Source: Chromatiales bacterium
GTDB taxonomy: Bacteria > Pseudomonadota > Gammaproteobacteria > CAMYNG01
Length of the DNA: 50,874 bases
Reading direction: 5' to 3'
NCBI GenBank assembly: GCA_027005735.1
Contig: JALTLF010000157.1
Span: 1 to 50,874, forward strand
Shown: positions 1-50,874 of the stretch, piece by piece
Numbering within the stretch: the stretch's first letter is position 1
How the letters are laid out: the number at the start of each line of letters is the position of its first letter
Notes under the pieces: model-generated
What the model saw: only the letters and a program-made list of their open reading frames with translations
Database searches by the model: none
What the model was told of the DNA's origin: nothing
Position numbers and translations under genes: made by a program

Positions 1-423
1 GGTAACGATTTCGTGCCCCGCTACCAGGTGGCGCCGGTGGGCGCGCGCCTCCTCATCCGCAACGAGGATACCTTGCTGCACAACACCCACATCTCCGATC
101 GTCACGCCACCCTGTTCAATGTCGCCACGCCCCGGGCCTTCCAGGACGTGGCCAAGGTCCTGCCGCGTGAGGGGCTGTTTACGGTGCGCTGTGACCTGCA
201 CCCGTGGATGAAGGCGTGGATCGCCGTGACCGATGCACCCTTCCATGTCTTGCTGGAGGGCCAGGGCGAGGCCGTTTTCGAGGCGCTGCCGCCCGGCACC
301 TATCGATTACAGATCTGGCGTACCGATGCAGCGCTGGTGGAGCGCCTGGTGGAACTGGAGGCGGGAAAGTCACCGCGCCTCGAGCTGAAGGGGATCCCGG
401 GCCTTAGCGCACGCCGGGATTGA
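1..423 (+). CDS. Cupredoxin/plastocyanin-like protein ('methylamine utilization protein'-like), 5' truncated by window edge
   Basis: Frame is open to base 1 (GNDFVPRYQV...). LHNTH...VRCDLHPWM motif and C-terminal PPGTYRLQIW match the paralogue at 7715..8437. Confidence 0.75.
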   Translation, partial: GNDFVPRYQVAPVGARLLIRNEDTLLHNTHISDRHATLFNVATPRAFQDVAKVLPREGLFTVRCDLHPWMKAWIAVTDAPFHVLLEGQGEAVFEALPPGTYRLQIWRTDAALVERLVELEAGKSPRLELKGIPGLSARRD

Positions 424-838
424 GAATGGTCGGCGTGGCGCGGCCGTTGCGCTCCATGAGTTCGTTGGCCTGGAAGGCGTTCGTCACCATCAGCCAGGTG
501 ACGACAGCGACGGCGATCAGGATGAGGGGCAGGGCGATGCGGTTGAAGCGGTGGATGCCGGCATCGCCCACCAGATGCTCGGTACTGCCGGCCGGGGCCT
601 GGTCCCCGTCAGTTTTTCCGTGTTCCTGTTTCAAACCCTGTTTTTTCCGCGTCAGGAAGATGATCAGGACAAAGGGGATCGCCACCAGGGCGAGAAAGAC
701 GAAAAACATGAACCAGGGAAAGCCCAGGGAACTTTTTACATAGGTATAGTCCCCCGCCGCACTGGCCAGGCTACTCAGCAACAGCGTGCAGGAACCGCCG
801 AAGAGCGCCGGAAAACGTACCGCCAGGAATCGTCTCAT
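404..838 (-). CDS. Hypothetical membrane protein, possible oxidase-associated
   Basis: 144 aa, signal-like N-terminus plus two hydrophobic helices; first member of the minus-strand respiratory run. Confidence 0.6.
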   Translation of the reverse strand: MRRFLAVRFPALFGGSCTLLLSSLASAAGDYTYVKSSLGFPWFMFFVFLALVAIPFVLIIFLTRKKQGLKQEHGKTDGDQAPAGSTEHLVGDAGIHRFNRIALPLILIAVAVVTWLMVTNAFQANELMERNGRATPTILNPGVR

Positions 839-846
839 CAGCTTGC

Positions 847-1353
847 CTACAGGACTTTCTCAATGGCGGCTTCCATGACCGCGTTGTCGGTGGGACCGGG
901 GAAGACCGCGCTGACCACGCCGGTCCTGTCGACAATGAATGTCCAGGGCTCGCCGGTGACGCCCCATTCGACCCAGATGGCATTGTCCATGTAGCCATCC
1001 ACGTGCACGAAGGCGAAGCGGTCCTGATATTTTTCCTTCAACGTGGCGATGCGTACCAGCTGATCGACGCACATGGTGCAATGCTGCGGCGTGCCGAATA
1101 CCACCATGAAGGGCCTGCCGTTCTGTACCAGATTGGCGATGCGCTCGGTGTGCAGACGGTCCGGGGTGTTCATGGTGCAGACATCGCGCCATGCCTCGGG
1201 CGTCGCGGGAAGACGGTTCTCGCTCGCCGGCACCCGATCACCTACCGCCACGCGCGGGCGGAAGCCCTCGTTGCAGCCGACGAACAGCAGGACAATGGTC
1301 AGCAGCCCGGCAAGGGCCGCTACTCTTTTTACGCGCGCACAAACACCTGTCAT
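847..1353 (-). CDS. Thioredoxin/TlpA-like lipoprotein
   Basis: Lipobox-like LLFVGC; redox motif CTMC in FGTPQHCTMCVDQL; thioredoxin-like GEPWTFIVDRTG. Confidence 0.7.
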   Translation of the reverse strand: MTGVCARVKRVAALAGLLTIVLLFVGCNEGFRPRVAVGDRVPASENRLPATPEAWRDVCTMNTPDRLHTERIANLVQNGRPFMVVFGTPQHCTMCVDQLVRIATLKEKYQDRFAFVHVDGYMDNAIWVEWGVTGEPWTFIVDRTGVVSAVFPGPTDNAVMEAAIEKVL

Positions 1354-1366
1354 GGAACACTCCCCT

Positions 1367-1396
1367 GGTGTTCCATGTCAGGCAGACTGGAACACC
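1367..1396. repeat. Intercistronic inverted repeat GGTGTTCCA-N12-TGGAACACC
   Basis: 9-bp perfect arms just upstream of the 847..1353 gene; an additional TGGAACAC occurs at 1353-1360. Confidence 0.7.
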
Positions 1397-1399
1397 ACA

Positions 1400-1522
1400 T
1401 TACTCGTATTTCTTGTTCGGATCCTTGAGACCGGTTCCGATGCAGACCCATGGTACAACCGCCAGGGCGATGACGCCACCGACGCCGAATACGGCAATGG
1501 CAAACAGACTGATGGGGTCCAT
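1400..1522 (-). CDS. 40-aa single-TM small protein (below the ORF-track cut-off)
   Basis: Reverse strand translates MDPISLFAIAVFGVGGVIALAVVPWVCIGTGLKDPNKKYE*; RBS-like AGAGGAG upstream; co-directional in the cluster. Confidence 0.6.
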   Translation of the reverse strand: MDPISLFAIAVFGVGGVIALAVVPWVCIGTGLKDPNKKYE

Positions 1523-1593
1523 GTTTTTCTCCTCTCTTTGGTTAAAACCGCTTGTATTTCAAAGTATTGTTGGATCTTCTGCCACGCGGATGC

Positions 1594-2022
1594 TCACCTG
1601 CCCAGCGCCGCGGTGGTGGTCTCGTTCTCCTGCCTGCGCAGCGCCCGCAGGTAGGTAACGAGCTGGGCCAGTTCCGCGTCTGAGCCTTCCCAGGGCGGCA
1701 TCCTGAGCCGGTAGCGCCTGGCCGAGACACCGGGGCGTGGTGCGCGCAGATAGGTCTCCAGCCAGTCGGCCGTACGGCGGCTGCCGATGCCATCCAGCGG
1801 CGGGCCGAAGCTGGTGCCGACGCCGAAGATCTCGTGGCAGGAAGGGCAGCCCGAGCGGTGGTAAATCCGCTCCCCCGGCAGGGTCTGTGCCGAGGCGAGA
1901 TAAACGAACTCCACCGGCGGCGGTTTCTGGTAGATGATATAGCCTACCAGGGCCGAAAAGGCGACGATCAGGACCGAGCCGCCGAGGACGATCCATTCAC
2001 CCGCGCGGAGTTTCATTGCCAT
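1594..2022 (-). CDS. Membrane-anchored monoheme cytochrome c
   Basis: N-terminal TM then CPSCH heme motif. The track start (2121) is probably too long; internal MAMKLRAGEW preferred. Confidence 0.75.
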   Translation of the reverse strand: MAMKLRAGEWIVLGGSVLIVAFSALVGYIIYQKPPPVEFVYLASAQTLPGERIYHRSGCPSCHEIFGVGTSFGPPLDGIGSRRTADWLETYLRAPRPGVSARRYRLRMPPWEGSDAELAQLVTYLRALRRQENETTTAALGR

Positions 2023-2191
2023 CGTTACCGTCTTCGTAGCGATCGTCGTCGCCTTCGGTGAATATCTGCCTGGTGATGTTCTCGTCGAACTGGTTGTGGG
2101 TGTAGGCCCAGTAGACACCAATCACGACGAAGATCAGCGTGACCATGCCGGTCGCCGCCCATATATAGGGTATCAGGGATTCGCTGTTCAT
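1997..2191 (-). CDS. Small CcoS-like membrane protein
   Basis: 64 aa; single TM followed by YTHNQFDENITRQIFTEGDDD, similar to the CcoS GQFDDLE...RIL.DDD pattern. Confidence 0.5.
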   Translation of the reverse strand: MNSESLIPYIWAATGMVTLIFVVIGVYWAYTHNQFDENITRQIFTEGDDDRYEDGNDGNETPRG

Positions 2192-2670
2192 CGTTGTCCT
2201 TCCTGTTCCGTTTCGTTGTCGGGTCTTGCGCGGCCGTCGCCCTGTGGGGGCACCGGGTAGTTCGAGGATCCCGGATTCGAACGCAGGCTATGCATGAAGG
2301 CAGTCAGAAGTCTCCTGTCTTCAGCATCGAGGCGTCGGAAGTCCGGGCCCAGGCTGCCGTCATGGGCAGTACCATCGACGAGTTGCGTCGGATCGGTAAA
2401 ATAGTCCGCAAGCCACTGCTTGCTGCGTCGCGTGCCCTCGCCGTCGAGCACCGGTGCTACGCCGATCTCGCCCATGCGCAGCACACGGTGGCAACTGTTG
2501 CATCCCCTGCTCTTGTACAGGCGATAGCCTTCCTGGGCCGTCGCCGTCCACAGGGTATAGTCCCTCGGCGGTTTCGGTGTGCCACCACCCGAGGGGCCGG
2601 CGATGCGGTACAGGGCTGCCGCCGTGAGCAGGGCGGCGATGCCGAAAAAGATTTTCTCACCTTTGCGCAT
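2188..2670 (-). CDS. Monoheme cytochrome c, membrane anchored
   Basis: N-terminal TM, CNSCH heme motif. Confidence 0.75.
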   Translation of the reverse strand: MRKGEKIFFGIAALLTAAALYRIAGPSGGGTPKPPRDYTLWTATAQEGYRLYKSRGCNSCHRVLRMGEIGVAPVLDGEGTRRSKQWLADYFTDPTQLVDGTAHDGSLGPDFRRLDAEDRRLLTAFMHSLRSNPGSSNYPVPPQGDGRARPDNETEQEGQR

Positions 2671-2697
2671 TTCCTCTACCGCATTCCTGATGCGCGT

Positions 2698-2904
2698 TCA
2701 GAATACCACGTGAAACAGCAGTTCACTGGCTGCCATGGCAAGGACGAGCAGTACGCCGATAAAACCGCTGATGAGTACGACACGCTCCACCTTGCGCAAT
2801 TTAGCCAAGGGTCCGACCACGAGCTTCGACATGGTCAGGAACACCACCACGGCCACCAGAATAAGGGCAAAAATCAGGATGGAGATCTGGTCGGTAAACT
2901 GCAT
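2698..2904 (-). CDS. Hypothetical two-TM small protein
   Basis: 68 aa, strongly hydrophobic, co-directional within cluster. Confidence 0.5.
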   Translation of the reverse strand: MQFTDQISILIFALILVAVVVFLTMSKLVVGPLAKLRKVERVVLISGFIGVLLVLAMAASELLFHVVF

Positions 2905-3010
2905 GTTACAACCTGTCTGCTTGATGAAGCCTTGTCAATCATAAACCAGTACAGACGGCCAGACAGCCACTTTTCCTCTGGTTCTTGCCGTTATTCTGTC
3001 GCCCTCCCCA

Positions 3011-3049
3011 CCCGGCCGCATCCTCGTGTGTACGGGGAATGCGGCCGGG
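3011..3049. repeat. Strong intercistronic hairpin CCCGGCCGCAT...ATGCGGCCGGG
   Basis: 11-bp perfect arms separated by 17 nt, between the 2698..2904 and 3076..3420 genes. Confidence 0.75.
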
Positions 3050-3075
3050 GGAGGCCAACAGCCTTGCGCCGGCAG

Positions 3076-3420
3076 CTAGTCGCTGCGCTTGCCGGCCTTC
3101 TTCTTGACGTTGATGGTCCACACCACGGCGGCAATACCACCGAGGATAATGATGATCTGCACGGTGATCATCATGTATCCCCAGTCCCACCAGGGCTGGG
3201 CATGGGTAGTGCTGACGAAGGTCGTGGTGACCCGCTCGTAGCGTTGACCAAAACCCCACGGGAAGGTCCACAGGAAGGCCTCGAAGACCGTCACGCAGAC
3301 GATGACTACCAGCCACCAGGGGATCTTGCCATTACCCTCCTTGATGCCGTCGTACTCCTCGTCGGAAAAGCGGCCAAAGACGGTGCCGCAGTCTTCCCTT
3401 GCTTTTTCTTCATCGTTCAT
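3076..3420 (-). CDS. CcoP/FixP N-terminal-like membrane anchor lacking heme motifs
   Basis: DEEYDGIKEGNGKIPWWLVVIV resembles the FixP_N motif (DGI.E.dN.lP.WW); no CXXCH. Confidence 0.55.
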   Translation of the reverse strand: MNDEEKAREDCGTVFGRFSDEEYDGIKEGNGKIPWWLVVIVCVTVFEAFLWTFPWGFGQRYERVTTTFVSTTHAQPWWDWGYMMITVQIIIILGGIAAVVWTINVKKKAGKRSD

Positions 3421-3442
3421 GATTCACCTCTCACATTCGCTG

Positions 3443-3964
3443 CTATTTCAGGCTTTCAAGGAAGGCCACCAGCGCGTCCATGTCCTCATCGCTGAGGTAC
3501 TCGAAGGCCGGCATGATGGAGCCCGGTGTCACCGCGCGTGGATTGCGGTGATGGACGTAGTGCCAGGCCTTGACGCGATTGCGGCTGCCGATGTGCAGCA
3601 GATCAGGCGCCTTGCGGTCGGAACCGAACAGGCTGGGGGACTCGCCCTGCACGTCGCCGGCCTCGGGGGGATCACCGAAGTAGGTCCAGTCCTGCGTCTG
3701 CTCCGGCAGCAGGGTGTGGCACCACCAGCATCCCTCGCGGATGAAGACGGTCTTGCCGCGGCTGGCCGGCGTGGGGGCGTCTGCGCCCGTCATGAAGGGA
3801 TCGTGGATGTTCCAGCCGGTATGCGCCCAGATCTCCTCATGGTGCTTGCCCAGCTCCGACTGGGGGATGGTCGCCATGTAGGTGGAACCGCCGACAATCG
3901 TGACGAAGATGGAACTGAATATCACCAGCACCACCAGAATTGCACCAACAACATATTTAGGCAT
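3443..3964 (-). CDS. ccoO: CcoO-like monoheme cytochrome c subunit of cbb3-type oxidase
   Basis: GKTVFIREGCWWCHTL...GPDLxxxG-like APDLLHIGSR...NPRAVTPGSIMPAFEYL matches the CcoO core. Confidence 0.75.
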   Translation of the reverse strand: MPKYVVGAILVVLVIFSSIFVTIVGGSTYMATIPQSELGKHHEEIWAHTGWNIHDPFMTGADAPTPASRGKTVFIREGCWWCHTLLPEQTQDWTYFGDPPEAGDVQGESPSLFGSDRKAPDLLHIGSRNRVKAWHYVHHRNPRAVTPGSIMPAFEYLSDEDMDALVAFLESLK

Positions 3965-3989
3965 GATTTTTACCTCCTGTTTTCAGCGC

Positions 3990-5393
3990 TCAGGCCGTTG
4001 CCGGTGCTGCCTGCATGGCAGGGGCATCGTCTTCAACGCGTTCACCCTTGCGTGCGGTCATCACCATGTTGTAGAGGAAAATCGGTTGCGCGAAGATGAT
4101 CAACAGACCAAACACCGCGCGGCCCACCATGTACGGGTGGGTGGCAATTACCGATTCGATGTAAGGGACCTCGTAGACCTTGGCCGCACCCTGTACCAGG
4201 CCGCCGCCGGTCAGCGAGATCCAGAAGCCCAGGAAGCCGATGGCCGTCATCCAGAAATGGATGCGTGCCAGTTTCATGCTGTAGAGTCTCCGCTTCAGGA
4301 GCTTGGGCAGGCCATAGTAGATGGCGCCAATCTCGATGAAGGTGGAGAAACCCAGCAGGGCCAGGTGGGCATGGGCCACGATCCAGTGGGTGCCGTGGAT
4401 GTACCAGTTCAGCGTACGTGTCTGCTGGAAGGCGCCCTGGATGTTGAGCGGGATGGCGAAGAGTACGCCGGTCAGCGCCCATTGCAGGGAGATGTTTTTG
4501 GTAAACATCCACCACTTGTCCTTCATGGTCATGAGCATGTTCACCACGAAGGCCAGCGCCGGGATCATGATCAATACGCCACTCACCGAGGCGAAGGACT
4601 TGAGCCATTCCGGGATCGGTGCGCCCATGAGGTGATGGGCGCCAGGCGTGGAATAGAACGCCGCAATGGACCAGAAGTGCAGGTGTCCAATCTTGTGGCT
4701 GTAGAGCGTATTGCCCGAGATCTTCGGAATGATGTAGTAGGCAATGGCCGCCGACACCGGTGTTATCCACAGGCCGAGCACATTGTGTGCGTGCCACCAT
4801 GTCATATAGGCCTCACTGAGTCCGGTGACCGGAAAGAAGTCGGGAATGGCACCGATGAAGTAAGTGAGGATAATGAACAGGGCCGAGGCGCCAAAGAACC
4901 ACAGGGTGACGTACAGTCCCTCGGTGCGGCGGTTGAGCATGGTCATCCACACATTGACCGCCAGCGGCAGGAGGATGAACAACAGTACATAGACATCCAC
5001 CGGCCAGATCAGGTCCTGGTATTCACGGCCCGTGGTCAGGCCATTGATGAGGGTGAAGAACACCACCACCATACCGACGTTCCAGGCCCAGCAGTTCCAC
5101 ACCCCAAGCCGCTCGCTCCACAGCTTGGTCTTGCACAAGGCGGGTGTGATGTAACACATCGCGCCGGCAAAGGCCATGAAGATCCAGCCGAAGATAACGA
5201 AGTGGACATGCACCGGTCGCACACGACCAAAGTGCAGCCACGGAATATCATTGGGCAGGATATCCGGCCAGGCCAGTCGGAAAGAGGTGATAATGGCAAG
5301 CAGCGTGCCAATCACCAGCATTACAATTGCCGAGAAGAAGAAATGCTTTGCGGCAGTTCCCTCGGCGTAGTCGTCTTTAGTCCAGAAACCCAT
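3990..5393 (-). CDS. ccoN: cbb3-type cytochrome c oxidase subunit I
   Basis: 467 aa, multi-TM; WWHAHNVLG, HFWSIAAFYSTPGAHHLMG, HWIVAHAHLALLG ligand-bearing helices. Confidence 0.85.
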   Translation of the reverse strand: MGFWTKDDYAEGTAAKHFFFSAIVMLVIGTLLAIITSFRLAWPDILPNDIPWLHFGRVRPVHVHFVIFGWIFMAFAGAMCYITPALCKTKLWSERLGVWNCWAWNVGMVVVFFTLINGLTTGREYQDLIWPVDVYVLLFILLPLAVNVWMTMLNRRTEGLYVTLWFFGASALFIILTYFIGAIPDFFPVTGLSEAYMTWWHAHNVLGLWITPVSAAIAYYIIPKISGNTLYSHKIGHLHFWSIAAFYSTPGAHHLMGAPIPEWLKSFASVSGVLIMIPALAFVVNMLMTMKDKWWMFTKNISLQWALTGVLFAIPLNIQGAFQQTRTLNWYIHGTHWIVAHAHLALLGFSTFIEIGAIYYGLPKLLKRRLYSMKLARIHFWMTAIGFLGFWISLTGGGLVQGAAKVYEVPYIESVIATHPYMVGRAVFGLLIIFAQPIFLYNMVMTARKGERVEDDAPAMQAAPATA

Positions 5394-5423
5394 AGTTAGT
5401 CTCCTGTGCGGCGTTAAATGCCG

Positions 5424-5642
5424 TTACTTCCCCTGCTTGACCATGACAGCGTTGAGGAACCAGAAACTGATTGCTGACGCAACCCCCGTACCCAGGGATA
5501 TGATCAGCCCCCAATTGAGCAGGTCGGTCCAGTCGCCGTAGGCGCGCATCCCGATAACCGGGAGTATGCAAAGCTGGAATACGGTGCCCAGCCCAACGCC
5601 GACAAGAAAGCCGCTATACAAAAAGTTAATCATGCGGTGCAT
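5424..5642 (-). CDS. Hypothetical two-TM small protein
   Basis: 72 aa hydrophobic ORF between the two oxidase-like genes. Confidence 0.55.
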   Translation of the reverse strand: MHRMINFLYSGFLVGVGLGTVFQLCILPVIGMRAYGDWTDLLNWGLIISLGTGVASAISFWFLNAVMVKQGK

Positions 5643-5647
5643 GCTTG

Positions 5648-6214
5648 TTACCTCCGCTTTTTATAAACAGTCAAAAAGACATTGGTGATGTAAGTCCAGT
5701 AACCCAGTCCCATGAGCATCGCACCAGTAATGATCAGGATGTGATGCATGGCGCCCACGGCCTCCAGTGCCTGGGCATAGGTCATGCCGTTGTGGATCAT
5801 ATTGCCTTCGATCAGACCAAGGATGACCAGAGAGGTATAGAAAGTGATGACGCCGAGTGCGGAGAACCAGAACGATACCGTTGCCAGTGTCATGCTGTAG
5901 ATCGGCCGATGCACGAGCTTCGGCAGCACGTAGTAGAACAGCCCCATCATGCCCATGGTGACGCCTCCCACAAGGTTGATGTGGGCGTGCGCCAGGGGGT
6001 CGATGAGGTGCCCCGCCGGACCTGACTCACGGATCCATTGCGCAATGCCCGGGAAGGTCTGGGTGACCCCCTGGATGGTGCCAATCAACAGGTTCAGGAC
6101 CGAAATCAGGAAAAAACGCAGGATGCGTACTTCGGTTTCCGACTGCTCTTCCCGAGTCTTCGGCGTGTTGCTGTTGTCGGCAGGACGCGACAGTTCCGCC
6201 ACGGTACTACTCAT
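5648..6214 (-). CDS. Truncated heme-copper oxidase subunit I-like protein (C-terminal helices only)
   Basis: IGTIQGVTQ...DPLAHAHINLVGG...YYVLPKLVHRPIYSMTLATVSFWFSALG aligns by eye with the C-terminal part of the adjacent CcoN (LNIQGAFQQ...VAHAHLALLG...YYGLPKLLKRRLYSMKLARIHFWMTAIG). Confidence 0.7.
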   Translation of the reverse strand: MSSTVAELSRPADNSNTPKTREEQSETEVRILRFFLISVLNLLIGTIQGVTQTFPGIAQWIRESGPAGHLIDPLAHAHINLVGGVTMGMMGLFYYVLPKLVHRPIYSMTLATVSFWFSALGVITFYTSLVILGLIEGNMIHNGMTYAQALEAVGAMHHILIITGAMLMGLGYWTYITNVFLTVYKKRR

Positions 6215-6672
6215 TGTGCATTCTCCTCGTTGCCAGGCAGGGTACGCAGATAGGCAATCACGTCCCAGCGCTGGCCTTCACTCAGTTGTCTCTTCCATCC
6301 AATCATCGGCGTGCCCAGCAGGCCGTCACTGATGATGCTGAACAGCTGTGCATCGCTGCGTGACTGGACGCGGGCACTGCGCAGATCGGCCGGTTTGGGC
6401 GTGACCCGATAGGCCCACTCACCCATGCCGTCACCACGTACCCCATGACAGGGCAGGCAGATCTGTGCGAAATACACGCGACCCAGCTCCACCGCCTGGG
6501 GGTTCTGCCGCCGCAGGTGACGGCTGTCCACCGGGGTGGCCGCATAGGCGCCCACGCCGGGGGGCGGGATGACGTGGTTGTCATCCGGCAGAAAGTACGT
6601 GGTCGCACTTGCCGTACCGAGGGCGGCGGCAATGCCGAGAACAACATAGATGGGTGCAGACATGCGACTCAT
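6211..6672 (-). CDS. Monoheme cytochrome c
   Basis: CLPCHGVRGDGMG; N-terminal hydrophobic anchor; MIGW ligand region. Confidence 0.8.
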   Translation of the reverse strand: MSRMSAPIYVVLGIAAALGTASATTYFLPDDNHVIPPPGVGAYAATPVDSRHLRRQNPQAVELGRVYFAQICLPCHGVRGDGMGEWAYRVTPKPADLRSARVQSRSDAQLFSIISDGLLGTPMIGWKRQLSEGQRWDVIAYLRTLPGNEENAQ

Positions 6673-6682
6673 GCGTCCACTC

Positions 6683-7624
6683 TCAGCTTTCGCCCCCGGC
6701 GGTATCCGCCTGGGCCTGGAGCATCTCGCGCGCCTTGTTCATGTCCCAGTCCGTGCGCAGCGACATCACGTACCATACCAACTGCCAGCGCTGCTCTTCG
6801 TCAAGGAAGTCAGCGAAGGACGGCATCGGGGTGCCATCGAAGCCGGTGGTAAAGGTGCGGTAGATGCCGCGCGGGTCACTGGCGCCGACGAACTGGCTGG
6901 CATCGGTGAAGTCACGCGGGACGATGGGCAGGCCATTGTCGTCCTCGAGTTCTGGCGCGGAAGGCCCGTCGCCCTTGCCCTTGGGACCATGACACTTGGC
7001 GCACTTCATCTGCTTGTAGACTTCCTTGCCGGCGAGGATCATTTCCTCCGTGGGCATGGGTGGCTGACCAATCTCCACGGGTTCCTCCTGGTAGTCCGCT
7101 TCTTCCACCCAGCGCTCGGACAGCGACTTGATGTAGGCGATCACCGCCCAGCGGTCGCGCTCCGGCAGGAACTTGAACGAGGGCATGTCATGATCCGCCA
7201 CCAGTCCACGGGAGATGGCCTCGAAGAGATCGAGATCCGTCGGCAAGGAGCCACTGGGCGTCGAGCGGATCTTGAATACCGCCTCGGTGAAGTCACGCGG
7301 TTTGCGCGGCAGACGGTGATCTTCATTGCGGATGTATTGTTCACCAAGTTCCCACACCGCGCCGTTGCCGTCACCCTTGGGGCCATGACAGCCGATGCAC
7401 AGGCCGCGATAGGTCCACTCGCCATACTTGAGCAGGCCGGGTGTGACCGGCGGGCTTTCACCGACCGGGTGAATGTTTCCCGTTGCCGAGGAATATTCGA
7501 AGAACATGGTGTAGAAGGGCTTTTCCTCCGGGGCCGGGTTGGTCTTTGCCGAAACAGCCAGGCTGAGTACGGCGATCAGGCCGGCTCCCACCAGCAAGCC
7601 AAGTATCCAGTTTCGCGTTTTCAA
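6683..7624 (-). CDS. Diheme cytochrome c
   Basis: Two heme motifs, CIGCHGPKGDGNG and CAKCHGPKGKGDG; TTG start. Confidence 0.8.
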   Translation of the reverse strand: MKTRNWILGLLVGAGLIAVLSLAVSAKTNPAPEEKPFYTMFFEYSSATGNIHPVGESPPVTPGLLKYGEWTYRGLCIGCHGPKGDGNGAVWELGEQYIRNEDHRLPRKPRDFTEAVFKIRSTPSGSLPTDLDLFEAISRGLVADHDMPSFKFLPERDRWAVIAYIKSLSERWVEEADYQEEPVEIGQPPMPTEEMILAGKEVYKQMKCAKCHGPKGKGDGPSAPELEDDNGLPIVPRDFTDASQFVGASDPRGIYRTFTTGFDGTPMPSFADFLDEEQRWQLVWYVMSLRTDWDMNKAREMLQAQADTAGGES

Positions 7625-7714
7625 AACTGCCTCCTGATGTCAGGTTTGGCATGATGCCGCCGCTGCACGGCGGCCTCATGCACCAAGTGATAAATCATCG
7701 GGCTCACTTTACGT

Positions 7715-8437
7715 TCACTGACTGAAGGTATGGTCGAGGGTGGTGGTGCCTCCCGCAGTTACCGTGACTTCCTTGACGACCTCACCAAGCTTCTCGTGCC
7801 AGATCTTCACCTTGTAGGTGCCGGGCGGAATCCCGTCGATGGTAAACGTGCCGTCGGCCGCGGTGACCGTGGCATAGGGATTCTTCGACACATACACGTA
7901 ACCCAGCATCCACTCATGGGCATCACACTGCACGGTGACGATGCCGGGCTTGCGCATGCGCTTCTTGATGACCCGATCCTTCAGCGGCAGGGCAATGTTG
8001 TACATGGTCTTCTTCTTGGGGCCATGGTACAGGTGGGTGTTGTGCAGGATCGGGTCGGTGTTGTTGACACCGAGGCGCTGGCCAACCACCGCCGTGGTGA
8101 CGTGCGGGCTGAACATACACTTCTTGTTGTCGAAGGGGATGATGGCCTTCTTGTCATAGGGTTTGCCGGCATCGATATTCTCGATGGACACCACGACATT
8201 CTGTAGCTTGCCGTTGTTGACCACGTAATAGTCGGCGGAGATGGTGGCTCCGCAGTAGTCAACGTCCTTGGTCATCTTCAGTGTCGGGTTGGCGGGTGGC
8301 GTGCCATTGAAGCTGATGACGCCGGTGATCTTGCCGCCATTGCTGACATCGATGACCTTGTAGGCCAGGGCCTGGGTGCTCCACAGGCCAAGGATCAGGG
8401 ATGTCGCCAGGGCGATGTGCATGATGTGTTTCTTCAC
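7715..8437 (-). CDS. Cupredoxin-like periplasmic protein with carboxypeptidase-regulatory-like C-terminus
   Basis: Signal peptide; LHNTH...VQCDAHEWMLGY (C-x2-H-x2-M) type-1 Cu-like ligands; TFTIDGIPPGTYKVKIWHE; GTG start. Confidence 0.75.
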   Translation of the reverse strand: MKKHIMHIALATSLILGLWSTQALAYKVIDVSNGGKITGVISFNGTPPANPTLKMTKDVDYCGATISADYYVVNNGKLQNVVVSIENIDAGKPYDKKAIIPFDNKKCMFSPHVTTAVVGQRLGVNNTDPILHNTHLYHGPKKKTMYNIALPLKDRVIKKRMRKPGIVTVQCDAHEWMLGYVYVSKNPYATVTAADGTFTIDGIPPGTYKVKIWHEKLGEVVKEVTVTAGGTTTLDHTFSQ

Positions 8438-8482
8438 TACGTGTTCCTCCGTTGATGATGAGTTGTTTTTCTTTCCCTGGTG

Positions 8483-9328
8483 CTATTCAGCTGCAAGGGA
8501 GTTGATGTAGTTGATCAGGTCCCAGACTTCCTGTTCGCTGCCTTCGAAGAAGTCGGAGTAGGATGGCATGGCGCCACCGTCCAGGCCCGCCATGATGGTG
8601 CGGTACAGGTCCGCCGGGGCGTTGCCGTTCTTGAAGGAGCTGGGACGGCGCAGGTCGCGGGGCGGCAGGCGGAAACCCCAGTCATCCTTCAGGGTACCGG
8701 CCTTCTTGCCGTTGCCGGCGCCACCACCACCATGGCATTCCCAGCACTTGAACTTCTGGTACACCTGGTAGCCGCGCTGGACGCTGGCCGCGGTAGGCGG
8801 GATGGGGGTGCCCACCACCTTGATGAGTTCCGGCTCGGCGTCCTTGAAGTCGGGACTCAGGCTCTTGATGTAGTACACCAGGCGCCAGCGGTCTTCCGTG
8901 CTATAGCCGCGGAAGCCCGGCATGAAACCCGGGATACCACGAGTGATGGTACGGAAGAGATCCTCATCCGTGGGCATTTCGCCACTCAGGGTGGAGCGGA
9001 ACTTGTAGATCCCCGAGGTGAAGTCACGTGGATGCGGGGCCGTGTCGCGGCTGAGGAAATACGCTACCGGTCCCTTGCCTTCGCCATTGACGCCATGGCA
9101 CCAGATGCAGGAGCGCTCGTAGAGCGCCCGCCCGGCCTCGACGTTGGCCGCATTCTCCGGGATACGCTGCTTGAAAGGTGACAGCTCGATGGGCAGGGGG
9201 ATGGCATCCGCGCCCATGCCGCCCTCGGCCGCCAGTGCCGTCGTGATTACCGTCCCGCTCATGCCCGTGGCGAGGATGAAGGTGAGGGCGGTGCGGGAGA
9301 TCCTCTGTACGTGTTTTCTGATTTTCAT
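8483..9328 (-). CDS. Diheme cytochrome c
   Basis: CIWCHGVNGEGKG and CWECHGGGGAGNG; parallel domain layout to 6683..7624. Confidence 0.8.
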   Translation of the reverse strand: MKIRKHVQRISRTALTFILATGMSGTVITTALAAEGGMGADAIPLPIELSPFKQRIPENAANVEAGRALYERSCIWCHGVNGEGKGPVAYFLSRDTAPHPRDFTSGIYKFRSTLSGEMPTDEDLFRTITRGIPGFMPGFRGYSTEDRWRLVYYIKSLSPDFKDAEPELIKVVGTPIPPTAASVQRGYQVYQKFKCWECHGGGGAGNGKKAGTLKDDWGFRLPPRDLRRPSSFKNGNAPADLYRTIMAGLDGGAMPSYSDFFEGSEQEVWDLINYINSLAAE

Positions 9329-9343
9329 TTTTTTGCCCTCCTG

Positions 9344-10855
9344 TCAGAACGCCATGTCCACGCCGACGGTGATCATGGACTTGAGATTGCGTGCGGGATG
9401 CTCGACACCACCGAAGACATTGGTTGGCAGCTTCACTGAGCTCTCCAGGTTCTGGTGATAGCGCGCATACAGGCCGATGCTGGGCCGCGGGTAATACTTG
9501 GCAATCACCGCGATGAAAGAGGCGTCCTGGTTGATGGCCGGGTCGCTCCCTTGTAAGGCGGGGGGTAACAAGGACAAGCCACCGGCGTCCATGCTGTCGT
9601 AGCGCACGCCAATCAGCCATTTTGCGTTGAGCAGGTAGTCGGCCTCGATACTGATGCCCATGGCATCGGTGTCCCAAGTGGAGAGAGAAGCAGGTGCCAT
9701 GGCAAATACCGGTTGGTCTATCTCGTCCCAGATGATGGTGCCGTAGATGTCCCACCACTTGCTGGTCCAGCGCGCGGCGATACCGTAGCGCTGCCAGTCA
9801 ACAGCGTCGGTGGCATAGATCAGGGTGCCAGCTGGATTGAGCGTTGGCATGGCGGCCTTGTCGGCGTTGTAGATGAAGCCGGAGATGGAGAAGTCGCTGT
9901 ACTCGCCCAGCCAGTCGTAACGCAACATCAGATACCTGTCGAAAGTGGTGCGGCTCTCGTTCTCGGCGGTCTGGGCCTGCACGATCCCCACCTGGTAGAG
10001 GAAGTTGGTACCGAAGGGCCGGCCGTGGACCGAGATACCATTGGACACCGGGGCGTTGTAGAACAGGGGCTCGAAGGGCAGGATGGCGAAGCCTTCCGAG
10101 AGCAGGTCCGGATCGGTCGGTGCCGCCGAGTCCGCGAGGCGCTGGCCCCGCGAAAGGCCAAACATCTTGGCGGAGAAGGCCAGCGGCAGCAGCGGGATGC
10201 GATCTATCGGTGGCGGGAAGGCAGCGGTCTCCGCCTTGGGCCCGACGGGGTTGATCTGCTGGCGATGGGTGGGGAAGGAGTACATCGCCGCGGGATCGAA
10301 GCGGCCTACCTTGATGTTGGCCACCTGGTGCCCGCCCAGGTTGTCGAACACCAGGAAGGCGCGCTCGAAGGCCACGGCCCCTTCGCCCTGGGAGGCATAT
10401 TCCGCCTCGAAGAAGAAGCTGAGATCGTCGCTGGCGGTGCCGGCAAAGAAGATATTGACGATGTTGGGCAGGATGATTTCGATATCATCACTGGCCTCGG
10501 TGATGGTGGCATCGCGGAACGAGGCCTGCTGGATATCGGCGCGCAGGCGCACGGCCATGTAGTTGCTGATGGCGTCCAGCGTGGCGCCGCCCAGTTCTCC
10601 GCCGAGCAGGCGCTTTCTGCTGACACTTCCGTCGGAGGTCCCCGGGATCTGGTAGCCGTTTTCCTGGAAACGTTGGCCGAAGGGATTCAGTCGCGGCGGC
10701 CGGGTATGGCAGACGTTGCAACTGACATTGAACTTGCGCGCAAAGGCCGGCACGGCACCCGCCTCGGGGATGACGCTGGTCCACGCGATGATCATGGTAA
10801 ACAGGGCCAGCAATGCCGTGGGGCAATACCGGCGGGTCAGTCTTGTTATTCTCAT
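9344..10855 (-). CDS. Porin-cytochrome fusion, Cyc2-like outer-membrane protein
   Basis: Signal peptide then AVPAFARKFNVSCNVCHTRPPRLNPFGQRFQENGYQ, followed by ~450 aa beta-barrel-like sequence ending in aromatic F (VDMAF). Start set at 10855 (MRITRLTRR) with AAGGAGGG upstream. Confidence 0.65.
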   Translation of the reverse strand: MRITRLTRRYCPTALLALFTMIIAWTSVIPEAGAVPAFARKFNVSCNVCHTRPPRLNPFGQRFQENGYQIPGTSDGSVSRKRLLGGELGGATLDAISNYMAVRLRADIQQASFRDATITEASDDIEIILPNIVNIFFAGTASDDLSFFFEAEYASQGEGAVAFERAFLVFDNLGGHQVANIKVGRFDPAAMYSFPTHRQQINPVGPKAETAAFPPPIDRIPLLPLAFSAKMFGLSRGQRLADSAAPTDPDLLSEGFAILPFEPLFYNAPVSNGISVHGRPFGTNFLYQVGIVQAQTAENESRTTFDRYLMLRYDWLGEYSDFSISGFIYNADKAAMPTLNPAGTLIYATDAVDWQRYGIAARWTSKWWDIYGTIIWDEIDQPVFAMAPASLSTWDTDAMGISIEADYLLNAKWLIGVRYDSMDAGGLSLLPPALQGSDPAINQDASFIAVIAKYYPRPSIGLYARYHQNLESSVKLPTNVFGGVEHPARNLKSMITVGVDMAF

Positions 10856-10879
10856 TCGATCACCCTCCTTATCATTATT

Positions 10880-10941
10880 CAACGTGACCTCCCAAAGGTG
10901 GTCATTCTGCCCGTGGTGGTAAAAAAGCCGGGGTCACGTTG
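10880..10941. repeat. Inverted pair CAACGTGACC ... GGTCACGTTG upstream of the porin-cytochrome gene
   Basis: 10-bp arms at 10880-10889 and 10932-10941; a third CCAACGTGACC occurs at 33622-33632. Confidence 0.6.
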
Positions 10942-11027
10942 GTATCGCATTCATGGGCGCACGAAGCCGTGGCCATGAACAGTTCCTGATCTACCGTTGG
11001 CGCAGCGGCGCCGGCACGGTAAGGCAG

Positions 11028-11525
11028 TCAGGCGGAAGGACTCAGGGGGGGAGGGTTTTCGACAGGGAGAACGATGGGAGAAACGGACATGCCGGAAGTG
11101 AGCGGAACCGGGCCTGCTCCAACCGTCAGGTCCGTGTCGATGGCAGTAAGGGCCGGATGCAACACGTCCTGGTCGCAATGACAGGAACAATCGCCACTGC
11201 AGCTGCAGGCACTCGTGTCATGGCCGCTACCATGGTCGGCTGCATGACCGTTCCCATGAGCGGCGGCAACATGGGTAGCGGTGGCATCCTGGGCTCCGCC
11301 CATGTGGTCGTCCTGGGTGGCCCCGGCATGGGCGCAGGCCGCATCGGCCTCCGCCTGGCGGCGACCGGCCTGGGCCGGTATCTGCGTATGCTGCGGGCTC
11401 CTGTGTGCCGGGGGAGTGCCGTGGCCATGACGCGCGGACAGGGCCTGCATGGGTGCAAACAGGATTGCAACCACGACGACTCCTGAGATCACGCGATAAG
11501 AACCCGGCACTCGCATGCGCGGCAA
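11028..11525 (-). CDS. His/Cys-rich secreted hypothetical protein
   Basis: Signal-like N-terminus; HGNGHAADHGSGHDTSACSCSGDCSCHCDQDVLHP. Confidence 0.55.
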   Translation of the reverse strand: MPRMRVPGSYRVISGVVVVAILFAPMQALSARHGHGTPPAHRSPQHTQIPAQAGRRQAEADAACAHAGATQDDHMGGAQDATATHVAAAHGNGHAADHGSGHDTSACSCSGDCSCHCDQDVLHPALTAIDTDLTVGAGPVPLTSGMSVSPIVLPVENPPPLSPSA

Positions 11526-11651
11526 GCCTCATTCTTAATCGGGCCGATACGGTGGGTAAGGTAACGGTCCAGTCAATTATTACCGTGGTGTCCCGGTGAG
11601 GACGCCACGACTTTCATTATGTATACCCGGTGTCGCTGACTGGTTTACTTA

Positions 11652-11679
11652 ATTGTTATTGCTTGATTGTTATTGCTTG
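11652..11679. repeat. Exact tandem 14-mer ATTGTTATTGCTTG x2
   Basis: Read directly: 11652-11665 and 11666-11679 in AT-rich intergenic DNA. Confidence 0.85.
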
Positions 11680-11759
11680 TTTGTTTTTATTTTTTCTGGC
11701 TAAAGCCACGAAAAGATCAATGCGGCCATTTGTTTTTTTTATTTGCTGACCAAGCATGG

Positions 11760-11779
11760 GACACATTTTGAAATGTGTC
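11760..11779. promoter_or_regulatory. 20-bp palindrome GACACATTT-TG-AAATGTGTC, candidate operator
   Basis: 9-bp perfect arms in the long intergenic region 11526-12063. Confidence 0.55.
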
Positions 11780-12020
11780 AAGGGTCATACTAAATAACAG
11801 TGTTTCGGTATTTGCTAACAAATTGTTTTAGTCGAGCGAACAGTGACTTGAGGGAAATGCACAATCCAATTGTGGAATTCGAACAGCGAAGCGGGTTGTG
11901 TTTCCGATGGGAGAGGAACTGGAGACGGAAGCAGCTCTGGACGGCGCATGGGGGCGATGGGGGTTGAGCAGGCTCGCAGTGGTACAGGGTGGTCGTCCGG
12001 GTCGGGTAGCGCGCGACGGG

Positions 12021-12046
12021 CGGGGGCGGTGTTCCCACCGCCCCCG
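12021..12046. terminator. GC hairpin CGGGGGCGGTG-TTCC-CACCGCCCCCG downstream of the 12064 cytochrome gene
   Basis: 11-bp perfect arms; no strong T tract, so terminator call is weak. Confidence 0.4.
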
Positions 12047-12063
12047 TTTGCGTCCTCCCGTGC

Positions 12064-12354
12064 TCAGTTACTCATCTGCATGAAGGTAATGATGTCGCGC
12101 GTTTCCTGTCCGGTGAGGCCGGCACGCACGCGCATGTGGAAACTCGTCGTGATCCACTGGTCGTCGCGCAGCTCTGGCGCCTCGCGCAGGTTGTGACAGC
12201 GCGTGCAGTTGTCCGCCCAGGCGCGGGCGCCGCGGGCGGGATCACCCTTTGGCGGGTAGCTGCCGGTTTCCTCCGCCTGGACTGTCGGAATGCCAGAGCC
12301 AAGCAGCAGCGCCAGTCCCATGCTGTAAAAGAAGTGTCGTGTCTTCGTTTTCAT
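12064..12354 (-). CDS. Small monoheme cytochrome c
   Basis: Signal peptide, CTRCHNLREAPELRDDQW. Confidence 0.75.
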   Translation of the reverse strand: MKTKTRHFFYSMGLALLLGSGIPTVQAEETGSYPPKGDPARGARAWADNCTRCHNLREAPELRDDQWITTSFHMRVRAGLTGQETRDIITFMQMSN

Positions 12355-12368
12355 TAGTAAATCCTCCG

Positions 12369-13532
12369 TTAGAAGCCGTAGGCCAGTTGCACGAGGGTGC
12401 GGTCATCGTTCTGGAACCCGGCATTGGGATTGTCGTTACGCTCGATGGCGATCTTGCCGATGAGGTTGCTGGCGAACAGGTAGTTGAGGCCCACCAGGGT
12501 CTGCTCGTTGTCGGTGGCGTCATCCGGGGTGTCGTATTCGCCAAGGCGCAACACCACTTCCCACTTGCCGTCGCCGAAGCGATAGGCGCCCTGCACGTAC
12601 CAGGCCTCCCAGGCACCGCCGTTTACGGCGTAGGCGCTCCCCGGCAGGTCGCCGACCTCCTGCTTGGCATACTCGCCGCGCAGGTCGAAGGGCGCCGGCC
12701 GCCAGGTGAAGTCGAAGCCGGTGTACTCGTAGTCACGGCCGGTTTCGTAGAACACCGGTGTCATGGCGGTATCCCGCACCGAGGCCTGGCCGGTGGCGTA
12801 GGAGAGGCCAATCTCCAGTTTCTGTGCCGGGAACAGCAGGCCGAAACGACCACCGCTCACCTTGTTGCCGTCGTCGTCGGCACCGATTCCCGGCGTTTCG
12901 ATCATTTCGATCTCGCCACCGGCGGCCTCCAGCGCCGGGCCGTTGCCGATATACACGGCATAGTTGGCCTTGATGCCGTCGCTGCCCACCGGGAAGCCGC
13001 CGCGGACCTGCAGGCCCACCTCGGCATTGGGCGCCGCTTCGTCATGGCCGAAACCGGCCGGCGCCGAGGGCGCGCGGTTGATCCAGGAGGGATGCAGGTT
13101 CTGGCGGAACTGGCCCAGCGGGCTCAGGAACTTGCCCATTACCAGCACCGCGCTGTCGCTGAGAAAGAGATCCACGGTGAGGTATTCCAGCTCGAACTCG
13201 TTTTCGCCCAGCTCGTTGGTGGTGATCTCGAATTCCGATTCCACCATCACCAGGTCGCGGTACTGGTAGTGGAAGATGGGCGAGATGGAGCCGCTGGCGA
13301 AGGATCCCGGGCCATTGTCGGGGTCGACGTAGTCCACGTCCGCGTACCCGGCCATGTGGATGAGGCTGTTTGGGCGCTTCCACTCGGCCGCCGACTCCAC
13401 CTGTTGCTTGAGGGTTTCGATGTCGGCACGCAGGGTGGCGATATCGTCCTGGGCCGCCAGGGCGGCGGTGCCGGTGAGGGTAAAGGCCCCGGCCACGGCG
13501 GAAGACAGAATATGTCGCTGTAGTGTTTTCAT
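12369..13532 (-). CDS. Outer-membrane porin (coiled-coil N-terminus)
   Basis: Signal peptide, DDIATLRADIETLKQQVES coiled coil, barrel-like repeats, C-terminal aromatic F. Confidence 0.7.
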   Translation of the reverse strand: MKTLQRHILSSAVAGAFTLTGTAALAAQDDIATLRADIETLKQQVESAAEWKRPNSLIHMAGYADVDYVDPDNGPGSFASGSISPIFHYQYRDLVMVESEFEITTNELGENEFELEYLTVDLFLSDSAVLVMGKFLSPLGQFRQNLHPSWINRAPSAPAGFGHDEAAPNAEVGLQVRGGFPVGSDGIKANYAVYIGNGPALEAAGGEIEMIETPGIGADDDGNKVSGGRFGLLFPAQKLEIGLSYATGQASVRDTAMTPVFYETGRDYEYTGFDFTWRPAPFDLRGEYAKQEVGDLPGSAYAVNGGAWEAWYVQGAYRFGDGKWEVVLRLGEYDTPDDATDNEQTLVGLNYLFASNLIGKIAIERNDNPNAGFQNDDRTLVQLAYGF

Positions 13533-13658
13533 GGTTGTTGTGTCCTCGCAGGAGGTTTGTCAAAGAAGCGTTGTTCCATGGTAATTAAGGTGTCTTGCCA
13601 GGTTGTACGTCCCCCACCCGGGGGCGGGACACCCGAACCATAGCAGATCACTGGGAAA

Positions 13659-14108
13659 TCAGCAGCGCCGGGGAGGTCGTCGGATCCCGCAAGCGGTGCG
13701 GGGGCTGGCCATGGCCAGGGATCGGGCCGGCGCCGAGCCGGAGTGTTCGGCCATGGGCAGGGGAAGGTGCAGGATGGCATAGGCAGGTACGTCGCTCATG
13801 CAGTGATCGGAGCAGGCGACGTGATCCAGGCAGAGGCCCGCGTGGCAACATCCTCCACCCTCGGTGTCACAGGCGTCATGGTCCGACGGCGCGGGGCGTG
13901 CCGCCGGCGAGGGCGCGTCATACGCCACCATCTGCCGGTCTGTCGCCGCCGTCGGCATACCGGCCACTTCGCCCGCTGCAATGATCGGCACCAGGATCAA
14001 CAACAGGATCAGCGACAGAATCAGAGACAGGCGTACCGTGCCCCACAACGGCGCCAGGCGGGGGCCGCGGCGGGCCGGGCGAGGCTTGTTTGCAGGGAGG
14101 GTGAGCAT
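13659..14108 (-). CDS. His/Cys-rich hypothetical membrane/secreted protein
   Basis: TM then DHDACDTEGGGCCHAGLCLDHVACSDHCMSD; the track start at 14513 overlaps a convincing plus-strand gene, so MLTLPANK at 14108 is used. Confidence 0.45.
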   Translation of the reverse strand: MLTLPANKPRPARRGPRLAPLWGTVRLSLILSLILLLILVPIIAAGEVAGMPTAATDRQMVAYDAPSPAARPAPSDHDACDTEGGGCCHAGLCLDHVACSDHCMSDVPAYAILHLPLPMAEHSGSAPARSLAMASPRTACGIRRPPRRC

Positions 14109-14174
14109 GTGTCGTACTTTCCCGTTTCGATACCTGGTGGCGTATATTAGTATCAAATGAAATACCGATAAATC

Positions 14175-14188
14175 TTGATCCAGGTCAA
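14175..14188. promoter_or_regulatory. FNR/ANR-like site TTGAT-CCAG-GTCAA
   Basis: One mismatch to TTGAT-N4-ATCAA, in the divergent intergenic region. Confidence 0.45.
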
Positions 14189-14318
14189 GACCTTGAAGGG
14201 TGGCGAGAACTTCGCCGCGGGGGGAAGTCAAACTGGCAAACGGGTTTGATCCGCCGTTGGGCAATCTGTGTTGAAATGCCCGGGAAGCGGCTGCATGGCG
14301 GTTTGCCAACAAGGAGAA

Positions 14319-14738
14319 ATGAAAATGAAGAAGGATCAGGGTATCGTCACTGCTGATTTCCCGTTCCAGGAACAATATCGTCACCACGCCATGTTCCTGT
14401 TGCTCATTGCCCTTGTCCTGTATCCCGGCGGGCTGCAGGCGGGGACGGACGGCGCAGCGTCTGCCGGGATTTCGGGCGAGGACATCTATTTTCAGAACTG
14501 CGTTTTCTGTCACGGAGACGATGCCACCGGCAACATGCCCGGCGTGCCCGATCTCACACAGCGCGAGAGTTGGCGTCGCTACAGTGAGGACGAGATGGTC
14601 ACCCGTCTGATGGAAGGCGTGCAGAGCCCCGGCAGCCAGCGGGCCATGCCCCCGGCGGGGGGTGATCCGAACCTCACTGCGCCACAGCTACGCGCGGCAT
14701 TTCGATTCATGCGTGATGCGTTGTTGAAACCTGAATAA
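14319..14738 (+). CDS. Monoheme cytochrome c
   Basis: CVFCHGDDATG; RBS AAGGAGAA upstream of ATGAAAATGAAG. Confidence 0.75.
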   Translation: MKMKKDQGIVTADFPFQEQYRHHAMFLLLIALVLYPGGLQAGTDGAASAGISGEDIYFQNCVFCHGDDATGNMPGVPDLTQRESWRRYSEDEMVTRLMEGVQSPGSQRAMPPAGGDPNLTAPQLRAAFRFMRDALLKPE

Positions 14739-14769
14739 CCGTCTGCGAGGCAGACAAGGAGAACAAACC

Positions 14770-15750
14770 ATGAACAGGGTAATTCTGGCGTTTTCACTTC
14801 TGTTACTGGCCGTCCAGTCGGTGTGGGCGGCACCGACGGTCTATATTCCGCTGGGTTCGGCCAACGTCGTCATCGCGGTGGATGGCGCCACCGATACCAT
14901 TACCGCCACCTACACCGACGTCGCCGAACCTCACGGGCTGGTGGCCACCCCGGACGGCGAGTATCTCATCGCCGGCAGTTACAGGGAAACACGGTTGAAG
15001 AAAGGCGAACCCAGCGATACGCCCAACAGCAATCTGTTTCTCATTCATCCCGCCCATGGGCATGTCATGTCCACCTTCCCGGTGGCCGGATCCTCACATC
15101 ACCAGGCCATCACCCCGGATGGCCGCTTCGTGTTGTCCACTCATGGCATGCGTGGCTATATCAGCGTGCTGGATCTGGAGAACAATGTCATCGCCCGGAC
15201 GGTCGCCACCGGCAGGGTGCCCAACTATACCCTCATTACCAAGGATGGTAAGCGGGCCTTCGTCAGTAACTCCGGCTCCAACAACATCGTCGAAATCGAC
15301 CTCGGGACCTGGAAAGTGGTCCGCACCCTGGAGTCGGGCCCGGCGCCCGAGCACCTGGCCTTTTCCGGTGACCAGTCCCTCATCTTTGCTTCCAATCCGC
15401 GCGCCGGCAAGGTCTCGGCGGTGGATGTCAGCAGCGGCAAGGTGGTCAAGACCTTCAAGGTGGGCAAGGCCGTGCACGGCCTCGATATCGGTGATGACGG
15501 GCGCACGCTGTTCGTCAGCGCCAGGAAGGAAAACAAGCTGGTGGCCATCGACACGCAAACCGGCGACATGCGCACACTGCAACTGGCGCCGGAGCCCTAT
15601 CACCTCAATACCATCACGGGTACCGGCAAGGTCTATGTCTCGAGCGCGAAGAAGCCCCTCATCTGGGTGGTGGATCAGAAGACGCTCAAGGTGACCAATA
15701 CCATCAAGCTGCCCGGTGGCGAGGCTCACCAGATGGCGGTGGTGCAGTAA
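14770..15750 (+). CDS. YVTN-type beta-propeller periplasmic protein
   Basis: Signal peptide; repeated blades (e.g. GKRAFVSNSGSNNIVEIDLGTWKVVRTL, GRTLFVSARKENKLVAIDTQTG). Confidence 0.75.
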   Translation: MNRVILAFSLLLLAVQSVWAAPTVYIPLGSANVVIAVDGATDTITATYTDVAEPHGLVATPDGEYLIAGSYRETRLKKGEPSDTPNSNLFLIHPAHGHVMSTFPVAGSSHHQAITPDGRFVLSTHGMRGYISVLDLENNVIARTVATGRVPNYTLITKDGKRAFVSNSGSNNIVEIDLGTWKVVRTLESGPAPEHLAFSGDQSLIFASNPRAGKVSAVDVSSGKVVKTFKVGKAVHGLDIGDDGRTLFVSARKENKLVAIDTQTGDMRTLQLAPEPYHLNTITGTGKVYVSSAKKPLIWVVDQKTLKVTNTIKLPGGEAHQMAVVQ

Positions 15751-15882
15751 GCGGCCAGCGACGGGGCGCGGGCGCACGGTGGCGTGCGCCCGGCGTCTCC
15801 CCCCGCCCCGCAGAGCTGGTCCTTCGCCGGGCCGACATGTCCCGGCTTGCAGGCAGGGATGCCTTGGGTCTATAGTCAGCGC

Positions 15883-16320
15883 ATGCTTGCTATCCTGCGC
15901 AAAGCCCGCGTCGTGCGCCTGTCCCTGCTCGCCAGCCTGCTGGCCCTGCTGGGGCTGGCACTTCAGCCCTGCTGTGAGGCACTGGAAGACATGGCGGGCA
16001 CGCCGGGAGGCGAGGTGGCGCATGCCCACCACGGCGTCGGTACCACCGCGGCATCTCAGATCGGCAGCCATGGGCACGAGGGCGACCCCAGTGACGAGGG
16101 ACCCTGTTGCGATGCGCTTGGTGACGCACTGGTCCTTGCCAAGTTCGTTTCCGCGACAGGTGCGGTTGATGCCGGCAAGCCTGTTCTGGTTCCCCTTTCC
16201 GCGTTCGGCCAGCCGGAGGCGTTGCCCGGAACCCATCCCCCGCGGGTCGTCGCCACCCTCTCGGCGCGATACCGATCCTCCCCACCACTCTACCTGTTCA
16301 CCCAGCGGTTTCTGATTTGA
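15883..16320 (+). CDS. Cys/His-containing secreted hypothetical protein
   Basis: MLAILRKARVVRLSLLASLLALLGLALQPCCEAL...HAHHGVG...DEGPCCDALGDA; internal start preferred over track start. Confidence 0.45.
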   Translation: MLAILRKARVVRLSLLASLLALLGLALQPCCEALEDMAGTPGGEVAHAHHGVGTTAASQIGSHGHEGDPSDEGPCCDALGDALVLAKFVSATGAVDAGKPVLVPLSAFGQPEALPGTHPPRVVATLSARYRSSPPLYLFTQRFLI

Positions 16321-16434
16321 GCGATACACCGGTCCCGACCGGGATCGGCCCATGGTGCTGCATGCGTGGCGGCGTCATCCTGTCGGCACGCGGTGATATT
16401 CAGAAAATCGGTATTTTTTCGGGAGAACAGGTCA

Positions 16435-17007
16435 ATGAAAGTTCGCATTGTTTCCAGACGGTATATTTTCGCCATCGCATTGTTGTTGCCCGCCGGGGGT
16501 GTGCTGGCCGGCGGCACGGGCCACAGTCACGGTGATCCACATGGTTCCCACCGCCACAGCGAATGGATTGCGCCACCCGCCGAGTACGCGGCGCGGCGCC
16601 ATAGCGGGTGGGATGATGCCGCCAGCGCAGGGCGGGGCGAGGCCATCTATCGCCAGAATTGTCTCAGCTGTCATGGCGCGGACGGCAACGGCAAGGGGCC
16701 GGCGGCGGCCGGGCTGGCGCATGCGCCGGCCGATTTGACCAACCATTTTCATACCGCCCCCGGGCAGGGCGATGCCTACCTTTTCTGGCGGGTCAGTGAA
16801 GGTGGCATGGTGGAGCCCTTCCGCGGCATGAAATCGGCCATGCCGCCGTTCAAGACCCTGTTGAGCGAACAGGAGATCTGGGACGTGCTGACCTATGTGC
16901 ACCAGAAGTTCCACGGTGGTTTTCCGGACATGCATGGCCAGATGCACGGCGCGACGCCGGCGAACCCCGGGGGGAATCCACATGACGATGGCGGCCATGC
17001 CCACTGA
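16435..17007 (+). CDS. Monoheme cytochrome c with His-rich termini
   Basis: CLSCHGADGNGKG; GHSHGDPHGSHRHSEW and HDDGGHAH; start ATGAAAGTTCGC at 16435. Confidence 0.7.
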   Translation: MKVRIVSRRYIFAIALLLPAGGVLAGGTGHSHGDPHGSHRHSEWIAPPAEYAARRHSGWDDAASAGRGEAIYRQNCLSCHGADGNGKGPAAAGLAHAPADLTNHFHTAPGQGDAYLFWRVSEGGMVEPFRGMKSAMPPFKTLLSEQEIWDVLTYVHQKFHGGFPDMHGQMHGATPANPGGNPHDDGGHAH

Positions 17008-17058
17008 CGGGGTATGGCGGGCCTTGTCCATGAGATGTTCCCAGTGGTGCGGGCGGCC

Positions 17059-17072
17059 TTGATCTGTATCAA
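17059..17072. promoter_or_regulatory. FNR/ANR-type box TTGAT-CTGT-ATCAA
   Basis: Exact match to TTGAT-N4-ATCAA in the 17008-17196 intergenic region upstream of the Rieske gene. Confidence 0.7.
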
Positions 17073-17196
17073 GAAAATGGCACCTGGATGAAACAGCTGG
17101 TGACCAGGCATGTCCAAGGAAGTGTGCATGGCGCACAGGGATCGGGGAGGGCAGCGGCACGGACAGGTTAGTTTGGCGCTCGGGAGGAGGATTGCC

Positions 17197-17844
17197 ATGA
17201 CGACGACTTACGATACGGGAAAGGGTGCAACGGAATTCGATACCGATGTGGCGCCGGATCCCGCACGGCGACGTTTCCTCGTCACCAGCACCAGCGTGGC
17301 GGGGGGCATCGGTATCGCCGCGGCTGCCTGGCCGTTTATCGCCAGCTGGAATCCCAGCGCGCGGGCTCGCAACCTTGGCGCGCCGGTGGAGGTGGATATC
17401 AGCAAGATCGAACCGGGCGCGCAGGTGACGGTCCAATGGCAGGGCAAACCCGTATGGGTCCTGCGGCGTACGCCCGCCATGCGTGAACACCTCGCCAGCG
17501 CGGATCTGATCGCCCAGTTACGCGATCCCGACTCCGAGGTGGCCAGTCAGCAACCGGCGTATGCACAGAACACCCTGCGCGCCATTCGGGAAGACGTGTT
17601 CGTCGTTATCGCCCTGTGTACCCACCTCGGTTGTATCCCCACGTTTCGTCCGGAGGTTGCGCCGGCGGACCTGGGACCCCACTGGCACGGGGGGTATTTC
17701 TGTCCCTGTCATGGCTCGCGTTTCGACTTTGCCGGGCGTGTATTCAAGAATGTCCCCGCGCCGACCAACCTGGTGATTCCGCCTTATCACTATGTCACCG
17801 ATACGGTAGTACAGATCGGCGTCGATCCCGAGGAAGCGGCATGA
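17197..17844 (+). CDS. Rieske 2Fe-2S protein (bc1 UCRI-like), orphan
   Basis: RRRFL Tat-like/TM N-terminus; CTHLGC...CPCHGSRFD cluster-binding motifs. Confidence 0.85.
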   Translation: MTTTYDTGKGATEFDTDVAPDPARRRFLVTSTSVAGGIGIAAAAWPFIASWNPSARARNLGAPVEVDISKIEPGAQVTVQWQGKPVWVLRRTPAMREHLASADLIAQLRDPDSEVASQQPAYAQNTLRAIREDVFVVIALCTHLGCIPTFRPEVAPADLGPHWHGGYFCPCHGSRFDFAGRVFKNVPAPTNLVIPPYHYVTDTVVQIGVDPEEAA

Positions 17845-18974
17845 CGCTGGGGGAGGGGAACGTCGTTACCATCGCCGGTGCCGGTCCTGCCGGGCTGTCG
17901 GCCGCCATCACCCTGGCGCGGGCGGGGCAGCCAGTGGTGGTACACGAGGCACAGGCCGAGGTGGGACATCGCTTCGGTGCCGATTTGCAGGGGCTGGAGA
18001 ACTGGACCACGGAAGAGGACGTCCTCGCCGTGATGCGCAGCGTGGGCCTGAACACGGATTTTCGCTATCTGCCGGGGATGCGTGGCGTGGCTTATGACCA
18101 CTGGCGCAATGCCTGGCCCATCGAGAGCGAGCTACCGCTGTTCTACCTGGTGGAGCGGGGGCCGCGCCCGGGCTCGCTCGACAGCGCCCTGCTGGCGCAG
18201 GCCCTGGAACTGGGCGTCGAGGTGCGCTTCAACAGCCGCCTGAAGACCATCCCCAGCCCGGCCATTCGTGCCGTTGGTCCGCGCGCCGCCGATGCCATCG
18301 CCGTGGGCTATCATTTCGAGACCGACATGGACGATGGTTTCTGGGTCATCTGCGACGATGAGCTGGCGCCCAGGGGTTATGCCTATCTCCTCGTCTGGGA
18401 GGGCCAGGGCACGGTGAAGAGCTGCATGTTCACCGGCTTCAAGCAGGAAAAGCGCTACGTGGAACGCACCATCAGGGCCTTCGAGGAACTGGTGGGCCTG
18501 AAAATGCGCGATCCCCGCCCCCATGGCGGGGTGGGCAATTTTCGTATCCCTGTACAGCCTTTTCCCGATGGCCGTCCGGTGGTGGGCGAGCAGGCCGGTT
18601 TCCAGGATACCCTCTGGGGTTTCGGCATGCGCCATGCGATGATGTCGGGCGTACTGGCGGCGCGCAGCCTGCTGGAGGACGACGATTACAACGCACTGTG
18701 GCGTCGGGAATTTGGTGCGCAGATGGAGACCTCGGTGGTCAATCGCGCCCTGTTCAGTATGCTGGGCAACCGGGGATACCGCTGGTTTCTGCGCAAGGCG
18801 ACCAATGTCGATGACCTGCGGGGATTTCTTCGCCGGCAATACGGCCCATCGTTACTGAGGAAGCTGCTGCTGCCCTGGGCGCGGCGTCGCTATCGCAGCG
18901 TACGCAAGGACAGGAGCTGCGACCATGTCGATTGCAGTTGCGTGTGGTGCCGCTGTGGCGGCGAACTCGCCTGA
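17841..18974 (+). CDS. FAD-dependent oxidoreductase (geranylgeranyl-reductase-like) with Cys-rich C-terminus
   Basis: VVTIAGAGPAGLSAAITLARAG Rossmann motif; tail DRSCDHVDCSCVWCRCGGELA. Confidence 0.7.
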   Translation: MTLGEGNVVTIAGAGPAGLSAAITLARAGQPVVVHEAQAEVGHRFGADLQGLENWTTEEDVLAVMRSVGLNTDFRYLPGMRGVAYDHWRNAWPIESELPLFYLVERGPRPGSLDSALLAQALELGVEVRFNSRLKTIPSPAIRAVGPRAADAIAVGYHFETDMDDGFWVICDDELAPRGYAYLLVWEGQGTVKSCMFTGFKQEKRYVERTIRAFEELVGLKMRDPRPHGGVGNFRIPVQPFPDGRPVVGEQAGFQDTLWGFGMRHAMMSGVLAARSLLEDDDYNALWRREFGAQMETSVVNRALFSMLGNRGYRWFLRKATNVDDLRGFLRRQYGPSLLRKLLLPWARRRYRSVRKDRSCDHVDCSCVWCRCGGELA

Positions 18975-19028
18975 GTCATGACATCGGCAATTGCCTGGCT
19001 TGAATGTGACAACCTGAAGGGAGGAAAA

Positions 19029-19256
19029 ATGGACATCTATATCATTGCCACGAAGGGGTGCAGCCACTGCACCAACCTGAAACGAGAACTGGCAGAGCTC
19101 GGATACGAGTGTGACATCAAGTACGCCGAGGACCATCCCGAACTGGTGGAGAAATTCCAGATCCGCCATTCGCCGAACCTGGTCGTCAACGACAAGGTGG
19201 TGTTTCGGGATCAGCCTGGCGAGAACGAGTTGAAAGCCTTTTTCGAGGCCTTATAG
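19029..19256 (+). CDS. Glutaredoxin-like protein
   Basis: MDIYIIATKGCSHCTNLKREL; SPNLVVNDKVVF cis-Pro-like region. Confidence 0.75.
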   Translation: MDIYIIATKGCSHCTNLKRELAELGYECDIKYAEDHPELVEKFQIRHSPNLVVNDKVVFRDQPGENELKAFFEAL

Positions 19257-19295
19257 ATCCTCCCTGAAACGGGAGTCGCGGAGTCGAACGAGAAT

Positions 19296-22001
19296 ATGAA
19301 CAACAACGAGACCAGTATGAAAGATCCAGTTTGCGGTATGGATGTCACGCCGGAGAAGGCGGCGGCAAAGTCTGAATACGAGGGGCAGACGTACTATTTC
19401 TGCTCCACGCACTGCCATGACAAGTTCGTCGCCGCGCCGGGGGAGTACACCGGCGCCGCGAAGGCCACCGATCCGGTGTGCGGCATGGAGGTGGACCCGG
19501 CGAGCCCTGCGGCCACGGCCGAGCACGAGGGGCAGACGTATTACTTCTGTTCTACGCACTGCCATGACAAGTTCGTCGCCGCGCCGGGGGAGTACACCGG
19601 CGCCGCGAAGGCCACCGATCCGGTGTGCGGCATGGAAGTGGACCCGGAACATCCTGTGGCCACGGCCGAGCACGAGGGGCAGACGTATTACTTCTGCTCC
19701 ACGCACTGCCATGACAAGTTTGTCGCCGATCCCCGGGCCGTACTCGAAGGCGGCAACAAGGCCGAGGCGGTGGAGGCCTCGGAATATTTCTGTCCCATGT
19801 GCCCCGAGGTGCATGCCACCGAGCCCGGCGCCTGCCCCAGTTGCGGCATGGCCCTGGAGCCGAAGATGGTGCCACTCAGCAATACGAAGACCGAGTACGT
19901 CTGCCCCATGCACCCGGAAGTGGTGCAGGACCACCCCGGTTCCTGCCCCAAGTGCGGCATGGCGCTGGAGCCGCGCACCGTGGAGCTGGAAGAGGATACC
20001 AGCGAACTGGACGACATGACGCGGCGTTTCTGGGTCAGCACGATCCTGGCCATCCCGGTATTCTTCAGTGCCATGGCCGCTGAATTCTGGCCCGAGGCCA
20101 TAGCCGGGATCATCGAACCCCATATTCGCCAGTGGATCGAGCTCATCCTGGCGACGCCGGTGGTCTGGTGGGGTGGCTGGATCTTCTTCGTGCGTGGCTG
20201 GCGCTCCATCGTCACCTGGAATCTCAACATGTTTACCCTCATCGCCATCGGCGTGGGTATTGCCTGGACCTACAGCCTGGTTGCGGTATTGGCACCCGGC
20301 ATATTTCCCCCCAAGGTATTCAATGAAATGGGCGTGGTCCCGGTGTACTTCGAGGCCGCCGCCGTGATCACAGCCCTGGTGCTGCTGGGGCAGGTGCTGG
20401 AGCTGCGTGCCCGCAGCCAGACCAATGCGGCCATCAAGATGCTGCTGGGCCTGGCCCCCCGAACCGCGCGCATCGTGCGTGAAGACGGCACCGAGGAGGA
20501 TATCCCGCTCGAGCAGGTCAAGGTGGGCGACATCCTGCGCGTGCGCCCGGGCGAGAAGATCCCGGTGGACGGCACGGTGCAGGACGGGGAGAGCAATGTG
20601 GATGAGTCCATGGTCACCGGCGAGCCGATTCCAGTGGAAAAGGCCGCGGGTGATCGGCTCATCGGCGCCACGGTCAACGGGACCGGTAGCCTGTTGATGC
20701 GTGCCGAGCGCGTGGGTGCCGATACCCTGCTTTCTCAGATCGTGCAAATGGTGGCCGAGGCACAGCGTTCGCGCGCCCCCATCCAGAAGCTGGTGGACGT
20801 GGTTTCCAGCTATTTTGTGCCGGCGGTGGTCATCATTGCCATCATTACTTTCTTCGTGTGGTGGAAGTGGGGGCCCGAACCGGCTCTGGCCTATGCCGTC
20901 ATCAATGCCGTCGCTGTGCTGATCATCGCCTGTCCCTGTGCCCTGGGTCTGGCCACACCCATGTCCATCATGGTAGGCACGGGTCGCGGCGCCATGATGG
21001 GTGTGCTAATCAAGAATGCCGAAGCCCTGGAAGTGATGCGCAAGGTGGATACGCTGGTGGTGGACAAAACCGGCACCCTGACGGAAGGCAAGCCCAGGCT
21101 GGTTTCCGTGGTTGCCGTCGATGGCTTCGAGGAGCATGAAATCCTCAGACTCGGCGCCAGCCTGGAGCGTGCATCGGAACACCCGCTGGCGGAGGCCATC
21201 GTGCGTGGCGCCGAGGAACGGGACATCGAGCTTTCGGCCACCGATGATTTCCAGTCGGTCACCGGAAAGGGTGTGACCGGCAAGGTCGATGGACACGAAA
21301 TTGCCCTGGGCAACATCCGGCTCCTGGAAAGCCTTGACATCGAGCCCGGCGAACTGCCACAGCTTGCCGAGACGGGGCGCGCCGAAGGCCAGACGGTGAT
21401 GCTGGTCGCCATCGACGGCAAGGCTGCCGGCCTCATCGGGGTGGCCGATCCCATCAAGGAATCGACGCCGGAGGCCATCGCCGATCTGCACAAGGAAGGG
21501 ATCAGCGTCGTGATGCTCACCGGCGACAGTCGCACCACGGCGGAGGCCGTGGCGCGCAAGCTGTGGATCGACCAGGTGGAGGCGGAAGTCCTGCCCGACC
21601 AGAAGGCCGAGATCGTCAAGAAACTTCAGGCGAGGGGCTGCATCGTCGCTATGGCCGGTGACGGTATCAACGATGCGCCGGCACTGGCACAGGCCCATGT
21701 GGGCATTGCCATGGGCACAGGCACGGATGTCGCCATGGAGAGTGCGGGGATCACCCTGGTAAAAGGCGACCTGCGTGGTATCGTGCGTGCCCGGCGCCTC
21801 AGTCGCGCTACAATGCGCAACATCCGCCAGAATCTGTTTTTCGCCTTTGTCTATAACTCGGCGGGTGTGCCGGTGGCTGCCGGTGTCCTGTACCCGTTCT
21901 TTGGAATATTGCTGTCCCCGATCATCGCCGCCGCAGCCATGAGTTTCAGTTCGGTGTCGGTCATAAGCAATGCGCTACGACTGCGCAAGGTGAAACTCTA
22001 G
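19296..22001 (+). CDS. copA: Copper-type P1B ATPase with three N-terminal YHS domains and two CPMxPE heavy-metal-binding domains
   Basis: DPVCGM...[12 protein letters not shown] x3; [11 protein letters not shown] and [43 protein letters not shown]. Confidence 0.9.
19318..19758 (+). repeat. Three tandem 147-bp units encoding YHS domains
   Basis: GATCCGGTGTGCGGCATGGA recurs with a period of exactly 147 bp (49 codons); units 2 and 3 nearly identical. Confidence 0.85.
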
Positions 22002-22028
22002 AAACCCCAGGCATAGCGAGGTGTCATC

Positions 22029-22337
22029 ATGAAGTTCAGGAAAGTAACCGCCATCTTCCCGGAGCTGGACCTGAAAAAGGTCGAGGAAGCACTTATCGAT
22101 ATCGGCGTGCCGGGAATGACCGTGACCCGGGCGCATGGCTTTGGCGAATATCGGAATTTCTTTGCCGAGGATTGCATGAGCGACTGCGTGCGGGTGGAAA
22201 TCTTCACCGAGGCTGAAAAGGCACCGGAGATCGCCGACACCATCGCGCGAACGGTGCACGAGGGCATGACCAGCGATGGCATGATTGCCATTCTGCCGGT
22301 GGAAGAGTTCATGCATATTCGCCAGTACGGCCAGTAA
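22029..22337 (+). CDS. PII-like protein (metal-associated PII family candidate)
   Basis: 102 aa, MKFRKVTAIFPELDLKKVEEALIDIGVPGMTVTRAHGFG resembles the PII fold; directly downstream of the P1B ATPase. Confidence 0.6.
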   Translation: MKFRKVTAIFPELDLKKVEEALIDIGVPGMTVTRAHGFGEYRNFFAEDCMSDCVRVEIFTEAEKAPEIADTIARTVHEGMTSDGMIAILPVEEFMHIRQYGQ

Positions 22338-22384
22338 TTCCCGGGCAGTTCCCCCGCGGCCCGGGGCTGGATGCGGAGGTAATG

Positions 22385-22756
22385 ATGGCTGCAGACGCAA
22401 CAGGTCCGGATGATGCCTTCGTGGTGCGCAGAAAGGTCCGCCTGCGGGACCTGTCCAGCCGCGAACACGTCGAAGCGGTCAAGCGTGCTCTGCGTGCGCT
22501 GGAAGGCATGCGGGAGGTGCGGGTCGACTCGGGCCGTCAGTGCGCGCTCGTTTGCTATGACGCTTCCCGCCTGAGTTTCGGGCAGATCGAGCAGGCTCTG
22601 GTGGAGTCAGGCTGTCCACCCGCGCCAGGATTCCGGGCGCGTCTCAGGGCCGCCCTCTACCGCTACATGGACGAGAATGCCCATGAGAACGCGGGGCGCA
22701 GGCCAGCACCCTGTTGCAGTAATCCCGGCGAGATATACGCGCGCAAGCACAGGTGA
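22385..22756 (+). CDS. HMA-like hypothetical protein without an obvious CXXC
   Basis: VRRKVRLRDLSSREHVEAVKRALRALEGMREVRVDSGRQCALVCYDASRLSFGQIEQALVESGC follows the HMA layout. Confidence 0.45.
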   Translation: MAADATGPDDAFVVRRKVRLRDLSSREHVEAVKRALRALEGMREVRVDSGRQCALVCYDASRLSFGQIEQALVESGCPPAPGFRARLRAALYRYMDENAHENAGRRPAPCCSNPGEIYARKHR

Positions 22757-22811
22757 CCCGGCACGTACCGTCACGGGTCGTGGCATGGGCGAGACATCAG
22801 GAGGGAGTGAA

Positions 22812-23033
22812 ATGATGAACGGTAGCGGCATGTTCTTTGGTGGTGGATTCATGTGGCTGATCTGGATCCTCGTCATCGCCGGCATCGTGCTGGCCGTTGT
22901 ATTCCTGGTACGAGGAGGAGAAGGGGCATCCGGATCGAGCGAATCTGCGCTGGATATACTCAAGAAGCGCTATGCGCGCGGTGAAATCGACGAACAGGAA
23001 TACGAACGGCGACGCAGGGAACTGGAAGACTGA
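22812..23033 (+). CDS. SHOCT-domain small membrane protein
   Basis: Single TM then ALDILKKRYARGEIDEQEYERRRRELED. Confidence 0.75.
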   Translation: MMNGSGMFFGGGFMWLIWILVIAGIVLAVVFLVRGGEGASGSSESALDILKKRYARGEIDEQEYERRRRELED

Positions 23034-23044
23034 GGGAATACCGG

Positions 23045-23779
23045 GTGGCTGTGGCGGCTGAACTCAGGCTGCGGTGGCCGAACGCTGTTTCCGGCAGGAC
23101 GGGGAGAGGGCACGTGGATCCTGAATATGCATACGGCATGTGGGTAGTGGCCGGGTTTAATCTTGGCCTGTTCCTGTTCTTTACCCTGAGTTTTCTCAAG
23201 CCGCAGGGACGGGCGGAGTGGCGCAACATGAGCGTCGTCATCGCCTTCCTGGTCGCCCTGTTCAGCGAGATGTACGGTTTTCCGCTTACCATCTACCTGC
23301 TCACCGGCTGGTTGGGGGAGGCCTATCCGGTCCTGCAACCTTTTTCGCACAAGTATGGGCATCTCTGGGTGGTGGTCTTCGGCGGCTCGACGCTTGCCTG
23401 GGCCCTGGTCATGGCGCTCAGCCTGGCGCTGCTACTGATCGGTTATACGCTGCTGGCGCGGGGCTGGCGCCAGATCCACGGTGCCCGTGGGAGACTGGTC
23501 ACCGACGGGATCTATGCCTTCGCGCGCCACCCCCAATACACGGGATTGTTCCTGATGATCGCCGCATTTCTCATTCAGTGGCCAACCCTGCTGACAGTAC
23601 TCATGGCGCCGATACTGGTGTTTGCATATATTCGCCTGGCGCGCCGGGAAGAACGGCGGGCGTACGAGGAATTTGGCAACGCCTACGCCGACTATGCGCG
23701 CCGTACGCCAATGTTCTTCCCGCCCCTGCGGTGTTGGAAGGCATTTCTGTCCACGAAGGGAAATACGGCTCCAACATGA
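23045..23779 (+). CDS. Isoprenylcysteine carboxyl methyltransferase-family membrane protein
   Basis: GRLVTDGIYAFARHPQYTGLFL...ARREERRAYEEFGNAYADYARRTPMFFP; start codon uncertain. Confidence 0.7.
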   Translation: MAVAAELRLRWPNAVSGRTGRGHVDPEYAYGMWVVAGFNLGLFLFFTLSFLKPQGRAEWRNMSVVIAFLVALFSEMYGFPLTIYLLTGWLGEAYPVLQPFSHKYGHLWVVVFGGSTLAWALVMALSLALLLIGYTLLARGWRQIHGARGRLVTDGIYAFARHPQYTGLFLMIAAFLIQWPTLLTVLMAPILVFAYIRLARREERRAYEEFGNAYADYARRTPMFFPPLRCWKAFLSTKGNTAPT

Positions 23780-23814
23780 CTTTTTCATCACCATGATGGA
23801 AAAGGAGGTGCGAC

Positions 23815-24087
23815 ATGAATACACGACTCTCGCTTCGCGGCGTGGGGCATGCCACCAGCCTGCTCCTGGTGATCACTTTCCTGTTGTGTGTCGGCTTCGA
23901 TTTTCTGTTTCCGGACATGGCCATGTACCCGAGCTGGCAGCGCCTGCTGCCGGGGTTTGAATGGATAAGCTGGCAGAGCGTCGTGCTGGGCGTGGCAGAG
24001 ACCTATGTCTATGGCTGGTTCTTCGCCCTGATCTGGACGCCGCTGTATAACCTGTTTTCAGAGTCCGGCACCCCTTCGGAGGGTTAG
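23815..24087 (+). CDS. Small membrane protein (DUF5676-like)
   Basis: 90 aa, two TMs, LLCVGFDFLFPDMAMYPSWQRLLPGFEW. Confidence 0.55.
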   Translation: MNTRLSLRGVGHATSLLLVITFLLCVGFDFLFPDMAMYPSWQRLLPGFEWISWQSVVLGVAETYVYGWFFALIWTPLYNLFSESGTPSEG

Positions 24088-24119
24088 TTGGAAATTTCCC
24101 ATTACACAGGGAGCCAAAA

Positions 24120-25304
24120 TTGAAAAAGAGAATCACCATCGTCGGCAACGGCTTCGCTTCGCTGTTTCTGATCCAGTACCTCCTGCCCTTGCCGGTTTGG
24201 CCATATCCACTGGGTATGGTGCGGCGGCTGTGGTCAAAGTATGACATCACCCTGATCGGTAACGGTGAATTCGTCTATTTTCCCGCCATTCCGGAGTTCA
24301 TTGTCGGCAAGAAGAACCGTGCCGGGGTGTGCGTGGACATCCGGCCATACCTGCGTCGGCGCAATATCCGCTTCATCGATGATTTTGTTGTCGATATTCA
24401 GGACGGCGGTCGCCGGGTGGTGACCCGTAATGGCAGCTACGAGAACGATGCCCTGTTTCTTGGCATCGGTCCGGACTTCCTCAAGGACGATATCCCGGGA
24501 ACGCGCGACCATACCCACTCCCCTTGCTACGGACCCGAGGATATGGAGGTCTTCGTGAGCAAGCTCAATGCCATGGAAGGTGGTGTGATCTATCTGGGTT
24601 TCAAGATCAACCGCGCGGATGGTTTCGTCGCCGGGCGGGCGGGGCAGATGTACGAGTGTGCCTGCCTGCTGGACTACGCGCTCAAGGAAAGGGGGGTGCG
24701 GGACAGGTTCGAGATCCATTTCTTCTCGCCCAATATCGAGCCGGGCGAAACGGGTGCCATTACGGATCGGCTGAGTGAGCGAAATATCATTCTCGACTAT
24801 GGTTACGAGCCGGCCGAGTTCGTCGAGGGGGGCATGAAAGACGCGGATGGAAGCTTTCGCAAGGCGGACCTGGTGCTCTATTCACCGGGTATCACGGGCT
24901 CCGAGCTGGTAAGAAATTCCTGCTTGCCGGCGAGCAAGGGTGGCCAGATCGCTACCGATCGTTTCGGGCAGGTTGAGGGGCTGGAGCGGGTTTTTGCCGC
25001 GGGTGATTGTGCGGCCCACGAGAACCCCCCTCCCTGGGTGCCACACCAGGCACACATGGCACAACTGCGCGCTCAGGCGGCGGCGAAGAACATGCGTGCG
25101 GTACTGGCCGGCAGATCTCCACGCGCCACCTATCGCTACGAACTTTCCTGCATTCTTAACATGGAAAATGACGCCATGTGGATGCACATGGCGAGTGATG
25201 ACAGGCCCCCGTTCTGGAACCTGTTTCCCCGGCGCTCGAAGAAGCTGATCACCCTGAAAAACAGTTTCGAGCGCCTGTACCTGTTCTACCTGCGCTACCT
25301 GTAG
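24120..25304 (+). CDS. SQR/NDH-2-like FAD-dependent oxidoreductase
   Basis: ITIVGNGFASLFLIQYL; VFAAGDCAAHENPP; TTG start. Confidence 0.65.
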   Translation: MKKRITIVGNGFASLFLIQYLLPLPVWPYPLGMVRRLWSKYDITLIGNGEFVYFPAIPEFIVGKKNRAGVCVDIRPYLRRRNIRFIDDFVVDIQDGGRRVVTRNGSYENDALFLGIGPDFLKDDIPGTRDHTHSPCYGPEDMEVFVSKLNAMEGGVIYLGFKINRADGFVAGRAGQMYECACLLDYALKERGVRDRFEIHFFSPNIEPGETGAITDRLSERNIILDYGYEPAEFVEGGMKDADGSFRKADLVLYSPGITGSELVRNSCLPASKGGQIATDRFGQVEGLERVFAAGDCAAHENPPPWVPHQAHMAQLRAQAAAKNMRAVLAGRSPRATYRYELSCILNMENDAMWMHMASDDRPPFWNLFPRRSKKLITLKNSFERLYLFYLRYL

Positions 25305-25334
25305 CGATAATCGGCCGAGGAGGAAGCCAGAAAT

Positions 25335-26297
25335 ATGCTGACCCGCACATACCACGCTTCACATCGCAGTGTTCGCCTGCGCCACGTGGCCGTACTGGCC
25401 GTGCTTGCCCTGCTGATACTCCATGCGTCACCGGCACGGGCCCTGGCGGTGCCACCCAGCGTATCGGCGCAATGGCTGAAGGAGAACCTGGGCAAGCCAG
25501 GCCTGGCGATCATCGAGGTCTCCAGTGAGGAAGAACATCTGTTCAATGGTCATATTCCGGGAAGTGTCGCCACGGACAAGAGCGCCTGGCGCTATGCGGC
25601 CGACGACGGCACGCTGGTGCGTTATGCGCCCGAAATCCTCGCCGAGAAACTGCGGCGCATGGGGATCAACGATGGCGACGGTGTGGTGATCTATTACAAG
25701 GGCAACAATACCGACGAGATCCTCGGTGCCTTCTACCTATACTGGCTGTTTCATCTCCTCGGGCATCCCAATGTCGGCATGCTCGATCAGGGCTGGCATG
25801 GCTGGTTGAACGCCGGCGGTCCCGTTGCCAAAGAGGCCCGGGAAATCAAACCCGGCAACTTCGTTGCACGCCCCCTGCTGGCGCTGGAGATCGGCACCGA
25901 TGAACTCAACCGTATTCGCGAGAACTACCTGCTGGTAGATGGCCGTCCAGCGAGCCATTTCGCCGGTCGCACGCGCTTTCCGGCCAATCCGCGCTACGGC
26001 CGTATCCCGGGCAGCGTCAACCAGCCATGGCAGGACTACATGCGTCGCGGCAAGGATGGCCACTGGTATGCGGAAGCCCCCGAGGTGCCTCCCTTGCTGG
26101 CGACGCTGGGTGTGGATCGCGACACGCCCATCCTGCTGACCTGCCTTGGTGGGACCGGTGCGGCCTTCAACTACGCCATGTTCTACGCCGCCGGCTATCA
26201 CAACCTCAGGTTGCACGATGCCGGCCTGCGACGCTGGAATGTGCGGCGCCTGCCGCTGGAAAAGACCAATGTGCACAAGCACGAGCCGGAGGAATGA
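25335..26297 (+). CDS. Periplasmic two-domain rhodanese/sulfurtransferase
   Basis: Signal peptide; two rhodanese modules; active-site loop LLTCLGGTGAAF. Confidence 0.75.
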   Translation: MLTRTYHASHRSVRLRHVAVLAVLALLILHASPARALAVPPSVSAQWLKENLGKPGLAIIEVSSEEEHLFNGHIPGSVATDKSAWRYAADDGTLVRYAPEILAEKLRRMGINDGDGVVIYYKGNNTDEILGAFYLYWLFHLLGHPNVGMLDQGWHGWLNAGGPVAKEAREIKPGNFVARPLLALEIGTDELNRIRENYLLVDGRPASHFAGRTRFPANPRYGRIPGSVNQPWQDYMRRGKDGHWYAEAPEVPPLLATLGVDRDTPILLTCLGGTGAAFNYAMFYAAGYHNLRLHDAGLRRWNVRRLPLEKTNVHKHEPEE

Positions 26298-26389
26298 GGG
26301 AAATACCAGTTCGCAAGTAAGAAACCTGGCCGCACTGGCCCCAGAATGGGGCTTGCCCGGCCTGTAATCATAATAAGAGGTAGAGGAAA

Positions 26390-27598
26390 ATGGAAAGCGC
26401 ACCCATATGGTATGTCATCCTGTCGGGTTTCGGCCTGGCAGTCATTCTGGGCATCATCGTCCACAAGTCCAATTTCTGCACCATGGGTGCCATTTCAGAC
26501 TGGGTCAATATGGGCGACAAGGGGCGCATGTACGCATGGTTGCTGGCCATCGCCATCGCCATGGGGGGCGTGTTGTTGCTCGAGAGCCTGGGTGTGATCT
26601 CCCTTGGCATGACCATGCCGCCTTACCGTACGCCAAACTTTGCGTGGATACGCTACCTGCTCGGTGGCCTGATCTTCGGTGTCGGCATGACACTGGCTGG
26701 CGGCTGTGTCAACAAGACCCTGATCCGCATCGGTGGCGGCAACATGAAGTCACTGTTCGTGGTCTTCATCGGCGGTATCATGGCCTTTCTGATGACCAAG
26801 ACCGACTTCTATCACTACGGTTTCCACATCTGGATGGATCCCCTGACCATCAACCTCAGGGACTTCAACATGGCGAACCAGCAAATCACCACCCTCATCG
26901 GTACGCTGTTCGGTGTGGCCGACAGCACCTGGTTCTATCCCTTGTCCGCGGGCCTCATCGTTGCCGCCCTGCTGTTCTTTATCTTCCGCTCGCGTGATTT
27001 TCGCAGCCGCTTCGACAACCTCCTTGGCGGTGTGAGCGTGGGCCTGATCGTCGTAGCCGGGTGGTACGTGACCGCCGGACCTCTCGGGCAGGCGGCCGTC
27101 GAGGCGGCCAGTTTCATGGATGCACCGCCACCAGGCGTGGGGGCCATGTCGTTTACCTTCGTCAATCCGATGGGGGAGACGCTCTATTATCTGGTCAACC
27201 CGCTGAAATTTTCGCTGATCACCTTTGGCGTCGCCATCCTCGTCGGGGTCATTGTTGGCTCTTTTCTGTATGCCCTGTTCACCGGCAACCTCCGACTCGA
27301 ATGGTTCCGCTCGTGGCGGGACTTCTTCCGATACGCAACGGGCGGTTTTCTCATGGGCGTCGGCGGTGTGCTGGCCATGGGCTGTACCTTCGGGCAGGGG
27401 ATCACCGGATTCTCCACGCTGGCGCTGGGCTCCGTCATCGCGTTTGCCTCATTCATCCTGGGTAGCGCGATTACCATGAAAGTGGAGTACTATCGCATTG
27501 CCTACGAGGACGCCTCGCTGGGCGCGGTGCTCAGGGCGGCGCTGGCCGATCTTCGGCTGTTTCCGCGCATTCCGGGGACGCTGAAACCAATGGACTGA
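26390..27598 (+). CDS. YeeE/YedE (TsuA-like) sulfur-compound transporter
   Basis: Multi-TM with KSNFCTMGAISDW, AGGCVNKTLIRIG, MGCTFGQGITGFSTLALGS. Confidence 0.8.
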   Translation: MESAPIWYVILSGFGLAVILGIIVHKSNFCTMGAISDWVNMGDKGRMYAWLLAIAIAMGGVLLLESLGVISLGMTMPPYRTPNFAWIRYLLGGLIFGVGMTLAGGCVNKTLIRIGGGNMKSLFVVFIGGIMAFLMTKTDFYHYGFHIWMDPLTINLRDFNMANQQITTLIGTLFGVADSTWFYPLSAGLIVAALLFFIFRSRDFRSRFDNLLGGVSVGLIVVAGWYVTAGPLGQAAVEAASFMDAPPPGVGAMSFTFVNPMGETLYYLVNPLKFSLITFGVAILVGVIVGSFLYALFTGNLRLEWFRSWRDFFRYATGGFLMGVGGVLAMGCTFGQGITGFSTLALGSVIAFASFILGSAITMKVEYYRIAYEDASLGAVLRAALADLRLFPRIPGTLKPMD

Positions 27599-27608
27599 AC
27601 AACATGAC

Positions 27609-28727
27609 ATGAATACACGGCGCATATCCTCGACGCATCTCCACGCCAGGCCCCTGGTGGCGATGACCTGGCTGTTGCTGCTGGGCCTGGTTGCGATCCC
27701 CGGCGCAGCGGCAGAAGCGCCTGCTGCCCCGGAGGACCATGGTTTCGGCACCGATCCCTCGTTTACCTTCCTGCCGCCAACGGCCGTCGATACCAACGCC
27801 ATTCCCAACATGGTGTTGCGTGCCGGGGATCCCGTGGATGCGCCCCTGCCGGTATTCAGGATAGCGCCGGATACCTGGATGTTTTTTGGCAATATCGCCG
27901 AGATCGATCAATACAACCGTGGCTGGAATGGTAACGCGGGTTTCGTGGTCACGCCTGACGGCGTGGTCGTCATCGATGCCCTGGGTACGCCCAAACTGGG
28001 TCAACGCATGATCGCCACCATTCGCTCGGTGACCGACAAACCCATACGCTACCTCATTATCACCCACAACCATCCGGATCACTCCTATGGCGCCATCGCC
28101 TTCCGGCGTCTCGGCGGCGTCAGGATCATCGCCCATGCCGGCACGCTGGACTATCTGCGCTCGGATAAGATCGAGACCTCGGTGGCTTACCGACGCAGTT
28201 TCATACCCGAGGACATGGTCGGCTTCGAAGGGGTCGAGCCCGATGTCCTCGTCGCCGGGGAGCGATTCTCGGTCTACCGGTTCAGCCTGGGTGGCAGGAA
28301 GTTTGAAGTGTATAACGTGGGTAAACACCATTCTTTTGGCGACCTGGTGGTCTATCAGGTCGATCAAGGCGTGGTGTGGATCTCGGACCTTGCCTTCAAC
28401 CAACGCACCACTTTCATGGGTGACGGAAATTCGCGCCAGGCCATCGAAGCGCAGGACTGGTTGTTGAACAAATTCTCTAATGCGCGCCTGATGGTGCCGG
28501 GACATGGCAGTGCGCAGACGCCGCCGTTCCCCATGGTCACCCGTACGCAGTCTTATATTAAACGGTTGCGCGAGGTAATGCGTCGGGCCATCGCCGAGGA
28601 CGTGGACCTCATGAGCGCGGTGGAACAGGCGGATTTCCCTGACTGGCGAGATACGCGCCTCTATGAACTCAATCAACGCGCCAATGCCAGCTTTGTCTAT
28701 CGTGAACTGGAACTGGAGGAGTTCTGA
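27609..28727 (+). CDS. Secreted MBL-fold hydrolase (SoxH-like / quinoprotein-relay type)
   Basis: Signal peptide; ITHNHPDHSYG, KHHSFGDLV, VPGHG metal-binding motifs. Confidence 0.7.
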   Translation: MNTRRISSTHLHARPLVAMTWLLLLGLVAIPGAAAEAPAAPEDHGFGTDPSFTFLPPTAVDTNAIPNMVLRAGDPVDAPLPVFRIAPDTWMFFGNIAEIDQYNRGWNGNAGFVVTPDGVVVIDALGTPKLGQRMIATIRSVTDKPIRYLIITHNHPDHSYGAIAFRRLGGVRIIAHAGTLDYLRSDKIETSVAYRRSFIPEDMVGFEGVEPDVLVAGERFSVYRFSLGGRKFEVYNVGKHHSFGDLVVYQVDQGVVWISDLAFNQRTTFMGDGNSRQAIEAQDWLLNKFSNARLMVPGHGSAQTPPFPMVTRTQSYIKRLREVMRRAIAEDVDLMSAVEQADFPDWRDTRLYELNQRANASFVYRELELEEF

Positions 28728-28769
28728 GGTGATCGGTTTTACAGATGTCGAACCGAGAATAGCGTAGCA

Positions 28770-29717
28770 ATGCGATCGGAAAGAGACCGGCCACGCGTCC
28801 GGCTGGGCATAGTCCTCAGTTCCGGCGGCGTACGCGGGGTGTATGCGCATACCGGATTTTTGCTTGCGCTCCGTGAGATGGGCGTGGAGGTCGATGCCGT
28901 GGCGGGATGCAGCGCCGGGGCCGTGGTTGGAGGCGTGTTTGCCAGTGGTACCGACTTACAGAAGTGGGCGGATACCCTTGCGACGGTGCAGCCCAGGCAG
29001 TTCTGGCAGCCCCGTTGGCTACATTTCCTGTGGTCCATGTTGTTTCGCCAGGGGCGGGCCTGTACCGGCATCGCCTCCACGGAACCGGCAAGGAACTTCT
29101 GCCGGGAAAACCTTTCCGTCAGGCGCTTCGAGGACTGCCAGCGCCCGTTTCATGCGCTCGCCATCAATATCGCCACGGGCAGGAAGAAGGTGTTCAGTTC
29201 CGGGGACCTCGCCACCTCTATGGTGGCCAGTGGCGCAATCCCGCTCCTCTATCAACCTGTTGAGATCGATGGTGAACTCTACTGTGACGGGGCGCTGATC
29301 GATCTGGCACCCACTGATGCCATCTGTTGCCAGCATGAGCTCGATGTGCTCATCGTCCATCATGTGGCGCAGCGGGCGGGGGGTACCGCCAGCCTGAAGC
29401 AGGCCATTCAGGGACGTTGGGCCATGATCGAGATCCTCAACCGCCTGCTCTATCAGCAACGTCCGTGGTACCTGTCTGATGATCTGCTTGCTTTCCGTCG
29501 TTGTCCCTGCGGATGCGGCGCCATCGTGGTGGTGGTGGAGCCGGATCTGCCGGAGTTGAGCTGGCCCCTGACACACCGGGGCCCCGAGGTCATGGCAGCG
29601 GCCCGCCTGCAGGCAAGGCGGGCACTGGAGCCGCATCTCGAGGCCCTGTGTCATGATCCCCGGCGACTCGACGACAAGGTAGAAGAAAGCAGTGTGGGAG
29701 TGGGTAGTAAGCCATGA
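28770..29717 (+). CDS. Patatin-like phospholipase
   Basis: SSGGVRG oxyanion loop, AGCSAGA nucleophile elbow, DGALIDLAP Asp. Confidence 0.75.
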   Translation: MRSERDRPRVRLGIVLSSGGVRGVYAHTGFLLALREMGVEVDAVAGCSAGAVVGGVFASGTDLQKWADTLATVQPRQFWQPRWLHFLWSMLFRQGRACTGIASTEPARNFCRENLSVRRFEDCQRPFHALAINIATGRKKVFSSGDLATSMVASGAIPLLYQPVEIDGELYCDGALIDLAPTDAICCQHELDVLIVHHVAQRAGGTASLKQAIQGRWAMIEILNRLLYQQRPWYLSDDLLAFRRCPCGCGAIVVVVEPDLPELSWPLTHRGPEVMAAARLQARRALEPHLEALCHDPRRLDDKVEESSVGVGSKP

Positions 29718-29740
29718 ATGCGAGACATGGGGAGAAGAGG

Positions 29741-30484
29741 ATGACGGTACGTGATCCGGTCTGCGAGATGGAAATCGAGCCGCGCCGTGCGGCTGCCATG
29801 ATGACCCACGAGGGACGGGCCTGGTATTTCTGTTCTGAACGATGTCGGGACAAGTTTTCTGCCAATCCCGGTATCTTCATCAACAAGGCGCCCGCCATGC
29901 GTCTCACTGTGGGCGTCATGGGCTCGGCCGACAACCGGCAACCGGAAGAGTACCGCAGGCTTGCGCGTGCACTGGGGCAGACCATCGCCGAGAAGGGCAT
30001 GATCCTTATCACCGGCGCCTGTCCGGGGCTGCCCTATGAATGCGCCGTGGGCGCGCACGGCCAGGGCGGGATGTCGGTGGGAATATCTCCGGCCCTCAGC
30101 CTCGACGAACACGTGCACAAGTATCTTTCGCCATCGGATGCCTTCGATGTTCTTATCTATACTGGGAGTGGACTCATGGGGCGCGAAGTGACCAACATTC
30201 GTTCCAGTGACATCGTCGTCATCGTCGGTGGGCGTTCCGGAACACTCGGTGAGTTTGCCATTGCCTATGACGAGGGAAAACTCATCGGGGTGCTGGAGGG
30301 CACCGGTGGCATTACGGCACAGATCCCGGGTCTCGAGGCCTCGTTCGACAAGGATACCGGTGCCACCGTGCTCTATGATGGTGATCCACGTCGGCTTGTC
30401 CATCGCCTCATGGAACATTATGAGAAGAAACAGTATCGGCGTCCCTCCTGTTTCTGCGACGAGACGATGTCTGCCGGTGGTTGA
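29741..30484 (+). CDS. YHS domain fused to LOG/SLOG (TIGR00725-like) protein
   Basis: N-terminal VRDPVCEMEIE...WYFCSERCRDKF; C-terminal VGVMGSADN...ITGACPGLPY...IVGGRSGTLGEFAIAYDEGK. Confidence 0.75.
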   Translation: MTVRDPVCEMEIEPRRAAAMMTHEGRAWYFCSERCRDKFSANPGIFINKAPAMRLTVGVMGSADNRQPEEYRRLARALGQTIAEKGMILITGACPGLPYECAVGAHGQGGMSVGISPALSLDEHVHKYLSPSDAFDVLIYTGSGLMGREVTNIRSSDIVVIVGGRSGTLGEFAIAYDEGKLIGVLEGTGGITAQIPGLEASFDKDTGATVLYDGDPRRLVHRLMEHYEKKQYRRPSCFCDETMSAGG

Positions 30485-30526
30485 GGCAGGATATCCGGTG
30501 GGGGTTACGCAAAGAGACGACGACAC

Positions 30527-31657
30527 ATGTTCTGGCTGGCCTGGAAACAACTGAAACTGGATCGTATTCGCACTGCCATGACGGCGTTCGCCGTCGCTGC
30601 GGTGATCGCGGTTATCCTCGTGCTGGACGGTTTCGAGCAGGGGCAGTACCGGCAACTGGAGCGAGTGATCCAGAATCGTCAGGCCGATCTCATTGTCACT
30701 CAGGCAGGGGTTCAGGATTTCGTTGCCGCGCGCTCCTCGCTGCCCCAGCTGACGCGCGAGGCCGTGGAATCCGTCGCCGGCGTGGTCAATGCCCACCCCA
30801 TGACGGCATTGCCGGTGATCTACAAGAAGAATGGCAAACTCACCCCGGTTTATGTGCTGGTGTACGATACCCTCGGCGGCCCGGCATCGCTGCTCGATGG
30901 TCCCGGCATCCGGCAGGGCCGCGATATCGTCATCGACCAGACGCTGGCGCTCAAGTATGAGCTCAATATGGGCGATGAGTTTGAGGTTTCAGACTTCAGT
31001 TTTCGCGTCGCTGGTATCACCGACGAGGCGGCCTTTTTCATGCCCTTTGCCTTCATCAGCTATGACGGCATGATCGACCTGTTCCTGGAATCCGAGATCG
31101 CCCCGGATCTGAGTACCTTTCCGCTGTTGAGCTTTCTTCTCGTTGAACTGTCACCGCAGGCAGATCGCATGACCGTGCGGCAACACATCGAGCAACGCGT
31201 GCCGGAAGTGGATGTCTTTACGCCTGCTGAACTGGCCGCCCACGATGTCGATATGGCACGGACTTTCTATCGACCCATCATGGGGCTGTTGTCGAGCGTG
31301 GCCTGGGTGATTGGCCTGCTGGTCGTTGGCCTGATTCTCTACGCCGATGTGCGTGCCCGCTTGCGCAGCTTTGCCGTCATGAAGGCGCTGGGTTTCGAAC
31401 ACCGCCACCTGGTAACGGTCGTAGTGGCACAATCGTTGCTGCTGATGTTGCTCGCCCTGCCGTTGGGGGCCTTGCTGGCCTGGTTGCTGAAAGATCAGGT
31501 CGAGAACGTGGCGCCGGTTTACCTGATCAGTATCTACGAGCCACTGGTCGTTACGCGTACCCTTGTGGCCAGTCTCGTACTGGCGGTTGTCGGCGCCCTT
31601 GTCCCACTGCGCTCGGTTCGGCGTACCGATCCCATGATTGCCTTCCAGGGGGCCTGA
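30527..31657 (+). CDS. FtsX-like ABC transporter permease
   Basis: N-terminal TM, large periplasmic domain, three C-terminal TMs. Confidence 0.75.
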   Translation: MFWLAWKQLKLDRIRTAMTAFAVAAVIAVILVLDGFEQGQYRQLERVIQNRQADLIVTQAGVQDFVAARSSLPQLTREAVESVAGVVNAHPMTALPVIYKKNGKLTPVYVLVYDTLGGPASLLDGPGIRQGRDIVIDQTLALKYELNMGDEFEVSDFSFRVAGITDEAAFFMPFAFISYDGMIDLFLESEIAPDLSTFPLLSFLLVELSPQADRMTVRQHIEQRVPEVDVFTPAELAAHDVDMARTFYRPIMGLLSSVAWVIGLLVVGLILYADVRARLRSFAVMKALGFEHRHLVTVVVAQSLLLMLLALPLGALLAWLLKDQVENVAPVYLISIYEPLVVTRTLVASLVLAVVGALVPLRSVRRTDPMIAFQGA

Positions 31658-31659
31658 GG

Positions 31660-32769
31660 ATGTTTCTGTGGGCATGGAAATCCCTCTTCAGTCAGCGTAG
31701 CACGTTGCTCGGCAGCAGCCTGGGTATTGCCGGCGCTTTTATCCTGGTGCTGTTCTTCGATGCCGTGTTTCGCGGTGAGTCCGAACAGATCGTTGCCTAT
31801 CCCGAACACATGAACCCCGACGTCTGGGTGATGCAGGCGGGGGTTGGCAACATGCATATGGCCAGTTCCTATATCTGGGACTGGAAGATGGATGTCATCG
31901 CGGCAATGCCGGAGGTGGAGCGGGTCACCCCTATCCTCTACTTTGCCAATATCGTAGAGGCCAGGGGCAGCAAGTTGTTTGCCTTCGTTGTCGGTTTGCC
32001 GTCGGGTGAGCATCGAGCTGGTCCCTGGGAGATGAGTGCCGGGCGACGTATCACCGGCAAGGGTGAGGCAGTGATCCCCGCTGTGCTGTCCCGCATCACC
32101 GGTATCGGTATTGGCGACACCATGCGTATCACCGATCACGACTTCCGCGTGGTGGGGCTCTCCCGTGGTACCTATTCCTCGGCCAATCCCGTGATCTTCG
32201 TAACCCTCGATGATCTGGCGGACATACTCTCCGCCGAGGGTACCTACAGTTATTTGCTGGTCGATGCGAAAGAGGGCGTCAGCCCAAAGCAGCTGGCGGA
32301 AGGGATACGTCGCACGGTTGAGAAGGTCAACGTGTTGACCACCGAGGAACTGGTGGCCAATGACTTCGGCCTTGCCATGCAGATGGGTGTCGAAATCATT
32401 TTTATGATGACCATGATCTGCTCGGCACTGGCGGCGCTGATCGTTGGTTTTAGCGCCTACTCACTGGTGGCGCGCAAGCAGCGAGAACTGGCCATCGTCA
32501 AGGCGCTGGGAGGCAGGCGTGGGGCACTCGTTGGCAGCGTGGTATTGCAGGCCGTGATCGTCGCTCTGCTGGGCTATCTGCTCGCGGTGGTCTTCGCCCT
32601 GCTGGTCATACCCCAGGTACCCCTGCTGGTACCACAATTGTCGCTGGTGGTATCGATTGGGGACATTCTGCAGATGGGGGTGGTGGCGCTGCTGGTGGCC
32701 GTCATCGGCGCCGTGATCCCTGCGTCCCTGGTGCTGCGGCTTGACCCGGCGCTCGCCTACCAGGTATGA
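31660..32769 (+). CDS. FtsX-like ABC transporter permease
   Basis: Same architecture; ARKQRELAIVKALGGRR. Confidence 0.8.
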   Translation: MFLWAWKSLFSQRSTLLGSSLGIAGAFILVLFFDAVFRGESEQIVAYPEHMNPDVWVMQAGVGNMHMASSYIWDWKMDVIAAMPEVERVTPILYFANIVEARGSKLFAFVVGLPSGEHRAGPWEMSAGRRITGKGEAVIPAVLSRITGIGIGDTMRITDHDFRVVGLSRGTYSSANPVIFVTLDDLADILSAEGTYSYLLVDAKEGVSPKQLAEGIRRTVEKVNVLTTEELVANDFGLAMQMGVEIIFMMTMICSALAALIVGFSAYSLVARKQRELAIVKALGGRRGALVGSVVLQAVIVALLGYLLAVVFALLVIPQVPLLVPQLSLVVSIGDILQMGVVALLVAVIGAVIPASLVLRLDPALAYQV

Positions 32770-32779
32770 GGAACATGCC

Positions 32780-33619
32780 ATGAACGAACCGGTGCTGCGC
32801 GCCAGCCACCTCACACGCATCTACGGCAGCGGCCGCACCGCGGTACGCGCTGTAGATGATGTCTCGCTTACCATTCCGCCGGGCGAACTGGTGATTGTCA
32901 TGGGGCCGTCAGGATCGGGCAAGACCACGCTGTTGTCCATGCTCGGTGGCCTGTTGCGTCCCACCTCGGGCGAGGTCGTCATCAACGGTACGGTGATCAC
33001 CGAACTCGACGAAGACCGCCTGCCGGTGGTGCGCGCGCTGGAGATCGGGTTCATCTTCCAGGCCTTCAACCTGCTCGATGCCCTGACGGTGGAGGAAAAC
33101 ATCCTCTTTCCCGCCCGCCTGCGGGAGGGCGGGGTGGCGGCGGCGCGCCCGCGAGCAAAGGAACTCATGTCACGCCTGGGGCTCGCGCATCGCCGCTGTG
33201 CCCTGCCGCGTACCCTCTCCGGCGGGGAGAAGCAGCGTGTGGCCATCGCCCGGGCGCTCATCAACGAGCCGAAGCTGATCCTCGCCGATGAGCCCACCGG
33301 GAACCTGGATTCGCGCACCGGTCAGGAAGTGCTCATGATCCTGCACGACATCGCTCGCGACGAGGGGCGTGCAGTGGTGCTGGTGACCCATGATCCTCGC
33401 GTGGAGGACATGGCCGACCGGATCCTGTGGCTGGAAGACGGTCACCTGCGCGACCGGAACGAGGTACACCACTGGGCGCGCGATCCGGTATGCGGCATGA
33501 AGGTGGATGAATGGACCGCGACGCTGATCAGTGAGCATGAGGGACAGCGTTATTTCTTCTGTTCCCCCCGCTGCAAGGCGCGCTTCGACGCCGCCCCCGG
33601 GGAGTGGACAGGGGGCTGA
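32780..33619 (+). CDS. LolD/MacB-type ABC ATPase with C-terminal YHS domain
   Basis: GPSGSGKTT Walker [16 protein letters not shown] signature, [12 protein letters not shown] Walker B; C-terminal [44 protein letters not shown]. Confidence 0.85.
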
Positions 33620-33646
33620 GTCCAACGTGACCTCTCGGGCCGGCCA

Positions 33647-33670
33647 AAGACCGTACCTAAGTACGGTCTT
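33647..33670. repeat. Perfect inverted repeat AAGACCGTAC-CTAA-GTACGGTCTT
   Basis: 10-bp arms, 4-nt loop, 27 bp after the ABC-YHS stop codon. Confidence 0.75.
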
Positions 33671-33707
33671 ATGGGGAAAAAATATTCAAAATCTGACCTG
33701 TCAGGCC

Positions 33708-33738
33708 TTGACCTGGAGTCAACTCCAGCATTTAGACT
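33708..33738 (+). promoter_or_regulatory. MerR-family promoter: TTGACC-19 bp-TAGACT with dyad CTGGAGT-CA-ACTCCAG
   Basis: -35 at 33708-33713, 19-bp spacer carrying a 7-bp-arm dyad (33713-33728), -10 at 33733-33738. Confidence 0.75.
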
Positions 33739-33847
33739 TCTTCCCACTGAAAAATCTGGTGAACCGGCGCTGACGGCCCGCGGAACCTGGACCCAACTCC
33801 AGGTTGTCACAGGAGACAGGCGCCACAATTGGAGAAGGTGACAATCC

Positions 33848-34660
33848 GTGAAAAGAATCGTAATCAGTATGCTGGCCAGCCTGCTACTGGTGGAAGTGGC
33901 GGCCGCCCACGACCCGGTATTCGGCCTTGGCCCTCATACCCTGTTCAAGGGGGGCTACGAGATTTCCCCGCAACTGCATTCCGCCAAACGGGGAAATGTC
34001 GTGCAGAATGAACTGGGCCTCGAACTGGTCTACGGCCTGACGGGTAACTGGTCCGCTGGCGCCGAGATCCCGCTGTCCCTGGTCGCCGAGGGCGGCGCGG
34101 CCACGGGTGGCCTCGGCGACATCAGCGTCTTCACCAAGTGGCGTTTCTGGCGCAACGACATGCCCGGCGCACAGGAGAGCGCGGCATTGTTGTTCAAGCT
34201 CATCGGCGACACCGGCGACGACAGCCGCAGCCCGGCGCTCGGCACCGGTACCACCGACGGCATTGTCGGCCTGGCCTGGGGCTATGAGTCCCGTCGCTGG
34301 TACCGCTGGGTCAGCCTGCGCTACCGCCAGAACGGCACCGATGCCAATGGTCTGCAGCGGGGCGACATGATGCGCCTCGACCTGGTGGGTGGCATACGCC
34401 TCAAGCAGACCGGTTACCTGGAACCGGACATGGTCTGGCTGCTGGAGCTCAATGGTGAGTACGGCAGGCGGGCGCGACTCAATGGCGTGGAAGTGGCCAA
34501 CAGCGGGGGAACCCAGTGGTTCGTCTCTCCGGGGATCTTCTGGACCTACCGCAACTTTGCCATCAAGGCGGGCGTGCAGTTCCCGATCTACGACGATCTC
34601 AATGGCAACCAGCAGGCCAGTGACTATCGCGCGCTGATGGTGTTCGAATGGCACAATTAG
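33848..34660 (+). CDS. Outer-membrane beta-barrel protein (transporter-like)
   Basis: Signal peptide; alternating amphipathic strands; ends MVFEWHN. Confidence 0.6.
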   Translation: MKRIVISMLASLLLVEVAAAHDPVFGLGPHTLFKGGYEISPQLHSAKRGNVVQNELGLELVYGLTGNWSAGAEIPLSLVAEGGAATGGLGDISVFTKWRFWRNDMPGAQESAALLFKLIGDTGDDSRSPALGTGTTDGIVGLAWGYESRRWYRWVSLRYRQNGTDANGLQRGDMMRLDLVGGIRLKQTGYLEPDMVWLLELNGEYGRRARLNGVEVANSGGTQWFVSPGIFWTYRNFAIKAGVQFPIYDDLNGNQQASDYRALMVFEWHN

Positions 34661-34732
34661 TGTTATGCGAAAGGCGCATGCTACTGACCGTACGTTGTTG
34701 ACTAATACTCATCGAGATAGGAGTAATACAAA

Positions 34733-35029
34733 ATGAAAAAGTATCTCTTGACCCTGTTTTTGATCCTGGCCCTGACGCCCGCGGCCTGGGCGGCGGGCGC
34801 CCAGTATGTCATGCGTGTCGATGGTCTGGCCTGTCCGTACTGCGCCTATGGCGTGGAGAAGAAGTTCAAGGCCATCGACGGTGTGAAAAAGATCGACGTG
34901 AATCTGGATAAGGGTATCGTCACCGTCGATGTGGCAGACGGCGTGGAATTTACCGACGAGCAGATGAAAAAGCTCTTCGAGGATTCCGGTTTCACCTTTC
35001 GTAGCATGACGCGCAAGGATCTTGAGTGA
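34733..35029 (+). CDS. MerP-like periplasmic HMA protein
   Basis: Signal peptide; VDGLACPYCAYGVEKKFKAIDGVKKIDVNLDKGIVTV. Confidence 0.75.
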   Translation: MKKYLLTLFLILALTPAAWAAGAQYVMRVDGLACPYCAYGVEKKFKAIDGVKKIDVNLDKGIVTVDVADGVEFTDEQMKKLFEDSGFTFRSMTRKDLE

Positions 35030-35331
35030 GACTCCAGGTGAAATTGCGCCTGGTCCTGTTGCCCGCCGCCGTGCTGTGGATATCCAGTGCGGCGGCGCAG
35101 GGCCGGGTCTATGAAATCTACACCAATGAACTGACCTGTGACTACTGCGCCTGGGACCTGGAACAGGCGTTTCGCAGGATCCCCGGGGTGGCGGACTTCG
35201 AGGTGGATATCGATGGCATCTTCTTCGTGCATGCCGATGAGACACTGGTGCTGGATGAGGCAAGGGTTCGCAAGATGTTGATTGACCATGGCTTCGACTA
35301 TCGGGGCATGAAGGAGAGCAAGAGTGAGTAA
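35026..35331 (+). CDS. Second HMA-like periplasmic protein
   Basis: Signal peptide; TNELTCDYCAWDLEQAFRRIPGVADFEVDID. Confidence 0.65.
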   Translation: MRLQVKLRLVLLPAAVLWISSAAAQGRVYEIYTNELTCDYCAWDLEQAFRRIPGVADFEVDIDGIFFVHADETLVLDEARVRKMLIDHGFDYRGMKESKSE

Positions 35332-35719
35332 GAATCCCGTGGCCGGTGAACGCAATATCACCCTCATTACCCTGTTTACTTCCACCGGCACCCTGGTGTG
35401 CTGTGCCCTGCCCATCATTTTCGTGACTCTGGGGCTGGGCTCGGTGGTGGTCTCCATGACCAGTACCTTCCCGTTTCTCATCACACTGGCCAAGCACAAG
35501 GTGTGGGTGTTTGCCGCCTCGGCGCTGATGCTCGCTATCTCCGGCTGGCTCATGTACCGCCCGGGCCGTCACTGCCCCAATGACCCGGCACTGGCGCGCA
35601 AGTGCGCCACCGTGCAGAAATGGAACCAGCGCATCTACTGGAGTTCAGTAGTCATCTGGTGCGTCGGCTTCTTCGCCGCCTTCCTGGCCCTGCCGTTACG
35701 CAAGTTTCTGGAGGGTTAA
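35324..35719 (+). CDS. MerT-like membrane protein
   Basis: Multi-TM; TSTGTLVCCALPIIFVTLGLG vicinal Cys pair in TM1. Confidence 0.65.
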   Translation: MSKNPVAGERNITLITLFTSTGTLVCCALPIIFVTLGLGSVVVSMTSTFPFLITLAKHKVWVFAASALMLAISGWLMYRPGRHCPNDPALARKCATVQKWNQRIYWSSVVIWCVGFFAAFLALPLRKFLEG

Positions 35720-35724
35720 GACCC

Positions 35725-35994
35725 ATGGCCATCCTCGTCGAAGTGTTTTCATCGCCGGGTTGCAGTAAATGCGGTCAGGCAAAGAAGACGCTGAAGAACA
35801 TCGTCGACGAGTTTGGCGACGCTGCCATCCAGTGGCGTGAGGTGAATATCCTCGAGGAGCTGGATTATGCCGTTGGTCTCGGTGTGCTGAGCACGCCGGC
35901 CATCGCCATCAATGGCGAACTGGAATACACGGGCCTGCCGTCCGCCGGAAAGCTGCGTGAGCGCCTGCAGAAACTGCTGGATGAAGAGGCATGA
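35725..35994 (+). CDS. Small thioredoxin-fold protein
   Basis: VEVFSSPGCSKCGQAKKTL; STPAIAINGELEYTGLPS. Confidence 0.75.
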   Translation: MAILVEVFSSPGCSKCGQAKKTLKNIVDEFGDAAIQWREVNILEELDYAVGLGVLSTPAIAINGELEYTGLPSAGKLRERLQKLLDEEA

Positions 35995-37310
35995 TCACCG
36001 TCCTCCTTGTCACCGCATTGGTGCTGGGGTTACTGGCCTTTTTCGAGCCCTGCGCCATCGCCACCCATACCCTGTTCACCGTGCGCGCCCACCAGGCCCC
36101 GGCGAGGACCTGTTGTTCGCAACTTTTCGTGGTGTGGCTGGCGCGCGGTTTGTTGACTTCAGGCCTGTTGTGGCTGGCCGTTGTCCTGACATCATCTCCC
36201 GCATGGGGCGCCTGGCTGCCCAGCATCCTGCTGTCGGTCATGGCGGTCCTGTATCTCGTTTCGCGCTATGTCTATATCCCCATTCCGCATCTTGATTTCA
36301 GCGCCTTGCTGCCGTTTCGCCGGCGCCTGCCGGATGCCGTACGACTGGGTCTGACGCTGCCGGCCTGCAGCCTGCCGCTGTTCCTGGTGATCCTCGGGGT
36401 GAGCATTTCCCTCGACAGCCCCGGCTGGGCCTTGCTTGCGGGCCTGTTGTTCTCCACTGGCTTCAGCCTGCCCATGATTGTAGCCGCGCGAAAGGGTATT
36501 CACGAAGCGGGCCAGGCCTTTCTGCAACGGGCGGCCAGAGGCAGCCCGTGGTTTACCGCGGTACTGTTGCTCGCCGCGGCGCTGGTGCTGATCCTGCCAC
36601 AGGTGGATCTCTCGGTGCCGGCCCTGCGCGCCGCCCTCGCTGAGGCGGGCTGGGCGGCCCTGGGTCTGAGTTTCCTCGCTGGCTTCGTCTTCAGTTTCAA
36701 TCCCGTGTCCTTTGCCTCCATCCCGGTGATGCTGGCCTACGTCACGCGCGCCTTCGATGATCGCGAGCAGGAAGAACGCAGCGCCCTGCTAATGGGCAGT
36801 GCCTTCGTGCTGGGCATGGTGGTCACCCACGTGGTGCTGGGTGTGGCCGCGGCCCTGGGCGGCGAGTGGGTGCAGTCGGTGATGGGGCGCGAGTGGGGCC
36901 TGTTCCTCGGCCCCCTGCTGATCCTGCTTGGCCTTGTCTGGCCGGGCTGGTTGCCCATCCGCCTGCCCTGGTTCGGCGTCAGAGGGCGACGGGTGACGGG
37001 GATCGGGGGCGCCTTCCTGCTGGGTATTCCGTTCTCGGTGGCGGTATGTCCCTTCTGTACGCCGGCCCTGCTGGTGGCGCTCACCACCAGCGCCGCGGTG
37101 GGCTCGGTGCTGTTCGGCTTCGGCCTGCTACTGGCCTTTGCCCTCGGCCGCAGTGTTCCCATCATCCTCGGCGCCTGGAGCATGGGCTGGCTGGAATCCC
37201 TGCGTGGGCTGTCGCGCTACCAGCGCAGTTTCGAAATCATTGCCGGTGTGGTACTGATCCTGACTGGACTATACTTGCTCAACGAGTACTTTTTCTTTAT
37301 TGAGTACTGA
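35991..37310 (+). CDS. CcdA/DsbD-like membrane thiol-electron carrier, tandem (two-repeat) form
   Basis: About 12 TMs; LAFFEPCAIATHTL, LPACSLPL in first half; SFNPVSFASIPVML, AVCPFCTPALLVALTTSAA in second half. Confidence 0.65.
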   Translation: MITVLLVTALVLGLLAFFEPCAIATHTLFTVRAHQAPARTCCSQLFVVWLARGLLTSGLLWLAVVLTSSPAWGAWLPSILLSVMAVLYLVSRYVYIPIPHLDFSALLPFRRRLPDAVRLGLTLPACSLPLFLVILGVSISLDSPGWALLAGLLFSTGFSLPMIVAARKGIHEAGQAFLQRAARGSPWFTAVLLLAAALVLILPQVDLSVPALRAALAEAGWAALGLSFLAGFVFSFNPVSFASIPVMLAYVTRAFDDREQEERSALLMGSAFVLGMVVTHVVLGVAAALGGEWVQSVMGREWGLFLGPLLILLGLVWPGWLPIRLPWFGVRGRRVTGIGGAFLLGIPFSVAVCPFCTPALLVALTTSAAVGSVLFGFGLLLAFALGRSVPIILGAWSMGWLESLRGLSRYQRSFEIIAGVVLILTGLYLLNEYFFFIEY

Positions 37311-37311
37311 G

Positions 37312-37725
37312 ATGGCGAGTTACAAAATCAGCGAAGTCACCGCGCGCACCGGTCTGTCGGCCGACACCCTGCGCTACTATGAGAAGATCGGCCTGTTGCC
37401 AGACGTGGCGCGCACGCCTGCGGGGGTGCGGCGCTACGACGACAAGGACCTCTCGCGTCTGGCGTTCATCAAGCGCGCCCAGCGCATGAGTTTTTCCCTG
37501 CAGGAGATAAAAGACCTGCTCAGCATGCGCGAAGGACCCCAACAGGCGCGTGACGAAGTTCGTCAACTGACGGCGGAGAAGCTCGCCCAGATCGAGGAAA
37601 ACCTGCAGGAGCTGGGCACCCTGCGGGACGAACTGACGCTGCTGCTCAACCTGTGCCGTGGCGCCGAGGACGGTTGCCCCATCATCGAGGATCTGGAGGG
37701 GCAGGCGGCGGGAACCGGGGACTGA
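37312..37725 (+). CDS. MerR-family transcriptional regulator
   Basis: YKISEVTARTGLSADTLRYYEKIGLLP; C-terminal metal loop LCRGAEDGCPIIEDL. Confidence 0.85.
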   Translation: MASYKISEVTARTGLSADTLRYYEKIGLLPDVARTPAGVRRYDDKDLSRLAFIKRAQRMSFSLQEIKDLLSMREGPQQARDEVRQLTAEKLAQIEENLQELGTLRDELTLLLNLCRGAEDGCPIIEDLEGQAAGTGD

Positions 37726-37749
37726 GGACCCCCGGCCGGTTGCCGGGAT

Positions 37750-38352
37750 TCAGTCTTCCCGTCCCGCAGCCTCCGGCGTATCCTCGGCGCGCTTGTCGCC
37801 GGTGACCATGGCGCGGATGAGATTTTCGCGATGCAACCAGCTTTCCAGCAGGACACCGGCGATGTGCAGCAGGACCAGCAGGAGGGTGAAGTTGGCCAGC
37901 ACCTCGTGGATCTCTTCGAAAACATCCTCCCAGCGGGGATCCCAACTGGCCTTGAGGGTGGCCAGCGGGCCTTCCCCCTCCAGCCCCAGCACGGTCAGTC
38001 CGCTGAGACAGGTCAACAGGACGAAGCCGAGCAGGGCGAGGATCATGGCGCCGCCTGCCGGGGTGTGACCGATGTAACGCCGTGCCTGGCCGCGGGCAAG
38101 ATCCCTGAGATGGCCGATGATCACCGCCGGTGGCCGTACGAAATCACTGAAGCGGGCGTGGCGTGGCCCGATGAATCCCCAGGGGATGCGCAGGACCACC
38201 AGCGCCAGCACCAGGTAGCCGGCCCAGTTGTGAATGGTCTGTAGGTCGTCCTCGGTGAAATAGGCAATGAAAAACCCGGCCACCAGCGACCAGTGAAAGA
38301 TACGCACAAAGGGATCCCATATCCTGACTTTCCCGGTTCCGGTCATTTCCAT
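37750..38352 (-). CDS. Cytochrome b561-family (Ni/Fe-hydrogenase-type b subunit) protein
   Basis: VRIWDPFVRIFHWSLVAGF; FHW and HNWAGY, HIGHTPAGGAMI motifs. Confidence 0.75.
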   Translation of the reverse strand: MEMTGTGKVRIWDPFVRIFHWSLVAGFFIAYFTEDDLQTIHNWAGYLVLALVVLRIPWGFIGPRHARFSDFVRPPAVIIGHLRDLARGQARRYIGHTPAGGAMILALLGFVLLTCLSGLTVLGLEGEGPLATLKASWDPRWEDVFEEIHEVLANFTLLLVLLHIAGVLLESWLHRENLIRAMVTGDKRAEDTPEAAGRED

Positions 38353-38564
38353 ACTCCTCGCAATGCGTCTACCCCTGAGCTTATCCATGCTACATGAAGA
38401 AAGGCTTAAGGGCGCCGGCCTTGCCTGTTTTTCCGGCACGGGAACCTTTCCAGTGCCGGTGGTGTATTCCTGAATTGATGTAATTCGCAGCTAAATTGGG
38501 TGTTTTATCACAAATTTAGCAAATTTTCGCTACACTTACATGGACTTTGGTTATTCTGCAAGAC

Positions 38565-39050
38565 ATGGACAAGGCCTTCAAAAATGATCTGCTGCGCCTC
38601 ACCAGGCAGATGAAACCCGCCTCCATCGTGGTGCTGGGGGGCGAGTGTAATCTGTTCGACGACTACCTGCATTCGGCGCAACACAGCCGTATCCTGTGTG
38701 TCAGCCATGGCGACTACATGGTGGGGATCCGCGCCCTCTCGCGGGTGGATCTGGCTCTTGTCTCCGGCGTCCTCGGGCGACTGGACAAGGCCGCGGCGGA
38801 ACACCTGCTGGCCCAGTTGCGTGATGTCTACGCCCAGCGCGTGGTGGTCACGGTACGCGACAGCGAGAATGCCCCGTGGGCGGAAAACGACTTTCTCGCC
38901 ATGGGCATGTACCGCATTGGTACCTATGATATGGGTGCCGACGAGATCAACGTTTACACCTTCGACCTCTACGACTACAAGCCCACCCCCGACTGGCTCA
39001 ACAGTAAGGACTGGGCCCACCCGGAGCTGTACGACAAGCACTGGTGGTAG
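38565..39050 (+). CDS. Conserved hypothetical protein (DUF6231-like)
   Basis: Compact soluble ORF ending NSKDWAHPELYDKHWW. Confidence 0.5.
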   Translation: MDKAFKNDLLRLTRQMKPASIVVLGGECNLFDDYLHSAQHSRILCVSHGDYMVGIRALSRVDLALVSGVLGRLDKAAAEHLLAQLRDVYAQRVVVTVRDSENAPWAENDFLAMGMYRIGTYDMGADEINVYTFDLYDYKPTPDWLNSKDWAHPELYDKHWW

Positions 39051-39147
39051 AAAACAAAGGCTCAAGGGACGAGTAGCGAGGGCCGAGGACAGGGAATAGT
39101 CGCCCTGCCCGCGAAGCTGGCAATTCATTCGCCGTTTCGTTTCGCGC

Positions 39148-39189
39148 CACTGGATTCCAGACAAGCGCGACGCGCTTTCCGGAATGACG
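39148..39189 (-). repeat. Dispersed CGTCATTCCG...CGGAATCCAGTG-type palindromic repeat
   Basis: CACTGGATTCCAG...GGAATGACG; matching ends at 47834-47883 on the opposite strand. Confidence 0.6.
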
Positions 39190-39263
39190 GCATTTTCTTT
39201 TCCCCCTGTGCCCCGTGCTCCCCGTGGTTAATGCGCTTTTGTGTCGTCCGGGGTTAATACTCG

Positions 39264-39794
39264 TTACTTTCTCCTGCGCCATGCAAGGAGCAGCAGCAGG
39301 GCACAGGGGATCCCCACCCAGACCAATTCGCTTTTCACCACGCGCCAGCCCCATTCGCTGAAGAAGGCGCGAATGCCGATGGGCGAGACGGCGATGGGTC
39401 GCCAGGGCAGGAAGTGGCGGCCGGCGTCGAAGGGCGCGAAGAAGGCCACGCCGAGGCCACCGTTGGTCATGGCATCCAGCAGCCCGTGGGAGGCGGTGAC
39501 GAGGGAGAAGAACACCACCAGCCGCCACCAGTTGGCACGGAAAACGGTGAGCGAAGGAAAACCGAAACGCGTCACCAGCACGCCGGCGAGCAGGGCGAAG
39601 GGCAGGGAGTGGGTGATGCCGCGATGTCCCCACATGGAGCTGTAGGGTACCCCCGCCCAGTGCCACAGCGCGTCGATATCGGGCAGGATGGCGCACAGTA
39701 CGGTCAGCCACCAGAAGCGCGCGACGGCCGCGTAGCGCGGGAAGTACCTGCCTGCCGTGACGGCCACCAGGCCGTGCGCGAGAACCGAGGCCAT
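39264..39794 (-). CDS. YdjM/DUF457-like membrane metal-dependent hydrolase
   Basis: DIDALWHW..., HRGITHSLPFALL, ASHGLLDAMTNGG. Confidence 0.75.
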   Translation of the reverse strand: MASVLAHGLVAVTAGRYFPRYAAVARFWWLTVLCAILPDIDALWHWAGVPYSSMWGHRGITHSLPFALLAGVLVTRFGFPSLTVFRANWWRLVVFFSLVTASHGLLDAMTNGGLGVAFFAPFDAGRHFLPWRPIAVSPIGIRAFFSEWGWRVVKSELVWVGIPCALLLLLAWRRRK

Positions 39795-39799
39795 GGTCT

Positions 39800-40324
39800 T
39801 CAGTGTACCGGACGGATGAAGGGGGGCTGGGGATTGCGCGGGTGGTCGTAGTACATCAGGCGACCGGTGCCACAGTCCAGTTCGCGCCAGTGCTCGATAT
39901 TGAGTTCGAGGCTGATGATGGTGCAGGTGGCAAGGTCGTGCACCTCGGTGTCCTTTGCCAGGCAGTCGGCGAGGTGCGCCATGCCGGGATTGTGGCCTAC
40001 CACCATGAGATGATAGACCTCGTCGTCGTAACTCCGAATGATATCCACGAGGGTCTGGAAGTCGGCATTGTAGAGTTCCGCGTTCTGCTCGATGGGGATG
40101 TCATTCCCGTCATCGGCCAGCTCGTTGCGCAGCATTTCCGCCGTGCTGAGCGCGCGCCGGGCATTGCTGGTCAGGATGCGTTCAGGCCTGACACCGGCGG
40201 CGCGGGTGCGTTGACCCATGTCAGGGGCATCGAGTTCGCCCTGCGGATGCAGGGGACGTTCGAAGTCGGGGGTCGCTTCCGGCCAGTCGGCCCTGGCATG
40301 GCGCACGAGGGTGATCCGTTTCAT
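39800..40324 (-). CDS. sixA: SixA-like phosphohistidine phosphatase
   Basis: ITLVRHARADWP; VVGHNPGMAHLADCL. Confidence 0.75.
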   Translation of the reverse strand: MKRITLVRHARADWPEATPDFERPLHPQGELDAPDMGQRTRAAGVRPERILTSNARRALSTAEMLRNELADDGNDIPIEQNAELYNADFQTLVDIIRSYDDEVYHLMVVGHNPGMAHLADCLAKDTEVHDLATCTIISLELNIEHWRELDCGTGRLMYYDHPRNPQPPFIRPVH

Positions 40325-40463
40325 AAGCATGAGTGTAGCCCGCACCGCGGCGGAGGACAAAGTGATTTATCTTGTCGTTGGAGCGGGGACGGCTGACGGT
40401 CCGTAAACGTTGCCCCGGAGAGAGTTCGCATCTGTAAACTGTAGTGGAATTCGGAACACGTAT

Positions 40464-41864
40464 TTAGTCCGATTCGGCATCGGGCAGCCCACCGCGCGTC
40501 AGGCGCAGGGGATCGAGCAGGCGCCGTAGCGTGTCCTCGTCCAGCTCGGTCTCCTCGCGGGCCACCTCGATGAGAGGCCGTCCCTCGGCCAGGGCGCGTT
40601 TGGCGATGGCGGCGCCCTTCTCGTAGCCGATGACGGTGTTGAGCGCGGTCACCAGGATGGGGTTGCGATCCAGCACCTCGCGCATGGCCTCGGTATTGAC
40701 GGTGAAGCCCGCGATGGCCTTGTCGGCCAGCACGCGCGCGCCGCTGGCGAGCAGGGCGATACTCTGCAACAGGTTGGCGGCCGTCATGGGCCACATGACG
40801 TTGAGCTGGAAGTTGCCCGACTGCCCGGCCACGGTGATGGCACCGTCGTTACCCATCACCTGGGCACAGATCTGGGCGACGGCCTCGGGAATGACGGGAT
40901 TGACCTTGCCTGGCATGATGGAGGAGCCCGGCTGCAGGGCGGGCAGGGCGATCTCGCCGAGGCCGGCCTGGGGGCCGCTGTTCATCCAGCGCAGGTCATT
41001 GGCGATCTTCATGAGGGCGACGGCAAGCGTTCTCAGCTGGCCGCTCATTTCCACCACCGCGTCCTGGCTGGCCAGCCCCACGAAGGGATTGTCCATGGCG
41101 CGGAACGTCACCCGGGTGGTGCCGCTGAGTACCTCGCATACGCGTGGGCCAAAGTCGGGCAGGGTATTGATGCCTGTGCCGACGGCGGTGCCACCGATGG
41201 GCAGCCTGCACAGGCGTGTCAGCGAGGCCTGGATGCGATAGATGTTATCACGGATCTGTTGCGCCCAGGCCGTCAGCTCCTGTCCCAGGGTGATGGGCAT
41301 GGCGTCCATCAGGTGGGTCCGCCCGGTCTTTACCGTCTCGGCATGTTCCTCGGCGCGCGCATCGATGGTAGCGGCGAGATGATTCAGTGCCGGCAGGAGT
41401 TGCTGGTTGATCTCCAGGCAGGCGGCCACGTGAATGGCCGAGGGGAAGACATCGTTGGAGCTCTGCCCCATGTTGACATGGTCATTGGGATGGACGGCTT
41501 CGCCGGCATACCCGCTGGCCAGGTGGGCGATGACCTCGTTGGCGTTCATGTTGCTGGAGGTCCCCGAGCCGGTCTGGAAGATATCGACGGGGAACTGGTC
41601 GTCGTGCTGACCGTCGGCGACTTCGTCGGCGGCCTTGATGATGGCGTTGGCATGGGCCTCGCCGAGCAGGCCCAGTACCCAGTTGACCGTGGCGCAGGCA
41701 CTCTTGATACGCCCGAGGGCATGGATCAGGGGCGGCGGGAGGGTAAGGCCGCTGAGGGGGAAGTTTTCCACCGCGCGTTGGGTCTGGGCGCCATAGAGGG
41801 CATCGGCGGGGACGCGCAGTTCCCCCATGCTGTCTTTCTCGATGCGGTAGTCCTTAGCCGACAT
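40464..41864 (-). CDS. fumC: Class II fumarate hydratase
   Basis: ADALYGAQTQRAVENFP; GSSIMPGKVNPVIPE signature. Confidence 0.95.
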   Translation of the reverse strand: MSAKDYRIEKDSMGELRVPADALYGAQTQRAVENFPLSGLTLPPPLIHALGRIKSACATVNWVLGLLGEAHANAIIKAADEVADGQHDDQFPVDIFQTGSGTSSNMNANEVIAHLASGYAGEAVHPNDHVNMGQSSNDVFPSAIHVAACLEINQQLLPALNHLAATIDARAEEHAETVKTGRTHLMDAMPITLGQELTAWAQQIRDNIYRIQASLTRLCRLPIGGTAVGTGINTLPDFGPRVCEVLSGTTRVTFRAMDNPFVGLASQDAVVEMSGQLRTLAVALMKIANDLRWMNSGPQAGLGEIALPALQPGSSIMPGKVNPVIPEAVAQICAQVMGNDGAITVAGQSGNFQLNVMWPMTAANLLQSIALLASGARVLADKAIAGFTVNTEAMREVLDRNPILVTALNTVIGYEKGAAIAKRALAEGRPLIEVAREETELDEDTLRRLLDPLRLTRGGLPDAESD

Positions 41865-42255
41865 TGCGTGTCTGTTGCTTGCCGTGTTCCCAGTGCCTGA
41901 TGTTTTCTTCCACCACCCGCCAGTGTTCACCGTCTTCCTGCTCGATGATGACGTCCTTGTTGATGATAACACAGGCTCCGGTGGCGGCAGTCATGGTTTC
42001 GTTGACGTTGAAGACCACCCGGCGCAGGGTGATCTGGCGCATGGCCAGATCGTCGTAGCTCAGCGAGGCAAGCAGTCCCCGGCGTAGCTCGTTGCGACGG
42101 CGCTGGTGCCAGCCATCGTAATCCACCACGCGGTCGCCCGGCAGGCCGTAGACCTGTACCTTGCGTGATACCAGCGCCATGTGAGCGGCAAGATCGCGGC
42201 GGGCGATACTCTCCGACATGGCGTTGAGCCAGTTGCGGACGGTGATCTCGGACAT
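41854..42255 (-). CDS. SnoaL/NTF2-like hypothetical protein
   Basis: 133-aa alpha+beta ORF overlapping the fumC start; VRNWLNAMSESIARRDLAAHMALVS. Confidence 0.55.
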   Translation of the reverse strand: MSEITVRNWLNAMSESIARRDLAAHMALVSRKVQVYGLPGDRVVDYDGWHQRRRNELRRGLLASLSYDDLAMRQITLRRVVFNVNETMTAATGACVIINKDVIIEQEDGEHWRVVEENIRHWEHGKQQTRNVG

Positions 42256-42560
42256 GGTTTTTATCGGGCTCCCCGGAATACAGGCTGATGCAAGCCTGTT
42301 ATCGGCGGCGGGCGCGGATTTTCCAGATCTGGAGTCGCAGGAGGTATATAAAAAGGTGAGCGGAAAATGGCCGGGACAGGCGCCGGGACGGCCGAATCAA
42401 TCATAACTTATTGTTTTCCTGAGAAAAAATGCAATAACGGGCGCGTTTTTCTTGACCTGAGCGGGCAAAAGCCTGATCATACGCGGCTTCGCGGCGCTGT
42501 ATGCTATCAGATCTGTGCCGTAAGCTGTTAATTTATAACAACTTACCATAAAGGACCCCC

Positions 42561-43571
42561 ATGAACGACGCCGACAAAAAACGTCTGTTACGCGAGATGA
42601 TCCTCTACCGCCGTTTCGAGGATCGCAGCTTCGAGGCCTACATGGAGCGCAAGATCGGCGGTTTCCTGCACCTCTATTCCGGCCAGGAAGCCGTGGCCAC
42701 CGGCGTGCTGGAAATGGCCGTCGTGGGGCAGGGCAGGAAGAACGACTACGTCATCACCGGCTACCGCGACCACATCCACGCCATCAAGACGGGCACCGAT
42801 CCGAAGGCCGTCATGGCCGAGCTGTACGGCAAGGAGACCGGCTGCTCGAAGGGCCGCGGCGGCTCCATGCACATCTTCGATGCCAGCCAGAACTTCATGG
42901 GTGGTTATGCCCTCGTCGGCCAGCCCTTCCCGCTGGCCGCCGGGCTGGCCATGGGCGCCAAGCACCAGAAGACCAACCAGATCGCCATCTGCTTCCTCGG
43001 TGACGGGGCCAATAACCAGGGCACCTTCCACGAGACCATGAACATGGCCTCCATCTGGAACCTGCCGGTGCTGTTCGTGTGCGAGAACAACCAGTACGCC
43101 ATCGGCACGCGCATCGATCGTTCCACCGCCGTGACCGACCAGTACAGGCGCGTCGAGGCCTATAACATGAAATCCAGCCAGCACGACGGCATGGACATTG
43201 ATATCGTTATGGCGGCGGCAAAGGATGCCATCGACTACGTGCGCAAGGAGAGCAAGCCCTACTTTATCGAGTTCATGACCTATCGCTTCCGCGGCCACTC
43301 CATGTCCGACGCCAAGGGTTACCGCACCAGGGAAGAAGAGGCCGAGTGGGAGAAGCGCGATCCCATCAAGATCTACAGCCGCCGGCTCGTCGAGGAAGGC
43401 ATCATCACCCCGGAAGACATCAAGGCGATGGAAAAGGAAGTGGATGACTACATCGAGAACGAAGTCATCAAGTTCGCCGAGGAGAGCCCCGAGCCGAAGG
43501 TCGAGGAACTCACCAGGTACGTGCTGGACGACAACCCCGATCCCCGCTGGATCGGCCCGTTGCAGCAATAA
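42561..43571 (+). CDS. pdhA: Pyruvate dehydrogenase E1 alpha subunit
   Basis: FLHLYSGQEAVATG; GDGANNQGTFHETMNMASIWNLPVLFVCENN TPP motif. Confidence 0.93.
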   Translation: MNDADKKRLLREMILYRRFEDRSFEAYMERKIGGFLHLYSGQEAVATGVLEMAVVGQGRKNDYVITGYRDHIHAIKTGTDPKAVMAELYGKETGCSKGRGGSMHIFDASQNFMGGYALVGQPFPLAAGLAMGAKHQKTNQIAICFLGDGANNQGTFHETMNMASIWNLPVLFVCENNQYAIGTRIDRSTAVTDQYRRVEAYNMKSSQHDGMDIDIVMAAAKDAIDYVRKESKPYFIEFMTYRFRGHSMSDAKGYRTREEEAEWEKRDPIKIYSRRLVEEGIITPEDIKAMEKEVDDYIENEVIKFAEESPEPKVEELTRYVLDDNPDPRWIGPLQQ

Positions 43572-43592
43572 GAATTCTACAGAGGAACCAAG

Positions 43593-44573
43593 ATGGCAGA
43601 GACCGCGTACTGGGAAGCGATCCGTCGCGCCCATGATGAAGAAATGGCCAACGATGAGCTGGTGATCGCCATGGGCGAGGACATCGGCGTGGCCGGTGGT
43701 ACCTACAAGGCGACCCTGGGCCTGTACGACAAGTATGGCGAGGAGCGCGTCATCGATACGCCCATTTCCGAGAACTCCTATACCGGTATCGGCATCGGCG
43801 CTTCCATGACCGGCATGCGTCCTATCATCGAGATCATGTCCATCAATTTCGCACTGCTGGCGCTGGATACCCTGATCAACGCCGCGGCCAAGATCCGTTA
43901 CATGTCCGGCGGTCAGATCGCCTGCCCTATCGTCATGCGGACCCCCGGCGGAACCGCGCACCAGCTGGCCGCGCAGCACTCGGCGCGCCTGGCACGCATG
44001 TTCATGTCCACCTCCGGCCTGCGCGTGGTCACGCCGCGCGGTCCGCTTGATGCCTACGGCATGCTCAAGTCCGCCGTGCGTTGCAATGACCCGGTGATCA
44101 TCATCGAGCACGAACAGATGTACAACCTCAAGGAAGACATCCCCGATGAGGAATTCTTCCGTCCGCTGGAGGGCGCCGAGGTGGTGCGCGAGGGCAGCGA
44201 CATTACCCTCATCGGGTACAACTTCAGCGTGCACCTGTGTCTCCAGGCGGCGAAGCGCCTCGAGGGTGACGGTATCAGCGCCGAGGTCATCGACCTGCGT
44301 GCCCTCAAACCCATCGACCGCGAGACCATCCGCCGCTCGGTGGAGAAGACCCACCATGCCGTCGTCGCCGAGGAAGACGAGGCTCCCGTCGGTGTCGGCG
44401 CGGAGATCATCACCGGCATCATCGAGGACTGTTTCTTCGCGCTGGATTCCCAGCCGGTGCGCGTGCATGCCGCCGACGTGCCCGTGCCCTACAACGCGAC
44501 ACTGGAGAAGGCCGCCATCCCGGATGCCAACGACGTCTACCAGGGTGCCCTCAAGGCGCTGGGCAAGATTTAG
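43593..44573 (+). CDS. pdhB: Pyruvate dehydrogenase E1 beta subunit
   Basis: GEDIGVAGGTYKAT...DTPISENSYTGIGIGA; transketolase C-terminal-type region. Confidence 0.93.
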   Translation: MAETAYWEAIRRAHDEEMANDELVIAMGEDIGVAGGTYKATLGLYDKYGEERVIDTPISENSYTGIGIGASMTGMRPIIEIMSINFALLALDTLINAAAKIRYMSGGQIACPIVMRTPGGTAHQLAAQHSARLARMFMSTSGLRVVTPRGPLDAYGMLKSAVRCNDPVIIIEHEQMYNLKEDIPDEEFFRPLEGAEVVREGSDITLIGYNFSVHLCLQAAKRLEGDGISAEVIDLRALKPIDRETIRRSVEKTHHAVVAEEDEAPVGVGAEIITGIIEDCFFALDSQPVRVHAADVPVPYNATLEKAAIPDANDVYQGALKALGKI

Positions 44574-44581
44574 GTTCATGC

Positions 44582-44644
44582 GTAGGAGCGGCGCCTCGCC
44601 GCGATTACGAAAATGACTTTTCGCGCCGTGGGCGGCGCTCCTAC
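44582..44644. repeat. REP/REPIN-like inverted pair of GTAGGAGCGscGCC...GCGA elements
   Basis: GTAGGAGCGGCGCCTCGCCGCGA and reverse-oriented TCGCGCCGTGGGCGGCGCTCCTAC between pdhB and the E2-E3 gene. Confidence 0.75.
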
Positions 44645-44661
44645 ATGACGAAGAAAAAAGA

Positions 44662-47600
44662 ATGAGCGATCCTTATTTAATCAAGATGCCCAAGCTCTCC
44701 GACACCATGGAGGAGGGCACCATCGTCACCTGGGAAAAGAACGTCGGTGACAAGGTGGAACGTGGCGATATCGTGGCAACCATCGAGACCGACAAGGCCA
44801 TTATGGATCTGGAGGTCTTTCGCGAAGGTTACCTCTCCGGCCCCATCCTGCCGGTGGACAGTGTCGTGCCGGTGGGCGAGGTCATCGCGCGCCTGGTAGC
44901 GACGCCCGAAGAGGTGGTCGACGCCGAAGGCGAGCCTGGAGCGAGTGGTGACGCGGAACCCGCCGCCGCGGCCGAGACGTCGGGCAGCAGTGATGGGGAA
45001 GGCGAAGCCGCCGCCGACGAGGACGTGCCCACCGATGCCTATGCCATCAAGATGCCCAAGCTCTCCGATACCATGGAAGAGGGTGTCATCGTCTCCTGGG
45101 AAAAGAACATCGGTGACAGGATCGAGCGCGGTGACGTGGTTGCCCAGGTGGAGACCGACAAGGCCATCATGGACGTGGAGATCTTTCGCGAGGGCTATCT
45201 CTCGGGCCCCATGGCCGAGGTGGACAGCACCGTACCCGTGGGCGAGCCCATCGCCTGGCTCGTTCCCGAGGCCGGGCAGGTGGTGGACAAGCGCAAGGCC
45301 GTCAGCAGTGGTGGAGTGAAGAAGGCCGACAGCGCGCCGGTGAAATCCGAGCCGGCCGGCACCGCCAAGCCCAAGACCCGCATCCCGGCGCAGCCCTCGG
45401 GTGCGACGCCCGCGCCACGGCCGCGCAACACCGCGGCCACGCCCTACGCGCGGCAACTCGCCGGCGCCCACGGTATCGATCTCAACAGCATTACCGGTAC
45501 CGGCCCCGGCGGCGTCATCGTCGCCGCCGACGTGCTCAATGCCGACGTGCAGAAGACCGCCACCAAGCGGATCTTCCAGGTGCCGGGCGAAGGCCGTCCC
45601 ATGACGGCAATGGAAAAGGCCGTGGCGCATAACATGGAATATTCCCTTTCCATGCCGCTGTTTCGCGTCACCGTCAACGTCGATCCCGCCAGCCTCAAGG
45701 CGGCCTCGAAGAAGAAGGGTTTTTCCCTCACCGTGACGCTGGCCAAGGCCGCGGCACTGGCCATCGCGCGCCACCCGCGCGTCAACGCCGTCTATCAGCA
45801 TGAAGACCGCATCGTCGAGCGCGAGCAGGTGGACATCGGCCTCGCCGTGGAGACCGAGGGCATGGGCCTGGTGGTGCCGGTACTGCGCGACGTGGTCAAC
45901 CGCGATCTCAGCGCATTGGTGGCCGACTGGAAGGACCTCGTGGATCGCGCCCGCGCGCGCCGCCTCAAGCCCGACGAGTATTCCAACCCCACCTTCACCA
46001 TTTCCAACATGGGTATGCTGGGCGTGGCCCTGTTCGACGCCATCCCCTCGCCGGGCACCTCGGCCATTTTCGCCATCTCGACCCTCGGCCCCAACGGCAT
46101 GCCGGTGACGGTGACCGCCGATCACCGTATCGTCAACGGCGCCGATGCCGCCAAGTTCCTCAACACCTTCAAGGAGCTGGTGGAGAATCCCACCTGGCTG
46201 GATGCCGCCGCCACGCCCGTGGCCAGCGAACCGGCATCGTCCGGCTTCCGGATCCCGGCCGGTGACTGGGACTACGACGTGGTGGTCATCGGTGGCGGTC
46301 CCGGCGGTGAGGACTGCGCGCGGGATCTCGTCGGCGCGGGCCTCAAGGTGGCCATGATCAACGACTCTCCCTTCCCCGGCGGCGAATGTCTGTGGCGCGG
46401 CTGCATCCCCTCCAAGGCCTGGCGCGCGGCGGCGGATCGCATGCGCGACCGCGCCCACGACGGGCTGCTGGGTGTCAAGGGTACCAGCAAGCCGAGCCTG
46501 GACTGGAAGAAACTGGAGGCCCACCGCCGTGGCGTGCTGGAAGAACGTGGCAAGATGGCGCTCAACACCGACAAGGGCGTGAAGATCGATGTCATCCAGG
46601 GCTTCGCGCGCTTCGAAGATGATCATACCGTGTCGGTGGACAGCGGCGGCAACCAGAAGGACCCGCACACCCGGCCGGTGCCCGGTGATGGCAGAAAGAC
46701 CCGCAGGATCACTTTCGGTGCCGCAGTCATCGCCACCGGCGCGCCGCCCTTCGTGCCACCTATTCCCGGCGCGCAGGAGGGACTGGCGTCCGGCGGCGTG
46801 CTGACTTCGGATACCGTGTGGGGTCTCAAGGAGGCGCCGAAGCGTCTCGGTGTCATCGGCGGCGGCGCCATCGGCGTGGAGATGGCGCAGATCTTCCAGG
46901 ACTTCGGCGCTAAGGTCACCCTGCTCGAAGGTCAGGATCGCATCCTCGCCGAAGTGGAACCGGAAGTGGCGAAGCAGCTCACCGAGGTGCTCAATGCCGA
47001 TCCGCGACTGAACATCGAAACCGGCGCAAAGGTCACCGGCATCAAGGGCGAACCCGGCGCCATGAAGCTCAGTTTCGAGGACGCCGAGGGCAAGAAGCGC
47101 AGCATTACCTGCGACTACGTCATCATGGCCACCGGCAAGCGCCCGGTGCTGGAACCCCTGCAACTGGACCGGGCCGGCGTGGCGGTGGAGAATGGCGTCA
47201 TCCGGGCCGACAACCGTTGCCGTACCTCGGTGCCGCATATCTTCGCCGTGGGCGACGTCATCGGCGGCCTGATGCTGGCGCACACCGCCGGCCAGCAAGG
47301 CCGCGTGGCGGCGCACATCATCAGCGGCGAGGACATGGTCTACGACCAGAATAAGGACTCCGGGGTGATCTTCACGCGCCCCGAGGCGGCCTTCGTGGGC
47401 CTGTCCGTGGCCCAGGCGAAGGAACAGGGCATCGACGCGGTGGAAGTGAAGGTGCCCATGAGCATCGACGCCAAGGCCATGATCAACGGCGAGACCCACG
47501 GCCTCATCAAGATCGTCGCCGACAAGGCCAGCCGTCGCATCGTTGGCGTGCACCTGCTGGCCGATCATGCCGACACCCTCATCGGCGAGGCGGTGATGAT

Positions 47601-47733
47601 GGTCGCCGGCGACATGACCCTGGACCAGGTGGCCCAGGCCATTCATCCCCATCCCACCCAGACCGAGCTCTTCGGCGAACTGGCCCGCCGCCTGCTCTCG
47701 CGCCTCAAGCGCAGCGCGCGGAAAAAGAAGTAG
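44662..47733 (+). CDS. Fused dihydrolipoamide acetyltransferase (two lipoyl domains) - dihydrolipoyl dehydrogenase (E2-E3)
   Basis: Two ETDKAIMD lipoyl sites; E3-binding domain PYARQLAGAHGID; E2 catalytic TADHRIVNGADAA; E3 GGECLWRGCIPSK, FAVGDVIGG, AIHPHPTQTE; single uninterrupted 1023-codon frame. Confidence 0.93.
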   Translation: MSDPYLIKMPKLSDTMEEGTIVTWEKNVGDKVERGDIVATIETDKAIMDLEVFREGYLSGPILPVDSVVPVGEVIARLVATPEEVVDAEGEPGASGDAEPAAAAETSGSSDGEGEAAADEDVPTDAYAIKMPKLSDTMEEGVIVSWEKNIGDRIERGDVVAQVETDKAIMDVEIFREGYLSGPMAEVDSTVPVGEPIAWLVPEAGQVVDKRKAVSSGGVKKADSAPVKSEPAGTAKPKTRIPAQPSGATPAPRPRNTAATPYARQLAGAHGIDLNSITGTGPGGVIVAADVLNADVQKTATKRIFQVPGEGRPMTAMEKAVAHNMEYSLSMPLFRVTVNVDPASLKAASKKKGFSLTVTLAKAAALAIARHPRVNAVYQHEDRIVEREQVDIGLAVETEGMGLVVPVLRDVVNRDLSALVADWKDLVDRARARRLKPDEYSNPTFTISNMGMLGVALFDAIPSPGTSAIFAISTLGPNGMPVTVTADHRIVNGADAAKFLNTFKELVENPTWLDAAATPVASEPASSGFRIPAGDWDYDVVVIGGGPGGEDCARDLVGAGLKVAMINDSPFPGGECLWRGCIPSKAWRAAADRMRDRAHDGLLGVKGTSKPSLDWKKLEAHRRGVLEERGKMALNTDKGVKIDVIQGFARFEDDHTVSVDSGGNQKDPHTRPVPGDGRKTRRITFGAAVIATGAPPFVPPIPGAQEGLASGGVLTSDTVWGLKEAPKRLGVIGGGAIGVEMAQIFQDFGAKVTLLEGQDRILAEVEPEVAKQLTEVLNADPRLNIETGAKVTGIKGEPGAMKLSFEDAEGKKRSITCDYVIMATGKRPVLEPLQLDRAGVAVENGVIRADNRCRTSVPHIFAVGDVIGGLMLAHTAGQQGRVAAHIISGEDMVYDQNKDSGVIFTRPEAAFVGLSVAQAKEQGIDAVEVKVPMSIDAKAMINGETHGLIKIVADKASRRIVGVHLLADHADTLIGEAVMMVAGDMTLDQVAQAIHPHPTQTELFGELARRLLSRLKRSARKKK

Positions 47734-47764
47734 CGAGTCGCGAGTAGCGAGGCATGAGGGAAAC

Positions 47765-47794
47765 CGGCGGGCCAGACAGCCCGCCGTTTTTTTT
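47765..47794 (+). terminator. Rho-independent terminator CGGCGGGC-CAGACA-GCCCGCCG-TTTTTTTT
   Basis: 8-bp perfect stem followed by eight T, 32 bp after the E2-E3 stop. Confidence 0.9.
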
Positions 47795-47833
47795 CGATCT
47801 GTGTACTTTGGTCTCCGCAGCCGTGCCTTAGAT

Positions 47834-47883
47834 CGTCATTCCGCCCGTGGCGAAACGGCGAAGCGGAGAGCCGGAATCCAGTG
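47834..47883 (+). repeat. Dispersed CGTCATTCCG...CCGGAATCCAGTG repeat
   Basis: Shares ends with the copy at 39148-39189. Confidence 0.6.
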
Positions 47884-47970
47884 CCACGGATCCATCGCTG
47901 GATCCCGGGTCTGCGCCATGCGCCGCATGGCTCCGCCCGGAATGGCAAAGCACCTTCACGCTTCGCGATC

Positions 47971-47989
47971 CTTCGCGGCCTTTGCGGTT
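47971..47989 (-). repeat. CTTCGCGGCCTTTGCGGTT, inverted copy of the 50856-50874 element
   Basis: 19-nt exact reverse complement of AACCGCAAAGGCCGCGAAG at the window end. Confidence 0.75.
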
Positions 47990-48059
47990 ACCGTTGTGTC
48001 GCCTGGATGCAGGTCGCAGGACTGAATCCGAGGAGGAGGCGCCAGGCAAAACGGCGTTA

Positions 48060-48263
48060 TCAGGTACCACGGCTGGCGTAGAACACGAACCAGGCGGCCG
48101 TGGCGAGATAGGCAAAGGTGTATCCCAGCTGCGGCAAGAGTTCGATGAGCATATCGGGGTCAACCGGCAGATTCCCGAAAAATACGATCCGCCCCAGGTT
48201 CATCAGGTGGAGGATCGCCGCGATGACCCATCCGATGGCGACAACAAGGCTAAGTGGTTTCAT
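48060..48263 (-). CDS. Small two-TM membrane protein
   Basis: 67 aa MKPLSLVVAIGWVIAAILHLMNLG...; similar layout to the 48291..48503 gene. Confidence 0.5.
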   Translation of the reverse strand: MKPLSLVVAIGWVIAAILHLMNLGRIVFFGNLPVDPDMLIELLPQLGYTFAYLATAAWFVFYASRGT

Positions 48264-48290
48264 GTTTTCAGTCCTTTTTCTGTATTTACA

Positions 48291-48503
48291 TCAATGCGGG
48301 GTATTGCCGGTGCTGGCAAAGTTGACGAAGAACCAGGCCGCCAGGGTCGCATCGACCAGCATGTACATGGGTGAATAGAAGCTCGAGATTTCCAGGTCGA
48401 TGAGGGAGATGTTGCCGGCCGCCAGGTCGTTGGCGAAAACGGCGATTTCAAAAAAGCAGGCGATCAGCATGATGATGCCGGCGATCAGGCTCATGACTTT
48501 CAT
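48291..48503 (-). CDS. Small two-TM membrane protein
   Basis: 70 aa MKVMSLIAGIIMLIACFFEI...; RBS AAGGAGG upstream. Confidence 0.55.
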   Translation of the reverse strand: MKVMSLIAGIIMLIACFFEIAVFANDLAAGNISLIDLEISSFYSPMYMLVDATLAAWFFVNFASTGNTPH

Positions 48504-48637
48504 CGTTTTCCTCCTTGTGTAAGTTATTGATAATAATAACGAACTCTGTCGAATGGCGCATCCCCTGAAGCGGGACGGGCCGCGCTACGGACCCCGCCGG
48601 CTCTCAAGTCGCGCCCCCGGCGGCCGAAGATAAGGGT

Positions 48638-49483
48638 ATGGAACGACGCCTCCTCCACATTCTGGCCCTTGTCCTGGCCCTCGCAGGCCTCCCCGGCCTC
48701 GCCGCTGCCATTCAACAGCGCTACGAGACGCCGCTGATCCATGCCCGCTGGAACGTGCAGCAGGCCCCGCTGGCCTGTTCGCTGGAACACCGCATCCCCC
48801 GTTTCGGCGTGGCGCGTTTCTACCAGAGCGTCGACGAGCCGCTGGCCTTCGTCATCGACGGCGAGTATCCCCTGCCGGACGACAGCGAGGCTCGGGTGGA
48901 GCTGGTGCCGGTGAAGTGGCAGCATGCCCGGGTGCCCGAGGAACTGGGGCAGTTCGATGCCGGCGGCGAACACGCCCTGAAACTGGAGGGCGACTATGCC
49001 CGCACCCTGCTGGTGGGTCTGGAGAGTGGCATGGTGCCGTCGGTGAGCTGGGGCAGCGCGTCGCAGCCCCGCCAGGTACAGGTGACCATGAACGTGCTGT
49101 TCTTCCGCCAGGCCCTGCAGGCGTTCGATGCCTGCCTGGCAAGGCTGCCGCGCGCCGGTTTCGAGGCTCTGCGGCATAGTGAATTCTTCTACGGCACCAA
49201 CGAGCGGGCACTGGGCCGCGCCGCGCGCGAGCGCCTGCGACGCATCGCCTTCTACCTCAAGCACAATCCCGAGGTGGAGTACGTGGAGATCCTCGGTTAC
49301 GCCGACGACCGCGGCAGCCGCCGCTACAACCGCGCCCTGTCCCGGGAACGCGCCCTGGCGGTGAAGAAGTTCCTGCAACAGCAGGGCGTGGCGGCAGAGC
49401 GCCTGCGCACCAGGGCCATGGGCACGGTCAAGGCGGCCGGTCGCCGCGCCCGTCGCGTGGAGATCACCCTCTACCGCAGGTAG
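48638..49483 (+). CDS. MotY-like OmpA-family protein
   Basis: Signal peptide; [18 protein letters not shown]-domain; OmpA-like [30 protein letters not shown]. Confidence 0.7.
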
Positions 49484-49628
49484 GGCACGGCGTCCACCCG
49501 GCACCTCCTGCCGGTTTTCCCCGATATTCACCCCTGTTTCTGCCCCGCGGGTGGTTTATAATCGCGCCCTGAGTCAATCCGGGCCGCGCGGCGAGCCGCG
49601 CGCATCGTTCCAGAGACGGGGAAGTGCA

Positions 49629-50840
<1,212 letters not shown>

Positions 50841-50855
50841 TAAGGCGCAAGAATC

Positions 50856-50874
50856 AACCGCAAAGGCCGCGAAG
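50856..50874 (+). repeat. AACCGCAAAGGCCGCGAAG element
   Basis: Exact inverted copy at 47971-47989. Confidence 0.7.

Follow-up and report, generated by a model that had tools for sequence, protein, structure and literature searches.

Does the predicted porin-cytochrome at the head of this operon belong to the Cyc2 proteins, and from which donor would it take electrons? We analysed a stretch of 50,874 nucleotides (the window), in which the gene occupies the minus strand with an ATG at 10855, a stop at 9344 and 503 codons. The ATG is preceded by a strong Shine-Dalgarno sequence (AAGGAGG), and the GC content by codon position (0.57/0.46/0.82) matches that of the operon neighbours, which share the high third-position GC. 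The N-terminus of the deduced protein is hydrophobic and signal-like, as judged by eye. The sole CXXCH lies within the string AVPAFARKFNVSCNVCHTRPPRLNPFGQRF, a region of about 420 amino acids follows the heme segment, and the last residue is a phenylalanine. The original prediction of a reading frame with a signal-like N-terminus, a single heme motif and a terminal phenylalanine was thus borne out, with the minus strand as the coding strand.

Cyc2 proteins are defined by the motif AXPXFAR[Q/K][T/Y] just before CXXCH, a PXL four residues after it and a porin of 16 strands (Keffer et al., PMC8406198). The window protein exhibits the PXL at this distance (CHTRPPRL) and, like Cyc2, a single CXXCH after a signal-like N-terminus (signal peptide by eye), and its 503 amino acids compare with a Cyc2 length of at least 365. 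The upstream motif, AVPAFARKF, agrees at 8 of 9 positions and has F in place of T/Y. The full motif is present in most sampled members of the clade that contains the window protein, e.g. at loci L011, L166, L177 and L178; exceptions are L165 (KF), L083 and L084 (KH), L012 and L081 (FSRKY) and L077 (FGRKY). Heme and PXL residues are invariant across this clade, and the heme segment is strongly conserved among relatives from the Nitrospira phylum and the Gammaproteobacteria. Under the strict motif rule the protein is not filed as a Cyc2 member; judged by its sequence it is Cyc2-like, and it probably works like Cyc2. The same genome encodes a second, distant Cyc2-like porin-cytochrome (APMFARQYNLSCAACH; genome G000, contig C48, locus L002, 1510-2783, plus strand), which is 33% identical to the window protein across the first 190 residues.

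Searches of Pfam and NCBIfam with the window protein gave no match, and searches of the PDB gave one chance-level match by sequence (E 6.4) and none by profile. No relatives were found among the viral contigs and plasmids searched. The named genome collection contained three relatives. The Gammaproteobacteria MAG HyVt-448 has a 93% copy that is truncated where its contig stops, and two Nitrospira MAGs carry full-length homologs with 35-37% tblastn identity. Within the Nitrospira phylum, profile searches of 198 genomes detected whole-length homologs in about 18, the nearest (57%) being that of genome G600, while among 303 gammaproteobacterial genomes homologs were found in G787, G831 and the window's own genome. 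Two further genomes of the order of G831 carry homologs as well. This patchy distribution suggests horizontal transfer of the porin-cytochrome.

When the full-length profile was matched to those of five other Cyc2-like groups, probabilities of 98.1-99.7% were obtained, compared with at most 0.4% for reversed barrel profiles of the same groups. Together with the conservation of the heme segment, this indicates that heme motif and architecture did not arise by chance. Comparison of the window clade with hhalign to putative zetaproteobacterial Cluster 1 Cyc2, a reference group of inferred class that stands in for named, characterised Cyc2, gave 98.6% (E 6e-16, 343 columns). The barrel-only profile reached a weak 62% against the same putative Cluster 1, with 0.2% for the reversed control. 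AlphaFold models calculated from four sequences, for the full-length and the mature form, had pLDDT values of 29 and 33 and were too poor to count strands. A scan for amphipathic segments at a loose score of 1.8 found 30 segments versus 23.6 in shuffles, and stricter thresholds were therefore applied. At a threshold of 4.0, 13 segments of nine residues were counted versus 8.2 +/- 2.2 in shuffled columns (P 0.03), and another strict threshold gave 11 versus 5.1 (P 0.006), whereas at 3.5 the excess was lost (P 0.25). The barrel-like strands of the original prediction thus received moderate support that depends on the threshold. The closed barrel of 16 strands with the heme at the pore mouth is a candidate fold.

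Trees separated ARQT-type from ARKY-type sequences and grouped the window protein with the ARKY type, where it belongs to a clade of 22-24 rows with a support of 99-100. Both types co-occur in one family from another proteobacterial class, just as Zetaproteobacteria have been reported with both Clusters 1 and 3 (PMC7029218). On this basis the ARKY side probably corresponds to Cluster 3 of Keffer and McAllister, an assignment that leans on a genome class which is itself inferred; the function of Cluster 3 is called most uncertain by its own authors. The barrel sequence of the window protein is strongly diverged from Cyc2 Clusters 1-3. Between true Cyc2 and a divergent clade, the alternatives left by the original prediction, the tree favours a well-supported clade of its own on the ARKY side, and the strict Cyc2 motif is off by one residue. 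The designation as a Cyc2-like porin-cytochrome fusion stands by motif, architecture, profile comparison and tree, with that one residue as the exception. We found no experiments on this clade in the open-access literature; an earlier description elsewhere is possible.

The porin-cytochrome gene is the first of an operon whose genes all share its strand and are spaced by -20 to 171 bp as far as the monoheme cytochrome gene at 1594 (Table 1). Shine-Dalgarno sequences precede most operon genes. The thioredoxin/SCO-like gene starts 240 bp after the previous gene, and its operon membership is less sure.

Table 1. Predicted features of the porin-cytochrome operon and the copper ATPase of the window.
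Feature	Position	Strand	Remarks
Cyc2-like porin-cytochrome fusion	9344..10855	-	503 aa; residues ~1-34 signal-like; heme segment AVPAFARKFNVSCNVCHTRPPRL at residues 34-56; then putative beta-barrel to F503
Diheme c-type cytochrome A (2 x CXXCH)	8483..9328	-	Pfam Cytochrome_CBB3/Cytochrom_C; 15 bp gap after porin-cytochrome
Exported cupredoxin-like protein	7715..8437	-	amicyanin-type ligand spacing LHNTH ... C171-x2-H-x2-M; C-terminal CarboxypepD_reg; amicyanin E 0.057
Diheme c-type cytochrome B	6683..7624	-	
Monoheme c-type cytochrome	6211..6672	-	
Short COX1-like protein	5648..6214	-	188 aa; matches C-terminal part of CcoN
Small hydrophobic (putative membrane) protein	5424..5642	-	97% identical in same-genus locus L010
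CcoN-like catalytic subunit, divergent cbb3-type (C-family) heme-copper oxidase	3990..5393	-	COX1 283.7 bits; ccoN 249 bits
CcoO/FixO-like monoheme subunit	3443..3964	-	FixO 74.9 bits, cutoff 29.6
FixP_N-type membrane anchor (heme-less N-terminal part of CcoP)	3076..3420	-	FixP_N 26.2 bits, cutoff 24.9
Monoheme cytochrome c with hydrophobic N-terminal anchor	2188..2670	-	
Monoheme cytochrome c with hydrophobic N-terminal anchor	1594..2016	-	
Thioredoxin/SCO-like exported protein, possible oxidase assembly factor	847..1353	-	Thioredoxin_2 below cutoff
Cu-translocating P-type ATPase, YHS and HMBD domains	19296..22001	+	TIGR01511 599 bits, cutoff 397; 8.4 kb from porin gene; outside operon

Elsewhere in the window, a cupredoxin-like protein at the contig edge (1-423, plus strand, cut) shows 33% similarity to the operon cupredoxin along half of its sequence. 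A porin-like protein of 387 amino acids with no Pfam match (12369-13532, minus strand) is followed by a small monoheme cytochrome (12064-12354, minus strand). Small exported-looking reading frames, several of them rich in His and Cys, are located just upstream of the porin gene or nearby (11028-11525, minus strand; 15784-16320, plus strand), and similar ones occur near homologs (L110, 7976-8374; L113, 7262-7624; L165, 6865-7335). Some of them have alike C-termini (PPLYLFTQRFLI / YRPKLYKLHSSFLI), and none has a Pfam match above cutoff.

The ccoN score of the CcoN-like subunit (249 bits) is below the curated cutoff of 583. Residues H64, H203, H253, H254, H341 and H343, which we take from their motifs to be the heme and CuB ligands, are kept together with Y247, which sits six residues ahead of H253-H254. 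The kept histidine ligands and the helix-7 tyrosine argue for reduction of oxygen rather than nitric oxide by the CcoN-like subunit, and a nitric oxide reductase as the product of the COX1-like gene was ruled out by this tyrosine and the CuB histidines. The CcoO and CcoP subunits of a cbb3-type oxidase are represented by FixO and FixP_N matches above their cutoffs; the hemes of CcoP would be encoded on separate genes (split CcoP). The short COX1-like gene is not specific to the operon: counterparts were found in 35 of 369 gammaproteobacterial genomes, and none of those whose surroundings were read adjoined a close homolog of the window ccoN.

At 20 related loci, a diheme cytochrome gene directly follows that of the porin-cytochrome homolog; one of these loci is that of HyVt-448, and the other 19 belong to the Nitrospira phylum. 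In most Nitrospira-type loci the diheme cytochrome gene is followed by a cupredoxin gene, and the next genes usually encode sensor-kinase hybrids, not an oxidase. The full oxidase operon was seen solely in the window's genus (L010). The novelty lies in finding together a divergent clade of Cyc2-like proteins, a diheme cytochrome that recurs as their partner and, in the window's genus, a complete oxidase operon.

These results lead us to propose, with a probability of roughly 0.55, that electrons from a metal dissolved outside the cell, most likely Fe(II), enter through the window protein, whose gene heads a respiratory operon of its own. The outer-membrane cytochrome-porin would take single electrons from the dissolved reductant. 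Fe(II) would enter the pore and meet the lone heme at its periplasmic mouth, from where electrons would pass to the co-encoded periplasmic diheme cytochromes and the cupredoxin. The anchored monoheme cytochromes would then deliver them to the co-encoded divergent cbb3-type oxidase, so that oxygen is reduced and energy conserved. The proposal draws on the Cyc2-type heme segment, the profile match to putative Cluster 1, the ARKY placement and the tight operon, as well as on oxidase subunits with kept ligands, the diheme partner in 20 loci, the gene order resembling the rus operon and the RuBisCO genes. The sequence itself shows the gene and its fusion, the heme motif, the clade, the operon, the oxidase ligands and the conserved diheme partner; the barrel with its heme position, the direction of electron flow and the donor belong to the proposal. 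The genome contains two genes of the RuBisCO large-subunit family, which is compatible with lithoautotrophy. An electron-entry architecture with a metal donor is likely, and for Fe(II) as the physiological donor we see about an even chance. Arguments against Fe(II) and electron entry are the missed strict motif, the weak similarity of the barrel-only profile, the AlphaFold models without a fold and the location of the nearest gammaproteobacterial relatives outside the genus among copper-resistance genes. The four nearest of these lack the diheme partner in the stretches examined, one of which (G950) is a contig of only 6 kb.

Copper-resistance genes adjoin the homologs of two related groups, which makes Cu(I) a serious competitor of Fe(II). 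The same conduit might oxidise Cu(I) at the outer membrane, yielding Cu(II), and pass electrons inward, with copper tolerance as the main role in parallel to the multicopper oxidase CopA; on balance we consider this unlikely. Copper clusters surround the homologs of the two gammaproteobacterial families closest to the window gene outside its genus: the G787 homolog adjoins CopA and CusRS-type regulators, the G831 homolog stands with CopA, CopB, MerR and an ICMT-like gene, and in G953, a congener of G831, the Cu-ATPase beside the homolog is 77% identical to that of the window. In a sister group from the Nitrospira phylum, a Cu P-type ATPase is located within 5 kb at three of five loci. Copper genes were counted near 6 of 11 related loci versus no more than 1 of 19 control loci with other types of Cyc2-like protein (Fisher P 0.004), a lead rather than proof, because the same data had suggested the hypothesis and the loci, which come from about three lineages and the window, are not independent. 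An ATPase near the G600 homolog (27% identity) was left out of this copper-specific count. In favour of copper, the window has a Cu-ATPase of its own and, further off, a MerR regulator that scored best against CueR, below cutoff, and CopA is encoded elsewhere in the genome. Against it, the window's ATPase is 8.4 kb away from the porin gene and outside the operon, no copper-specific genes were present near the 13 loci of the Nitrospira-type branch, and detoxification would need less than a full oxidase operon. In a wider version of this idea, the clade could be a copper-facing branch of the Cyc2 superfamily that oxidises Cu(I), the electrons feeding a dedicated respiratory operon in the window's genus and thereby joining copper tolerance to energy conservation, which we regard as rather improbable.

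The copper ATPase of the window belongs to an island (19296-23779, plus strand) in which its gene, with three YHS and two HMBD stretches, is accompanied by those for a weakly HMA-like small protein and an ICMT/PEMT-like membrane protein. Another YHS domain is found at the C-terminus of an ABC-transporter ATPase (32741-33619, plus strand) that adjoins FtsX/MacB-type permeases.

If electrons were exchanged instead with Mn(II) or reduced sulfur, with solid minerals or electrodes, or with other cells, the porin-cytochrome would be a general redox entry point. In Ca. Manganitrophus a Cyc2 homolog has been proposed to act on Mn(II) (PMC9040806), and in Ca. Tenderia one has been proposed to take up electrons from electrodes (PMC5371394); sulfur-related genes (rhodanese, Sulf_transp) are located at 25-28 kb in the window. 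A lone heme at the pore mouth is however thought fit for dissolved ions, not solids (PMC8406198), and among the operon genes we recognised none specific to Mn or sulfur; we give such donors little probability. The sulfur-related run (24120-27598, plus strand) comprises a flavin disulfide reductase, possibly SQR-like, a rhodanese and a Sulf_transp transporter. That the heme merely plugs or anchors an ordinary solute porin at the head of an unrelated respiratory operon would agree with a barrel of no assigned substrate and the low pLDDT values, and is very improbable given the linkage to the diheme cytochrome in 20 loci and the invariant heme and PXL residues.

Under the proposed electron-entry function, the operon would be a self-contained candidate pathway from the outer membrane to oxygen. 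Cyc2 is in use as a marker gene for iron oxidation. In this clade a diheme partner recurs, one genus has a complete respiratory operon and other genera have copper-resistance genes nearby, so that the clade offers a concrete case for asking whether iron is the substrate of every Cyc2-like protein.

Among known systems, the CopA/CopB (PcoAB) clusters harbor some gammaproteobacterial homologs of the window protein, which has no recognised sequence relation to CopA or CopB and is a heme protein, not a multicopper oxidase. The Nitrospira loci L011 and L012 share the full-length homolog (35-37% tblastn identity) and the same three-gene order with diheme cytochrome and cupredoxin; sensor histidine-kinase hybrid genes come next, where the window has an oxidase. 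With Cyc2 of Clusters 1-3 (Keffer 2021, McAllister 2020) the window protein has in common the signal-like N-terminus, the single CXXCH with AXPXFAR[QK] upstream and PXL downstream, a putative barrel of about 420 amino acids and full-length profile similarity, seen with putative Cluster 1. It differs by F for T/Y, its own ARKY-side clade, a strongly diverged barrel and an operon that also encodes diheme cytochromes, a cupredoxin and a separate oxidase. The rus operon of Acidithiobacillus ferrooxidans (cyc2-cyc1-cup-coxBACD-rus; PMC10654088) likewise combines an outer-membrane cytochrome-porin, a diheme cytochrome, a copper protein and a terminal oxidase in similar order. In contrast to the aa3 oxidase of rus, the oxidase of the window is cbb3-like with a split CcoP, its copper protein is amicyanin-like with a CarboxypepD_reg domain, and the operon encodes more cytochromes.
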